Source: Diacronema lutheri (Eukaryota > Haptophyta > Pavlovophyceae > Pavlovales > Pavlovaceae). From it: 64,000 bases of DNA. The notes under the pieces are model-generated. The model was not told the origin of the DNA. It made no database searches and saw only the letters and a list, made by a program, of their open reading frames with translations. Made by a program: the position numbers and the translations under genes. Positions 1-64,000 of the stretch are shown here, one piece after another; within the stretch, counting starts at the first letter, position 1; each line of letters opens with the position of its first letter. The DNA is taken from positions 123,139 to 187,138 of the forward strand of contig JAGTXO010000064.1 in assembly GCA_019448385.1 (NCBI GenBank). The letters are read 5' to 3'.

Positions 1-3000
1 CGACGTGCACGATGTGCGACCGCCCCTTTTCAAACGAGAGCGGCGCCGCGTCGCCCGCCCCGCGCACCGCCTCCGCGACGGCCGCCGCCGCCACCGCCTC
101 GCGCGCGCCACCGCGCCCGCGGCCAGCACCGGCACCGCCCGCGCCAGCCAACGGCCCGTCGGTTACGGGCAGCGCACACTTTTGCGCCGCCTCAACTGCC
201 ACGGCGTACCCGCCGACATCGTAGAGTCCGGGCGCGCGCGCGAGCGCGTGCAACCGGACTCGCACGATGCCGGCGGCTGCGAGCCGGATCGGCGCGGCGC
301 AGGTGCGCCCCACCCAGCTCACGCGGCCATGCGCTGCGCCGCCTTTTTTCCCGCCGGCGCTCGTCGCCGCCGGCGCGCCGCCCGCGCCGCCGCCTGCGCC
401 CGCGCCGCCGCCGTCGCCCGCCGCGCCGGGCGGAGGCGCCGGCGCGCGCAGGTGGACGATGAGCTCGGCGTCGGCGCTCAGGTTGCGCAGCACGACGCAC
501 ACCGTCAGCACGCACGCCGCGCCGCACGTCGGTGGGGCCAGCGCCGCCGCCGCGTCCGACACGCCGGGCTCGGACGAGTCCGTCACGCCGGGCTCGGACG
601 AGTCCGACACGCCGGGCTCGGACGAGTCCGACACGCCGGGCTCGGACGAGTCCGACACGCCGGTCGGGAAGGCGTGTCGGACAACGAGCGGCGTCTCGAT
701 CCAGTGCGCAACGCCCAGCGGCCCCGCCACCGCCGCCGCCGCTTCCGCCGCCGCCGCCGCGGCCGTCGCCGCCGCCATGCTGAGCGGCGGCGCGCCCGGC
801 GGGCCACCGGCGCGCCGCGGCGCCGCGCGCGCCGCAAGCGACGCGGCGGCGGCCGACGCCGCGGCGGCGGTCATCGGCGGCGGGCGCACGTGCGGCGCGA
901 GCTCGAGCGCGAACAGCGCCCTCTGCCCCGCGCGCTCGCGCGCGCCGCCGACGCCGCCGCCGCCGCCGCCGCCGCTGGCGCCGCCGGGCGCGCCGGGCGC
1001 ATCGGGCGCGAGACGCCATCGTAGCGAAAGATGCGTGCCGGCGCCCAAGCTGCCGGGGCGGGGACCGTCCGCGCCGCTTCCGGCGCTGGCGCCGTCCACG
1101 GGCGGCAGCTGCGCGTTCGCGAGCTCCCGCCTACGCGCGGGCGAGGCGCGCGGGCGGGCGTTACATGGGGGGGGGGGGGGGGGGGGGGGGGGCGGGCGGC
1201 GCGGTGGTGGCCGCGGCGAACAGCGCGCGCGCGCGCCAATCGCGGGCGTTTCAAATTCGGCGGCGCAGTCGGTGGGCGGCGTGCGGGGCAGCGCGCGCAC
1301 CACAGCAGCTGCGCGTGCAGCTCGGTCGTCACGGGGCCTGTCGGACCCATCGGACCCGTCATCGGACCCGTCATCGGACCCGTCATCGGACCCGATGTCG
1401 GACTCGCCGCCGTCGGGCCGAGCGCGAGCTCGGAGCGCGTGCACGCGGCCGGCCATGCGCGCGCGCCCGGCGCGCACGCGCCGCCCGCCGCGGCCGCAGC
1501 CGCGGCCGCGGCCGCGAGCGCCGCGGCGGACGCCGAGGAGAGTCCGATGTGTCCGACGCCCGTTCCGACGCCCGTTCCGACACCCGTTCCGACGAGTCCG
1601 GGGCGGCCATCGTGCGCAGAGGGCACGTCGGGCGCGGGCGCGAGCGACGCGGCAAGCGCGGCGGCGAGCCCGGCGGGCGCGGCGAGCGCCGCCGACCCGC
1701 CGCGGCCGCCACCAGCGCCAAATGCGCCGGCAACGCCGAAGAGTCCGGCTGGTGGCGCTCGCCGCAGGACTATCAGCATGGTGGTCTCCTCGCCTGGGCG
1801 GAGCGCGCGCGGAGCGGCTGCTTGGGAGGAGCCGGTACCTGCGCGACCCAGTCCGGGGTCCGGCGGACCGTCCAGTCCGGGGTCCGGCGGGCCGACGGGG
1901 TCCGGCGGGCCGACGAGGCCCGCGAGCGCCCAGCCCGAGTCCGAGTCACACGCGAGCGCGTCGAGGAGCACAAGCTGCGGCTGCGAGTGTGGCTGCGGCT
2001 GCGAGTGTGGCTGCGGCTGCACTTGTGAATGTTCGACCACCGCGCTCGGCGGCGCGGGCGGGAGCACGAGCAGCGCGCCGGGCGCGTCGGCGGCGGCCTG
2101 CGGAAGCAGCGAGCGCACGCGGATGGCTGCGCGGCGGCGGCGAGAGGACGCGAGCACGCAGCCGATTCACCGGGGACGCGCGAGCGGCAGGCGTAGCGGC
2201 GCGCGCGGAGGAAAGGAAAGGAAAGGAAAGGAAAGGAAAGGAAAGGAAAGGGGGAATAAAAAGAGGCGTGAGGTCATGCATGCGCAGCGGCGCGGCACGC
2301 GCGAAGCGGTGCATGAGCCGAGCGAGCGAGCGAGCGGATCGGCCCCGCCCCCATCAGCACCGCGCACAAATCCAACTGGATTTTAAATGGAGCGAGCGCC
2401 GTGCGCGCGCGCGTCCGCGCAGCACATGACCGCGCGGCGCCGCGTCGCGCGGCGTCGCGCGGCGTGGCGTGGCGCGGCGCGGCGCGGCGTGGCGCGGCGC
2501 GGCGCGCACCGACAAGAAACTCGACGCCATCGCCACCGCCTCCGCCACCGCCACCGCCGCCTCCACCACCGCCACCGCCACCGCCACCGCCGCCAACGGC
2601 AGCCGCCGCAGCCGCCGCCGGCGCGCGCACGCGCGGCGTCGCGAAGACGACGCGCGCCTCCACAGCGCGCGTCACGCGCACGCACACGCTATGCGCGCAC
2701 ACGCGCAGAAGCGGCGGTGTGGCAGGCTGTGCGGCCGCCGTCAGCTCGCGCCCGGCGCGCGCGCCCGGCGCGCGCTCACGCGCTGCGCCGCCGCCACCGC
2801 CAACACCGCCGCCGCCAACACCGCCACCACCGCCGTCTCCGTCCGCCGCCTCCGCCGCAGCGCAGTAGGCAACGCCAAGGCGAAGCAGCAGAGGCGCGCC
2901 GTCACCGAAACTGCCAGCCGTTACACCGTCACCGTCACATACTCGGAGCGTTACGGGCACGATGGCGCGCGCGCCCGGCGCGAGCGGCGCGCGCAGCGGC

Positions 3001-3446
3001 AGGGGCAGGACGGCGCACGCCGCGCGCGCGAGCGCGCCCGCGCGGTCGAGACCGCTCTCTCTGCCGACCCCAAGCCCACCGCCGCCGCCACCGCCACCAC
3101 CGCCGCCGCCGCCCGTCGCGCGAGCGCCGCCGCCGCCGCCGCCGCCGTCGTCGTCGTCGCCGTCGTCGTCGACGCTCAGCAGCGCGGGCATGGACGCGCA
3201 CACCCACGCGGCGTCGAGCGCGCGCGCGCCGCCATTGGTCAACTCCAAGCTGAGCCGCACGGCCTCGCCCACGCAGACTGTGGCCTCCGGCAGCCCGCGC
3301 ACCGCCACGCGCAGGAGCGGCTGCGCGCCGAGGACGGCGAACGCGAGGCCGCCGCGCGCCGCGCCAGCGTCCACGCGCCCCTTGTCACGCCCGCGCACGT
3401 CCTTGCCACCACCACCACCACCGCCACCGCCACCACCACCGCCACC

Positions 3447-3509
<63 letters not shown>

Positions 3510-5610
3510 CGCCGACGCGCCGGACGCGCGCGCCGCTTCAACCGCCACGCCGCCAAACACGTGCGAGCACCGCGCGGCCCCGCCGGCGATCGTCCATCGC
3601 AGGCCGAGCACGCGTAACACACCGCACGCGGACGGCGTCACGCGCAGTGACACCATCCGCCGCTCGCGCGGGCCGAAGCTCAACGACTGCGTCGAGACCT
3701 CAAAGCCTGCGCCCGCGCCCGCGCCCGCGCCCGCGCCGGCGCCCGCGCCTGTGCCCGCGCCGGCGCCCGCACCGACGCCCGCGCCCGCGCCACTCGCGCC
3801 GCCATCGCCCGCCGCCACCGCGTGCGCCACGCCGGCCGCGCCGCCGCCAAAGGCCACGGCGCCGCCAAAGGCCGCGGCGTGGTCGCCTGGCGGCAACGCC
3901 GGCGCGCTCCGCCCAGTGGGCGACCCTGTCCGCGTCTCGGTGTCGTGTGTGCACGCGAGCGAAACGTCCGCGAGCTCGATCGGGACGAGCAGCGGGTTGG
4001 TCAACGCCAGCGCGATCGTCAGCGGCTCGCCAATCACGACGCTGCAGAGCACATCGCCGCCGGCCGCGCCGCCGCCGCCGCCGGCCGCGCCGCCGCCGCC
4101 GGCCGCGCTCGCGTGCGCGCGCGTCAGCCAGTTCTCCGCCGCGGCGGCCGCCGCGCCGCTGCCCGGCCTGCGCCCACCCGCGCCGCACCGCGCGCGCGCG
4201 TCCGCCGCGGCGCGCAGCGCGCTTTCCATCCGCGCCCACACCGCCCCACCGCGGTCGCCCGCCCCGTCGGCGCAGCCCACGTCGGCGGTGACGGCGACGA
4301 TCGACGCGTCGTCGACGCGTGGCATCGCGAGTACGCCGGGCTCGAGCCCGATCGGCTCGCCGCCGGCCGCGGCGGAGGCGGCGCGCAGCGCAGCGTTGAA
4401 TTCGGCGAGCACGCTCGCCTGCGCGCGGCGCGCGGCGCGCGGCGCGCGACGTGCGGTGCCGGTGTGCGGCGTGTGAAGGTGGCGGGCGGTTGGCGCTGAA
4501 AAAGGGCACGGTCTGCGAGAATGCGGATGGGGCGTCAAATCGCAGCCGGAGGCGAGGCCGCGCGCGGCCGCGCGCGACGCCGGGGTACGCGCCGCGCGCG
4601 CGCGCGCGCCTGCCGGTCCGCCTGCTGGTGCTTCGTCTCGCGCAGCACGGCGACGAAACTGCCAACCGCCGCGAGCGGCCGGCCGAGCGCGTGCGCCTGC
4701 CGCGCGAGGAAGATGTGCGCGTGGTCCTCGACGTGCAGCCAGCGGCGGTTGGCGTAGACGGAGAGCGCGGCGGCGTAGCACCGAGCCGCGTGCGCGCGCA
4801 GCCCGGCCTGCACGTACCGGTAGCTGCGCGGGATGTGTCGGGATTCGGAAAGGGTATCGGGATCGGGGTCGGGATCGGGGTCGGGATCGGGATCGGGATC
4901 GGGGTCGGGTGTGGTCAGCGCTGGGGTCCGCGCGGGCGTGGGCGCGAGGTGGGCGTGGGCAAGCGCACGAGGGCCGCGGTCCGGCGCCGGACCGATGGTC
5001 CGGCGCCGGACCGATGGTCCGGCGCCGGACCGGCGGTCCGGGGCCGAACCAGCGGTCCGGGGCCGAATCGGCGGTCCGGGGCCGGATCGGCGGTCCGGGG
5101 CCGCGCGCACCCGGCAAGCACAAGGAGAAATGCAGTCCGGCGCTCGCCGCCCGCGCCGGACGCGCCGCCCGCGCCGGCCGCGCCGCCCGCCGGCGCGGCG
5201 CGCAGGTGGCACATGGCGGCCTGTTCTAAAAGGAGCGCCGCGGCAAGATTGCCCACTTCCGTCGAGCAGCGCACGAGCGCCGCCGCGGCGTCGCGCGCGC
5301 GCGCGAGGCGCGGCAGCCGGCGCGAGAGCTCGAGGTGCAGCACCGTAGCCATCGTCGCGCGCGCGCCCGCGCCCGCGCGCAGCGCGCCGTCGTACGCGCC
5401 GTCGAGGGCCGCCGCCACGTCGCGGCGCGGCGCGTCGGCGAGCGCGGTGGCGAGCGCGCGCAGGAGGAGGGCATGGGCGTGGTACGGCGCGGCGGCGGGC
5501 GTGCGCGCGGCGGCGGCCTTGTAGTCGGAGATGACGAGGCTGTAGTGCTCGAGCGCAGTCCGGTAGTCCTGCAGCAGTAGGGCCGAGTCTGCCAGTGTCT
5601 GCGTGCGCGC

Positions 5611-5641
<31 letters not shown>

Positions 5642-7145
5642 TATGTTTGGGGCGGTTGGAGGGGTGGGTGGGTCGGGGGGAGAGGTGGGGGGGTGTTGTG
5701 AATGCGGGTAGCGGGTAAGGGGGAGCGCACGTTGGGTGACGGGCGACAGGGGACCTGTGGCTGGGGCCCAGTGTCTGCGCCCCATGCGCCCCCACAGTCA
5801 TGGCTTCCAAGCCATGGGTTCCCCCCTGAGCCGTACGAGCAGGTCCCAAGCCACAGGTCCCCAGCCACAGGTCCCCAGCGACAGGTCCCCAGCGACAGGT
5901 CCCCAGCGACAGGTCCTCAGCCACAGGTCCCCAGCCACAGCTCCCAAGCCACAGGTCCCCAGCCACAGGTCCCCAGCCACAGGTCCCCAGCCACAGGTCC
6001 CCAGCCACAGGTCCCCAGCCACAGGTCCCCAGCCACAGGTCCCCAGCCACAGGTCCCCAGCCACAGGTCCCCAGCCACAGCTCCCCAGCGACAGGTCCCC
6101 AGCCACAGGTCCCCAGCCACAGGTCCCCAGCGACAGGTCCCCAGCCACAGGTCCCCAGCGACAGGTCCCCAGCCACAGGTCCTCAGCCACAGGTCCCCAG
6201 CCACAGCTCCCAAGCCACAGGTCCCCAGCCACAGGTCCCCAGCCACAGGTCCCCAGCCACAGGTCCCCAGCCACAGGTCCCCAGCCACAGGTCCCCAGCC
6301 ACAGGTCCCCAGCCACAGGTCCCCAGCCACAGGTCCCCAGCGACAGGTCCCCAGCGACAGGTCCCCAGCCACAGGTCCCCAGCGACAGGTCCCCAGCCAC
6401 AGGTCCCCAGCCACAGGTCCCCAGCCACAGGTCCCCAGCCACAGCTCCCCAGCCACAGGTCCCCAGCCACAGGTCCCCAGTCATGGCCTCCCCACCGATG
6501 GCGGCAGCGCGCGCCGTGCGCACCTGTAACTGCCATTCGGGGCTATCGCCGCCAAAGAGCGCGCCGCCTCCTGTGCCGCCCCTGTCCAAGCTGCCAAGCA
6601 CGCCGCCACCGCCGCCACCGCCGCCCGCCCCGATCGCCCCGCCGCCCAGTGTGGAAAGGGAAGTGCAACTGCCGCCTCCCGTGACAGTCACGCCGCCCCC
6701 GCCCCCGCCCAGCGCGCTCAGTCCGGCGCCAAAGCTCGAGCTGCCGAGTCCGGACCCGTACCCGCACCCGGACACGCTCAGCGCGCCAAGACCACCAAGG
6801 CCGCCCATCAGCCCAGCGGTGCTGAGGCCCGCCATCGTGGTCGCCGAGCCACCAAAGAAACGGCCGAAACCGTCGCCCCGTGCGCCGCCCTCGCCGCCGC
6901 CGTCAGCGCCGCCGCCATCCGCGCCGCCGCCGTCCACGCCGCCGTCCACCGCGCCCGCCGTCACGCCGCCGCTCTGCCGGCGCGCGGCGGCGGCCGTCGC
7001 GGCCGTCGCGCTCGCGGCCGCGCCCGCCGCCGCGGCCGCCGCCCCGCCCCAGCCCGCCCAGATGCGCAGCGTGTTTTTAATGCCCTTGCGCGAGGCGCCC
7101 ACCTGCCGCGGGCCGCGCCGGGCCGAGCGGGCGGGGCGTCAGGGG

Positions 7146-7184
<39 letters not shown>

Positions 7185-8540
7185 GGGGGTTCGGGGTAGG
7201 AAGGGGGGAAGAGGGTACGGAGGAGGGCGGGAAAAGGGCGAAGGAGGGAGGGCGTGTCGGCACGCGCACCCCGCCGCGCCCACCTTTTCGTGGAGTGCGC
7301 GCGTGCGACGCTGCAGCGCGGGCAGCCCATGCTCGCGCACGGCGCACGCGAGGACCGCACGCGCCGCGTCCAAGTCCGCCGGCGTCATCAGAGCGCCCGG
7401 TGCGACATTGCGCGCCGTCAACGCGTCGCCACCACCGCCGCCGTTGCCGCCGCCGGCCAGCCGTCCGGTCGAGTCCGGTGCGGCCGCGCCGGACCACAGG
7501 CGCAGGTCGACGAGGGGCTCGCGCGGCGGCGAGGCGCCGGCCGAGTGCACGGGCAGCAGCGCGGCGCGCTCGGCGCCAAACTGCGCCTGCACCAGCCGCA
7601 GCGCCGCCGCAGCCGCCGCCGCGGCCGCGGCGGCCGCCGCGGCGTGCGCGAGGTGCGAGCGATCGTCGAGCAGGACGCAGAAGGCGGGCGCGCGCGCCTC
7701 GATCGGCAGCACCGCCGCGCCGCCCGCCGGCTCGGCCGCGGCGAGCGCGCGCAGCGCGTCCGTCACCGACGGCTCGGACGAAACCGCCACGATCAGCTTT
7801 AAAATCGGCTGGTCGAGCGTGCATGTGTGCGCGTGCCGCAGCGAGGCGCAGAGGGTGGCACGGTACGCGTCGAACCACGGCGTTGGCTGCGCGAGGGCTG
7901 CGCGCGGCGCGCGGCGCGGCGCCGCCATCGCCCGGGGATGGCGCGCGACGCACGGGCGCGTGAGGCGTGGGGCCGCCCGGGGGCTGCGAACGCGCAGGCG
8001 GGCGCCCGGCGCGAGCGCGCGCGCGGAGCGCGCGGCACGGCTGCGCGCGCGCGAGGAATGTAGACGCACGGCGCACACGGCCGCATGCCAATGCCGCGCG
8101 CGCGACCGGCCAGGGGTGCGGCGGCCGCCTCGGCGCCGCGCGGGCGCGCGCACGCACGCACCACGGATGCGTGCGAGCGTGTCCGGCGATGGCGTCGCCT
8201 CCGCGACGGTCGAGCCGGTGGGCGAGCAGCGCCAGATGGCCTCGGAGTCGATGGCGCCGACCACACCGTGCATACCCGCCTCCGCCTCTGCGCTGTCCAC
8301 CGCCGTCATCTCGGCGAGGTGCGCGACGCGCACGCGCAGGCCTCGAATGATGTACGGCTCGCCGACGGTCTGCGCGGAGATGGGCACGTCGCGCAGCTCG
8401 TCGGCGAGGGGACGGAGGAGGTGAGCAAGCGAGCTGAAGCCCCCCTTCGCGCAGAGCGCGTCCGCCTGCGGCGTCGACACCACCGCCACCACCGGGCAGA
8501 TGCCCAGGCACTCGTCTGGCAGCGCGAGCGGTCGCGCCAT
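1..8540 (-). CDS. TRAPPC8: TRAPP complex subunit 8 (Trs85 homologue), C-terminus off the window
   Basis: Probable TRAPPC8/Trs85, the subunit defining TRAPPIII, a Rab1/Ypt1 exchange factor complex in ER-Golgi traffic and autophagy. Exons I can join in frame are 8540-8162, 7897-7284, 7102-6524, 5598-5111, 4823-4589 and one starting at 4418; all junctions are GT-AG. Family landmarks appear in order: the N-terminal block after LPDECLGICPVVAVV, then PTPWFDAYR, SRKGIKNTLRIW, SPEWQLQ joined to TLADSALLLQDYR, the helical-repeat block YRYVQAGLRAHAARCY, then the beta-sandwich C-terminal region (VIGEPLTIALALTNPL). Near the left edge SWVGRTCAAPIRL and GLYDVGGYAVAV match the family's final domain, and the frame stays open to base 1, so the C-terminus is missing. 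Gly and Ala runs inflate the linkers. Exons between about 2,900 and 1,000 are not resolved. The start at 8540 gives the conserved N-terminal block and lies 51 bp from the divergent ATPase gene. Confidence 0.85.
556..662 (-). repeat. 24-bp coding tandem repeat in the TRAPPC8 C-terminal region
   Basis: About four to five copies of a 24-bp unit. Because 24 is a multiple of three, each copy adds eight residues (consensus VSDSSEPG on the minus strand) without breaking the frame. One copy has Thr in place of Ser. It lies just N-terminal of the last conserved TRAPPC8 block and probably forms a flexible acidic linker. Confidence 0.75.
1167..1192. repeat. poly-G tract (C tract on the minus strand)
   Basis: About 26 uninterrupted G on the plus strand. 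It reads as a C tract in the direction of the minus-strand TRAPPC8 gene, like the C tracts upstream of splice acceptors elsewhere in the window, so it probably lies in a TRAPPC8 intron. Confidence 0.6.
2208..2251. repeat. GGAAA pentanucleotide microsatellite
   Basis: Eight to nine copies of a GGAAA/GAAAG pentamer followed by a short A-rich stretch. It lies between recognisable TRAPPC8 coding blocks and is probably intronic. Confidence 0.6.
4590..5110. repeat. Simple and interspersed repeats around TRAPPC8 exon 5
   Basis: The intron between the exons ending at 5111 and starting at 4823 holds two repeat types. At about 4,853-4,908 is a GGGATC/GGGGTC hexamer array. At about 4,977-5,103 are six or more copies of a ~19-bp GGTCCGG-type unit that contains its own inverted repeat (GGTCCGGCGCCGGACC). 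The span also includes exon 5 itself (4589-4823). Confidence 0.6.
5846..6480. repeat. 14-bp minisatellite filling a TRAPPC8 intron
   Basis: About 45 copies of a 14-bp unit (AGGTCCCCAGCCAC, with GCGAC and CTCC variants) inside the 925-bp intron 5599-6523. A CG/GT dinucleotide run lies at about 5,606-5,643, next to the acceptor. The unit has no stop in any frame, so long spurious ORFs appear on both strands. Flanking exons join in frame as SPEWQLQ / TLADSALLLQ. Confidence 0.85.
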
Positions 8541-8591
8541 CGCTTCCTCTCGACGGCGGGCCGCCGTTTTTGGAAAAGCTTCGCCGCGACG
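8541..8591. promoter_or_regulatory. 51-bp head-to-head intergenic region (TRAPPC8 / ABC-class ATPase)
   Basis: Only 51 bp separate the two divergent start codons (8540 minus, 8592 plus), so the two genes must share control DNA or have promoters extending into each other's coding sequence. No TATA box is visible; a short A/T-rich patch (GTTTTTGGAAAAG) is the only distinctive element. Confidence 0.55.
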
Positions 8592-11500
8592 ATGGGGCGC
8601 GGCGAATACTTCCGCGCAAAGTACGGAGGCGGCGGGCGCGGGCGCGGCGAGGGCGGCGGCGGCGGCGGCGGCGGCGGCGCGGACGAGCGCGGCTTCGGGG
8701 GTGGTCGTGGGCGCGACAGCGGGCGCGGCTGGAGTGGCGGCGGCGGCGGCTTTGGTGGCGGCCAGCCGTGGCAAGGCGGCGCGGGCAGCGGCGGCTTTGG
8801 CGGCGGCGGTGGCGGCGGCGTTGGTGGCGGCGGCCCGCACGGCGACGGCGGCGCGGTGAGCGCTTCCGACCGCCCCGCCTCCGCGCTCCTCGACGAGCTT
8901 CGCCGCATCGACGGCAAGCCGTATCCCGCATACCGCGCGCTCGGCTCGTCGCGCTGGCTGTTCGCCGCGGGCGCGGGCGCGGGCGCGGGCAGCGCGCCCG
9001 CGCGCGCGTTTGCGCTGCAGTTTGAGCGCGTGCAGGCGGACGCGTACGCGCCGCCATCGTCCGCGCGCGTCGACGTCGAGCCGTCGTCCGCGCGCCTGCC
9101 TGCCGCGCTGCTCACCACGCGCACGCGGCGGACGGCGACGGCGGACTTTTTGCTCCGCGCGCTCGTGCGCGGGTGCGCGGCGCTCGGCGCGGACGCGCGC
9201 GCGGCGGGCGGCGGCTGGCGCGGCGCGAAGGGCGGCGAGCTCGACATCTCGCGCCCCTCGAGTTTCGTCCTCGAGCGTACCGCCGTCACCGTCACGCGTG
9301 ACGGGCGCGTAACGGCGCGGCTTGGCGTGGGCCTGCCCGCCGCCGGCCGTGCGGTGCTCGGCGGGCTCGCGGCGCACGCGCTGACCGTCGCGCTGCCCGC
9401 GCTCGTCGGCGCCGCGCTCTGCTGGAGCGGCGCGGAGGCGGGCGGCGGAGGCGGCGGCGGCGGAGGCGGCGGCGGCGGAGGCGGCGGTGGTGGAGGCGGC
9501 GACGGCGGTGGCGGTGGAGGCGTAGGAGGAGTGCCGCCCGCGCCGCCGCGCGGGCCGGGCGCCTCGGGCACGCGCGCGTCGCTGCCGCCGCTCGACGGGG
9601 CGAGCTGCCTCGCGCACGTGGCCTCAGTCGAGCTCCAAGCCGCGCTGCGCGCCGCGCTCGCGCCCGCCGGCCTCGCCGCGTTTATCGGCCACGGTTCAAT
9701 CCTTCCGCGCGCGTCGGGCGCGTCTGGCGCGCCTCTGCCCGCGTCCGACGCGACGCCGTTCGCCGCGCCGCCCTCGCTCGAGGCCGTGCTCGTCATGCCG
9801 CGCACCAACCTCTCGCGCCACCTCCGCCTGCCGCCCGGCGCGGAGGTGTCCGGCGGAGGTGGCGACGGCGGCGGTGGCGGTGGCGGCGGCGGCGGCGGCG
9901 GCGGTGGCGGCGGCGGTGGTGGCGGTGGTGGTGGCGGTGGCGGCGCTCATGGCGGCGTTGTGCGTGTGCGTGGGCTGGGCATTCGGCAAGGCGTAACGGT
10001 CATAGCAGGCGGCGCCTACCACGGCAAGTCGACGCTGCTCCGCGCGCTTGAGACAGGTGCGCGCCCAGGGCGCGCGACGTGCGCGCCACGCGCCGCGCCC
10101 ACGCACCTGCCCCCTTCCTCCACCCCACCCCACCCCACCCCTTCCAAACGCGGGTGCACTGCTGTCCGCCCCACGCACCTGCCCCCTTCCTCCACCCCAC
10201 CCCACCCCACCCCTTCCAAACGCGGGTGCACTGCTGTCCGCCCCACGCACCTGCCCCCTTCCTCCACCCCACCCCACCCCTTCCAAACGCGGGTGCACTG
10301 CTGTCCGCCCCACGCACCTCCCCCCTTCCTCCACCCCACCCCACCCCTTCCAAACGCGGGTGCACTGCTGTCCGCCCCACGCACCTCCCCCCTTCCTCCA
10401 CCCCACCCCACCCCACCCCTTCCAAACGCGGGTGCACTGCTGTCCGCCCCACGCACCTGCCCCCTTCCTCCACCCCACCCCACCCCACCCCACCCCTTCC
10501 AAACGCGGGTGCACTGCTGTCCGCCCCACGCACCTGCCCCCTTCCTCCACCCCACCCCACCCCACCCCACCCCTTCCAAACGCGGGTGCACTGCTGTCCG
10601 CCCCACGCACCTGCCCCCTTCCTCCACCCCACCCCACCCCACCCCACCCCTTCCAAACGCGGGTGCACTGCTGTCCGCCCCACGCACCTCCCCCCTTCCT
10701 CCACCCCACCCCACCCCTTCCAAACGCGGGTGCACTGCTGTCCGCCCCACGCACCTCCCCCCTTCCTCCACCCCACCCCACCCCACCCCTTCCAAACGCG
10801 GGTGCACTGCTGTCCGCCCCACGCACCTGCCCCCTTCCTCCACCCCACCCCACCCCACCCCACCCCTTCCAAACGCGGGTGCACTGCTGTCCGCCCCACG
10901 CACCTGCCCCCTTCCTCCACCCCACCCCACCCCACCCCACCCCTTCCAAACGCGGGTGCACTGCTGTCCGCCCCACGCACCTCCCCCCTTCCTCCACCCC
11001 ACCCCACCCCACCCCTTCCAAACGCGGGTGCACTGCTGTCCGCCCCCGTCGCCGCCCTCCCTCCCCCCCCCCCCCCCCTGCCAACCCCCCCCCCCTCGCC
11101 CCCGCCCACCCCGCCGCGTGCCCCCCCCCCCCCCCCCCCCCCCCCCCGCCCGAGCCCACCCCGCCCTCTCCCACCCCCTGCCATCCCACCCCGCCCTCTC
11201 CCACCCCCTGCCATCCCACCCCGCCCTCTCCCACCCCCTGCCACCCCATTCCGCCCTCCCTCCCTCCCTCCCTCCCCCCCCCCCCCCCCCCCCCCCTCCC
11301 ACCCCCCGCCCCCACCAGGCGTCTACGACGTTGCGCGCGGCGACGGGCGCGAGCTCGTCGTCTCGCTCGCCACCGCTTTTAAATTGGTCGCTGAGGATGG
11401 CCGCTCGGTCGCATGCACGGACATCTCGCCCTTCTTGCATGGGCTGCCGGGGCGCGTAACGGCCGTCACGGACGTCACGGGCGTCACGGGCGTCACGGGC

Positions 11501-12986
11501 GTCACGGAAGGGGGTACGGAAGGCGGTACGGACCTCACGCGCGGGACGGACGTGACGGCGTGGAGCACGACGTGCGCGTCGGGCGCGACGTCGCAGGCGG
11601 CGTCGCTCGTCGAGGCGCTCGAGGCGGGCTCGCGGCTGCTGCTGCTCGACGAGGATTCAAGCGCGGCCAACTTCTTGTGCGCGCTGCCCGCGAGCTCGGC
11701 ACACGCCGTCGCTGCCGCTGCCGCTGCCGCTGCTGCCCCTCTCCTCACCCCTCCCCTCCCTCTGCTCGCCCCGCCCCGCCATCCCGCCCACCTCCCATCG
11801 CCCCCCCCCCCCCCCCCCCCCCCCACCCCGCCCCCCATCCGCCCCCCGCAGGGCGCGCGACGCGCTGATGGCGTCGCTCGTCCCGCCCGCCGCCGAGCCG
11901 CTCTCCGCGCTGCTGCACAAGGTGCACGCCCTCGCCGCCGTCCCGCCACCTCCGAACCGCCCGCCGCAGCCGCCCGCCGCCATCGTGGACGGACCCGCCG
12001 CCATCGTGGACGAAACCGCCCCCGAAACCGTCTCCGTCGTTTTGGCGCTTGGCGCATGCGGCGCGTGGCTCGCCGCCGCCGACACCGTCATCGTGATGAG
12101 CGCCTTCCTCCCCATGGACGGCACCGCGCGCGCGCGCGCGCTTGTCGCCGGCGCGGGCGGGCAGGCCGCGCTCGCGCCGCAGGCGCCACTCGGCGGGTCG
12201 ACGCTCAACGTTGGCCGCGCGCCCATTCGCGAGGCGTTCGTCGCCGCGATGGCCGGGCGGATGACGACACGTGGCGCGCGCACCGTCGTCTGGGGCGGCG
12301 GCGTTGGCGGCGGCGCGCGCGCGCCGCCCGCCGCGCTCGGTGGCGGCGGCGGCGCAGGCGGCGGCGACGACGGCGGCGGCGCGCATGGCGGCGGGTACGG
12401 CTCCGCCGAGGCGGTCGCGGCCGTTACGCCCGACGAAACCGTCCTCAGCATGGAGGCGTGCCCGCAGCTCGTCGAGGGCACGCAGACGCGCGCGCTCGGC
12501 GGCGCGCTCGAGGCCGTGGCCCGGCGCCTCATGGGCAGCGGCCGCTCGCTCGCGCACGTGCTCGCGCAGCTCGAGGCGGAGATGGACGCGCACCCGCTTG
12601 GCGACGTTGTCGGCCTGCCAGCCTCCGGCCAGCTCGCGCGCCCGCGCGCGCTCGAAGTAGCCGCGGCGTGTAACCGACTGCGCGGCGCGCGCTTCGCGAT
12701 GCGCGCGTCGGCGCCGGCGGCGGGCGGCGGCGGCGCGGCGGCGGCGGGCGGCGGCGGCGCGGCGGCGGCGGGCGGCGGCGCGTGGACGCGCGAGCAGCCG
12801 ACGGCCAAGCGCGGCCTCGACGACGGCGCGGACGGACCGACGGCTGCGGGCGTGGCGGGCGCGCGCGCCGTGGCGGACAGTTGGGAGGAGTTTGAGGCCC
12901 TGGATTTGCCGTTACAGGTCCAGGATCCTCGCTCAGTGGAGGACGATGGCGACGCGGTCATGTCCCCCGGCAGGCGCTCTGGTTGA
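8592..12986 (+). CDS. ABC-class predicted ATPase (PF09818-type, MRB1590-like)
   Basis: Exons 8592-10056, 11319-11676 and 11852-12986 join in frame (985 aa), all GT-AG. The protein opens with an RGG/Gly-rich segment, then shows the family's blocks in order: LDELRRIDGKPYPAYRAL, the LQFERVQADAYAPPS block, a PSSFVLERTAV block, a GLPAAGRAVLGGLAAHAL block, FIGHGSILPR, then Walker A GGAYHGKSTLL. Exon 2 carries GVYDVARGDGRE, AEDGR, the signature-like ASGATSQAASLVEALEAG and Walker B LLLLDEDSSAANF; exon 3 continues with LARDALMASL and ADTVIVMSAFLP. Poly-Gly insertions separate the blocks. A trypanosome relative, MRB1590, is associated with mitochondrial RNA editing and binds RNA; that role is not implied here. 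The tail-to-tail gap to the SPX gene is 122 bp. Confidence 0.88.
10105..11045. repeat. 60-70-bp minisatellite, 13 copies, in ATPase intron 1
   Basis: Thirteen copies of a unit containing TTCCAAACGCGGGTGCACTG and ACGCACCTGCCCCCTTCC, differing mainly in the number of internal CCACC steps. They fill most of the 1,262-bp intron 10057-11318. Downstream are C tracts and three copies of a ~28-bp CCACCCCGCCCTCTCCCACC unit (about 11,157-11,240), then a C tract just before the acceptor at 11318. Confidence 0.85.
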
Positions 12987-13108
12987 CGCTGCACTGCTTG
13001 AGTCTTTGGAGGGGGGGAGGGGAGAGGGGGCACGACGTGAATTGAGAGCGTTTTCAGCGCCAGCGGTGTCAGACTGCGTGCCTCGCCCCCTTCTCTCTCT
13101 CCGCAGCG

Positions 13109-14633
13109 TCACACAAAGGAGGGCAGCGGCGGGATGTCAAACCCGCCAAGCGCACACGCCGCCGGGAAATCAGTCGACGGCCCCGGCCGCCGCGCCTCTG
13201 CGCTCAGCCCGCGCAAAACGCCCTCCAACCTGTCAGCGAGCGCGACGGCCGCGGCGGTCTCGTCAACGGCCATCGCCGCCCGCCCGTCGTCGCAGTCGTC
13301 CGACAGCGTGTCGGCGAGCGCGGCGGCGGCCGCTGCCGCCGCGAACACAGCCGCGCCGCCCCCGCCTCCGCCACCGCCTCCGCCTCCGCCACCGCCACCG
13401 CCTCCGCCCCCGCTTCCGCCGCCATCGCAGCCACCGCCCGCCGCGCCGCTCGCGCCCGCCGCGCCCGCCGACGCGCGCATCGCCGACGCGCGCCGCCCGC
13501 GGAGCAAGAACTCGGCAATCACATCGCACGACGACGATCGGTCAAGCATCTGCGCGTCCGGCGCGTGCTCGCCGCCGGACGCCGCCGCCGCCGCGCAGTG
13601 CGCGCCCGCGTCGCGCGCGGCGTGCAGCGCACGCGCGGCGGCGTCCGACGCGTCGGCGCCGCCGCCCGCCGCCGCGGCGCGCGCAAATGCGAAGACCTCG
13701 TCGAAGCCCGTCGACGAGATCGAGTCCGCGCGCGAGTAGCGCCGCGACTGCGCGCCCGCCGCCGAGCCCGAGCCCGCGCCCGCGCCTCCGCCCGCACCTT
13801 CGAGAGGCTGACCCGCCAACGCGTGCGAGCCGTGCGTCCCAGACGACTGGCGCAACATCGCGACGCGCAGCCCTGCGCGCACCGCGCGGTCGAGCGCGCG
13901 CGCGTTCGCGAGCGATGCCTCGTCGGCGTTGGCGAAACGGTCAACGAAACGGTCGACGCCATTCGAATCGCCGCCCGCGACGAGCGCGCCGCCGTCGGGC
14001 GCGCGCGCAGCGTGCGCGTGGGCGTGGGCGCCGTCGAGGCTGCCTTCCGCGCCACCGCTCCCGCCGCCGACGCCGCCGCTGCCGCCGCCGCCGCCGAGCA
14101 CGTCCGACGTCGTCGCGGACGGCGCGGACGGCGCAAACTCGTCGAGGGACAGGGAGAGAAGGAGGTCGTGCAGCAGGGCGGAGGAGTCGCCAAAGAGTCC
14201 GGAGCGGCCGTACTCCTCGGCAAACCACGCGGCGCCGTGCGTCCCGCCGTGCTGCTTGTCGTGCTTCTTGACGATCTTGCGCGCCGCCGTCGCGTTGAGC
14301 TCGACCCACGACGCGAGCTTGCACGCCTCGCGCAGGAGCACGGAGTCGACCGCGTCGATCACATCGGCGAGAGCGACATCGAAGGAGGTCTCGAGCTCGC
14401 AGAGCGAGTGCTTGAGCACCGTGAAGAAGTGTAGCTCGTCCGTCTTCTTGAGCACCTTCTTCATCTGCTTGTACGGCAGGCACGGCTGCGGGCGCACGTG
14501 CGCGTGCGCGCACGCGGCGCGCGAGGCGTCAGCCATGCGGCGCGGGCGAGCTGCTGCGCAAGCGCGTCGCTGCGCGCCAGCGCACCAGGTCAAACGTCGG
14601 CGCGACCGCCTCCATCTCCTTGCCAAACTTCAT
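13109..14633 (-). CDS. SPX-domain protein
   Basis: Exons 14633-14586 and 14485-13109 join in phase (474 aa) across a 100-bp GT-AG intron. The start gives the hallmark SPX opening MKFGKEMEAV, and exon 2 supplies LPYKQMKKVLKKTDE, FFTVLKHSL and the C-terminal SPX helix with AARKIVKKHDKQ, the lysine-rich surface that binds inositol pyrophosphates in known SPX domains. The rest is low-complexity Ser/Gly/Ala sequence with no EXS, RING, MFS or VTC domain that I can see, so it resembles stand-alone SPX proteins used in phosphate sensing. Stop at 13109; the start lies 98 bp from the divergent patatin gene. The role in phosphate homeostasis is family inference. Confidence 0.8.
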
Positions 14634-14731
14634 CCGACCCGCTCCGACGTGGCCGTCGGCCTCGACGCGTTCCTCGAGTTTCGTTGAAGAGCCGCCCGCA
14701 CTTTTGAAGAGCGGCGCCGTCGTGCCCAGCG
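14634..14731. promoter_or_regulatory. 98-bp bidirectional intergenic region (SPX / patatin)
   Basis: Separates the divergent ATGs of the SPX gene (14633) and the patatin-like gene (14732). No TATA or known motif stands out. Confidence 0.5.
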
Positions 14732-17653
14732 ATGGCGGCGGCGCTGGGCAGCCCGCTCCTGGACGTGAGTTCGGAGGCGGATCGGATCGGCGCGCTCGAC
14801 GAGGAGGAGGCGCTGCGGGCCGAGATCGCGTTCGTGGCGGAGCGCGCCGCGCTCCTCGGCGCGGCCGCCGGCGCGCCACGTGACGCGATCGCCGTCTGCG
14901 TCTCGGGCGGCGGCATCCGCTCGGCGGCGGTCGCGTGCGGCCTCCTCTGGCGGCTGTCGGTCGTCGGCGCGCTGCGGCGGGTGGAGCACATCTCGTGCGT
15001 GTCGGGCGGTGGATTTGTCGGCGCCGCGTACGTCAGCCAGATCGTCGCGATGGCCGCCGCGGCGCCGCCCCGCGAGGCCGCGCCGGCCGGTGAGGCGCCC
15101 CCCCCGTCCGGCGGCGGCGCCGCCGCCGCGCGCGCGCTCGACGGCTTCTACGCGGCGGCGCTCGAGGCGACGGTGCTGCGGATGCAGGCGCGGTGCAACT
15201 GGCTCGTCGGCACCACGCCGCGCGAGCGCTTCACCGCGCTCGCCGCCGTGCCCGCGCTCGCCGCGCTTGCGCCCATCGTCTGGCTCGCCGCGCTCACCGT
15301 CCCGCTCGCGATGTGGGCCGACCTCGGCGCGGGACATGCGCTGCGTGCGCTGGCGTGCGAGCCGGACGCGCGCGCGGCGCGGCGCGACGCCGCCGCGCTC
15401 CTCCTCGCCGGCTGGGAGGCGCGCGTCTGCGCCGCGTCCGTCGCCGCGCTGCTCGTGATCGGCGTGGGCGAGCTCGTGCCGTACGCGTCGCGCTTCCTCG
15501 CGCGCCGTGCCGCCGCGCCGCGCTACGCCGGCTGGCGCGCGTGGAAGGCGTGCCACCAGCTCGCGTCGCGCTCGCTCCTCGTCGCCACCCTCCTCCTCGC
15601 CACCAACGCCCTCGCCCTCGCCCTCCAGCAGCGCGAGCTCGGCGTGCTCTCCGTGCCCTCGCCCGCGCCCATGGCAGCGGCCGCGCGCGCCGAGCTCGGC
15701 GACGCGCTCGCGTGCGCGTGCGCGCAGTACGCGGCGGGCGGCGCGCGCGGGCCGCACGGCGCGCGCGCATGCGTCGACGATCCGACGCGCTGGGGCGTCC
15801 GCTGGCCGCCGCCCGCGCCGCCGCTCGCGCGCGCGGCCGGTGGGCCGGCGGGCGCGCGCGGGGCCGGTGGGCCGGCGGGCGCGCGCGGGGCCGGCGGCGC
15901 GTGGGCGCGCGCGCGCGCCGCCAACAGCAGCGACGCGGAGGAGGCGGCGGCGGCGTGCGCGGCGCGCGCGCCGACCGAGCTGGCCGCGACGCTCGAGCGC
16001 CTCGCCGTGCCCACCGCGGTGTACGCCGCCTACTCCGTGCTGGCCACGTGCGTGCGGCGCGGCGCGGCGCGCGGCGCGCGGCGCGGCGCGCGGCGCGCGG
16101 TGGCCGGCGGCCGGCGGCCAGCGGCGCGAGGGTCGCACGGTCGTTGAAGGGCGTGGTACACAGCGCGCGGCTCAGGGGCCATTTTTCCCCCTTTTCCCGC
16201 CGCTTTTTCTCGCCGCCCGTTTCCCGCCGTTTTTGGGGCGCCTTTTCGTGTGTGTTCGTTTCTCCTGCGCCGTTTGGCCCCTCCCCGTCCGGTGCGCAGG
16301 TGCGCGCTGTTGCTGCTCTTGGCGGTCGCGCTCGGAGGCGCGGGCGTCGCCTCCCTCATGTGCGCAGCAGTTGGGCCTCTCGTACTCGTCTACTCGGTGG
16401 GTGAATACTCACATATACACTCCTTTCGCCCCACCAACGCCCCCTCACCTGCCGTACGCACCCGCGTACCCGCAATCTCGCGCTTGCCTCATGGCGCGCC
16501 CTCGCCCCATCGCCCCCGCCCCACCGCCCGCCGTTGGCCGACTTGTCACCGGGCGCAGGTCGCGCGCGTCGCGCAGTGGCGCGTGTTCGGGCCCTTGACC
16601 GGCCAACCGCTCCGCGGTCTGGGCTTGGAGGGCGTCATGCGACGCCTTGGCGAAGCCGGCTGGTTTGGCGCGGGCGCAGGTGGCGGTGGTGGCGGCGGCG
16701 GGTCGCACCTCTCCGCCGCCGCCGCCGCCGCCGCTTCTAATGCTGCTGCACATGGTGCTGATCTACCGTCATTTTCACTGGCGCAGTGGCAGGCGCTGCA
16801 GGTCTGTACAACGGCAGTGACGCTGCTGCTGCTGCCGCTGCTGCCACGGTGCGCGCGGCGCACGCGCGCTCCACCGCCGTGTCGCTTCCTCCTTGCCTCG
16901 CCGATCCTGTCCCCTCGCCTCTGTGTGCGCACCCCCATGCAGCATGTGCCCATATCCTCGCACCTGGTGGTTGGAGGGTCGCATGCAGCATGTGCCTTCA
17001 GCCCTGCACCATGCTTCCGCTCGCTCGCACCCGCCCCGGCCACCAATTGCTCGCGCCGACCCTTACATGCACCGCAGCGGCACTGTGATACCACCTGACG
17101 CCACTGACACCCTGCACGCTCCACACCGCAAACGTCGCGCACTGCATGCACCCATCGGCGCGTCCACGCCCCCTTCACGCGCAGCTGCGGCTCGATCCTT
17201 CGAATCCACTTCACGCGCCGGCTCGTGCGCGCCTTTTTCGCGTCGGGCGCCGACTTTGCCTGGGAAGCCGCCGCGTCGTGCGCGCACGCGCCGCAGCTCA
17301 CGCTCGGCTGCACCATCTCAGATTACCAGCGGCCGGCGGACGCCCGCCATTTTGCGCCCTTCTCCATCGGCACGCACTTCCTCGGCTCGGCTCGCTCGGG
17401 TGCGCGCAAATGGCGCGAGAGTGCCGCCGTCGCCCAGGGCCGCAACGCGCGCGCGCTCTTTTCACACGCCAAGGCGCAGTTCTGTGGCGCGCCGCGCGGC
17501 GCGCATGTGTGCTGCTCGCCCTCCCGTATAGCCCACCCCACTTCGGACCCGCTGCGCCGTCCGCTGCGCGCCCTACGTCGAGCCCAATTCACCCGCTGCG
17601 CAGTTGCGCGCCGCGCGCGCCGGCGCCGCGCGCCTGCCTTCCTGCCTGCCTGC

Positions 17654-17686
<33 letters not shown>

Positions 17687-20600
17687 TCCTTTTCTGCTTC
17701 CCCAGGCTACTTGCCCATAGGCGCATGCAGCCAGCCGCTTACGGTGGGTATGGCGCTCGGCATCTCGTCAGCGGCGCTCGACCCGACGGGCGACATGCTC
17801 CTCGCGGCCAAGCCCGACCGCGCCTCCACGCGCTTCTGGCTGACTGTCCTTGGCCTCACACTGGGCGACTGGTTGAAATTCGGCGCGCCGCGCGGCCGCG
17901 CGACGGACAAGCGCGCGCGCGCTGCGCGCTGGCGCGGCGCGCACGCGTGGTTTGCGCGGGAGGCGCGCGCGCGCGGAGATAAGGGCGCGCGGCGCGCTGG
18001 CGCGGGCGCGAGCGTGGGTGCGGGCGCGGCGGCGCTCGCGCCCGCCAGCGCGGTGGTGGGCGCAGCGGCGGCACCGGGCATGGCGGGCGCGAGCGGCGAG
18101 CCGGGCGCGCGCGCGTGCGCCGAGCGCGCGCCGGCGCGCGCGCGCGCGCCGTGGTCGCGGCGGTGGCAGCGGCTGCCGGCCGCGCCGGACGCGAGCCAGT
18201 GGGCCGAGCTGCTGCTCTGCGCGACAATCCTACTCGTGCTGCTCGCGCTCAATTTTGAATTCGGTGGCGCGCGGCGCGCCGGGCCGCCGGCCGCCGCTCC
18301 GCCGCCGCCGAGCGCGTGCGCGCTCGTCGGCCCTGCGTGGCTGTTTCTCGGCGCTGCGCTTGGTGGTTACTGGGTGTGCAGCTTTTTCGGCAGCTTTGAC
18401 CGTTTCAGATGGGCGCAGTCCGGGCACGTGATCCGGCAGCTCCGGTCGGTGCTGCTGCTCGTGCACAAGGCGGTTGGGCCGCCGCCATTCTTGAGGCTCT
18501 CCGACGGCGGCCTCTGTGAGAACACGGGCCTTCTCGCGCTGCTTGCGCGCCGTCACCGCTGGTCCGCGCGCCGCGCACGTGCGAGTCCGCGCGCGCGCCC
18601 CGGCCGACGAACCGGCCGGCCGGCGGGCCCTCTTCTCATCTTCACCCTTAACCGAGCCCACACCCTCACTCAAAGCCGAAACTCGAATCTTTCCTCAGCC
18701 CAGGCGCCCGCCCGCGCAGCGCTGCGGGCGCACCGCGCGCATCACCGTTCGCCAAGGCCGTTCGCCATGGCCACGCTGCTGCGCGCACGCTGCGAGCTCT
18801 GCCGCGACCGCGCGCGTTGCCATGCCATGCAGCGTGCGGCACCAGCCATGCCATGCAGCATGCGGCACCAGCCATGGCATGCAGCATGCGGCACCAGCCA
18901 TGGCATGCAGCGTGCGGCACCAGCCATGGCATGCAGCATGCGGCACCAGCGATGGCATGCAGCATGCGGCACCAGCCATGGCATGCAGCATGCGGCACCA
19001 GCCATGGCATGCAGCATGCGGCACCAGCGATGCCATGCAGCATGCGGCACCAGCCATGCCATGCAGCATGCGGCACCAGCCATGCCATGCAGCATGCGGC
19101 ACCAGCCATGCCATGCAGCATGCGGCACCAGCCATGCCATGCAGCATGCGGCACCAGCCATGCCATGCAGCATGCGGCACCAGCCATGGCATGCAGCATG
19201 CGGCACCAGCCATGGCATGCAACATGCGGCACCAGCCATGGCATGCAGCGTGCGGCACCAGCCATGGCATGCAGCATGCGACACCAGCCATGCCATGCAG
19301 CGTGCGGCACCAGCCATGGCATGCAGCATGCGGCACCAGCCATGCCATGCAGCATGCGGCACCAGCCATGGCATGCAGCATGCGGCACCAGCCATGGCAT
19401 GCAGCATGCGGCACCAGCCATGCCATGCAGCATGCGGCACCAGCGATGGCATGCACCATGCGGCACCAGCCATGGCATGCAGCATGCGACACCAGCGATG
19501 GCATGCAGCATGCGGCACCAGCCATGCCATGCAGCATGCGGCACCAGCCATGCCATGCAGCATGCTGCACCAGCCATGCCATGCAGCGTGCGGCACCAGC
19601 CATGCCATGCAGCGTGCGGCACCAGCGATGCCATGCAGCATGCGGCACCAGCCATGGCATGCAGCATGCGGCACCAGCCATGGCATGCAGCATGCGGCAC
19701 CAGCCATGCCATGCAGCATGCGGCACCAGCCATGGCATGCAGCGTGCGGCACCAGCCATGGCATGCACCATGCGGCACCAGCCATGGCATGCACCATGCG
19801 GCACCAGCCATGGCATGCAGCATGCGGCACCAGCCATGGCATGCAGCATGCGGCACCAGCCATGGCATGCACCATGCGGCACCAGCCATGGCATGCAGCG
19901 TGCGGCACAAGCCATGGCATGCACCATGCGGCACCAGCCATGGCATGCACCATGCGGCACCAGCCATGGCATGCAGCGTGCGGCACCAGCCATGGCATGC
20001 ACCATGCGGCACCAGCCATGGCATGCACCATGCGGCACCAGCCATGGCATGCACCATGCGGCACCAGCCATGGCATGCAGCATGCGACACCAGCGATGGC
20101 ATGCAGCATGCGGCACCAGCCATGCCATGCAGCATGCGGCACCAGCCATGGCATGCAGCATGCGGCACCAGCCATGGCATGCAGCATGCGGCACCAGCCA
20201 TGGCATGCAACATGCGGCACCAGCCATGGCATGCAGCGTGCGGCACCAGCCATGGCATGCAGCATGCGACACCAGCCATGGCATGCAGCGTGCGGCACCA
20301 GCCATGGCATGCAGCATGCGGCACCAGCCATGGCATGCAGCATGCGGCACCAGCCATGGCATGCAGCATGCGGCACCAGCCATGGCATGCAGCATGCGGC
20401 ACCAGCCATGCCATGCACCATGCGGCACCAGCGATGGCATGCAGCATGCGGCACCAGCCATGGCATGCAGCATGCGACACCAGCAATGGCATGCAGCATG
20501 CGGCACCAGCCATGGCATGCAGCATGCGGCACCAGCCATGCCATGCAGCATGCGGCACCAGCCATGGCATGCAGCGTGCGGCACCAGCGATGCCATGCAG

Positions 20601-23045
20601 CATGCGGCACCAGCCATGCCATGCAGCGTGCGGAACCAGCCATGCCATGCAGCATGCGGCACCAGCCATGCCATGCACCATGCGGCACCAGCCATGGCAT
20701 GCAGCATGCGGCACCAGCCATGCCATGCAGCATACGGCACCAGCCATGGCATGCACCATGCGGCACCAGCCATGGCATGCAGCGTGCGGCACCAGCCATG
20801 CCATGCAGCATGCGGCACCAGCCATGGCATGCACCATGCGGCACCAGCCATGGCATGCAGCATGCGGCACCAGCCATGCCATGCACCATGCGGCACCAGC
20901 CATGGCATGCACCATGCGGCACCAGCCATGGCATGCAGCATGCGGCACCAGCCATGCCATGCACCATGCGGCACCAGCCATGGCATGCACCATGCGGCAC
21001 CAGCCATGGCATGCAGCGTGCGGCACCAGCCATGGCATGCAGCATGCGGCACCAGCCATGGCATGCACCATGCGGCACCAGCCATGGCATGCAGCGTGCG
21101 GCACCAGCCATGGCATGCAGCATGCGGCACCAGCCATGGCATGCAGCATGCGGCACCAGCCATGGCATGCAGCATGCGGAACCAGCCATGGCATGCAGCA
21201 TGCGGCACCAGCCATGGCATGCAGCGTGCGGCACCAGCCATGGCATGCACCATGCGGCACCAGCCATGGCATGCAGCATGCAGCACCAGCCATGGCATGC
21301 AGCATGCGGCACCAGCCATGCCATGCACCATGCGGCACCAGCCATGGCATGCACCATGCGGCACCAGCCATGGCATGCAGCATGCGGCACCAGCCATGGC
21401 ATGCACCATGCGGCAACAGCCATGGCATGCACCATGCGGCACCAGCCATGCCATGCACCATGCGGCACCAGCCATGGCATGCACCATGCGGCACCAGCCA
21501 TGGCATGCAGCATGCGACACCAGCCCCGCCGCTGACCGCCTCGCATCCGCCCCGCATGCGCGCGCGCTTCGCGCCGCGCGCGTGTCACGCCACGCGCCGC
21601 CCACCGCCCACACGCCGACCGCCATTGGTTACACGCCGTGACGCACGCGCCGTGACGCACGCACGCGTCACATGCGCGCGCAGGATTGTTGCCGTCGATG
21701 CGTCGCACGACCCGCGCGCGTCGCTCGCGACGGTGCGCAACGCTTTGCGCGCCGCGGCTGACCGCCGGCTGTGCTCGCTCTACGACCCAGAATGCCCCGG
21801 CAGGGACGTTGACGTCGCGCTTGCGCAGCTCGCGCGTGGAGAGCGCTCGCACCTTCGCCTTGCGATCCGGTGCGCAGGCACCCGCCGCTCGCCGCCCAGC
21901 AGCGCGGACGCTTGGTGGCGCGAACCTTCCGCGAACCTTCCGCGAACCTTCCGCGAACCTTCCGCGAACCCCCCCCCCCCCCCCCCCCCCCATGCGCTTG
22001 CAGCTATGGGTGGGCGGCGGAGGAGGAGCTCGGCTACCGCGGCGAGCTCTTCCTGATCAAGGTGCCCGCTGCGCCCGCATGGCACTGCATGACCGCCCGT
22101 GACGCTCGTGACGCGCGGCCTTGCGTGACCGCCTGACACGCTGCACCGCTGCGATGCTGCGCCGCGCACAGCGGACTCCACGCGCTGCGCCGCAAAGGCC
22201 GTGGCACGCGGCTGCGTGTTGCCCCTCCCCCTTCCACCCACCCTCTATACTTTCTTCCCCCCACCCTCAATCCTTTTGCTCGCCACCCTTTTGCCCGCCC
22301 TTTCACCCGCCACCCGTCTGCCCGCCACCCTTTTGCCCGCCCTTTCACCCGCCACCCGTCTGCCCGCCACCCTTTTGCCCGCCCTTTCACCCGCCACCCG
22401 TCTGCCCGCCACCCTTTTGCCCGCCCTTTCACCCGCCACCCGTCTGCCCGCCACCCTTTTGCCCGCCCTTTCACCCGCCACCCGTTTGCCCGCCACCCTT
22501 TTGCCCGCCCTTTCACCCGCCACCCGTCTGCCCGCCACCCTTTTGCCCGCCCTTTCACACCCGCCACCCGTTTGCCCGCCACCCTTTTGCACGCCCTTTC
22601 ACCCGCCACCCGTTTGCCCGCCGCTCACGCGCGCACGCTGCGTGCCTCGCCTGCGCGCCGCCCACTCACCGCCGTCAAACGCCATCGCAAGGTTGGCGCG
22701 CCGCGCGCGGACGACGCGCCTGTCCCGCCGCCCATCTCAGCCGACGAGCTGGCGCGGGGGCCGGCTGTTCCACCGACGGCGAACGCGCGCCTGCCCTTTC
22801 CACGCGCCGAGCTGCGCGGCTGCTGCTGCGAGAGCTGCCACGCGCTCTGCTCGCGCGCGGGCTGCGGCGAGCGCTTCCCCTTTTACTCTTCCGCTGCGCA
22901 GTGCTTCACGCCCGCCCTTTTCTCGGCGTTTGCTAGGCTTGGATATGAGCTCGCGACGCCGACCGTCGACCACCTGCTCCGGCGGCAGCGCGAGTGCGAC
23001 GGAGAGGCGGCAGGCCGGCGGCACGAGGGTGCGCCGACGAGCTGA
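14732..23045 (+). CDS. Patatin-like phospholipase, multi-pass membrane type
   Basis: Eight exons join in frame to 1,123 aa: 14732-16047, 16300-16396, 16559-16848, 17185-17399, 17706-18561, 21684-21869, 22004-22061 and 22692-23045; the last acceptor (AAG) is the least certain. Exon 1 has the oxyanion loop VSGGGIRSAA and the nucleophile Ser in HISCVSGGGFVGAAY. Exon 5 has MALGISSAALDP and the catalytic Asp in LSDGGLCENTGLLALLARR. Joined to exon 6 this reads HRW-IVAVDASHDP, the usual continuation in bacterial relatives, then YGWAAEEELGYRGELFLIK and a terminal FPFYSSAAQCFTPALFSAF block. Several hydrophobic segments (exons 1-3 and before the Asp) suggest membrane anchoring. Predicted activity is lipid acyl hydrolase by a Ser-Asp dyad; the substrate is unknown. 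Intron 5 (18562-21683) is 3.1 kb of mostly minisatellite. Confidence 0.85.
18822..21524. repeat. 26-bp minisatellite, roughly 100 copies, in patatin intron 5
   Basis: About 2.7 kb of a 26-bp unit (GCGGCACCAGCCATGGCATGCAGCAT approximately) with recurring single-base variants (CAGCAT/CACCAT/CAGCGT, GCCATGGC/GCCATGCC). The unit holds the palindromes GCCATGGC and GCATGC. It has no stop codon in any frame, so frames of about 1,000 codons stay open on both strands; these are artefacts, because flanking exons splice in phase over it. Confidence 0.92.
22274..22617. repeat. 42-bp minisatellite, about 8 copies, in patatin intron 7
   Basis: Tandem copies of a 42-bp unit built from CCCGCCACCCTTTTGCCCGC followed by CCTTTCACCCGCCACCCGTCTG, with Tct/Ttt and one CAC insertion variant. 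They lie between the exon ending at 22061 and the last exon. Confidence 0.85.
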
Positions 23046-23200
23046 GTCGGAGGCAAAGCCCCCCCTCGATCCCCACTCGAAAGATTGTAACTATTGATTT
23101 TTTCTCAAATGCGCGCGCATGCTGACCCCCAATTGGCTTCGTAGACCGCGCCCGCTCTCTCACTCGGCACCCTGAAAGGGCAAGACGCGCCCACGTCCTC

Positions 23201-23929
23201 TCACTGCCACGGCGAGTGCACCGCCGGCCGGTAGAAGGCCGTCGAGAAGGACTGCACCATCGGCGCGACGGTGCCGATCGTGCCACGCCATTCGGCGCTC
23301 GCGCGCGCCGCCTCGCGCGCACGCATTGCCTCCTGGATCGACGCGTACCGCCACAGCTCGACAAATCGGTTGAGGCCGCCCACGTCGGTCCAGCCCATGA
23401 ACGCGAGCTCCGCGCGCTGCTCGACGTCGACGGCCACTTTGCTCGGCAGGCCGGCGACAAAGGCCTCGCGCAGTTTGGGGATTGGATTGTACCCGAGCAC
23501 CAGCTGATACTCGCGCCACTCATAGACCGCGCCGCGCCGGTCGGCGCGCGGCGCGAACGCGGCCGCGCCGCGCGCATCGGCGCCCGCGGCCGCGACGCAC
23601 TCGAGCGCCTCGACAAAGGCCTCGGAGCGCTCGGCGTGAAGAGCACCGGTCGAGAGCTCGCCGAGCGCCGCGCCAAACTCCGCGTCCGCGCGCGCCGCCG
23701 CCTCGCGCGCGTCGCGCTCGTCATACGACGCGTGCGCGTGCAGCGAGATGACCTCGTTGGCGTCGGCGCCAAGCTCGGCGACGAGGGAGGCGAGGAGGCC
23801 AGGGCGCGCGCGGCTGAGGAGCGGCGCAGCGTTTGCGTGCGCCATCAGGTAGGCCGCGCGCCGCTCAGGCCGCAGCACCGCGCGGCGGACCTCGATGAAC
23901 CCCTTGCCCGCGACGAGTTTGCTCGCCAT
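23201..23929 (-). CDS. NIPSNAP family protein
   Basis: Single-exon 242-aa protein. Its C-terminal half matches the NIPSNAP fold: VYEWREYQLVLGYNPIPKL, then GLPSKVAVDVE, MGWTDVGGLNRFVELWRYAS and WRGTIGTVAPMVQSF, ending in SPWQ. The N-terminal half is a diverged first copy of the dimeric alpha/beta-barrel repeat (YLMAHANAAPLLSRARPGLL). NIPSNAPs are small mitochondrial or vesicle-associated proteins whose biochemical role is poorly defined; in animals they act as mitophagy tags. The start at 23929 is the first ATG and leads straight into the conserved domain. Tail-to-tail with the patatin gene (155 bp) and head-to-head with the RBR gene (231 bp). Confidence 0.87.
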   Translation of the reverse strand: MASKLVAGKGFIEVRRAVLRPERRAAYLMAHANAAPLLSRARPGLLASLVAELGADANEVISLHAHASYDERDAREAAARADAEFGAALGELSTGALHAERSEAFVEALECVAAAGADARGAAAFAPRADRRGAVYEWREYQLVLGYNPIPKLREAFVAGLPSKVAVDVEQRAELAFMGWTDVGGLNRFVELWRYASIQEAMRAREAARASAEWRGTIGTVAPMVQSFSTAFYRPAVHSPWQ

Positions 23930-24160
23930 CGCGTCTTCTCGAGGACGTCGTGTGAGTCGAGCACCGGAGCCCGTCCGTCCGCATTTAAAAGGTGATGGCG
24001 TGCATCACTCTGTTTTAAAAGGAGTGCTCGCCCTCCCCTCGCCACCGCCGGTTGACGTCACGGGCCGTCACCCCCAGCGTCACGGGTAGTCACCCGCGCC
24101 CTTGGCCTTGGCCGGGACCGTCGTCCACGACCCGTCGCCGAGCGCGCGCACCGTTCCGCC
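23930..24160. promoter_or_regulatory. Bidirectional promoter region with two TTTAAA boxes
   Basis: The 231-bp gap between the divergent NIPSNAP and RBR starts contains ATTTAAAAGG at about 23,983-23,992 and TTTTAAAAGG at about 24,013-24,022. These A/T islands stand out in very GC-rich DNA and resemble TATA-like elements. Assigning one to each gene is inference. Confidence 0.45.
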
Positions 24161-25334
24161 ATGGGCAGCATCCTGACACTACCGTCGCGTGGCGCGCCGG
24201 AGCGCCAGCCTTCGGCTGGTCTTGACATCCTCGTGCGCAACACCGCCAGCGTGAGCGCCGACGTGTGGTTCCGCGGCAGCGGTCCGCTCGCGCGCGTGCC
24301 CGCGCACGGCGAAACGACGGTGCGCGTGCTCGGCCCGGGCGCACTGACGGTGACGAGCCGCGCCGACGAGACGGCGGGGGTGATCGTCACGCTGGTCGAG
24401 AGCTCGCTCGGCGCGCTACAGTCTGGCGCCCTCCGATGCGCCCTGCCGCCTGGAGGACGCGCGCCGGCGGACACGCCGAGGGGTGGCGCGCGCGCTCTCC
24501 TCCTGAGCGTGCCGCCGCTCCGCGTGCTCGTACGCGTGTTCGCGCGCATCGTCGGCGCGCAGCGCGCGCTGCGCGCGCGACGCACTGCCGCGCTCAACGC
24601 TGCGCGCGTGCGCCGCGCCGCAGCCGCGACGACGATGCAGCGCTACGCGCGTCGGTTGCTCGCGCGCGTGCTGCGGCCGTGCGAGATTTGCCTTGAGGAC
24701 GTGCCGCGCGGCGTGCTCGTCCGCATCGGCGAGTGCGAGGTGCACCGCGCGTGCATGCGCTGCGTGCACACGTACGTCGCACTGCAGCTGCTCGACGGCC
24801 GGCTGCACGTGCGCTGCCCGGGCGTCGCGTGCAGCTGCGTCGTCGAGGCGCACACGCTCGTCGAGTACGTGACGCGCGAGGCCTTCAAGCTGTGCGCGCT
24901 GCGAGCCCGCGCGCCGCAGTGGCGCGTGGCGCGGCGCGCCGCGCGACGCCGGGCGGGTTCAAACTTCAGTCGCTCAGCGCGACGCCGGACCCGTCCGGCG
25001 TTGCGCTCAATCGCTCAGCTTACGTACGCGCTCACTGATCACGCACCGCTCCTGCTGCCCGCCGGCGCGGCGCAGGTACGAGGAGCGATTGTGCGCTGTG
25101 CATACGGCCCGGCTGATGGGCGAGGACGACGAGGGCTTCCTCGCCTTCTGCCGGGCGCACGCGCGGCGCTGTCCGACGTGCGGCGTGCTCATCTGGCGCA
25201 GCTCGGGCTGTGTGAGCATGCGCTGCGTGTGCGGCGGGACGTTCAACTGGGACTCGAGCGGGGCGCGCGTCAAGCTTGACGCGAGCCCGCGCGCACCGAG
25301 CAGTGGGCCCGACTGCCCGCCCGCGGAGCGTTGA
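24161..25334 (+). CDS. RBR-like RING E3 ubiquitin ligase, short IBR
   Basis: Exons 24161-24918 and 25076-25334 join in phase (338 aa) across a 157-bp GT-AG intron. Residues ~130-160 include an IQ-like basic helix (TTMQRYARRLL). RING1 follows: CEICLEDV, then the CEVHRACMRC metal-ligand cluster and RCPGVAC. Exon 2 holds the second cysteine cluster RCPTCGVLIWRSSGCVSMRC followed by VCGGTFNW, the typical C-terminal half of an IBR or RING2 domain. Only two of the three RBR zinc domains are clear, so either the third is degenerate or the protein is a shortened RBR. Expected role is ubiquitin transfer through a RING-HECT hybrid mechanism; the catalytic Cys cannot be named with confidence. Tail-to-tail with eS4 (127 bp). 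Confidence 0.72.
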
Positions 25335-25461
25335 GAAATCTCTGTGGTTCGTCAAGCGAGACTGAGACGAAAGTGGAGGCGCCGGCTCGTTTTGGGGTGG
25401 GCCTCTCGTCCGATTCGCCCGTAAGAGGGAGGCCGCCCTCGGTCTGAGTCGCACGCCGCGC

Positions 25462-26518
25462 CTACTTCTTGCGCGACATGTTCTCGACGATGGTCGACTT
25501 GATGCCCTTCGCCTTTGGCAGCGAGACGAAGGGGCGGCCCGCCTTGCCAATCACGAAGATGTAAGCCGAGCGCGTCGCGAAGGTGTGCCCCTTATCGTCC
25601 TTGACGTGGACAATCTCGAACGAGCCCGGGTGGCGCTCGCGCGTTGTGATCACGCCGACGCGCCCAGAGTTCTTGCCGCCGACGACCATCGCGACGTTGC
25701 CGACCTCGAACTTGAAGAAGTCGGTGATCTTGCCCGTCTCGATGTCCAGCTTGATCGAGTCGCCCTTGCAGATCGCCGGGTCGGGGTAGCGGATCGTGCG
25801 GCCATCGTGCGTCACGACGTACGGCACCTTTTTCGCGCCGAGCTCGAAGGCCTTGACCTTGCACAGCTTGTACTTGGCCTCCTCGGCCTGGATTCGGTGC
25901 ACCGCGAAGCGCCCGCGCACGTCGTACAGCAGCCGGAAGTGCTCGTTCGTCTTGTCGAGCGAGACGACGTCTGCGCAGCGCGGCACACATGGCGGCCGTG
26001 GCGGCGGCAAGCGAGCAAGCGGGCAAGCGGACGGGCGCGCGGTGGCGTGCGAAAACGCGGCGCAGTGGTGGGCATCGCACGATGAGCCCACGATCACCGC
26101 CGCCGGCGGGCGCGCGTCTCCACTTGAGGATGTCTCATTCCACGGCCACCGACCGGCACGCGCGCGCGCGCGCGCGCGCGCCACGCCAGCGCGTGCGCGT
26201 CGGCAGCGGCGGCGAGCGCGGCGTTGACGGCAGCGAGGCGCGCGCGCGCGCACCCATCAGGCCGGCAGGGTAGCGCATGTCCGTGCGCGGCTTGCCGTCG
26301 ACAGAGACGAGCCGCTGCTTCACGATAATCTTGGCCTCCTGGTACGTGAGCGCGTACTTGAGGCGGTTGCGCAGCAAGACAATGAGCGGGACGCACTCGC
26401 GCGTCTTGTGCGGGCCGGCCGACGGCTTGGGCGCCCACACGCCGCCCATCTTGTCCAGCATCCAGTGCTTGGGCGCATTGAGGCGCTTCAGGTGGCGCTT
26501 GGCACCGCGGACACCCAT
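25462..26518 (-). CDS. RPS4: 40S ribosomal protein S4 (eS4)
   Basis: Exons 26518-26254 and 25970-25462 join exactly (257 aa; human eS4 is 263), splitting the Asp codon of [13 protein letters not shown] over a 283-bp GT-AG intron. Family features: [20 protein letters not shown] at the N-terminus, the S4-type RNA-binding region with [29 protein letters not shown], the central domain with [10 protein letters not shown], and the KOW segment [19 protein letters not shown]. It ends NMSRKK. A structural protein of the small subunit body. The start is 93 bp from the divergent nuclease gene, and the minus-strand intron holds a CG dinucleotide run. Confidence 0.97.
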
Positions 26519-26611
26519 GGCTGCGCACTCGTAGGGATGCCACGCGCCCGGTAGTCCGGAAGGTACAAGCACGCGAAGCCGAGTCCGGGTGCGGACGGCG
26601 CGCAAGAAAAT
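26519..26611. promoter_or_regulatory. 93-bp bidirectional intergenic region (RPS4 / RecB-like nuclease)
   Basis: Lies between the divergent start codons at 26518 (minus) and 26612 (plus). It pairs a ribosomal protein gene with a DNA nuclease gene. No TATA box is evident; AAGAAAATATG surrounds the plus-strand start. Confidence 0.5.
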
Positions 26612-28162
26612 ATGCCCTTCTCCGCCAGCGGCGTGCTGCTCACGCTCGCGTGGCACGCGACGGGCGCGGCGCGGCGAGCGCCGGCGGGCTCGGCTGCGGC
26701 GGGCGCAGCGCGCGCTGGTGCGCGCCTGTGCATCGCGCCCGCCACGCCACCTCCGCCGCCGCCAGCCGCCCTCGCGCGCGCGCTCGTCGCGTGCCGCGCG
26801 CCGGACGGCGCGATCGTCGTGACGGGCGCGACCTTCACCGTCAAGGAGGGGCTCAAGGCGCTGCGCTTCCGCTGGCGGCCGGCCGAGCGCGCCTGGGCGT
26901 GGTCGTGGGAGCCGCGCGCCGCCGGCGCGCTTGGCGCCGCCGACGAGGCCGTCGCCGCCACCACCGCCGCCGCTGACGTGCTGCGGCGGCTCGGCGAGCT
27001 CGCGGTGGGCGCGCAGCTCTCGCTCGTCCAGCCGCCGGGACCGGCAGCGACGGCGGTGGTGGATGTGGCGGCCACGCCGTCGCCGCCGCCGCCACCGTCG
27101 CCGCCGGCTGGCCTCATTCGCGCCGCGCCACCCGCCGTGCGCGTGCCCGTGCCCGCCGAGCCCGCGCGCCTGCCCGCGGCGCTCTCCGTCTCGGCCATCG
27201 ACGCGTGGCGGCAGTGCGCGCTGCTCTTCCGCTTCCGGTACGTCGATCGGCTGCGCACGCCGCCCACGCCCGACATGTTCGTCGGCATCGCCGCCCATGC
27301 TGCGCTCCAGCGCCTCTTCGAGGCGCCGCCCACCGCGCGCACGCGCGCGTCACTTGGCGCGCACCTCGACGGTGAGTGGGCAGCCATGCTGAGGGACGCG
27401 TCGCTCGCCGCCGCGTTCGCGCCGCTTGACGCGGCCTCGGCGGCGTTTGCGCCGCCGGTGGACCCGCAGCGGCCGGACCCGACTGACGTGCCCGCGTGGC
27501 GCGAGCGCGCGCATCATTTCGTCGAGGCGTACATGCAGCTCGAGGCGCCAGAGGCCGTCTCGCCGCTCGCGCTCGAGCGCAAGCTCCTTGTCCAGCTGGG
27601 CGGTGGCGCTGGCGGTGGCGCTGGCGGTGGCACGGGTTGGGACGAGGGCCGGGGCGGGGCTGGCGGCGGAGCGCCAGTGGCGTTCACTGGCGTGCTCGAT
27701 CGTGTCGACCGTGCTGCGTCCGCCAGCGGCGGCGGCGTCACGATCGTCGACTACAAGACGGGCAAGGCGCCGAGCGAGACGTACGGCGACGCGACGAACG
27801 CGCGCATCCGCGAGGAAACCTTCTTCCAGCTGCGCGTCTACGCGCTGCTCGTCGCGCGCTCCGCCGAGGCCGGCCTCGGCGGCGAGGTGCCAACAACGCT
27901 CCGCCTCCTCTTTTTAAACGGGCCCGCCGAGCTCGTCCGGCCCTTCGACGCGTCCGAGCTGGGCGCGACGGAGGCCGAGCTCTTGGCCGTCGCGGCCGAG
28001 ATCCGCGCGGCGGCCAGCGCGCACGACTTTGCGCCGCGGCCCGGCCGGCTGTGCGACTGGTGCGCGTTCAAGAGCACGTGCCCCGCGTTCGTGCCCGGCC
28101 TTGTCCTTGGCCCGCCCGCGACGGCTGGCGCGCGCGCCGCGCTGAAAGTGCGCGCACGGTGA
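26612..28162 (+). CDS. PD-(D/E)XK nuclease with Fe-S cluster (RecB/AddB/Cas4-like)
   Basis: Single-exon 516-aa protein. An N-terminal ~180-residue module of unknown type ([16 protein letters not shown]) precedes the nuclease: [20 protein letters not shown] with the first Fe-S Cys, the [12 protein letters not shown] His motif, [10 protein letters not shown] with a catalytic Asp, and [11 protein letters not shown] with the Asp-Tyr-Lys motif. The C-terminal [14 protein letters not shown] supplies three more Cys, completing the 4Fe-4S staple of AddB/Cas4 exonucleases. A Gly-rich insert (about residues 330-350) interrupts the core. All key residues are present. Expected role is processing of DNA ends in repair or organelle DNA maintenance. 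The domain order resembles bacterial RecB-family exonucleases, so bacterial or plastid origin is plausible but not shown. Confidence 0.8.
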
Positions 28163-28301
28163 CTGGGCGCGCGCGGTACGACGCGCGGGGCACTCGGGCG
28201 TGGCCTGCGAGAGTGACGTGAGTGGCCCAGGGCCAGCCCTCAACTTTCACGATTGTGACGAAACGTCAGGCTGTCACGGCCAGTCAAGGGCGTGGAAATC
28301 G

Positions 28302-28781
28302 ATGCGCGCGGCGGCGGCGGGTGCGGCGGGCGCGCTCGCGGCGCACGCGCGCTCGCTCTGCACGACGCGCTCGACACTGCCGTGGGGCCACCGCCGCTCC
28401 GCCGCCGTCGGCCTCTCGTGCCTCGCGTTCTGCGCGCCGGCGCTCGTCGACCGGTCGGCGCCGGCGCGCTGGCCGCTGCAGGCGTGCGTGTCGCTCATGT
28501 CGGACCACTTCCGGACAGGGTTGCCGTCGGGCTGGCACGTGGCCGACCGCTGGCTCGCATCCGCCAACGTGCTCGCGCAGCTCGCGCGCGCGCGCCGCGC
28601 GCTGCCCGCGTGGCAAGCGGCGGTCCTCGCCGCCACGCCGCTCTGCGCAAAGCTGCGCGCCAGCACGTGCGCGGCGCGACGCGACTACGCGGCGTATCGG
28701 CGATGGCACGTGGCGTGGCACGTGCTCGCCGCGCTCGCCGCCCTGCTCGTCGAGCTCGCGCACGCCGCGCGGCCGGCGTGA
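28302..28781 (+). CDS. Small hydrophobic protein, unrecognised
   Basis: 159 codons from the ATG at 28302. I do not recognise the family. Hydrophobic stretches occur near residues 30-45 and at the C-terminus (WHVLAALAALLVELAHAA), with HVAWHV just before the latter and a GWHVADRWLASANVLAQLARA amphipathic segment in the middle. Periodic charged and hydrophobic residues and the absence of low-complexity runs suggest real coding sequence. It follows the nuclease gene by 139 bp on the same strand. It could be a small membrane enzyme or an accessory subunit; no function is assigned. Confidence 0.5.
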   Translation: MRAAAAGAAGALAAHARSLCTTRSTLPWGHRRSAAVGLSCLAFCAPALVDRSAPARWPLQACVSLMSDHFRTGLPSGWHVADRWLASANVLAQLARARRALPAWQAAVLAATPLCAKLRASTCAARRDYAAYRRWHVAWHVLAALAALLVELAHAARPA

Positions 28782-29035
28782 GGGGGGAAAAGGGAGGGGT
28801 AGGCGAACGGGGAAGCCGGCCACGCACATGCGCCATTTCTCCTGGCCCCATCCATGCGCATGTCATGGAGTGGACTCGTTCGTGGACTCGTTCTCACGGT
28901 GTCATGGGGTGGGATGACACGCCCGAATTCGGCGAAATGTCGACATGCCGTGCGTGCCCCGCGGCCGTGTGGACGCCCCTCGCCTCACCACCGTGCACAG
29001 AGTTCCAATACACTTATTTTCAGTGACTGTCCGAG

Positions 29036-29107
29036 GTCCATGTAGCTCAGCGGTAGAGCGTGTGACCAGTAATCACAAGGTCGTAGGTTCAAATCCTGCC
29101 CTGGACT
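29036..29107 (+). tRNA. tRNA-Thr (AGT anticodon)
   Basis: A full cloverleaf folds by hand. Acceptor GTCCATG/CCTGGAC has one T-C mismatch at the sixth pair; D arm is GCTC/GAGC; anticodon stem TGTGA/TCACA with loop CCAGTAA; T arm GTAGG/CCTGC with loop TTCAAAT. The A box (TAGCTCAGCGG) and B box (GGTTCAAATCC) are intact, and a run of T after the discriminator base provides the pol III terminator. Anticodon AGT reads Thr codons ACU/ACC after inosine modification. Position 33 is C rather than the near-universal U, which with the mismatch makes it slightly atypical. Confidence 0.87.
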
Positions 29108-29449
29108 TTTTGGCCGCCCCGTCGGGCGCTGTCTTTTGTCGCGCGCCTGCGCGTGCCTATGCGCCGACAACCTCACGCACGCGGATTCACCGCACCCCTT
29201 TCCATCCCCGGCACCGCGTTCACAGCGCGCCGCTCCTCGCCGCGCGGCGCAAAGCACCCGGCGACAACGGGAGCGTGCGGCCGCACGCCCCGCCGTGCGC
29301 GCGCTCCTGCGTGGCGATTGCAAGGGCGCCCATCCGCGAGCGCCGAGTGCGCGCTTAGCCGCGCCCCTCCCGTCCGTCCGCGCTCGCCCGCGCCGTTGGA
29401 AGAGCGAGAAACCTGCAGCTGGAAACCTGAGCACATTTCTGCACGGACG
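29108..29449. other. Intergenic stretch with no gene seen
   Basis: GC-rich spacer between tRNA-Thr and the ubiquitin-like membrane protein. It begins with the tRNA terminator T run. I see no other motif, repeat or coding region. Confidence 0.5.
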
Positions 29450-30229
29450 ATGGCCGCGGGCGTCCCGCTGAGCGCGTCGCCCTTCGGCGTTTTCGAGTCC
29501 ACGCCGGTGCGGCTGCACGCGCGGCCGCAGCAGACAGTGGGCGAGCTGAAGCGCGCGCTCGTCGAGCACGGGCTTCGAACCGACCAGCACGCGCTACTCT
29601 TCGACCTCGAGTTCCTCGATGACGCACGCACGGTTGGCGACTACGCGCTGCCGCCACACGCGCGGCTGACGGTCGTACCGCTCGCGCCGGGCTGCCCGCC
29701 CGCGGGCTGCTGCTGCTTCACCGACCTTGAGGCGGGCGCGCTCTTCTTCACCCGCCTTTTCAACGCGCTGCAGGCGCTCGCGATGGTCGCTGGCGCGCTC
29801 GGCACGCTCTTCACCGCGCTCAGCAGCTGCCGCTGGTTTGGCCGCACGCGCTGCCCGAGCGCCGCGCCCGGCGCGTCGGACGTCGAGCTCGCGCTCTACG
29901 CGCGCTTCGTCGCCGGCTTCGTCGTCTCCGCGCTCGTCTTCGCATGGAACGCGCTCGAGCTCGCGATCGGCGTCTACGGCGCCGCGCGGCTGCGCGCGCG
30001 CGATGCGCGCGGCGTCTACCGCTTCGCGTGGATGCAGCTCGCGCTGCTGGTGCTCGCGGGCCTGACCAACTTTGGCGTCACGTTCCCTTTCTACGCATGG
30101 TACGTCTTCTGCCTCAAGGTGCTCGCCGACCGGCTGCGCAGGGAGCGCGAGCTCGGCGCCCCGGCGCCGCCGGGCGGCGCGGCCGGTGCGCCGCCACCGC
30201 CGCCTCCGCCGTACGCGACGCACGTCTAG
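29450..30229 (+). CDS. Ubiquitin-like domain membrane protein
   Basis: 259 aa from the ATG at 29450. Residues ~10-80 form a ubiquitin-like module: VRLHARPQQTVGELKRAL, HGLRTDQHALLFDLEFLDD and TVGDYALPPHARLTVVPL follow the beta-grasp pattern of ubiquitin. No terminal Gly-Gly follows, so it is a fused domain and not a modifier. A Cys-rich hinge (GCPPAGCCCF) leads to about four hydrophobic segments (near residues 105-125, 145-170, 190-210 and 215-230). The C-terminal tail is Pro-rich (PPPPPPPYATHV). The overall plan resembles Ubl-TM proteins of the ER, but the exact family is not recognised. Confidence 0.7.
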   Translation: MAAGVPLSASPFGVFESTPVRLHARPQQTVGELKRALVEHGLRTDQHALLFDLEFLDDARTVGDYALPPHARLTVVPLAPGCPPAGCCCFTDLEAGALFFTRLFNALQALAMVAGALGTLFTALSSCRWFGRTRCPSAAPGASDVELALYARFVAGFVVSALVFAWNALELAIGVYGAARLRARDARGVYRFAWMQLALLVLAGLTNFGVTFPFYAWYVFCLKVLADRLRRERELGAPAPPGGAAGAPPPPPPPYATHV

Positions 30230-30334
30230 GCGCGCGGCGGGCCGGACCGTCGCGCGCGGCGGGCGCGCGCCGCGCGCCGCCGATCGGCGTCGCGTCAGCG
30301 CCCCTGCGCGCGCCGCGCGCGGCGCGAGGCGGGC

Positions 30335-30661
30335 ATCCATGGCGCAGCCCATCCATGGCGCAGCCCATCCATGGCGCAGCCCATCCATGGCGCAGCCCAT
30401 CCATGGCGCAGCCCATCCATGGCGCAGCCCATCCATGGCGCAGCCCATCCATGGCGCAGCCCATCCATGGCGCAGCCCATCCATGGCGCAGCCCATCCAT
30501 GGCGCAGCCCATCCATGGCGCAGCCCATCCATGGCGCAGCCCATCCATGGCGCAGCCCATCCATGGCGCAGCCCATCATGGCGCAGCCCATCCATGGCGC
30601 AGCCCATCCATGGCGCAGCCCATCCATGGCGCAGCCCATCCATGGCGCAGCCCATCCATGG
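30335..30661. repeat. 16-bp minisatellite, about 20 copies
   Basis: Tandem copies of CATCCATGGCGCAGCC, nearly perfect, with one copy missing a single C near 30,576. It starts about 105 bp after the stop of the ubiquitin-like membrane protein gene, so it is downstream or 3'-UTR sequence. It has no stops in several frames and creates spurious ORFs. Confidence 0.9.
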
Positions 30662-31323
30662 AAAGGCGAGGAGGGGAGTGGGGGAGCGCGGGCGGGGGCC
30701 GGGGCGTTGCGACCTCGGGCTGCAGGCGTGCAGCGGCTGCTGCGGTGATGCAATCCGCCGATGCATTTCAGCGAGCGGCAGCCGAGCGGCGCGCCGTCGC
30801 CGGCGGCGGCGGTGGAGGGTCCGGTGGCGTCGGCGCTCGGCGCGGTGCTCGGCTACGGCGGCGACGGCGATGCGCGCGAGCCGTCGCGCCGAAGACAGCG
30901 CTCACGCAACGCCCCGCGCCGTTTCACGGAGCGGCGGGTCCACCGCCGTCGGGGCGCGTCATGCGTGCCGCTCCAGCCCGGCGGCTTTGTCGCTAGTGGA
31001 GGCGGTGGTGGCAGGGCAGTGGCGCGAACGCCGCGCGTGCGCCCGCCGACGCGGCGTTGCGCGCGCCCTCGCAACACCGTCGTAGCGTCGTCGTCGGGCG
31101 GCGCGACGCGCAACGTGCGCGCGCGCGCCGCCACGCGCTCGAGATCACTGAGCGCCGCGTTGAGATGAGCGCGCCGCGCGCGCGGCGGCGCGCAACGTGC
31201 GCTGGCGAGACGCGCGAAGAGGTTGACGACGAAGAAGGCGCCGCGATGAAGGCGCCGCGATGAAGGCGCCGACGCGCCGTATGATAGGAATCCGCCATCG
31301 TGGACGCGCATGGACGCCGGCCA
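30662..31323. other. Intergenic region, no supported gene
   Basis: GC-rich stretch after the 16-bp repeat. It includes a duplicated GATGAAGGCGCCGC near 31,243-31,270. Open frames here are short and show no recognised motif or clear coding bias. Confidence 0.4.
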
Positions 31324-32478
31324 ATGCGGCTGGGCGTGCAGCTCTCGACGGGCGTGCTCGCGCTGGTCGTCGTCGGCGTAAGCGTACGCCCGCCGCGCGG
31401 CCTGGTGCTGCGCGGCGCGACCGAGCGCCCGGCTGAGCGCGCGGCCGAGCCCGCACCGCGCCGCGCTGCCGCGCCGCGCGCCGCCGGCGGCGCACGGGCG
31501 GCGCTCGACGCGGCGCCTAAGCCGACCGACGTGCACCGCTGCCTGCGCTCGCGCTGGATCGTCTTCGTCGGCGACTCGGTGACGCGCGGCATCTTCTTCG
31601 ACCTGCTCGACCTTGCCGCGGGCACGCGCCGCGCCGAGCTGCGCGCGGCACCGCACGCGGGCCACGCGGCTGACTTTTCCGACGGCTGCCTGCAGACGCG
31701 GCGCGCGGGCGCGTACAACCGGACGCGCTGCGCCATGTGGGACTACGCGCTCTGCCCGCCCGCCGATCGCGCGTCCGATGGCGCCCCGCCCGAGCGCGCC
31801 CGCCGCGCGCTCGGCGGCCGCCGCTGGCGCGTGTGCGTGCCCGCCGACGGCGCGAGCTGCCGCGGGAGCGCGCGCGCGCCGCGCGCCGCGCCAGCGGCGG
31901 ACGCCGACGCGCCGTGCGGCAGCGTGCGCGCGCCCGCGCCCGCCACCGCCGCCTGCCCCGGCGGCGCGCGCGCTGCCCTCCGCCTCACCTATTACGCCAA
32001 GGCGTACGCGGACGAGCCGTGCGTCGACGCGCCGCTCGTCGACGCGCTCGCGCGCGCGCGCGCGCCGCCCGACGCGCTCGTCGTCGGCGTCGGCCTGTGG
32101 GACATGCTCTACGCGCGCGAGCGCGGCGCGGCGCCCTTTGGCGCCGCCGTGCGCGCGCTGCTCGCGCGGCTGCGCGCCGCCGGCGTGCGCGCGCCCGTCG
32201 CGTGGCTCGAGGTGACGGCGGTGGCCGAGCGCGCGCTGCCGCCCTTCAAGCGCGGCGTCATGTCGACGGCCGCCGCCGCCGCGCTCAACGCGCGCGCCGC
32301 GCCCGCGCTCCACGCCGACGGCGCCGCGGTCGCCGTGCCGCTCTTCGAGCCGACGCGCGCCGCGCCCGAGCTCTCGGCCGACGGCGTGCACTACCCGCGC
32401 CTCCTCGAGCTCGCCGCGCGCACGCTGCACGCGCTCTGCGCGCCGCGCGCTCGCCGGCGCCGCGGGCGCCAGGCCTGA
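31324..32478 (+). CDS. SGNH/GDSL-type (PC-esterase-like) signal-anchored protein
   Basis: 384 aa from the ATG at 31324. A single N-terminal hydrophobic segment (LGVQLSTGVLALVVVGVSV) acts as signal anchor, followed by an Arg/Ala-rich stem and a lumenal domain. Block I is WIVFVGDSVTRGIFFDLL with the nucleophile Ser. The middle has a VVGVGLWDML block, and the C-terminus has ELSADGVHYPRLLEL with the Asp and His of the catalytic triad (D-x-x-H). This arrangement matches PC-esterase/TBL/CASD1-type proteins that add or remove O-acetyl groups on glycans in the Golgi. Paired Cys in the loops suggest disulfides. Acyl donor and target are unknown. The gene looks intact and single-exon. Confidence 0.75.
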   Translation: MRLGVQLSTGVLALVVVGVSVRPPRGLVLRGATERPAERAAEPAPRRAAAPRAAGGARAALDAAPKPTDVHRCLRSRWIVFVGDSVTRGIFFDLLDLAAGTRRAELRAAPHAGHAADFSDGCLQTRRAGAYNRTRCAMWDYALCPPADRASDGAPPERARRALGGRRWRVCVPADGASCRGSARAPRAAPAADADAPCGSVRAPAPATAACPGGARAALRLTYYAKAYADEPCVDAPLVDALARARAPPDALVVGVGLWDMLYARERGAAPFGAAVRALLARLRAAGVRAPVAWLEVTAVAERALPPFKRGVMSTAAAAALNARAAPALHADGAAVAVPLFEPTRAAPELSADGVHYPRLLELAARTLHALCAPRARRRRGRQA

Positions 32479-32533
32479 TGGCTGCAGGCCCCTACATCGT
32501 GTATTGGAACTCGTGCTACAGGGTGGCCGGGTT

Positions 32534-32570
32534 GGGGGGGGGGGGGGGGGGGGGAGGGCGGGGGGGGGTC
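32534..32570. repeat. poly-G tract
   Basis: Roughly 20 G, then a short interruption and a further G run. By orientation it would be an acceptor-side C tract for a minus-strand transcript, but no minus-strand gene is established here. Confidence 0.5.
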
Positions 32571-32685
32571 AGGGCCGGGCGATCGCGCGGCACGGTCACC
32601 AGCGTGGAAAACGGCGTCGGCCTCGATGACGCGAGCGTCGTCCGTGTCGGATGCCTGGCCGTGCTGCTTGGCGCGGCGCTCGGCG

Positions 32686-32945
32686 TAGATGTGGCGCCAG
32701 AGCTCTCTGCGACGCATGGCCATTGGTCACTCGGCCCGCGCCGTCTGTCGTAGATGTGGCGCCAGAGCTCTCTGCGACGCATGGCCATTGGTCACTCGGC
32801 CCGCGCCGTCTGTCGTAGATGTGGCGCCAGAGCTCTCTGCGACGCATGGCCATTGGTCACTCGGCCCGCGCCGTCTGTCGTAGATGTGGCGCCAGAGCTC
32901 TCTGCGACGCATGGCCATTGGTCACTCGGCCCGCGCCGTCCGTCG
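32686..32945. repeat. 65-bp tandem repeat, four near-identical copies
   Basis: Four copies of a 65-bp unit starting CGTAGATGTGGCGCCAGAGC and including GACGCATGGCCATTGGTCAC. They are nearly perfect, with T/C variation only at the last junction, which implies recent expansion. The sequence just upstream ends in the same words (GGCGTAGATGTGGCGCC), suggesting the array grew from a local coding-like segment. It starts about 200 bp past the SGNH gene. Confidence 0.9.
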
Positions 32946-33504
32946 CGCTGTGAAGTCTATATAGGGCGCGGTCCGGGCTGGTCCGGCCAGTGTAAGGCTG
33001 AGAGTACGACCCGGGTCGTACAATCAAGGGTTAAAAGCCAGCCAATGAGCGCTCGAGGGGTCGGGGCGAGGCTTATGACGAGCCTAGGACCGAGACACCC
33101 TCCTGACCGGCCGATTTGGAGTAGAATTCGGGGTCGAGCGGGCGCGGCGGACGGAGGGCCCGAGCCGGGCCGACGGAGGGTCCGACCCCGGAATGCGGGC
33201 GACCGGAAGGGCTTGGGTGATTTACGCCTAGTAGAATAGAATGGCGGATTCCGGGGGGGCTCGCAACTGGCATCGCGCAAGCTGAGGCCCCCTGACTGAC
33301 CGGACCGCGCCGAGTGCGCGTGCACCCCGTGGAGGGCGCGGCCAGTCGGACACTCTTCGCGACTGAGCTCGCCGCGGCATACCGTGCGCTGCGCCGGCGC
33401 GCTACTTGCCGTCGGCCGAGCTGCGGGTGTTGCGCACCGCCGTGTTGCGCAGCCAGCGGCTGGATGCGCCGGTGGCCGGAACCTTGGCGCGCTTTGGCTA
33501 AGCG
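32946..33504. other. Non-coding stretch with a TATATA motif
   Basis: Contains GTCTATATAGGGCG at about 32,956-32,969 and lower-GC unique sequence with in-frame stops in all frames. It marks the boundary between the orderly host gene block and the mobile or decayed region. No gene is seen. Confidence 0.4.
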
Positions 33505-33675
33505 ACCTCGGCCTGCACAGACTCGAACGCGTGCGTAAACTCGAGGCGTTGCAGGTGGCGAGCACGTGAGTTCGCGTAGGAGGTCTTGTACTCGGTGGCC
33601 TGACTGTCGACCGACGAGAGCTTGGGCGAGTTCGGCGGCACGTTGGCTCACTTGGGCTCGGTGCGCGGCTCTGCC

Positions 33676-33708
<33 letters not shown>

Positions 33709-34545
33709 CTTCGGACTCGCTGCCCGGCTCTGCCTGTGCGGGCGCGATGCACTCGGACTCGATGCCCGGCTCTGCCTTCGTGGGCGCGGTCGCGGGCACG
33801 GGCGCGCCCTCGACCCCGTCGCGGTTGAAGACATCGAACTCGACGCACACGCCGTGGTCCTTGAAGTCGGTGGCCTCGCTGTCGTTCGCGTAAGCCTCGG
33901 GCGAACTCGCAACGAGCGACGACATCTCGGCGTGGAGCCAGCACATCTCATGCTGCACCGCGTGTTCAGGTTCTCGAGCGCTCCGTTGAAAGAGTCACTC
34001 TCACCGAGGCGCTCGCTGCACCACACCAGATAGCCATCGAGCTTGTGAGCGTGCTCGTGCGCCCGTGCGAGGTCCTTGGAGAGCGCGTCGGCGCGCGCGC
34101 ACATGCCGTCGCATGACTTGGCCGGTGTCATGCTGTGCTTCCAAGGCCTGGTGCTCGGCGTTGAGCGTGTCGTGATCCTCGCGAACGAGCTGCAACCAGC
34201 TGCAGCAGCCGCGCGACGCCGCTGTCGCCGACGATGCGCTGGAGCATGTGGCCCATGAGGTGTGCGCGGCACGTGGCGAGCGCCACATTTTTGCGCAGCA
34301 GCGCGAGGATCCGGGCGCCGCGGACGAGCCGGCCCATGCACTTGAGCGCGTAGATTCGGCCGCACATGCACGCGCCGACGACCGAGTCGGCGGGCCCGCC
34401 GTCGAGCCAAAAGTTGGCCTCGGCCGCATCGCGGCGGCGGGCGACGCGCTGAAGGATGCGCACGCGGTAGTGCCGGTCGACGAGCAGCTCGTCGCCGAAG
34501 ATCTCGTCGGGCAGCAGCTCGGAGACGTTCTGGGGGTACATGCTG
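33505..34545 (-). pseudogene. Decayed minus-strand gene, family unknown
   Basis: Coding-like minus-strand segments continue one another only by switching frame several times: YPQNVSELLPDEIFGDELL and LLRKNVALATCRAHLMGHML, then REDHDTLNAEHQALEAQ, then CARADALSKDLARAHEHAHK and YLVWCSERLGESDSFNGALE, then MCWLHAEMSSLVASSPEAY and DHGVCVEFDVFNRDGVEG, and last SPKLSSVDSQATEYKTSYAN, ending near 33,508 after ESVQAEVA. The middle has coiled-coil periodicity. The final two blocks look like diverged copies of each other (S-S-P/D...EAT/ATE.K). I do not recognise the family. Short introns could explain some switches, but the number suggests an inactivated gene. Confidence 0.45.
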
Positions 34546-34956
34546 TGCGAGCGTGCACGCGACGAGATCTCGTCGGGCGTGCCGTCCGTTCGTTCAGAGC
34601 AGAGCGCGTCGGACCGGCAGACAGACGATGCAGCGCGCGAAGGCACCTGCGGCGCGCGGCGTGGCCTCGCGTGCCGTCACGAAGCCGCCTGCGCGCACTG
34701 CGGAGGCGGCGAGCGCGACGAGGGCGGGCGCGGACGAGGTGCTGAGCGGCGTCACGTACGCGCCCTCGCTCGCCGAGCTCGACGCCGCGGCGCTGACGAT
34801 GCGCGCGGCGTACCACACCGACCGCCCCTGAGACGATGCGCGGCGCCCGCGGAGGACTGGTCCGTTGGCGCGCAAACCGTGGGCGAAAGGGCGCGAAGCC
34901 AACGGCCGTCCGCGCACGTTCAAACGCGCGCATACGGGTGGCATCCTCCCACCTTC

Positions 34957-35278
34957 GGCGCCGCTTTCTAAAAGGGTGTAGGGTGTAGGGTGTAGGATGC
35001 AAAACAAGCCCTCCCCACATTTGGGCCCGACGTCATTCCTTCTTCGAAGCCGTGACGTTACTCACATACGAGTACTTTTACTTAGTGTAGGATGTATCTA
35101 TTCTCTAAGTATTTGCATAGTGTAGGGTGTAGGATACGTACGGTTATGAAAGTCCCATAGGGGGGAGAAGGAATGACGCTGTGACGAAAGAAGGAATGAC
35201 GTCGGGCCCAAATGTGGGGAGGGCTTGTTTTGCATCCTACACCCTACACCCTACACCCTTTTGAAAAGCGGCGGCGCC
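34957..35278 (+). mobile_element. MITE-like element, copy 1
   Basis: 322 bp with long terminal inverted repeats. It opens GGCGCCGCTTTCTAAAAGGG, then three TGTAGGG-type steps and TGCAAAACAAGCCCTCCCCA. The right end is the reverse complement, closing CCCTTTTGAAAAGCGGCGGC. The inverted match runs at least 80 bp per side. The interior (TTACTCACATACGAGTACTT and so on) is near 50% GC, unlike the surrounding DNA. No ORF, so it would need a transposase in trans. Confidence 0.8.
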
Positions 35279-35505
35279 TCGGAGCATGGCGGCTCGACAG
35301 CATGGCGCCTATACAGCATGGCGTCGTCCAGCGTGGCGTCCAGGATGGCGACTGCGCCCGGGCCGTGACGCCGCGACGTCGTTCGGCTGCGTCACGGAGG
35401 AGCGCCATCCGTGCGCCACGGAGGAGCGGCAGGACCACGACGCGGCGTGACGCTGGACGACGCCATGCTGTATAGGCGCCATGCTGTCGAGCCGCCATGC
35501 TCTGA

Positions 35506-35829
35506 GGCGCCGCCGCTTTTCAAAAGGGTGTAGGGTGTAGGGTGTAGGATGCAAAACAAGCCCTCCCCACATCTGGGCCCGACGTCATTCCTTCTTTCGT
35601 CACAGCGTCATTCCTTCACTCCCTGTAGGACTTTCGTAACCGTACGTATCCTACACCCTACACTATGCAAATACTTAGAGAATAGATACATCCTACACTA
35701 AGTAAAAGTACTCGTATGTGAGTAACGTCACGGCTTCGAAGAAGGAATGACGTCGGGCCCAAATGTGGGGAGGGCTTGTTTTGCATCCTACACCCTACAC
35801 CCTACACCCTTTTAGAAAGCGGCGGCGCC
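35506..35829 (-). mobile_element. MITE-like element, copy 2, inverted
   Basis: 324 bp, the reverse complement of copy 1 over its whole length including the asymmetric interior (TACACTATGCAAATACTTAG against CTAAGTATTTGCATAGTGTA). There are only a few substitutions and a small difference near CACTCCCTGTAGG. Same terminal repeats. Low divergence implies recent duplication or gene conversion. Confidence 0.8.
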
Positions 35830-35923
35830 TCAGAGCATGGCGCCCGCCCGCTCGAGCCGGACCTCCGCGCAGCCGGACTCGCCCCGCCCCGGGCTGCTCT
35901 GGCTGGGCGACGTCGTGCGCGCC

Positions 35924-36222
35924 TCAGAACGCCGCGCTCGCCACGCGCACGTAGCCCTCGTCCGGGTCCGGCTCGGGCGCCGCGTCGCGCACCGAGCGCG
36001 ACGCGGCCTCGACGCCCGGCGTTTCGGCACGCGAGGCGACGGATGCCTCGTCCGGCCGGCCCCACGGCAGCTGCAGCTCGAGCTGGCGCTGGATGATGCG
36101 CGGCGTCGCCACGCGCCCGTGCTGCACCTCGCGACGTCGCGCGCGCACGTAGAGCACGATCGCCACCGAGCCGCTGAGGCCCATCATCGCGCCGAGCAGC
36201 ACCGAGATTGTGGTCTCATTGT
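35924..36222 (-). CDS. Probable last exon of a single-pass membrane protein
   Basis: A minus-strand open segment with a plausible CAG acceptor at 36223-36224 encodes about 98 residues. It has a transmembrane helix (VLLGAMMGLSGSVAIVLYV), a basic stop-transfer RARRREVQ, and a cytosolic tail ending EGYVRVASAAF at a TGA. The frame also stays open upstream to 36394, so a single-exon version starting there is possible. The family is not recognised. The upstream region is occupied by the divergent helicase gene, so any further exons are missing or lie beyond it. Confidence 0.4.
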
Positions 36223-36399
36223 CTGCTTGGGCGCGAACGGAAAACGCGCGAAGGGTGGCGACGAAGATCGTTGGGTTGGGTTGGGCCACCGGCTCCCGAG
36301 GATTGCTTGTGGCGCTCGACTGACCGTTGGCCCAGCTTTTTTTTTTCTCGAACCTACTGTGGAGCCCGCCTGCAGCGTGATCTCCCGCGCACAACGACC

Positions 36400-38830
36400 A
36401 TGGCCGCCATCGACCTGCGCGCCTTCGACGCGGCGCTCGTCAACTGCGAGATCGTGAGCACGCGGCCGGTCAAGCCGAGCGAGCAGGCGCGCACGGTCGA
36501 CAAGCTGAGCTACGGGCCGTCGCGCCGCGCGCTCGCCTTCGTCTCGCCGCCCTGCGTCGTCGACTGGCCCGAGCTCACGGGCGACGGCAACTTTGGCACC
36601 ATGTACGGGCCGACGGACGTCGACAAGGCGGCGTACACGGCCGGCGTGACCGACAAGGAGCTGCCGATTGAAGGCGCGCCGCTCGCGCAGATGGACGCCT
36701 ACTTTGGCGCCCTGCGCGCCATCGACGATCAGCGCGTCGAGACGGTGCACGCGCGCCAGAAGGAGCTGCTCAACACGCGCGGCCTCTCGAAGGAGGAGGT
36801 GCGCGGCAAGCTCTCGCCCGCCGTCAAGCCCAAGTACGAGGACGACACGCTCGCGCACACGCGGCTGAACATGTCGACGCGCACGTTCACGTGGGCGGGC
36901 TCCGAGCGCGTCGTGCCGCTCGTCGACGCGCGGCGCGAACCGGTCGACGAGATCCGGCACGAGGACGTCTGCGCCATCGCCACGCAGCTCGACCGCGTCT
37001 ACACGGGGCTCACGGGCTCGATGTTTGGCACCAAGTGGAACGTGTGCGGGGTCATGCTCCTGAAGCGCGCCGAGCAGCGGCCGCAGCCCGGCTCGGACGC
37101 CTTCGCCTCGTACGGCGTGCCCGCCTGGGCCGACACGTTCGACTCCACGGGGCTGTACGTGCCCGACGAGCGCGAGCGCGCGGCGGCGCTCGCGGCGGTG
37201 GCCGGTCTGCGCACGGCGCGCGCGCCGGCCGGGCCGGGCGGGCGCGAGCTCGCGCGCGCGCAGGGCTACCATCGCGCCGAGCGGGCTGCGAGCGCGGCGG
37301 CGGCGCGCGCGGCGATGGCCGAGGGCGGCCAGCAGTGCGCGCTCCACGGCGCGGTCGTCAAATCGGCGCTGCGCGGCGTGGGCAACCGGCTGCATCTTTG
37401 CGACGCGCCGGGCGGAACGGGCAAGACGTTCGTCGAGCGCGCCATTATCGCCGCCGTGCGCGCGGATGGGCACGCGGTCGTCGTGGGCGCGTCCTCGGGC
37501 GTCGCCGCCACGCTGCTGCCCGACGGCCGCACCTTCCACTCGACCTTCAAGGTGCCCGGCGGTGCCGACTCCGACGGGCAAGCCGTTCAATGGCGTGCCG
37601 CGCTCCGAGCGCGGGCGCTCCCTGGCCGCCGCGGCGGCTGGTCGTGTGGGACGAGGCGCCGATGCAGACGCGGTGCCACCTCGACTCGCCTGATCGGTGT
37701 TTGCGCGACGTGACGGGCGTCGACGAGCGCTTCGGCGGCGAGACGCTGCTGCTCGCCGGCGACTTTCGCCAGTGCTTGCCGGTGGTGCGGCGCGGCTCGC
37801 GCGCGCAGATCGTGCGCTCCTGCCTCAAGTACTCGGCGCCGTGGCAGCACGATCGGCAGCACGCCTTGGTCGAGAACGTTCGCGCCTCGAGCGCGGCGCG
37901 CGACACGGGCGACGCGCTCGGCGCGGGCGAGTGGGCGGAGCTGCTGCGCAGCCCCGGCGACGGCGCCGTTCCCGCGGCGGTGCCGGCGGCCGGGGCCATG
38001 CCCGGCGCATTCCCGCTCGATCCCGTGCAGCTGCCCGAGGCCGTCGGCGGCGTCCCCATCCGCGTGGGCTCGGCCTACCCGACGGAGCTCGTGACGACTT
38101 TGTCCACGGCGCGACGTGTTGGACCGACGACGGCTCGCTGTGCGACCGCGCGGTGCTCTGCGCCAAGCAGACGGACGTGGCGCGGATCAACTGGCTGGCG
38201 ATCGGCCGCTTCCCGGGCGCGGCGGCGAGGTGCGCGTCGGCGGACGAGCTGGCGCGACGACGGGGCGGGCAAGCAGATTGCGCGGGCGTCGGTCGAATTC
38301 CTCGACTCGCTCGAGCACGCGCAGATGCCGCACCGCGTCCTCGACCTGAAGCCCGGGATGGTGGTGATGCTGCCGCGCAACCTCTCGCCCGGCGAGGGGC
38401 TGTGCGGCGGCACGCGGCTGATCGTGCGCGGCGTGCGCGCCGGCGGCCGGCTGCTCGAGTGCGCACGCCCCGGCGCGGCCGCCGGGCGCGACAGCACCGT
38501 GCTCGTCGCGCGTGTCGACCACCACTCGCCCGACGACGGCACGTTCGCGCTTGTGCGGATGCGCCGCCAGTTCCCCGGTGCGGCCGGCGTAACGAGGCGC
38601 AGGGGCAAGCGCTCGGGTGCGCGGGCGTGTGGCTCGCCGAGCCGTGCTTCACGCACGGCCAGCTCCACGTGGCCGCTTCGCGCGTCGGGCACACGTCGCG
38701 CGTCCGCTTTGCGCTCGGCGCGGACCTCGTGACGCGCAGCGTCGTCTTCAAAGAGGTGCTCCGCGCGGTCAGCGGTGGCGAGGCGGCGGCGGCGGCGCTC
38801 GCCGCGGCCGCCGTCGCCGCCGCGCGCGAA
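36400..38830 (+). pseudogene. Virus-like ssDNA-binding domain fused to PIF1 helicase, frameshifted
   Basis: From the ATG at 36400, residues ~1-240 resemble an uncharacterised NCLDV ssDNA-binding-type protein (DUF5871-like by eye: VVDWPELTGDGNFGTMYGP, LSKEEVRGKLSPAVKPKY, LTGSMFGTKWNVCGVMLL). A PIF1-family SF1 helicase follows: Walker A APGGTGKTF, ASSGVAATLL with GRTFHSTFKVP, Walker B VVWDEAPM, LLAGDFRQCLPVV, then HRVLDLKPGMVVMLPRNLS and GLCGGTRLIV, and the C-terminal NEAQGQALG and FTHGQLHVAASRVG. The helicase is spread over different frames, with switches near 37,600, 38,090, 38,255 and 38,580; the last also removes a few residues before NEAQGQ. No intron fits all four, so I call it a decayed gene. 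PIF1 helicases occur in Helitrons and giant viruses; the fused first domain favours a viral origin. Confidence 0.65.
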
Positions 38831-40309
38831 TGCGCGGCGGCGGCGCGCGGTGGCGGCGGGCGCGGACGGCGCGCGCGGCGCCGGCGGCGGGCGGCGCGCT
38901 GGCGGCGGGCGCGCCGCCGGCGCGCGGTGCTGGCCAGCACCCGCCGGCGCGACGCCCGCCGCGCCGCTCGCGCCGACGCGCAGCCGTCGGGTGCTCGCCA
39001 GCACCGCGCGCCGCGCGACCGGCCCGCGTACCTGCGCGCCCTTCTAGGGCGCGCAGGGCGGCGCCAATGCGGCCGGCGCGCAGGGGCCTCACGCTGGCGC
39101 GCTGCCCGCCGCCGCGTGGGTCGCCGCTGCGCGCGTGCCGTCGGCGCTGCCGCCGCCCGGCGTCGCGCTCGCGCCGCAGCCGCAGCCGCCGCCGCCGCCG
39201 TCGCCGCCGCCTGCCGCCTGCCGGCAAGCTGGGCAAGTGCGCAGCGGCGGCGACGGCGGTGCGCGACCCGGCGAGCAGGCGGCGCGCCGCCGAGCCGGGG
39301 GCGGGCTCCGTGGGCGACGAGGCTCGCCCGCCACTCGCACTACTCGCGCGCCAAGTGCGCACAACGCGCCCCCCCCCCCCCCCCCCCCCCCCCACCCCAC
39401 CCCCCGATGAATTTAATGCTCATACCATGGCGTCGCGCCACGGCAGTACGCCCGTGGCCCCGGCGGCCAGCCTCGCGCCGCTACGCCGTGTCGTCGCGGC
39501 CGGCGCACACAGCGAACTGTGTTTCCGCGGCACATGCCCGGCTGCTCGCGCGCTGCAAGCTTGCCGAACTGCTCGCGCTGGAATGGCGCGTTGCGGGCGT
39601 GCCCGCGCACCGCGCGTGTGCCATGCGCGTTCCGGGAGCGCCGCGCCGCGCGCCAAAGCGGCGCGCGGCGGACGTGCGGCCTCGGGCCGAAGAGGGGCCG
39701 GCGCGACCGGCCGCGAGGCGGGCGCAGACGCTCGGCGTGCCGGTCGATGCGTCGTCCAAATCCGCGTCGGGCGGATGCGCGCCTGGGCCGGCGCTGCGTG
39801 CAGTCGGCGGGGCCCGGCCACGCGCTCGGGCGTAACGTTCGCGCCTGTTCGGCCGAGGCGCACTCGCCGTCCCCTCGCGCCGGCAACGTGCGTGCGGGCC
39901 AGCACGCAGGCAGCGTACGATGCCACGGCAGCGGCGAGCGCGTCCCCGCCGGTGTGCCGCTCGGCGCCCCGTCACGCGCAACGTGCGCGCCGCCCGCTGC
40001 ATGCGCACGCATACGCGCGCTGGCAGCGTGCGCAAAATTGCCCGGGCAAGATCGTCCCGCGCTCGCGCCGCCGACGCATCATTCCATGTGTCCGTTTCGG
40101 CATCTGCCACCATCCACCAGCCCTCGAAAGCCGGCTTGCGCGTGGGCGCCCGTCCGGTGCGAGAAGCGGCTCGCGTCCTCGCGCGGGGCGCCTCCGCGCC
40201 AGGCGCCCGGCGCGCGCTCGTCTTGCCGCGCCACCACGCTGATCTGCGCCCAACCCTCGCTCGCCAATTCCCCCGTCGTCCCTGCTGCGCAGCCCGCAAC
40301 AGCGCGCGC
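38831..40309. other. Low-complexity interval, no supported gene
   Basis: After the helicase remnant comes an Ala/Arg-biased stretch with CCGCCG runs, then a C tract of about 30 bases (39,369-39,398) ending in CCCCACCCCACCCCCCGATG. By orientation this could mark a plus-strand intron. Short frames on both strands show no recognised family. Confidence 0.4.
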
Positions 40310-41976
40310 ATGGCGCGTGCACGGCGCGGCGCCTTGAGCAAGTTTTACGTCGTCGGTCGGCAGCCTGTGGAAGACGCGTTTGACGGCCCGATGTGGCCGG
40401 TGAGAGTGCCCGGCGTGCCGCGTGGTGAGCGCCTGCACGGCTTGCCGGGCTCGGCGCGCGCCCAGCCAGCCTCCCTCCATCCCGCCGCAAACCGTGCGTG
40501 CGCACCCCGCACACCCGGCGCTGCGCGGCGCGGCGCAGGCGCGAAAAACGAGGGCAGCGCGTGCTACACGACCGTCCTTATGCAATCGCTCTTCGCCCTG
40601 AACATGCTCCGTGCGATGCTTCGCTCCGCTTCGCGCCGTGCCAACAGCGTCGAGAGGGCGCGTTTTCGGGACTTTGGCACGCTGATCGAGGACACCAGGG
40701 CGCCGACACGGCTGTGTCTTGTGTCCGTCATCGACGTCATCTCGGGCCGTGGCGCGCGAAGGACGCCGCAGGATGCCGCTGAGTTCTTCCGGTTGCTGCT
40801 CGGCCGAGTGCCCGGGCTCGCTGCGGCCTTTGAAGCCGACACACGCGTCGGGCCAGTGCTCGAGCAGATCGCCGTGCCTTCAGAGGCCGGCGAGGGCATC
40901 GCCGTACTCGTCAGCGTCGGCGGCGATGCGGCGCGCGCGCTTGCACACGCTCTGGGGGGCGCCGCTGGGCCGCCGCGGGATCGCCACACGAACGCGGGCC
41001 ACTCGGGCGTGCTCACGCCAGCCAGCATTGCTGTCGAGGCGCCGCGCACGACGCGCGGCAATGGCTCGCAGTGCAAGAACAACCGCGCGCTCGTGTGCGC
41101 GCCGCGGCTGCTGCTCGGCGGGCGCGACCACCTCCCCGTCGCCGGCGTGGTGCACGTGGGCGAGGGGCCGATGAGCGGGCACCTTGTCGCCATCGTGCTC
41201 CGCAACGAGGCTTGGTTTCCGTGCGACGACTACAACGTGCGGCGGCGCGCACGGTCGCTCGGTGCCGCGACCGGCGGTCGAGCGCAGCCGCGACCGCCCC
41301 GTCCTCCCGCGCGGCACGCGCGCGTGGCCTGAAAGCTCGCGCGCGCGCCTGCCGCACGCACGCGCGTTGCCCGCGCAGATCTACAACGTGCCTGAGTCCG
41401 ACGCGCTGGCGTGGGCAAGTGGTGCGAGCATGCTCGTTCACAGCCGGCTCGACGTGGAGCCGTTGGACCCGGCGCTGGGCTCAGCGTCACCGCCGTCGGC
41501 CGCATCGCCTGCGTGGCCGAGCTCGGAGCCCGACGCGCCGACCTTGCCGGCAGCCTGGCCGCGGGTGCGGCAGATGGCAGCGGTGCCAACAGATGCGACG
41601 ATCGGCATCGCGGAGACGGCTGCAGACATCTCTACGGCGGCGATCGGCCCAGCTGCGTGCGAGGCCCGCCAAGTTGTCTCCGTGACGCGCGCATTGCCAA
41701 CAGCGGTGAGTGCGTCCTCGTCTCCGGCGGCCGCTGTGCCCCCCCCCCCCCCCCCCCCCCCACACACACACAACTCTCCCTACCTTCTTCCTCCTTTCGC
41801 ACCTCGCACGCGCACGCCGTCCGCTGTCCGCTGTCCGCGGCCCAAATTGCCTTGCGGAAGCCGAGCAGGCAGAGCCCTGCTTGGATGGCTCCAGCGCGCA
41901 TCTTGTGGATGGCGACGCTGTGGGCGAGCACGGACGCTCAAATGTGACCAGTGGCGCGCACGTGCACGTGCGCTAA
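40310..41976 (+). CDS. Ubiquitin-specific protease (peptidase C19)
   Basis: Four exons join exactly (415 aa): 40310-40424, 40539-41236, 41379-41705 and 41869-41976, all GT-AG with introns of 114-163 bp; the third has a C tract. The first junction creates PGVPRG-AKNEGSACYTT, the USP Cys box with nucleophile Cys and oxyanion Asn. Then come TPQDAAEFFRLLLGRVPG (the QDA.EF box), a shortened fingers/palm region, and the His box AGVVHVGEGPMSGHLVAIVL with AWFPCDDYNV, giving catalytic His and Asp. Exon 3 continues VPESDALAWASGASMLVHSR, the usual C-terminal USP strand. The exon 2-3 junction duplicates the YN pair, so its exact site may be a few bases off. It is a single-domain deubiquitinase. All catalytic residues are present, unlike the neighbouring elements. 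Confidence 0.78.
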
Positions 41977-42763
41977 CTGGACGTCGAGCGTGTGCGCCTT
42001 GTCCGCACGTGTGCACTCACGTGCGTCTGCGGCGATCTGCCCGGCGTAGTAGTCCGCGCGCGCGGGAGCCGCGTCGGCAGTAGGAGCAGGATAACGTACT
42101 TGCGCCTGACGAGGACGGCGAGAAGTGCGGCTTTTCGCTCGGGGTCTACCATGCCGCCGAGGTTGGCGCTGGCGCGCGTGAGGCAGTCGGAGCGCGCTGG
42201 GCCCGGGTTGAAGGCCTCACCCCGGGGGACGGGAGGATTCAAGGCGCCGAGCCGCTGCGGGTGCGGCGGGAGGCCCCGGGCGGGTGTGCTAATGCGGCTC
42301 GATGGCCGCCTGCCGGGGGGGGGGGGGGGGGGGAGGGGGGGGGGGGGGGGGGGGGGGGGGGCGTTGGGCCGCCCGCGGAAACGGAGGTGAGCGTGTGGGA
42401 GCGGCGCGCGTCGGCGCGCGCGGCTGGCGTGCAGCACGGATAAGTCTTGTGTGGACTTCGCGGGGCGGATCCCGGTGCAGGGATTGCCGACGTAGGCCGC
42501 GAGCGCGAGCAGGGCGGGGATGAAGACGGATGATGGGGTTGGGGCCAAGGCCGCCGCACCCGCAGCTATCACGGTGGCAGCGACCGCCACGGTCAGTGCG
42601 AGGCTCGCGTGGCCGCTGCGCGGGCAGCTCGCCCGCCAGGTCCAGGAGGGCCGGCCTGCGGCCTCAGTGCCCAGCGTTGGGCATGTCAGCGTCTGCGTCT
42701 GCGGGCCCGCCACTGCGATGGCGCATTGAGCCTGGCGCACCAAAACGCAATCGGTCCGCCGAT

Positions 42764-42799
<36 letters not shown>

Positions 42800-43420
42800 C
42801 GAGGCGTGCGCGGGGGCTTGGGGTGGGCTCCGGGTGCCGGCGCTGTGCCAGCGGCGGGCTTGGTTGACGCCGTCTCGCCGGGGCCCTTGCGCCTTGCGGC
42901 GCGAGCGTCGCGGAGGGGCGTCGGCTGCGCTGGCTCCGCGTCGGCGGTGGCGTGGGGCAGGCTCTTGTGGAGGGCGGAGCGCTCGCGCACGAGTCGGTTG
43001 CCAAGGCGGGCTGTCTGCGTGCCGTTGGGCTGCGCTTGGGCAGGTAGGACCTGCGGCCTCGGGGGCGGGCGGGTTTTCGTGTTGGGCCAGGCGGCAACGC
43101 GCACCGGCCGTGTTCGCGGCCGGCAGGCGGACGTCCGCAGCGGGGCGGAGAATGCGGGTGAAGCGCTTGCACGGGCGCGGTTCGCACCTGGCGGCCAGGC
43201 GATCACGAACCGTTGGGTCGCCCGGCTGTTTGGTGGAGCCGAGGGCAGCAAGGATAGCGAGCTTGGCCGCCTCATCGGTGACGAGCGGCACTGTTGCCCA
43301 GCTCTGTACCTCGAAGCCCTGGATGTGCAGGCGTCGGGGAAGTTCCCGGCAGCGTCGCCTGCGTCCGTCGAGAGGCGGACCGAAGTCGCGCCCGTGCCCC
43401 CGTTGGCGACACCGAGCTCT
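41977..43420 (-). pseudogene. Possible non-LTR retrotransposon remains with intron-like C tracts
   Basis: Minus-strand coding-like pieces, in order: QGFEVQSWATVPLVTDEAAK with ILAALGSTKQPGDPTVRDRL (about 43,340-43,190), a hydrophobic segment LALTVAVAATVIAAGAAALA with VFIPALLALAAYVG (about 42,600-42,480), then GEAFNPGPARSDC (about 42,220) and ASANLGGMVDPERKAALLAV with LVRRKYVILLLLP (about 42,165-42,085). The last pair resembles the N-terminus of a LINE APE endonuclease. NPGP recalls the 2A-like motifs found in some LINEs, although the DxE part is not there. The endonuclease body and reverse transcriptase are absent, so the element is truncated next to the USP gene. Poly-G runs at about 42,317-42,361 and 42,766-42,799 are C tracts on this strand. 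Weak evidence overall. Confidence 0.35.
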
Positions 43421-44707
43421 CGCTCGTTCACACCGGCCCGCCGACGCGGGCGCGTGGTGCGCGCGCGTTGGGTGCGTGTCTGCCTCGAGCAGCGTGCCCA
43501 GTCGCAGTGTGGGCGCGTGTCCGTCTGCCTCAAAACGCCACGTGGAGGGGAAGGCGCGGGGCGGGCTCGCCGAGGAGGTGCCGCCGCTCGCTGCCACCCG
43601 GCGCGGGCTCGGGGCAGCCGTCTTCGGGTGCCGCGCTCTTCGCGCCATGCACGAACGTTCCGCCGCGCTCGCAGCGCGCGAGCGCACACACAGAGCGCGC
43701 GGCGACCCCGGCGGGGGCAGTGCGTCCCGGTGGCACTCGCGGGCGCGCGCCTGGCCTGGGCGCAGCTGGGCGCGTTGCCGCCCGCGCAGCGAGCCGCCCG
43801 CGCGCCTCGCCGCGCGCGCGCTTCGTCGCACGCGTGCGCCCTGCATGCACGCGCACAGCGCGCGGCGGCTCGGCGCAGTGCAAGGCAGAGCGTGCTGCAA
43901 CGGTTGCGAGGGCGCGCACGCGCGGCGCGGCGCGCCCCTGTGTGGTCGCCTGCGCGCGGCGCGTGGTCCGGACGCAGCTCGGTGGCGTGATGCCGTTCGT
44001 GCAACACAGTGCGCGTGAGAGCCGCACGTGCACACCTGCAGTGCAACGCGGCATTGCGCGCGTTGCGTGGGCGGAGCGCGGCTGGATGTGCTTGAGGTCG
44101 CGCAGCATGCCGCGCGCCGCGCGCTGTGCGGCGCAGCGAGTCGGCCATGCCCCTGGTCCTCGTCTCCGGGGGGGGGGGGGGGGGGGGGTGGTGGTGGCAA
44201 CCAGGATCCGCCAGCGCGTGGTGGGCGCCGTCCAACTCCCAGCCAGGATGCGCCCCGTTCTTCCCCGACACTCTCCGTCCAAACCCGCCGCCCAGCCTGC
44301 CGCCGCACCCGCCGCCAACGCCGCCGCGCACCCATCCGCCGAGCTCGCCTCGCGCGCGCTCGCGCTCACGCTGCGCGACGAGGCTGCGCAGGCCGGCGCG
44401 CGGCCGTGCAGAGCAGCGCAGGCCGGCGCGCGGCCGCGCGCGCGCGCTCACGTTGCGGCCGCGCAGCGAGCTTTCGCCGCGTCGCAGCCCCTCCGAGCAG
44501 CCACGATGCACGCCCCCGGAGGACGTTGGCCGCGCTCGGAGGCCGCGCTCGGGCGCGCAAAGAGAGGCGGCGCGGGCAAACGAGTAGGCTCGGCGCGCTG
44601 GCGGGTCCTGGTTGTGGGAGAGCGGGGCATTCTCCAGGGCATCATGTAAATTCTCCCAAGTATCATCCGGGCCGCCATCCGGACACTGACGTGCCCACAG
44701 TCTGCAG
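43421..44707. other. Low-information region before the large Fanzor-bearing gene
   Basis: GC-rich sequence with a G run at 44,168-44,188 and two copies of a ~27-bp GCAGGCCGGCGCGCGGCCG unit near 44,390-44,440. Frames stay open on both strands but show only Arg/Ala/Pro-biased composition. The last ~60 bp (CCAAGTATCATCCGGGCCGC) is less GC-rich and could hold the left end or promoter of the downstream element; I found no terminal repeat. Confidence 0.35.
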
Positions 44708-47700
44708 ATGGAGGACTCCGTGAAGGACGCTTTGCCCGGCGGGCGGGGCGGCTCGGACAGTTTCTCGCTGGCCCTCAGCACCATTCTGTCGCCGGGAGAT
44801 ACCCACCCCCACGTGGTCCCATCCACTTGCCTCATCGCCCTGCTGCGTTACGCGGATTTCGGCACGAGCAGGGTTAGGGTGGGCGACACGGGGTGCTCGC
44901 AGCATGCGCTCAAGGTGGCGCTGCGCAACCTGCGCAAAGCATGCGCGGATGCGGACCGGTTTGGGCAGGTGCTCGTGGTCGTGCTACCGCTCTGCCTCCG
45001 CGCGTCCAGCGGCCTCGTGCACTGGACGGCGGCGTACCTGCTCCTCGCGCCGCCCGCGCAGCGCGGCGCGCCGCCCGGCGCCGCGCTCGCCCTGCTCGCC
45101 GATTCGCGCACCTTGGGCAACGGCGAATCGGCGTACGCCACGGCGGCCGGCGTGCTCATCAAGAAGCTTGCGCAGCGCATCGGCAGAACAGCGCCGCCCA
45201 TCGATGCCTTCAAGGCGCCCCCGCAGAGTGGGGCCGCGTGTTGCTTCGCCGCGGCAACAGTCGCGGCCGAGGTCGTGGCGAGCGCATCGACGCTCTACGG
45301 CCGCCGCGCGAGTGTCCTTGTCGACATCAAGAAGGCTTTGGACGCGCGCCTCGCGCGCCTCACGACGGCCGCGTACGAGGAGACCCGCGCGCGCACGCTC
45401 CGCGCCGCCATCGGCGCTCTGCTCGGCGACCGCGCCAGGCGCTTCGGCCCGTTCACCCGCGAGGCCGCGCGGCTCGCCGAGGCCGCGCGGCTCGCCGAGG
45501 CGTGCGATGCCAGTGTCGGCGGATCCGCGCCCGACGGGCTGCTGCAGGCCGTCGAGGCGGCGCTGCGCGCGCCCGACGACCGCATCGCACGCACGGCCGC
45601 GCTCGACGCGCTCACGGGCGCTGCAGGCCGCGCGCTGTCGACGGCGGCCAGGCCGCGCGGCGCGGCGGCGCCAAGGCCGCCGTCGCGAGCGCCACCGCCG
45701 CGTGCGCCGCAGCGGCGCGCCGCCTCGGCGTGGGGGCCCCGACCATTCAGCAGCCTCGGCGGGGGCGAGGGCGACGGGGACGATGGCGACGCCACCACCG
45801 CTGACGACGGGGAGGGCGCGGAGGACGGGGACGACGACCCCGCGGGCGCGGCGGCTGCGGCGGTGGCGACGGGCACGGCGGCGACGAGCGCGGTGGCGGC
45901 GGGCGCGGCGCCAACCTCGCCGGCGGCGGCGGACGGCGGTGGCTCGGCGCCGCTCGAACGCCGCTGCGTCTACACTGCGCCTGATGAGGGCGACGCGGAC
46001 GCGCGCGTGTACGACGCCAAGGACCCCAAGCAGCTAAAAGCGGGCAGGGCGCGGCTACGGGCGAACAGCGGGCGCGCGCCCGCCGTGGTCGACACGCTTT
46101 TCGCGCACGCGACGGGCACGATCGTCACGCGGCAGCGCACGGAGGGCGTGACCGGCGCGGGCATGCACCACCTCGCCGCCCCGACGCAGGGCGCGGGGTA
46201 CGGTGCCGTCGTGCGGGCCGAGCTGGGCGAGCCCGGCTTCGCGGGGACGACATGGCACATGACGTCGGGCGTGGAGAACCAGCCGCGCGCGGTACGAGCG
46301 GCCGCGCGCGCGTACGCGCACGACGGCTGGGGCGGCGTGTACAATGCGCACGAGGACTTTGCCGCCTTCGAGGGCTTGCCGCGGCTCGCCGCGCCCGAAT
46401 CGCTCGCGGCCATCGCCGGCGGGTCGGCGGACGCGGTGTTCTGCTGGCGGTCCGGCCGGTCCGTCATCGGCGAGGTGACGACGGTTCACTTCAATGGCGA
46501 CCGCGCCGCCGCCATCGACCACGCGCGGGCGCTGCGCGTCAGGCCCGATTGGCGCTCGCAGCCCAGGATCTACGAGGCGGCGTGCGGCGCGGAGGGCACG
46601 GTGCTGCTCGTGTGGGTCGTGCCCGACCGTCACAAGAACCCGCGGCTGGACTGGGCGCCGATTCTCGTCGTGATCCACCTGCCCGCCGACCCCGACTGGC
46701 TCGCGCGCGCCACGCCGGCGATCGCGAAGGCGCGGCGCGAGGTCGAGGACGGACGCGCGCGCGCGGAGGCGCGCGGCGTGCCGCAGCACCTCGCCTACAC
46801 GCTGAGCCCACGCTTCCGAGGCACCGCGCCGCGCGGAGCCGCGCGCGTGCCGCCGCGCCTCGGCGCGAGCGACGCGCGCGAGGCGCGCGCGCTCGCGGCG
46901 CTCGAGCCGGCGCTCATGTTCGCGCCGGCCTGGCGGCGCGCGGTGCGCGCGGCGAGCCGCGCCCCCGGCAGTGGCGCCGCGGCCGTCGAGCGCGCGCTCG
47001 CGCGCCTGCACAACGCGCTCGAGCCCGATGACGAGAGCGCGCCCGAGTCGACGCGCGTCGCGCCGCTCGCCGCCGCGCTCGAGCAGTCGGCGGGCTGGCC
47101 GGCGGGCACGGCGCGCATGGCGGCAAGCGTGACCAAGGGCCCCGGCGTCGGAGATGGCGCAGGTGGCGACGAAGTGACCAAAGTGGAGGAAACGGCGAAG
47201 ACGAGCGGCGACGGCTGCACCGGCACGCCTCCTCTGCGCCCGGCCGCGCGCGCGGCCGGCGCGGCGGACGACGGAGGGGCGGCGGTCGTGGCGGGCGTCG
47301 AGGGCGAGCGCGACGCACTCGCCAAGACGGGTGCCGGCGGCTGCGACGACGACGCTCGCGAGCCGCTGTCGGCCGGCAAGCCCGGCGCACTCGCCGCCGC
47401 GGCGACCGTCGGGGGTCTCGGCGAGCTCGTCGGCAGCCTATGCGCGTGGCTGGCGCGCGGCGCGGCTGGCGGCGCCATCGCGGCCATCTCCCCCGGGACG
47501 GCCGCGCGCGGAGCAAACGGCACGCCGCAGCGCGCCGAGCCGCCGGCCGCCGGCGATCCCGTCGCTCCGCACGCGCGCGTCGCCGCTGCGGCGCCCTTGG
47601 CGGGCAGCGCGGCGGCGCCGTCGTCGGCCGCGCGCGACGCGCAGCGCGGCGTCGCGGGAGTCGACGCGGCCGCGCACGCGCACGCGCGCGACGGCAGGCG

Positions 47701-48382
47701 GGCGGCACGGCGGATGCGCGAGCACGAGGGGGCGGTGCACAGGGCCTTCCGCATGTCCCTCTGGCGCGACGCGACGTTTGTCGAGTTCGTTGAGAAGCTG
47801 CGCCCCGACGGCGGCGCGCAGCTGCTCGCGCGCGAGCCCACGCGGCGCGCGGCGGCGGTGCTGTGCGAGCTCGCGCGCGGCCGCGACGGCGCGAGCGGCG
47901 CGGCCGGGCTGCTGCACGAGATGAGAGCCGCCGATGCGCGCGCGCGCGAGGCCGCCAAAGCGGCGGAGGCAGCGCGGCCTGCGCACGGGACGCTGCGCAT
48001 CGTGGCAACCGTGGCGCTGGGCGGTGCGGTCTTCGCCGGCATGTCAGCGCTGGTCGTTGCTTGCGCGGCGCGCACGGCGACCGGTGCGCTTTTTGGGGCC
48101 CGCCGCCCGCGGGCGGCCGCGCGCGGAGCCGACGACGCGCTCGGCACGCTGCAGCGCGCCGAGCCGCCGCCCGCCGACAAGGGCAAGCGCAGGCGCGCCA
48201 GAGCCAACGACGACCCCGTCGACGCGGCGCGCAAGGCCGTGGGCAAGGCGGAGGGCAACTGCCGCAAGGCAGCCCGCCGGCTGCACCTCGCTGCACTGGG
48301 CGAGGAGGAGGCGCAGCAGCGCGTGCTCGACGCCGAGGCGGCGGAGCAGCTGGCGCGCTCGCGCGAGCCGGCCGGCGGCTGG
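44708..48382 (+). CDS. Giant peptidase-YqaJ-chromodomain-Fanzor gene, segment 1: C48/Ulp1-like peptidase
   Basis: First 1,225 residues of the large coding unit. Residues ~60-195 form a C48 (Ulp1/adenain-like) cysteine peptidase: VVVLPLC, His105 in LVHWTAAYLLL, Asp132 in LLADSRTLG, Gln173 and Cys178 in PPQSGAACCFAAATVA. The order His-Asp-Gln-Cys and the spacings (27, 41 and 5 residues) fit the family. An acidic linker (about 340-420) follows. Residues ~440-680 are a globular region containing ADAVFCWRSGRSVIGEVTT and VLLVWVVPD, which might be a degenerate PD-(D/E)XK fold with Thr in place of Lys. One hydrophobic helix (IVATVALGGAVFAGMSALVV) lies near residue 1,105, then a coiled coil (CRKAARRLHLAALGEEEAQQ). 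It ends at a GT donor at 48383; splicing to 48459 keeps the frame. The ATG at 44708 follows TCTGCAG, so an upstream exon is possible. Confidence 0.65.
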
Positions 48383-48458
48383 GTAGGCAGCGCGCGCGCG
48401 CGCGCGCGCGCGCGCCCCGCCGCGCGCGCGCCCGTCGATTGGCGTGCGCGCAGCGCAG

Positions 48459-51400
48459 AACGGCGCGCCAGCTCCGTCACCTGCGCGCCGCCGCGCCCGT
48501 GCCCCTCGCGCGCAGGGGCGCCCTGCGGACCTGCGGCTGCAACAGGCGCACTTTGGCATGCGCGAAGATGCCGACGCGGAAGTGCGCCGCGCGCACGAGG
48601 CGCTGCGCCGGGCGAGACAGGGTGTGGCGTGCGCCAAGGCCAGCGTGCGGCAGATGGAGGCGGCGTTGCTCAACGCGACGCGCTGCGCCACCGCGGTGCT
48701 CGCGCCGCGTGGCGTGCCGGAGGGTGACGAGCAGGCCGCGGCGAGAGAGCAGGCGGCGCTGGACCGGGAGGCGCCGCCGGCCGCGCAACGCGCGGCGCCG
48801 ACGGCGCGCTCGCCCTCGGAGCCGCCGTCCGAGTGGGGCCCGCCAGCGGTCGGCCGGCGCCCGACGCCGCGTGCACTGTCGCACGCCGCGGGTCGCGGGG
48901 ACGACAACCCGTTTGCGCCGCTCGCAACCGTCAGCGGCGATTGGTCGCCCACGCCGAGCTCGCGCTCGCCGTCCTCGCCGCCGCGGCAGCCGCCGTCCGA
49001 CCGCCGCAGCGCGCAGCGTCGCAGCGCGCGCGCGCGGCCGCCGAGGCCGACCGTTTCGCCCGAGGACGCGCTCGCAGCCGAGCGCCAGGCGCGCGCGCTG
49101 TCGGAGCAGGCGGAGCAGAGGCGCGCCAAAAAGGCCGCCGCCAAGGCCGCGCGCCGCGCCGCGCGCGCCGCCGACAAGCGGACGGCGCGCGTCGTCCACG
49201 CGTGCGTAAGCGCCGCCTTGCGGCGCGTCTGCACGAGCGTCGCCACGGGCACGCCGCTCGCCGTGCTCCGCGAGCGCGCCGAGGGGCCGCGCGCGCCGAA
49301 GCCCGCGCCCGCGCCGCCACGCCGCGCAGCGGACGGCGGCCGCGCGCTCCGCCACGCGCGCCGTGCGGCCGCCGCGGCGGCGGAGCGCGAGGCGGCGGTG
49401 GCGGCCGACGCCGACGAGCGGTTCGAGCGGCAGCCCTCCGCCGCCCGGTTCGACGGCGGCGATGGCGGCGGAGGCGGCCACGTCGAGGCGAGCGCGCGAC
49501 CGCGCGCCGGCGAGGCCGGCGAGGCTGGCGCGCACGGCGCGCCTGGCGCAGCGGGGCCCCCGGCGGCGTCGCTCGCGTCGCGCAGCCCGTGTGATGCGCG
49601 CCGCACGGCACGCCTCCCGCACGCACGCGCCGCAGCCACCTGCGCACGCAACGGCGGCTGGGGTGGCAACGTCGGCGGCGACGTGTGCGGCGGTTGTTTC
49701 GGCGGCGGCGGCGTCCGTCGCGACGCCTGCGGCGGCGGCGACGCCACCTGCGGCTGCGGCGATGGCGGCGTCGGTGCTGGCGCTGGCGAGGCCCCTGCAC
49801 ACGGTGCGCCGGCGCGCGCGACGGCGTCGCGCTTGCTGCGCTTGCTCGGCGCGCCACGCGCCGTGCTCGGTGCGATGGCGCACGCCGCGGCCGTGTTGGC
49901 GCGCGGCGTGGCCGCAGCCGTCGCTGGCGTGCGCGCCGCCGCGCGCGCCGTGCGGCGCGCGCGCCGCCGAGCGCCTCGCGCGCGCCGCACGGCTGCGCGG
50001 CGGGCTCGCGGCCCGCCGATGCGCGACGTCGACGGCGCCCTGCGGCCCTCGCCGTCCTGGTTGCGCACACGCCTCGTCTGCGGCCGGCGCCTCGCGCCTC
50101 TGCGCCGCGCGGGCGCGCGCCCGCCGCCCGCACACGCCGCGCCGAGTTCCCGCGCGCGCGCTGCGCAACCCGACAGCGACGCGCCGGCGTGCGCGCCGCG
50201 GCGCTCGGCGCCTGTCGGTGCGCCGCCGCGCGCGCGTGGCCTGCGCGCGGCGCGCGCACGGCGCTTCCTCGACGTCGCCGGCCGCGCGGCGCGGAGCGCG
50301 CGCCTCGGCGCGCGCATCACGCGCCAGCGCACGCCGGGTTCGCCATCGGAGCCCTGCACGGCCGAGAGCGGCGACGGCGCGGGCGCCGGCGGCGTCGGCG
50401 CGGCGGCGCCTGGCGCGGCGACGATGCGCGCCACCGGCGCGCGCGCAGCGCGCGCTGCGGCGGCGGCGGTCGGTGGCGCCTCGCGTCTCGCGCGCCGCGC
50501 GATGGCAAGCGCCGCCGCCGCTGCCACCTCCATCGCCGGCGCTGCCGCCTCCACCGTCGCCGCCGCCGCCGTTGCCATCGGCGCGGCCGTCACGTCACCG
50601 GCGTTCGCCGCGGCGCGCGGCATGGCGGCCGCATGCGTCGCTGCCTGCGCCCGCCCCACCGCCGCGCAGGCGGCCGCGTCGCGCGCGCTCGGCGCGCTCT
50701 TCGTGCTCGTCGACGCGGCCGACGCGGCGGGCGACAGCGACGCCGCGCTCGGCGCGCTCGCGGCCGCGGTCGACGCGACGGAGCTGCGCCCGCCGCCGGC
50801 CTTTTGGCGCGCGGGCCGCGCCGCGGCGTACGCACCGCGTCCGCCGCCCCTCGACTCGGCGCGGCCGCGCTACAACCGGCGCGCGCGCGCACCTAGCCCT
50901 CCCGTCGCGGCCGCGCGGCGCAATCTCGCGCGCGCGGTGCGCGAGCTCACGCGCGCCGCGCGCGCTGAGCGCGAGCGCGCGCCGGCGCCGCGCGGCGCGC
51001 GCGGCGGCGTGCTCCACGCGCTGCGCGCGTCGCTCCCCGTGCACGCGCGTGCCGCGCTCGGCACGGACGCGGAGCTGCGCGCGGACATCGCCGCGTTCGC
51101 GCGCGCGCGCCGCGAGCTGCACAGCCTCACCGACGCCGAGGTGGCGGCGCTCGCGCGCCCGGACGGGCCGCCGCTGCCCGTGCGGCTCGCGTGCACGGCG
51201 GTCGCGCGCGCGCGCGGCGTGACCGTGCTGCTCGACATCGTGCCGCGCGGCGGCGGCGCGCCCGAGCGGCTCGTGTGCCGCGCCCGTCGCCGCGGCGCCG
51301 CCACGCGCACGCCACGGCCGACAGCCGCCGTTATCGCGCGCGCGCCTTGCATAGCGGCGCGCGTTGGCCACACTGAGCCGGCGCGCGCGTGCGCGGGCGG

Positions 51401-52963
51401 ATCGATCGGGGTCGCGCGCCTCCGTTCAGCGCGCCGCCGCTCTTGGCGTGGGGCGCGGCTCGACGTGCACACCCGCGAGCGGCTGGCCACACCGGTGCCA
51501 GGCCACGTCGTGGCCTGCGCCGCCGCCTCGGCCATCGGCGCGTGCGTCGCTCGCGCGCGGCTTGGGCTTGCACGGCTGGCGCGCGCGTGGCCCTGCGCCT
51601 CCGCTCCACTGGCCGCTGCTGCTGTCGCCTTCGCGCCTGCCGCCGACGGTGTTTTCTGCGCCCCGCTGGGCGCTCCTGCATCCGCCTTCGCGCCTGCCGC
51701 CGACGGTGTTTTCCCCGCCGCACTAGCCGCTGCTGCATCCGCCTTCGCGCCTGCCGCCGATTTTCCCGCCCCACTAGTTGCTCCTGCACTCGCCTCCGCG
51801 CCTGCCACCGACGGCGTTTTCCCCGCCCCGCTAGCCGCTGCCGCTGTCGCGTCCGCGCCTGCCGCCGCGGGCGCGTCTTCCGCCCCACCAGCCATCGCCG
51901 CCGCGCCCGCCGCCAACGCGCGCACCGCCAACGTGCCCGTTGCCAACGAGGCTACCGCCACCGAACCAGCCGCCCTTGAGCTTCCCCTCCAACCCGCCAA
52001 CTCGGCGCTGCTTGCGTGGGCGGGCGACGCGGCTGCGCGCCGGCTGGCCGCCGCCGCCGCGAGCGCCGGCCTCCCGCAGGCAGAGGTGGAGCGCATCGCC
52101 AGCGGCGACATGCTCGCCTCAACCGTCGACGCGTGCTGCGAGGTCGTGCTGCGCGTGCACGGGCAGGCCGGCGGCGGGCATGTCTGCCACGTGCCGCTCG
52201 CCGCGCAACCCGCGGTGTTTCAGGACGACGCCGAGCGCGCCGCGCTGCTGCACCGCCTGCGCAGCGAGGCGACAACGCAGGCTGTCATCGGCGTGTGGAG
52301 CCCGTCGGACGAGCGCGGCGGCGCGGGCGGTGACGACGGCGCGCAGCTCGCCTCCGGCCATTTCACCGCGTTGCGCCTTGTGCGCGTCGCGCGCGCGGGC
52401 GAGCATCGCTACGACGCGGTGCTCGTCGACACGCTCGCGTCGCCCTGCAGGCGGGCGCTCGTGCTCGCCAAGGCGATAACTGCCACGCTGCACGCGGCGG
52501 GTCTCGACATTTCGCGCGTGCGCCGCGCGCGGCTGCTCGACGAGGCGGCGCAGCGTGGCGCGACGTGCGGCCTCGCGATAGTGGGCGCGCTCAACGACGC
52601 GCTCGCCGCGGCGGGCTGCTCGTCCGCGCCGCGCACGTTCAGCGTGGCGGACATGTACGCTGTCGGCGAGCGCCTCCGCGTCGCGCTGACCGGCGCGGCC
52701 AGCGATCGTGCGCCGGGCGGCGTCTGCGCGGTCACGAGCGCGGTGCGCGGCGGGGGCAGCCCCGATGGCGCCGAAACGCCGCCGCAGACGCGCGGCGCCA
52801 AGGCCGCCGCTGGCGTCACCGCCGCCGCCACCGCCGCCGCCACGCCGCCGCCGCCCGCGCTGGGCGCCGCCGCCGCCGCCACCGCCGCCGCCGCCGCTGC
52901 TGCCGCCGCCGTGGCCGCGCCGCCACCGCCGCCACCGCCGCCGCCGGCCGGCGACGCGGGCGA

Positions 52964-53045
<82 letters not shown>

Positions 53046-55329
53046 GCCGCGCGCACGTTCTTGAGGCTCGCGCCCAGGGCGCGCGCGGCCGCCTCGGCGC
53101 GTGAGGCGTTGCGCGCCGCGTGTGCGCGCGCGGACGCGGCGGCGTCGTCACACGCGTCGGCGCCGCACGCGCCCGCCGGTGCGCGCCGCCGGCGGCGCGC
53201 GAGCGCAGGCGAGCTGGCGCTCGCGGCTGCGCGCGCGCTCGCCTCGACGGAGCACGGCGATTTGACGGACGACGCGCTCGAGGCCGCCGTCGAGCAGGAG
53301 CTGGGCGACGAGCGCGGCCAACTGCTGCTGTGCACGCGGGGCGCAGCGGCGCAAAGGCCCGCGCTTTGCCGGCTCCTGAAGCACGCGTGCGCGTCGGCGC
53401 GCGCGGCGAAGCGCGCGCAATTCACGGTGTTCGTCGTGCGCGCGGCCACGCGCGGCGAGCGGGGGGGCGCCGCCGCGAGGCGCGTGGACTCGGTGGTCGA
53501 GCTGTCGTGCGCGCTGCACGAGAAGGCGGGCGCGCTCGGCGGCCTCCAGCGCGTCTGTGTGCGTGGCTTTGCCCTCGAGCGCCGCCGGACACTCGACGGT
53601 GGCGCCGAGGCCGGCGCGTCCGCCATCGGCCAGGACGAGCAGGTCGAGGCAGAGGCGGGCGAGGCGTGCGTCGCCGGCGTGACGATGGCCAAGCAGCTGC
53701 GTCAGTTTGCCGAGCAAGCTGCCCGCGACGACGTGCTCTTCCACGTCGCCGTGTCCGAGGCCGACGCCCACGCCCGGCTGGCGCGCGTTGCGGGTGACGA
53801 TGTCGGCGCGTACAGCGTCGTGCTCGCAGTCGCCGGGCTCGTCTGGCTGGCCAAGGCCGACGAGGTTGCGCCGGCGGCCGCCCAGCCCGCCGCCGTGCCG
53901 CCCGCCGCCCCGCCTGCTGCCGCCACGTCCGCCGACGCCGAGCGCGACGCCTCGCCTTCCGACCGCCTGCGCGCGCTGACGCTCGCCGTGCGAGTCGCGC
54001 TCGCGCGCGGCGTGCTGCGCCACCTCCTCGCCGACGCGTCGCCGGGCGCGTCCGCGACCGCTGGCGGTAGTTGCGCGACGCCCGTCGAGGCGGCCACGTC
54101 CGCCGCCGCGCCGCCCGCCACGGGCGTCGTGACGAGTGGCGTTGCGGCGGGCGCTGTGGCGGCCGCACCGGCTGCTGCGGGCGGTGCGATGGCGGGTGCA
54201 TCGCCCATCACGCGGCCGGCGAAGCGCGCGCGGCGCACGCTCACCGCCGCTCCAGCCGCCTCGGCCGTTGCGGCCGCTGGCGGCGCACGCGCGGGCGCAC
54301 GCGGCGCGGCCGGCGCGCCTCGCGCGCGCGCCGCGCGCGCGCCGGCCGAGTACGTCTGGCTTGCCATCGCGCGCCGGATGCTGGCGGCGCGACACGCGGC
54401 GGCCGCGGGCGGCGACTTTGTCGCGTCGTGCGTCGCCGCGATGCAGGCCGAGTACGGCGACGGCTGTGCCGTCGTCGTCGGCGACGCGCCTGATGACGCC
54501 TTGGTCGAGGCTGCGGCGGCGGCGCTGCTCGAGGGCAAGCACGCGGCGGTGAGCCTCGGCTGCGTCGACCGGCCGGCGGTGCTCGTCGTGCAGCGCGCCG
54601 TGGACGCGCCCACGTCGCGCGTGCACGGGTGGTGCGCGCACGCGGCGGGCGCCGCCGAGTTTGACGAGGGCGCCGCGCGCGACGTGTTCAACGCGATCGT
54701 CGAGCGCGCGTGGGCGCTGCGTCCGGACCCGGCCGACGGCAGCCCGCCGCCCACGCGCACGTGGGAGGTCGGGCGCATCGCTGGCGACGCGCCCGACCAG
54801 GCGGGCGTGGCCGCGCTGCGCGTGCTCTACGCGCTCGTCGCGGCGCACGGCCGCTACCGCTCGGCCGCCGCGCTCTTTGGCGCGCTCGCGCAGCTGCACG
54901 CGCCCGACGCCGCCGGCGCGCGCGCGGAGGTCGTCGCGGCGGCGTGCGCGGTGCCGCCCGGCGCGCGGCCGGGCGCCGCGCCGGCGGCCGCGCGGGACGA
55001 CGCGAGGGAGCGCGCATGGGAGGGCGCTCAGATCGCCGCGCTCGCCGTCGGCGCGGACGCTGCGCGCAGGCGTGTCGCGCCCGTGCGCGCGCTCGTCGAC
55101 GCGCTCGGCACGCCACCGACCTCGGCGATCACGGGCGGGCCGGCGGTCCGGCTCGCGGGCGCGGGCGACGGCGGCCACGGTGTACGGTGGGTGGGCGAGC
55201 AGGCGGCGACGCCCGCCGAGCAGCTGCCGAGGGAGCTGCTGCGCGCCTACCACGAGGCGGTGCTGTGCGTCACGCCCGGCAGCCTCCAGCTCGGCCCGGC
55301 GGCGCTCGACGCGGTCACGCGGCCGCGCG
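48459..55329 (+). CDS. Giant gene, segment 2: second C48-like peptidase and Ala-rich linkers
   Basis: Joined in phase to segment 1 by a 76-bp GT-AG intron (48383-48458). The coiled coil continues (QQAHFGMREDADAEVRRAHE), followed by ~1,000 Ala/Arg-rich residues. A second C48-like peptidase carries His (codon 52359, SGHFTALRLV), Asp (52428, AVLVDTLAS), Gln (52551) and Cys (52566) in AAQRGATCGLAIVGAL. Its spacings (23, 41 and 5 residues) nearly copy those of the first, and both share Q-x-G-A-x-C. Near 54,540-54,830 a third module keeps His (GKHAAVSLGC) and Gln (PDQAGVAALRVLYAL) but has Ala where the Cys should be. A poly-Ala run of about 30 (52,967-53,045) comes from a pure GCC repeat, and 51,620-51,860 holds a coding repeat. 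The frame moves by one base at about 55,330. Confidence 0.6.
51620..51865 (+). repeat. Coding minisatellite in segment 2 (about 57-bp unit)
   Basis: About four imperfect copies, each encoding a variant of SAFAPAADGVFPAPLAAAA. The unit keeps the reading frame. It forms a flexible Ala/Pro-rich spacer before the second peptidase. Confidence 0.7.
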
Positions 55330-58300
55330 GAAAACGACACGCTGGAAGGCCTCCTCGCGCGCGTCAGCTGGCAGTGCGGCGCGAGGGCGAGCACGTGCGC
55401 CATGCTCGCCACGTTTTCCGAGCAGGCGGGCACCGGCTCGCGCGTCGCGCTCAAGGCCCTCCGCACGAGCTCCGACCTGGCCGGGCTGACGGCGGCTGCG
55501 GTCGGGCAGCAGGCGCCGCAGACGCCGCCGCCGCCGCTGCTCGTAATGCTCGGCCGCTGCCCCAGCCCGCTCGTCGGCGGCGGCCTCTTCCCGCCCGACC
55601 GCGCGACGGGCGAGCCGGCGGTGCACGCGGCGACGTCCGAGCTCGCCGTCGAGCTGCTGCGCGACGCGCGCGCGCTGGCCGGCACGGACGGGCGGCTCGT
55701 CGTGCTGTGCCTCGAGGCGTCCAACCCGCTCTGGTTCTGCCCCAAGGTGCGCGAGCTCGAGCTGCCGCGGACGCGGTCGGACGGCGTGCGCGCGTCCGGC
55801 TGCACCTGCCCTGCGACGTGCAGCGATGCGCGCGGCGCGGCGGGTGGCGCTGCCCGCGGCGCATCGACGCGGCCGGCGGCGCGCGCGATCAACAAGGCGG
55901 TGCTCGACCACTTCGTCGCGCTTTTCGGCCGCGAGGGCTTCGCGACCTTTGAGTTTGCGGGCGGCGGCGAGGCGAGCTGGCTGTGCGACAGCGCGGCCGG
56001 CACGACGACCGTCGCGGCGTGCGCGTCGCTGCCGCCGCGCATGGGCGATGGGCAGCTGGCCATCCGGCGGCACACGCTCGGCACGGGCGCCGACGCGCCG
56101 GCGCACGCCGTCGTCTCGCTCCGCGTCGCGCACGTGAGCCACGCCATCCGCCGCGCGGCGGACGACGGCGGCGCGCGCGCCGAGCGGATGGCGCGCGCCG
56201 CGCGCGCGTTCTGCGATGTGGCGGCCGCGCTGCGCGTCGACGCGATCCTGGCGGAGGTGCCCGAGGACCGCCCGACGGGCACGCCCTTCCTTGGCGGGCT
56301 GCTCAAATTTTGGGACAAACGCCACGGGAGCTCGACGGCGCCAGCCACGCTCGCGCTCGGAGACGTGCGCGAGGTGGCCAAGCGGACGGCCGACGCAGCG
56401 GCCGGCCGAGCGGACGAGGTCCCTGCGGCTGGCCGTCCGCAGGTCGCGGCGCGCGCGTGCGCTGGCGCGATTGGCGGCGGCGCGGGCGCGGCGGGCGCCT
56501 CGGACGCTGCGCCCCGTGCACTGGCGGGCGCGTCGGGTGCGCGCACGGACGGCGGCCCTGCCGACGCACCGCGCCAGCTGGAGAGCCGCTACGGCGAGGC
56601 GAGCAAGCTCGACCTACCCCAACATTCCACTACGGGCTGCGTCCTCGACGCTCGCGAGGCCCAGGACCGCGCGCGCGTGCCTGCTGCGCCCGACGGCACA
56701 GCGCTGCGCCGCGTGCTCGACGCCGTCGGCGCGGGCGCGCCCGCGCAGCGCAGCCCGCGCTGGCACGACGAGCGATGGGAGGAGGTCACGGGCAGCAAGG
56801 TTGGCGACGTCGTGAACGACAACGCCGGCGTCGCGCACGAGACGCTCACCGACGAGTACGTGCACCGGCGGCGGCGCGAGGTGCGGACCAAGGCGACGAC
56901 CGCGGGCATCCTCGGCGAGGCCGTCGCGCTGCGCAAGCTGGCGGCCGCGTACGGCATCACCGTCGTGTGCAACCTGCCGATGGTGCGTGCGGACCCGCAC
57001 GACAAGAGCGCGCCGTTCGCCTTCTCGCCGGACGGGCTCGCCATCCTCCCCGAAAACAACGAGCAGGTCCTCGTCGAGGTGAAGACGCTCACCAAGGCGG
57101 GCGCCACGGCGCACGAGGACGGGCCGCCGCAGCCGCACCGCGATCAGCTGCAGCTCGGCATGCACGTCCTCGGCGTGCGCAAAGCGCTCTACGTGCAGTA
57201 CCTCAGGCACGAGGACCGGATCGTCGTGCACGTCGTGACGCGCGGCGCCGGCTGGCTTGCATTCGCGCAGCCGAGGGTGCAGGCCTTCTGGGCGCGCGTC
57301 GTCGAGCGGCGCGCGCGGCTCGAGCGCGCGCGCGCCGACCACCCGGCTGCGAGCCGGCGGCACCGGCGGCAGCAGACGCCGGCCGGGCCGCCGCTCGTGC
57401 TCGCGCTGGACGGGCGCATCCCCGCCGCGCGCGCCGCCGCGCTGCACGCCGTCGCGCACGGCACCGCGAGCGCGGCGGCGGTGACGGCGGCGGCGGCGAC
57501 GGGCGACGCGACGGCGTTGCAAGACGCGATCGCGGCGCTGCGCGCGCCCGTCGGCAATGCGGCGATCGACAGCGCAGCGCGTGCGGAGCGCGCGGCCGTC
57601 GAGCGGGCGATCGCGTACCTCGGGCAGCCGGCGGGCGACGCCGCCGCCCGCGGCACGGCCGAGGCGGCCGAGGAGGAGAGGACGGTCGACGCCGACATCT
57701 GCGCGTTGCTGCACCAGCTCGGCGCGAGCGTGGCGCACGTGCACGTCGAGGACGCGGATTGCGTCACGCGTGAGCACTGGGGCGGGGCGGTGCTCGCTGC
57801 AGCGGGCGACCCGTCGAGCGCCCCCGCCATTTCGAGCGTCATCGTCGCGCACATCGTGCGGCTCGCCGGCTTTGGCGTCGAGCTCCCGCAGTCGATTCGC
57901 GTCGCCCCCAGCACGGCCGACTGGCACGAGGGCTGGCTCGACGTGCAGTGCGTGCTGCTGCGCACGCGCCGGCGCGGGCGGCGCGACGACGACTTTGTGG
58001 CCGTCGTCAGGCGCGGTGGGCGCTGGTTTGCGTGCGAGCCCGGCCGCGCGCGGCGGCTGCAGTGGCGGTCGGTCCTGCGCCGCGCGCGCGGCGGCGTCGA
58101 CGGGACCGGCGAGGAGGCGTTCGCGATCGTCTACGTGCGGCGCGGCGACGCGGCCGGCGACGCGGCTGGCGACGCGCAGGCCGAACGGGCGCGCGGCGGG
58201 CGCGCGCGCAGGCGCACGCGCGGCGGCACGCGCAAGCGCAAGCGCGGCGCCTCCGCCGGGCTCGAGGCGGCCGCGCCCGCCGGCGCGCCGGCTGCCGCGC

Positions 58301-61300
58301 CCGCCGGCGCGCCGGCGGGCGCTGCTCACCGCCCGCCCGCCATGCGCGCCACGGTCGCCGCGCGCACCACGCGCTCTGTGACCGACGCGCTGCACTCGGC
58401 GCCTGCCGCCACGGTTGCACCTGTCTTCGACTGGCGCGCCGGCCGCCCGCCCCCCGCCGCTCGAGCCCGCCACCCGCGGCCGCGTGGGCGCGCGCCACCG
58501 GGCAAGGCCTGGGACAGCGTCTCGGGTGCGTGGGCGGACAAGCCGACTGGTGCTGCCGTCGCCGCCGCGCCGCCGCCGCTGCCGCCCGCCGCCGCGCCGC
58601 CGCCCACCGCCGCGCCGCCGCCCGCCGCCGCGCCGCCGCCCGCCGTCGCGCCGCCGCCCGCCGCCGCGCCGCCGCCGCCGCCGCCACCGGCGGCGCTCGG
58701 CCGCCGGCAGCACGTCGGCGCGGGCGGCAGCGCGGCGGGCCGGCGGCTCGCGGCCATCGCACGGCGGCAGCGCGGCGTGCGCGCGCCGCCGCCCGCCGCG
58801 CGCTTCCTCGCCACGCTGCCGCCACCGCCACGCGACGGCCTCGCGCGCACGAGCAAGCAGGCGCGCGCGAGGCGCAACGCGGACGGACGGCCGGCGCACG
58901 CGCGCGCGGCCAACGCGCGCGCCTTCTACCGCGGCGTGGAGCTCGGCGTGCACGCGACGCGCGCCATCGTCGACGCGCGCCACGCCGACCTGCCGCAGGC
59001 CGTCTTCGTGGCGGAGGCGCGGGCGATCGTCGCGCGCTCCGCCGGCGGCGGCGCGCTGCTCGCGCCGGACGACGTGCGCGACCTGTGCGACGCGCAGACG
59101 GACGCCGATCGCGCTGCGATCTGGGCGTCGGTGGGCGCGCACGAGGCGACGCGCATCTTCGCGCTCGTCACGCGCAACGCGAGCTTGGCGGGCGCGGCGC
59201 TGCTCGTGCTGCACACGCCGGCGGGCGCGCCGGCGCGCGCGCTCGGGCTCGTGGCGACGCGCTCGCGCGCGCCGTCGACGGGCGCGCCGCGCGACGCGCA
59301 CAGGGCGCTGGTGCAGCGGTTGGACGTGCTGATGGACGCGATCGCCGCGGCGCGAGGCGCGTCGCCGCTCGAGCTCGAGCTCGCGCTCGCGCCCGAGCCG
59401 CAGAGCGCGTGCAACGCGCGTGCGGCCGCGCTGCTCTGCCTGCAGGCCGTCGCGGACGCGAGCGGCCGTCCCGCCGCTGAGGACGCGCTGGCCGCGCTCG
59501 ACGACGCGCGCGGCATCGACCGGCACTGCCACGCCGTCCGGCAGCAGATCGAGGCGAAGCTCGCGTGGCGGCGCGCCGACGGCGCCGTCGGCGTTGACGG
59601 CGCCGACGGCGCGCCCGCGCTCGCGCCTGCCGCCGCACCGCCGGCGTGCGCGCCGGCGCACGCTGCCGGCGAGGCGGCGGTCGACCAGGCGATCGTCACG
59701 CGGGTGCGCGACGCGCTGCGCGCGTGGGCGACGACTGGCACCGCGCCCAGCGCGGCGGTGCTCGACGACGCCTGCGCCGCGTACACGGCCCGCGCACGCG
59801 CGCGCAAGGACGCGCGCACGGCGCTGGGCCCGACGCGCGCGGCCGAGCTGCTCGCCGCGGCCGCGCGCGGCGGAGCCGACGGGGCGGATGCCGCGCGCGC
59901 GCTGCTCGGCGGCACGCCGCGCCTGCTCGTCGTGCTCCTCTGCGTGCCCGTCGCCGCGCCGTCCGGCGAGCCGCCGCGCCCGGTCGGGCTGCTCGTCGCC
60001 GACCGGCCGACGGACGACTCGCGCCCGGCCGCGCTCGTGCGCTACGACTTTGCGCCGCTCGACGCGGACGTGGCCGTCGCGGTCGGCGCGCATGCCGTCG
60101 CGCTGGCCAGTGCGATCTGGCCGCTGCTCGCGGCCGAGGGGGAGCCGCGGCCATCGCCCGTCGTGCGCTCGCAGCCGCGCGGCGGCGACGATGGCGCGCG
60201 TGCGCTCGCAACGTTCGCGTGCCTCGACGCGCTGATGACCGCCAGCGTCGGCGCGCACGGCCTCGCGGGCGGCGCGGGCATGCTGCCCGCGCTGGTCGCG
60301 CGAGGCGCCGCGGCCGCCCAGCGCGAGCGGCAGCTGCGCGCGGCCGCCGAGAGGCTGGGCGGCACGGTCGCTGGGTGGCCGGACACGGGCGCGAGCGCGG
60401 CGGGCGCGAGCGTCGACGAGGAGGCGCGCACGTACGAGGTCGAGGCGGTCGTCGACGAGCGCCGCAAGGCGGGCAAGAAGGTGACGTTCCAGTTCCGGAT
60501 CAGGTGGCGGGGCTACGACGAGAGCGCCGACACGTGGGAGCCTGAGGCCAACGTGAGCAGCGACCTCGTCGCCCAGTTCCGCAAGACGCGCGACGAGCAG
60601 AAGCGGCGCGCGGGCGTATCGGGCAGCGGCAGCGGCGGCGCGGGCGCGGCGTCGGCATTGGCGTCGGCGCCGCTTCGCGCGCACGGCGAGTCGGGCGCCG
60701 CGGGCAAGCGCGCCGCGGCGGGTGCCGCCGCGAGCGCGCGCGACGCCGCGGGCGCGCGCGCGCCGAGCGTTCCACGCGCGCGCGGCGTCGAGCGCGCGCG
60801 CGTGGACGAGCCCGCTGCGCCGAGCGCGCGCGCCGCCGGCGGCGCGACGGCGCGCACGCGCGGCAGCGTGCTCCCGGGCTTCGTGGTCAAGCGCTCGACG
60901 CTCAACGCGGGGCCGCAGGCGGTGACGGCGCAGCCCGGTGCGCGGAAGGAGCTGCGGCGCATCGCGGCGGCCGTGCACAGGCTCACGACACAGGCGTACC
61001 GCGTCATCAACAAGGTGGTGCGCGACGAGGCTGCGGTGGCGAGCGCGCAGGCCGTCGGCGCGGCGTCGGGCGGCCCGTCGACCAGCGTGCACACGTCGAC
61101 CACGATGGACAAGGGAACCGTCCGTGCGATCTTCTCGGCCATCGGCTGGCACAAGGACGAGAGCACGTACGGTGCAGCGCCCCGAGGCAAGCCCGCCGAG
61201 CAAGCCGCCGCGCAGACCAAGGCGGCGACGGCGCGCGCCGTCGGCGAGATGGCCGAGGGCGTCCAGCCCGTCTGCGCGGTGGGCCTCACGGAGATCCTCG

Positions 61301-61740
61301 AGGCGGAGGCGACGCAGGTGTCCACCGCGTGCCTGATGCATCCATCGCGCGTCGTGAACGGGCTGCTCCGCGACGTCGTCCGCGCGGCAGTCGAGCGCGA
61401 CGAGGCGCTCGTCGCGCTGCCCGAGATGCAGCGAAACGCGCGCGTGCGCGAGCTGTGCGAGCGGCTGCTGCGCGGCGACGTGGAGGGCGCGCGCGTCGGC
61501 TGCCCCGCCGCGCTCGACCGCCACCTGCCCGACATGGTCCTCCACAAGATCGACTACAAGTGCACGCCCACGAAAAGGTGGAACTACGACCGGCACACGA
61601 CGCGCTACTTCCTCGTGCAGATCCGCACCCTGCAGCACGTGGCCGAGGGGCAGGCGCTGCTCTGCCGGCTCGCGCACATCCACACGCAGCTGACCGGACG
61701 GCCGCCGCGGTACAATGTGGCGCCGCTGCGCACGCACAAT
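55330..61740 (+). CDS. Giant gene, segment 3: YqaJ nuclease, degenerate peptidase modules, chromodomain, Fanzor N-terminus
   Basis: Continues segment 2 after a +1 shift near 55,330 (GCGCGGAAAACGAC). A ~300-residue region of unknown type (ENDTLEGLLARVSWQCGARA, PTGTPFLGGLLKFWDKRHG) precedes the YqaJ-type nuclease at about 56,757-57,260. Next come Pro/Ala linkers and two blocks resembling decayed C48 modules (PQSACNARAAALLCLQAV near 59,400; VVRSQPRGGDDGARALATFA near 60,170), then a chromodomain at 60,433-60,594. The Fanzor N-terminal helices follow (RKELRRIAAAVHRLTTQAYR, GTVRAIFSAIGW, DMVLHKIDYKCTPTKRWNYD, RYFLVQIRTLQHVAEGQALL) up to YNVAPLRTHN, where a GT donor at 61741 begins a 130-bp intron. 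It is open for 2,137 codons, which strongly supports selection on the frame. Confidence 0.65.
56757..57260 (+). other. YqaJ / lambda-exonuclease-like nuclease domain
   Basis: Domain within segment 3. It starts with RWHDERWEEVTGSKVGDVV, the usual W..R...iTaS opening. The core has GILGEAVALRKLAAAYG (Glu codon 56917), FAFSPDGLAILP (Asp 57031) and VLVEVKTLTKAG (Glu 57076, Lys 57082), then DQLQLGMHVLGVRKALYVQY, the Q..QM..... helix typical of YqaJ. All residues of the D...ExK centre are present. Relatives are viral or transposon recombinases that resect DNA ends 5' to 3' for strand annealing. Confidence 0.75.
60433..60594 (+). other. Chromodomain
   Basis: Domain within segment 3, directly before the Fanzor helices: YEVEAVVDERRKAGKKVTFQ, then RIRWRGYDESADTWEPEANV and DLVAQFRKTR. 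The three aromatic cage positions of HP1-type chromodomains (Tyr, Trp, Tyr) are all kept, so methyl-lysine histone binding is plausible. Chromodomains occur in retrotransposon integrases, where they direct insertion to heterochromatin. Confidence 0.85.
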
Positions 61741-61870
61741 GTGCGCGCGAGGCGTGGCTGCCGCTGCCGCCGCCGAGGGCCCAAGCGCGCGCGCGCCGCC
61801 GCCGTGCGCGCCGCCCCGCGGCCAGGTTGGTCACGCGCCCGCGCGCTCGCGCGCCGCGCGCTGCGCGCAG

Positions 61871-63596
61871 GTGCCGCGCAACGTGCGCTTCGCCGCGAGC
61901 GCCATCTGGGTGACGCTTTCGGATGACGAGCGCAAGGAGCTGCGCGCGCGGCTCAAGGCGCTGGACCTGCGCGACCACGATGGCGAGCCGATCAAGTGGA
62001 CAGGCACAAACGGCAACACCCCGCCGATGTCGGACGTGCGCGTCAGGTACGCGGTCTTTTGCGACGCGCTTCGACATCTCCAACCGCGTCTTCGACTACG
62101 CCGGGCGCGAGCGGCCGCCGGCCGATCTGCCGTGGCACGCGCGGCGCTCGTGGGTTGGCCTCGCGCCGCTGCCGCGCGTGCCGCTCCCGGGCCGGCAGCC
62201 CGTCAAGTCGGTGGTGACAGATGGCGTCGCCGTGCACGCCGTCGGGACCGTCCTCGTGCCGAAGGCGCAGGCGCCGGCCGGCGGCTCGGGCGTCCTGCAC
62301 CGCTGGCGCCGGCCGGACGGGCGCATCGCCGTCGCGCTCGGCTCCGAGCTGCGGCGGGCGATCGACGTCGAGGCGGCGGTCGTCGTCGCGGCCGACCCGA
62401 ACATGGGCAACATCACCACCTACTCTGCGCACGTCGGGCGGGCGGCCGTCTGGCGGCAGTTCACGCAGCGCGCGCGCGCGCGCGCCGCGGGCTTTGCGCG
62501 CGAGACGGCCAAGACCAACGCGGCGCGGCGGCGCGTGCGCAAGGACGGGCGCGGCGAGGAGTTCAGCGTGGAGGCGGACGAGGCGCGGCTTGGCGAGGCG
62601 CACAGCGCCAAGGTGCTCGGCGAGGGCGAGTTCCACGCCTTCACCGCGAGAGCGCGCGGGGTGCGCGAGCGCGCCGCCGAGCACGTGTACGACGCGCCGG
62701 CGCGCCGGAAGGAGCGCTGGCGGCGCGACAGCGGCGGGCGGTCCAACGCGGCGCGCGTCGCCGAGGCGCTCATCGCGGCGCACTGTGTCGACGGCGTGAC
62801 GCGCGACCGGCTGCTCGTGTGCGTGGGCAAGTGGCTGCGCGACCACAAGGGCGCGCAGCCCAAGGGCGCGCCGCCCGCCTTCCAGGTGGGGCTGCTGCGC
62901 GAGCTGCGGCGGCGCGGCGTCGCGGCCGTCTTCGTGCCCGAGCCGTACACGTCGATGCACTGCTCGATGCCGCGGCTCGCCAAGGGCGGCAGGCTGCAGC
63001 GCTGCGGCGCGGAGCTCGCGCAGAACCCGCGCCTGCCCGTGGCAAAGGGCGGCACGCGCACGGTGCACGCGCTCGTCATCTGCCCGGCGTGCAACGGCGG
63101 CAAGAAGCCCGTGCACCGCGACTACAACGCCGCGCGCAACATCTTCTACGACGTGCACGACATGGCGGCGCACGCGGCCGGGCGCGACACCACGTCGACG
63201 CCTGAGCGCTTTGCCCTCGTGCTCGCCTGGTGGGCGCGCGGCGAGGTGTGGGAGCGTGAGGAGCGCATGGTGCACGGCGAGGGCGACGACTGCGACGACG
63301 AGTGCGACGGCGACGACGAGGGCGACGACGAGGGCGACGACGACGACGACGACGATGGCAGCGGCGACGGCGGCGGCGGCGAGGGCGACGGCGACGGCGA
63401 CGGCGACGGAGGCGGCGGCGGCGACGACGACGATGACGGCGGGGGAGGCGGCGGCGGCGACGGCGGTGGCGACGACGGCGGCGGGCGCGGCGGCGGTGGC
63501 GGCGGCGGCTCTCGCGCCCGCACCCCCGCCCGCGAGCTGCCAGCGCCAGTGCCGGCGGCGGCAGCGCGCGCGGGCCGAAGCGCGGCCGGCCGTTGA
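61871..63596 (+). CDS. Giant gene, segment 4: Fanzor nuclease catalytic half
   Basis: Joined in phase 0 to segment 3 by intron 61741-61870, giving PLRTHN-VPRNVRFAASAIWV, the conserved pre-RuvC strand of Fanzor1 proteins. After a one-base shift near 62,065 (VFCDA / FDISNRVFDYAG) it continues SVVTDGVAVHAVGTVL. RuvC-I is VVVAADPNMGNITTY (Asp codon 62394), RuvC-II VFVPEPYTSMHCSM (Glu 62940) and RuvC-III PVHRDYNAARNIFYDV (Asp 63120), so all three catalytic acids are present. The zinc ribbon has Cys at 62961, 63003, 63081 and 63090; the first pair is widely spaced rather than C-x2-C. A bridge helix-like basic region (FARETAKTNAARRRVRKDG) follows RuvC-I. The C-terminus is a long Asp/Gly tail ending at a TGA at 63594. 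Known Fanzors are RNA-guided DNA endonucleases encoded in eukaryotic transposons and giant viruses. Confidence 0.8.
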
Positions 63597-64000
63597 CGCA
63601 CGGCCGAGCCGCGCAGCGGTCGACGCTTTGCGGGCTCTGCCCAGGTCGCGCGCGGCTGGCGACGCGTGCCGCGCGCGGCACGACCGTGCACGCCGCCACC
63701 CGTGGCCGAGCGCGCCGCACAGCCGGCCCGCTCCAACCGCCGTGCGGATCACGGACGCTCGCTACGGCTCGTCGGCGCGCGTCACCTGCGCCGGCGGCCA
63801 CGGCGCCGTCTGCTCCGGCCTCGTCGCGAGCAGCCCGACCGCTGCTCGCCGCCCGCACGCCGCCGCAGCAACGCTGCGCGTCGTGCTCCCCCGCTCGCCA
63901 AACGCGAAGAGCTCCCTCACAAGGACGTCCTTCCGAACGGCCCGCGCTGCACTCGGGGCGCGATCGTGCCCCTGATCGGATTTGGCTTGACCATCTATAC
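63597..64000. other. Downstream flank of the Fanzor gene, possible guide-RNA region
   Basis: 404 bp to the window edge with no recognised gene. It contains self-complementary GC-rich stretches (GCGCGCGGCTGGCGACGCG, CGCGCGTCACCTGCGCC). In Fanzor and TnpB elements the guide (omega) RNA overlaps or follows the 3' end of the nuclease gene up to the element's right end, so this is where one would be expected. No terminal repeat is visible inside the window. Confidence 0.3.

Follow-up and report, generated by a model that had tools for sequence, protein, structure and literature searches.

What kind of mobile DNA carries a Fanzor-type nuclease in the same long open frame as a chromodomain and an exonuclease, and how does it move? 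The question is raised by a stretch of 64,000 nucleotides from the haptophyte Diacronema lutheri (the window, by which we mean this whole stretch), for which a preliminary description had proposed a giant gene in a mobile element. That the locus is a mobile element is well supported: positions 32958-64000 are one copy of an element of about 31 kb (31,043 bp), of which many copies with sharp common ends lie between unrelated flanks. The window and the contig end at the same base, the right limit of the window being the last base of the contig. A comparison of 31 left and 26 right ends gives (C)TATATA(C/G)GGCGCGG for the left end and ...GACCATCTATAC, with CTATAC, for the right end. Exact ends occur 208 times (left) and 217 times (right) in the genome, and reversed control patterns do not occur at all. 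Among the ends listed (98 right and 95 left, contigs C43-C45 being left out), at least 65 pairings fall mostly into discrete size classes near 21.5, 26, 29 and 31 kb, with at least 11 in the 21.5 kb class. The near-identity of the copies points to a recent spread, and the element is estimated to make up nearly one tenth of this small algal genome. In the comparisons of copies, BLAST rows shorter than 400, 200, 150 or 300 bases were dropped, depending on the comparison. Apart from its longest gene, the element has the following features.

32958..64000, + strand: whole mobile element; alignments to the C36 and C98 copies are bounded there and the flanks differ; the C71 copy has the same two ends
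33004..33021, no strand: perfect palindrome of 18 bp, about 46 bp in from the left end (sequence and DNA fold)
34131..34676, - strand: possible gene of 182 codons, from its codon score; no Pfam family
34956..35842, no strand: compound inverted repeat, arms of 207 and 174 nt, 98%; part is absent from the c71 copy
36364..39040, + strand: gene for a PIF1-like helicase, spread over three frames by small introns or shifts; Pfam PIF1 1.9e-15 and 1.8e-24, 2B domain 6.2e-13; codon score
40523..41329, + strand: ubiquitin carboxyl-terminal hydrolase (USP/UCH) gene; Pfam UCH 4.3e-8; matched in c71, not in s26
63597..64000, + strand: right end, candidate source of an omega (guide) RNA by analogy with TnpB/Fanzor loci

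The element ends, the Helraiser-like PIF1 helicase and the USP/UCH gene go beyond the preliminary description. By eye, the PIF1-like gene contains what we take to be the helicase motifs. The UCH gene has a dN/dS of 1.23, with no constraint seen.

The longest gene of the element lies within its right two thirds, at 44708-63596, and has two putative introns.

44708..48382, + strand: exon 1; open reading frame and GC phase; mostly or wholly absent from s26 and c71
45017..45253, + strand: first C48-like motif set (HW, D, Q..CC), seen by eye, unconfirmed
45953..46711, + strand: possible PD-(D/E)xK-like segment, weak; motif by eye, no family and no PDB match
48383..48458, + strand: putative GT-AG intron 1, 76 bp; frame change; position shared with c36, c98 and s26
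48459..61740, + strand: exon 2; single open frame in c36 and c98
52011..52700, + strand: second C48-like region (GHF, VD, Q...TCG), unconfirmed by profile
56737..57300, + strand: YqaJ / lambda-exonuclease / RecE-like nuclease; PHROG 434 9.7e-16
60433..60585, + strand: chromodomain; Pfam Chromo 1.3e-12, 47.9 bits against a cut-off of 25.1
60865..61740, + strand: probable N-terminal part of the Fanzor (exon 2), from position and sequence
61741..61870, + strand: putative GT-AG intron 2, 130 bp; frame change; position shared with c36, c98, c71 and s26
61871..63596, + strand: exon 3, RuvC/zinc-finger part of the Fanzor and acidic tail; Pfam Cas12f1-like_TNB 6.6e-6; D-E-D and four Cys as in P0009

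The four long open segments of the preliminary description have a coding-like GC-phase signal in the frames assigned to them, and candidate GT-AG introns of the proposed lengths exist at both places, with their positions kept in other copies. The s26 version of intron 1 is shorter by 6 bp. In the window, intron 2 exceeds that of c36 and c98 by 2 bp, a difference that proves little because private indels occur within the coding sequence of the window copy, too. The match of P0009 begins at the 3' edge of intron 2, and a start codon there is the alternative meaning. The two one-base shifts that had also been proposed are present in the window, but they are specific to this copy: the frame runs unbroken across the sites in c36 (4495 codons), c98 (4508) and c71 (4086). 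The open frame of s26 has 4907 codons, and the exon-3 frame has 1015 in each of c36, c98 and c71. The longest frame of c98 has these 4508 codons, whereas the longest frames in 200 dinucleotide shuffles averaged 829 codons and never exceeded 1655. For the Fanzor exon, all 78 copies scored, from 644 candidates, are free of stops in the matched stretch. Other copies in which Fanzor and YqaJ lie apart would have spoken against a single gene; the YqaJ nuclease, chromodomain and Fanzor stay together in each of the six copies that were read from end to end (window, c36, c98, c71, s26 and s14). One of these six, 14.6 kb long, has retained just 433 bp at the left and 8.4 kb at the right, together with a duplicated YqaJ piece. 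At the level of sequence, a long gene that is stop-free in other copies is thus established, with a predicted lambda-exonuclease-type nuclease, chromodomain and Fanzor-type nuclease in this order; its translation into one product, a polyprotein, is what we infer from the open frame. The sole matching EukProt protein has a record that does not state a transcript origin.

Profile matches bear out the order of the last three domains. The YqaJ region belongs to the YqaJ / lambda exonuclease family by its PHROG 434 score, its matches to TIGR03033 (2.3e-7, 31 bits, cut-off 68) and Pfam YqaJ (0.0088, 16.8 bits, cut-off 22) being below the cut-offs. It contains G..E, D..EVK and Q.Q, found by eye, which are presumably the RecE/lambda-exonuclease motifs. 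No annealing protein was recognised. As for the Fanzor part, its Pfam TNB match (26.6 bits) lies just above the cut-off of 26.3, P0009 alone gives 0.38 with the same profile, and the NCBIfam guided_TnpB score is far below its cut-off (14 of 100 bits). PDB sequence searches found no match to solved Fanzor structures, the best being Cas12f1 at E 0.12 and 0.087. The D-E-D triad of RuvC and the four zinc-finger Cys are the same in the window and in its gene-called relatives P0008 and P0009, although the first Cys pair is not CxxC. Counted on the translation, the published Fanzor motif D-X(125,275)-[TS][TS]XX-C4-X(5,50)-RD is present (motif from the part of PMC3627910 consulted). A glutamate stands six residues ahead of the first zinc Cys (ExxxxxxC) in all three proteins (EPYTSMHC / EAYTSMHC), and such an alternative glutamate before the zinc finger is a Fanzor fingerprint according to the part of PMC10711439 consulted. 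The same source describes DPG at RuvC-I as near exclusive to Fanzors; here the window has DPN and P0009 has DTG. In searches of 5.8 billion proteins, with 8000 candidates scored in each, there were two relatives of the Fanzor, one of positions 55402-57300 and none of residues 480-2340 of P0003.

The two Ulp1-like (C48) peptidases of the preliminary description did not gain such support and stay at motif level, as no C48 family was found in Pfam even at E<=10. No peptidase was among the four PDB matches of the second C48-like region at E<=10, and an AlphaFold2 model of the C48 fold was of low confidence and unusable (pLDDT 42.5). The four ordered motif residues of the second region, H, D, Q and C, are the same in two subfamilies. 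Its dN/dS is 0.44-0.47, this being the sole region divergent enough between copies. Over the C48-YqaJ stretch, dN/dS between c36 and c98 is 1.21, and over the YqaJ-chromo stretch it is 0.89; the Fanzor exon of c98 has six non-synonymous changes and one synonymous change relative to three others. Purifying selection was not seen in recent copies, whose changes are too few to decide. The s14 rows for the C48 and C48-YqaJ stretches, which s14 does not have, were misaligned and were disregarded. Identity of c71 to the window is 98-100% over 2.4 kb at the left and 11 kb at the right, and 87-97% between. Such a mosaic with homogeneous ends is what an exchange involving the ends would produce; alternatively, the homogeneity could be due to recent spread or to selection acting on the ends rather than to RNA-guided conversion.

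Insertions follow (C)TATA. The left junction has TATA in all 31 ends, preceded by C in 25, and the right end has TATAC in 24 of 26, beyond which the flank is random. No target site duplication (TSD) of 6-10 bp was found in 21 paired copies, matches of 2-5 bp in their flanks are not commoner than in permuted pairs, and by eye there is no terminal inverted repeat (TIR) at the ends. The element therefore does not have the fixed-length TSD and TIRs of a DDE transposon. It does combine lack of a TSD with a fixed left-flank motif and a similar motif at the right end, which we take to define IS200/IS605 elements. An empty target site was not found for the two copies tested. Targeting of tRNA or other RNA genes was considered and rejected, as eight flanking loci have no Rfam match. 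A tRNA-Thr at 29035-29108 of the window, about 3.8 kb left of the element, is the sole tRNA in 20 sources scanned. The right end coincides with the contig start for C1, C5, C6, C10 and C12 and with the contig end for C3, C8, C13, C14 and C15; among the contigs of known length, one left end at a contig limit was seen (C32). Right ends are not telomeres, because TTAGGG arrays begin C15 and C30. We think that these contig limits are assembly breaks in the homogeneous right part of the element.

How might such an element spread? Our tentative preference, held at somewhat less than an even chance, is for an IS605/Helitron-like element whose Fanzor is guided by a right-end RNA to cut empty sites, with a copy of the element serving for their repair and the YqaJ nuclease helping. 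The element would insert directly after (C)TATA without target duplication, as IS200/IS605 and rolling-circle elements do. An omega RNA with the flanking target as guide would arise when its right end is transcribed through. TnpB elements make an RNA at their right end (PMC10711439, in part), and the Fanzor adjoins the right end here, where 63597-64000 may encode a guide RNA; the predicted fold of this region is not unusual (z -0.76). Fanzor and omega RNA would recognise CTATA-like sites as TAM and cut element-free target copies, the break would be resected by the RecE-like exonuclease, and the element copy would serve as repair template, such that the element is kept and spreads. The chromodomain might tether the nuclease to marked chromatin, and the USP and C48-like parts might process the polyprotein or strip ubiquitin or SUMO. 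It counts against this reading that the scanned ORFs gave no recognisable recombinase of the HUH, serine, tyrosine or DDE type. Likewise, these ORFs hold no Pfam family of Y1 HUH TnpA, which small exons could conceal. An HUH-like pattern has five matches in eight proteins, including HVH at residues 1062-1064 of P0003. A strand-transferring enzyme would have to reside in polyprotein parts without assignment or act in trans.

A fairly unlikely alternative is that the element, a non-autonomous giant of Helitron (rolling-circle) type, has captured a Fanzor and is moved by a Rep-Hel from elsewhere. The closest PDB relative of its PIF1 helicase is Helraiser (4e-25, against 6.2e-6 for the next entries), a TSD is lacking, hairpin-capable sequence lies near the left end, and the Fanzor1 elements CRe-1,2,3 of Chlamydomonas provide a precedent (PMC3627910, in part). 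However, the ends (31 left, 26 right) are not TC...CTRR, as Helitron1 elements are defined in the same part of that source, and no asymmetric terminal inverted repeat was found by eye. The 21.5 kb class has spread even though c71, the sole such copy read, has a PIF1 gene without part of its core. A captured Helitron Rep inside the element was rejected, since the sole genome match to PF14214 (Helitron_like_N) lies on C63, outside the element, in a frame-broken stretch without this element's ends. We consider it improbable that Fanzor and YqaJ nuclease achieve RNA-guided recombination with no transposase, by cutting at CTATA, resection, annealing at TATA(C) and break-repair copying. Such a process would suit the direct repeat CTATA(TA)C/CTATAC at the two ends, the failure to recognise a transposase in the ORFs scanned, the RecE-like exonuclease sharing the open frame of the Fanzor, and the mosaics with homogeneous ends. 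Yet a homing nuclease copies to matching sites, so that spread to many unrelated flanks would need changing guides, and four or five shared bases offer little for annealing. The corresponding bolder claim, that this is transposase-free mobile DNA in which a polyprotein of chromodomain-tethered Fanzor and RecE-like exonuclease copies 31 kb into CTATA sites, is accordingly one that we would make with low confidence.

Quite improbable, too, is that YqaJ, chromodomain and Fanzor are separate neighbouring genes translated apart, their common frame being partly a by-product of 80% GC. Shuffles at this GC already give frames of considerable length, no transcript across the whole gene was seen, the initial Met of both P0008 and P0009 lies at most about 12 bases away from where exon 3 starts, and exon 1 is mostly or wholly gone in two copies. 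Nonetheless, the longest frame far exceeds the shuffled maximum, exon 2 has the coding GC-phase signal, and the frame is open in c36, c98, c71 and s26. YqaJ nucleases, PIF1-type helicases, Fanzors and C48-like peptidases all occur in large DNA viruses. Fanzors are found in Emiliania huxleyi viruses (PMC3627910, in part). That the element is a provirus or derives from a virus, of NCLDV or polinton-like kind, is nevertheless very improbable, with no family of capsids, packaging ATPases or DNA polymerases among the scanned ORFs, no relatives of its Fanzor, YqaJ or PIF1 in IMG/VR, and about 200 ends in one genome.

The element shares some traits with known systems. IS200/IS605 elements with TnpB have no TSD, a short left-flank motif, a similar right-end motif and the nuclease gene at the right. 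This layout (PMC10711439, in part) is shared by our element, which differs in being eukaryotic, 31 kb long and equipped with extra enzymes, and in which no TnpA-Y1 was found. Like Fanzor-bearing elements described earlier, it has a single Fanzor; unlike them, it is 31 kb long and has the Fanzor in frame with a chromodomain and a RecE-like nuclease, and none of their listed transposase superfamilies (Mariner, Sola, IS4, Helitron, MuDr) was recognised. The Helitron2 elements CRe-1,2,3 of Chlamydomonas are also algal and carry Fanzor1, and the related Helitron-1N1_CRe inserts after TTTT without a TSD, a fixed-motif, TSD-free insertion as here; CRe-1,2,3 themselves often have TSDs, unlike our element (PMC3627910, in part). 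In contrast to CRe-1,2,3, no Rep or Helitron2 termini were found here, and the element has its own PIF1 helicase and a long polyprotein frame. It has this type of helicase in common with Helraiser and Helitron RepHel proteins, whose Rep domain was not recognised in it. With RecE/lambda-exonuclease nucleases, it shares the family score, the nuclease here being in one frame with a Fanzor. In the open-licence literature searched, we found neither a Fanzor, a chromodomain and a YqaJ-type nuclease in one gene nor a paper on Fanzor with YqaJ or YqaJ with Helitron, and in the consulted part of PMC6338049 the words Fanzor and chromodomain stand unconnected.

The biological roles of Fanzors have been called unknown (PMC10432273, in part). 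In D. lutheri, the open frame that contains the Fanzor also includes a resection-type nuclease and a chromatin reader, the element has many near-identical copies, and such a linkage in a high-copy element makes the proposed cut-and-copy role testable. The element suggests that there is a class of giant eukaryotic elements in which no transposase is recognised and, judging from its predicted domains, may encode an RNA-guided nuclease that is naturally tethered to chromatin and comes with an exonuclease of its own.

The window contains one copy of a multi-copy mobile element that links several domains in a long open frame and inserts without target-site duplication (TSD) at a CTATA-like target. 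The window is the final 64 kb of contig C8 (assembly 43,492,796 bp, 103 contigs). Because copies on contigs C36 and C98, read with their flanks, align to window positions 32957/32958-64000 and no further, with both flanks differing, and because a copy on C71, also read with its flanks, has the same two ends, the element in the window is 31,043 bp long, its right end being the last base of the contig. Ten contigs (C8 and C1, C3, C5, C6, C10, C12, C13, C14 and C15) start or stop at an element right end, as against one, C32, seen with a left end at its edge. The edges at right ends are probably assembly breaks in the homogeneous right part of the element, a free DNA end there being the less likely alternative. 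Outside the element, the window harbours a minisatellite (18689 to about 21700; 104 copies reported, 26-bp spacing) and a tRNA-Thr gene (anticodon AGT, 29035-29108) about 3.8 kb to the left of the insertion.

The left end reads N-TATA-T/G-A-C/G-GGCG in 31 ends, N being C in 25, G in four and T in two. Of 26 right ends, 24 carry TATAC after GACCATC (TAAAC and TAACG in the remaining two), with random flank outward. No offset tested revealed a TSD of 6-10 bp in any of the 21 copies that have both flanks, and flank matches of 2-5 bp were no more frequent than in permuted pairs. By eye there is no terminal inverted repeat; a perfect 18-bp palindrome lies close to the left end. This pattern of a fixed motif in the left flank, a similar motif closing the right end and no TSD is reminiscent of insertion of the IS200/IS605 or rolling-circle type. 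Short dispersed repeats (about 70 and 150 bp) lie beside several insertions (left flank of locus L013, right flanks on C36 and C85, loci L044, L045, L054 and L060). One of these, 73 bp long, stops at the insertion point of the 21.5 kb copy (c71) and has 38 further matches among those listed.

A 2-kb YqaJ-chromodomain probe matched at least 40 places at 100% rounded identity, the window's own among them (40 scored of 1279 candidates). The exact right-end and left-end patterns occur 217 and 208 times in the genome, and reversed control patterns never. Among the first 100 matches to each pattern, 98 right and 95 left ends on contigs C1-C42 gave 65 pairings with ends at most 34 kb apart, one right end being used twice. 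End-to-end distances in these pairings fall at about 21.5 kb (n=11), 26-27 kb (n=7), 29-29.5 kb (n=9), 31 kb (n=29) and other values (n=9), with a mean of about 28 kb. Scaling the 65 pairs by 208/95, we estimate that the element totals about 4 Mb, or about 9% of the assembly. The genome paper gives LTR and LINE elements as the most prominent annotated repeats, and the string 'transpos' is absent from its main text (PMC8379373). On C27, consecutive left ends at 48026, 55790 and 64293 precede a single right end at 85834, which suggests nested or truncated copies.

From left to right, the genes of the window copy are as follows.

34131-34676, minus strand: possible gene (codon score only)
36364-39040: PIF1-type helicase gene (Pfam, PDB and codon score)
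right of the PIF1 gene: USP/UCH gene (Pfam, 4.3e-8)
44708-63596, rightmost: giant gene

The best PDB relative of the PIF1 helicase is Helraiser (4e-25). Within the element, 34956-35842 is occupied by nested inverted repeats, 207 and 174 nt long and partly absent from c71, and GC is near 50% at 35.0 kb. The two one-base shifts proposed in the preliminary description of the giant gene were seen in the window copy alone, the frames of four other copies (c36, c98, c71 and s26) being unbroken, and we do not take them as biology. Exon 2 is a single frame of 4495 codons in c36 and 4508 in c98, the main frame has 4086 codons in c71 and 4907 in s26, and all four share an exon-3 frame length of 1015 codons. 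The two introns (48383-48458 and 61741-61870) are retained as putative, given the frame change, GT-AG ends and position. Of two gene-called relatives of the Fanzor part, P0009 (46% identity) has a match beginning at base 1 of exon 3, which fits a splice site and also a start codon; the P0008 match begins 12 bases later. A 425-aa EukProt protein with the label Pavlova_lutheri matches 55402-56676 at 99.3%. A possible PD-(D/E)xK-like segment was noticed by eye in exon 1 (45953-46711).

As for the proposed domains, the YqaJ/lambda exonuclease (PHROG 434, 9.7e-16) and the chromodomain (Pfam, 1.3e-12) are borne out. For the YqaJ region, TIGR03033 (2.3e-7) and Pfam YqaJ (0.0088) each fall under their own cut-offs, and PDB yielded two weak matches, neither a nuclease. 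The C48 peptidases stay unconfirmed: neither region matches a C48 family in Pfam at E<=10, and the second matches no peptidase in PDB. The motif residues of this second region are identical in two subfamilies, with a dN/dS of 0.44-0.47 for this region. For Fanzor, Pfam TNB is slightly above its cut-off (6.6e-6), P0009 has the same D-E-D residues and the same four cysteines, and the glutamate occupies the alternative position described as typical of Fanzors (PMC10711439). Against this assignment, the RuvC-I signature is DPN rather than DPG, PDB searches matched only Cas12f1 (E 0.12 and 0.087), NCBIfam guided_TnpB scored 14 bits against a cut-off of 100, and P0009 by itself reaches only 0.38 with Pfam TNB.

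In each of the six copies that were read throughout (window, c36, c98, c71, s26 and s14), YqaJ, chromodomain and Fanzor lie beside the right end. In the 26 kb copy (s26) the UCH gene is missing, as is most of exon 1; in c71 neither exon 1 nor the beginning of exon 2 has a match, and a core part of PIF1 is absent; the more diverged 14.6 kb copy (s14) retains 433 bp at the left end and 8.4 kb at the right, with a duplicated YqaJ piece. The YqaJ-chromodomain-Fanzor block is thus the constant part of the six copies. Identity between the c71 and window copies is 98-100% in the leftmost 2.4 kb and again from about 52.96 kb as far as the right end, and 87-97% between these parts, a mosaic which shows that lineages retaining or spreading both ends have exchanged sequence.

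Within the D. lutheri genome, dN/dS does not establish constraint on the core domains, most copies being too little diverged. Between c36 and c98 the ratio is 1.21 in the C48-YqaJ stretch and 0.89 in the YqaJ-chromodomain stretch; for the UCH gene it is 1.23 (c71 versus window). The Fanzor exon of c98 differs from that of c36, c71 or s26 by six non-synonymous changes and one synonymous change. The only sign of constraint on these domains is that the catalytic residues are kept in P0009.

No enzyme making new insertions was recognised in the ORFs scanned; short exons or the several thousand unassigned residues could conceal one. The sole genome match to Helitron_like_N (C63:35738-36019) lies outside the element, is frame-broken and without the element's ends, and looks decayed. 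Fanzors within DNA transposons are already described (PMC3627910, PMC10711439, PMC10432273). In the open-licence literature, we found no report of Fanzor combined with YqaJ; the terms Fanzor and chromodomain co-occur in three papers, in one of which (PMC6338049) they are unconnected. We infer that the giant gene is transcribed and spliced as a single unit and that a guide RNA arises from the right end of the element. Fanzor would then cut empty sites and YqaJ would resect the cut ends, and an element copy would serve as the template for copying into the cut site.
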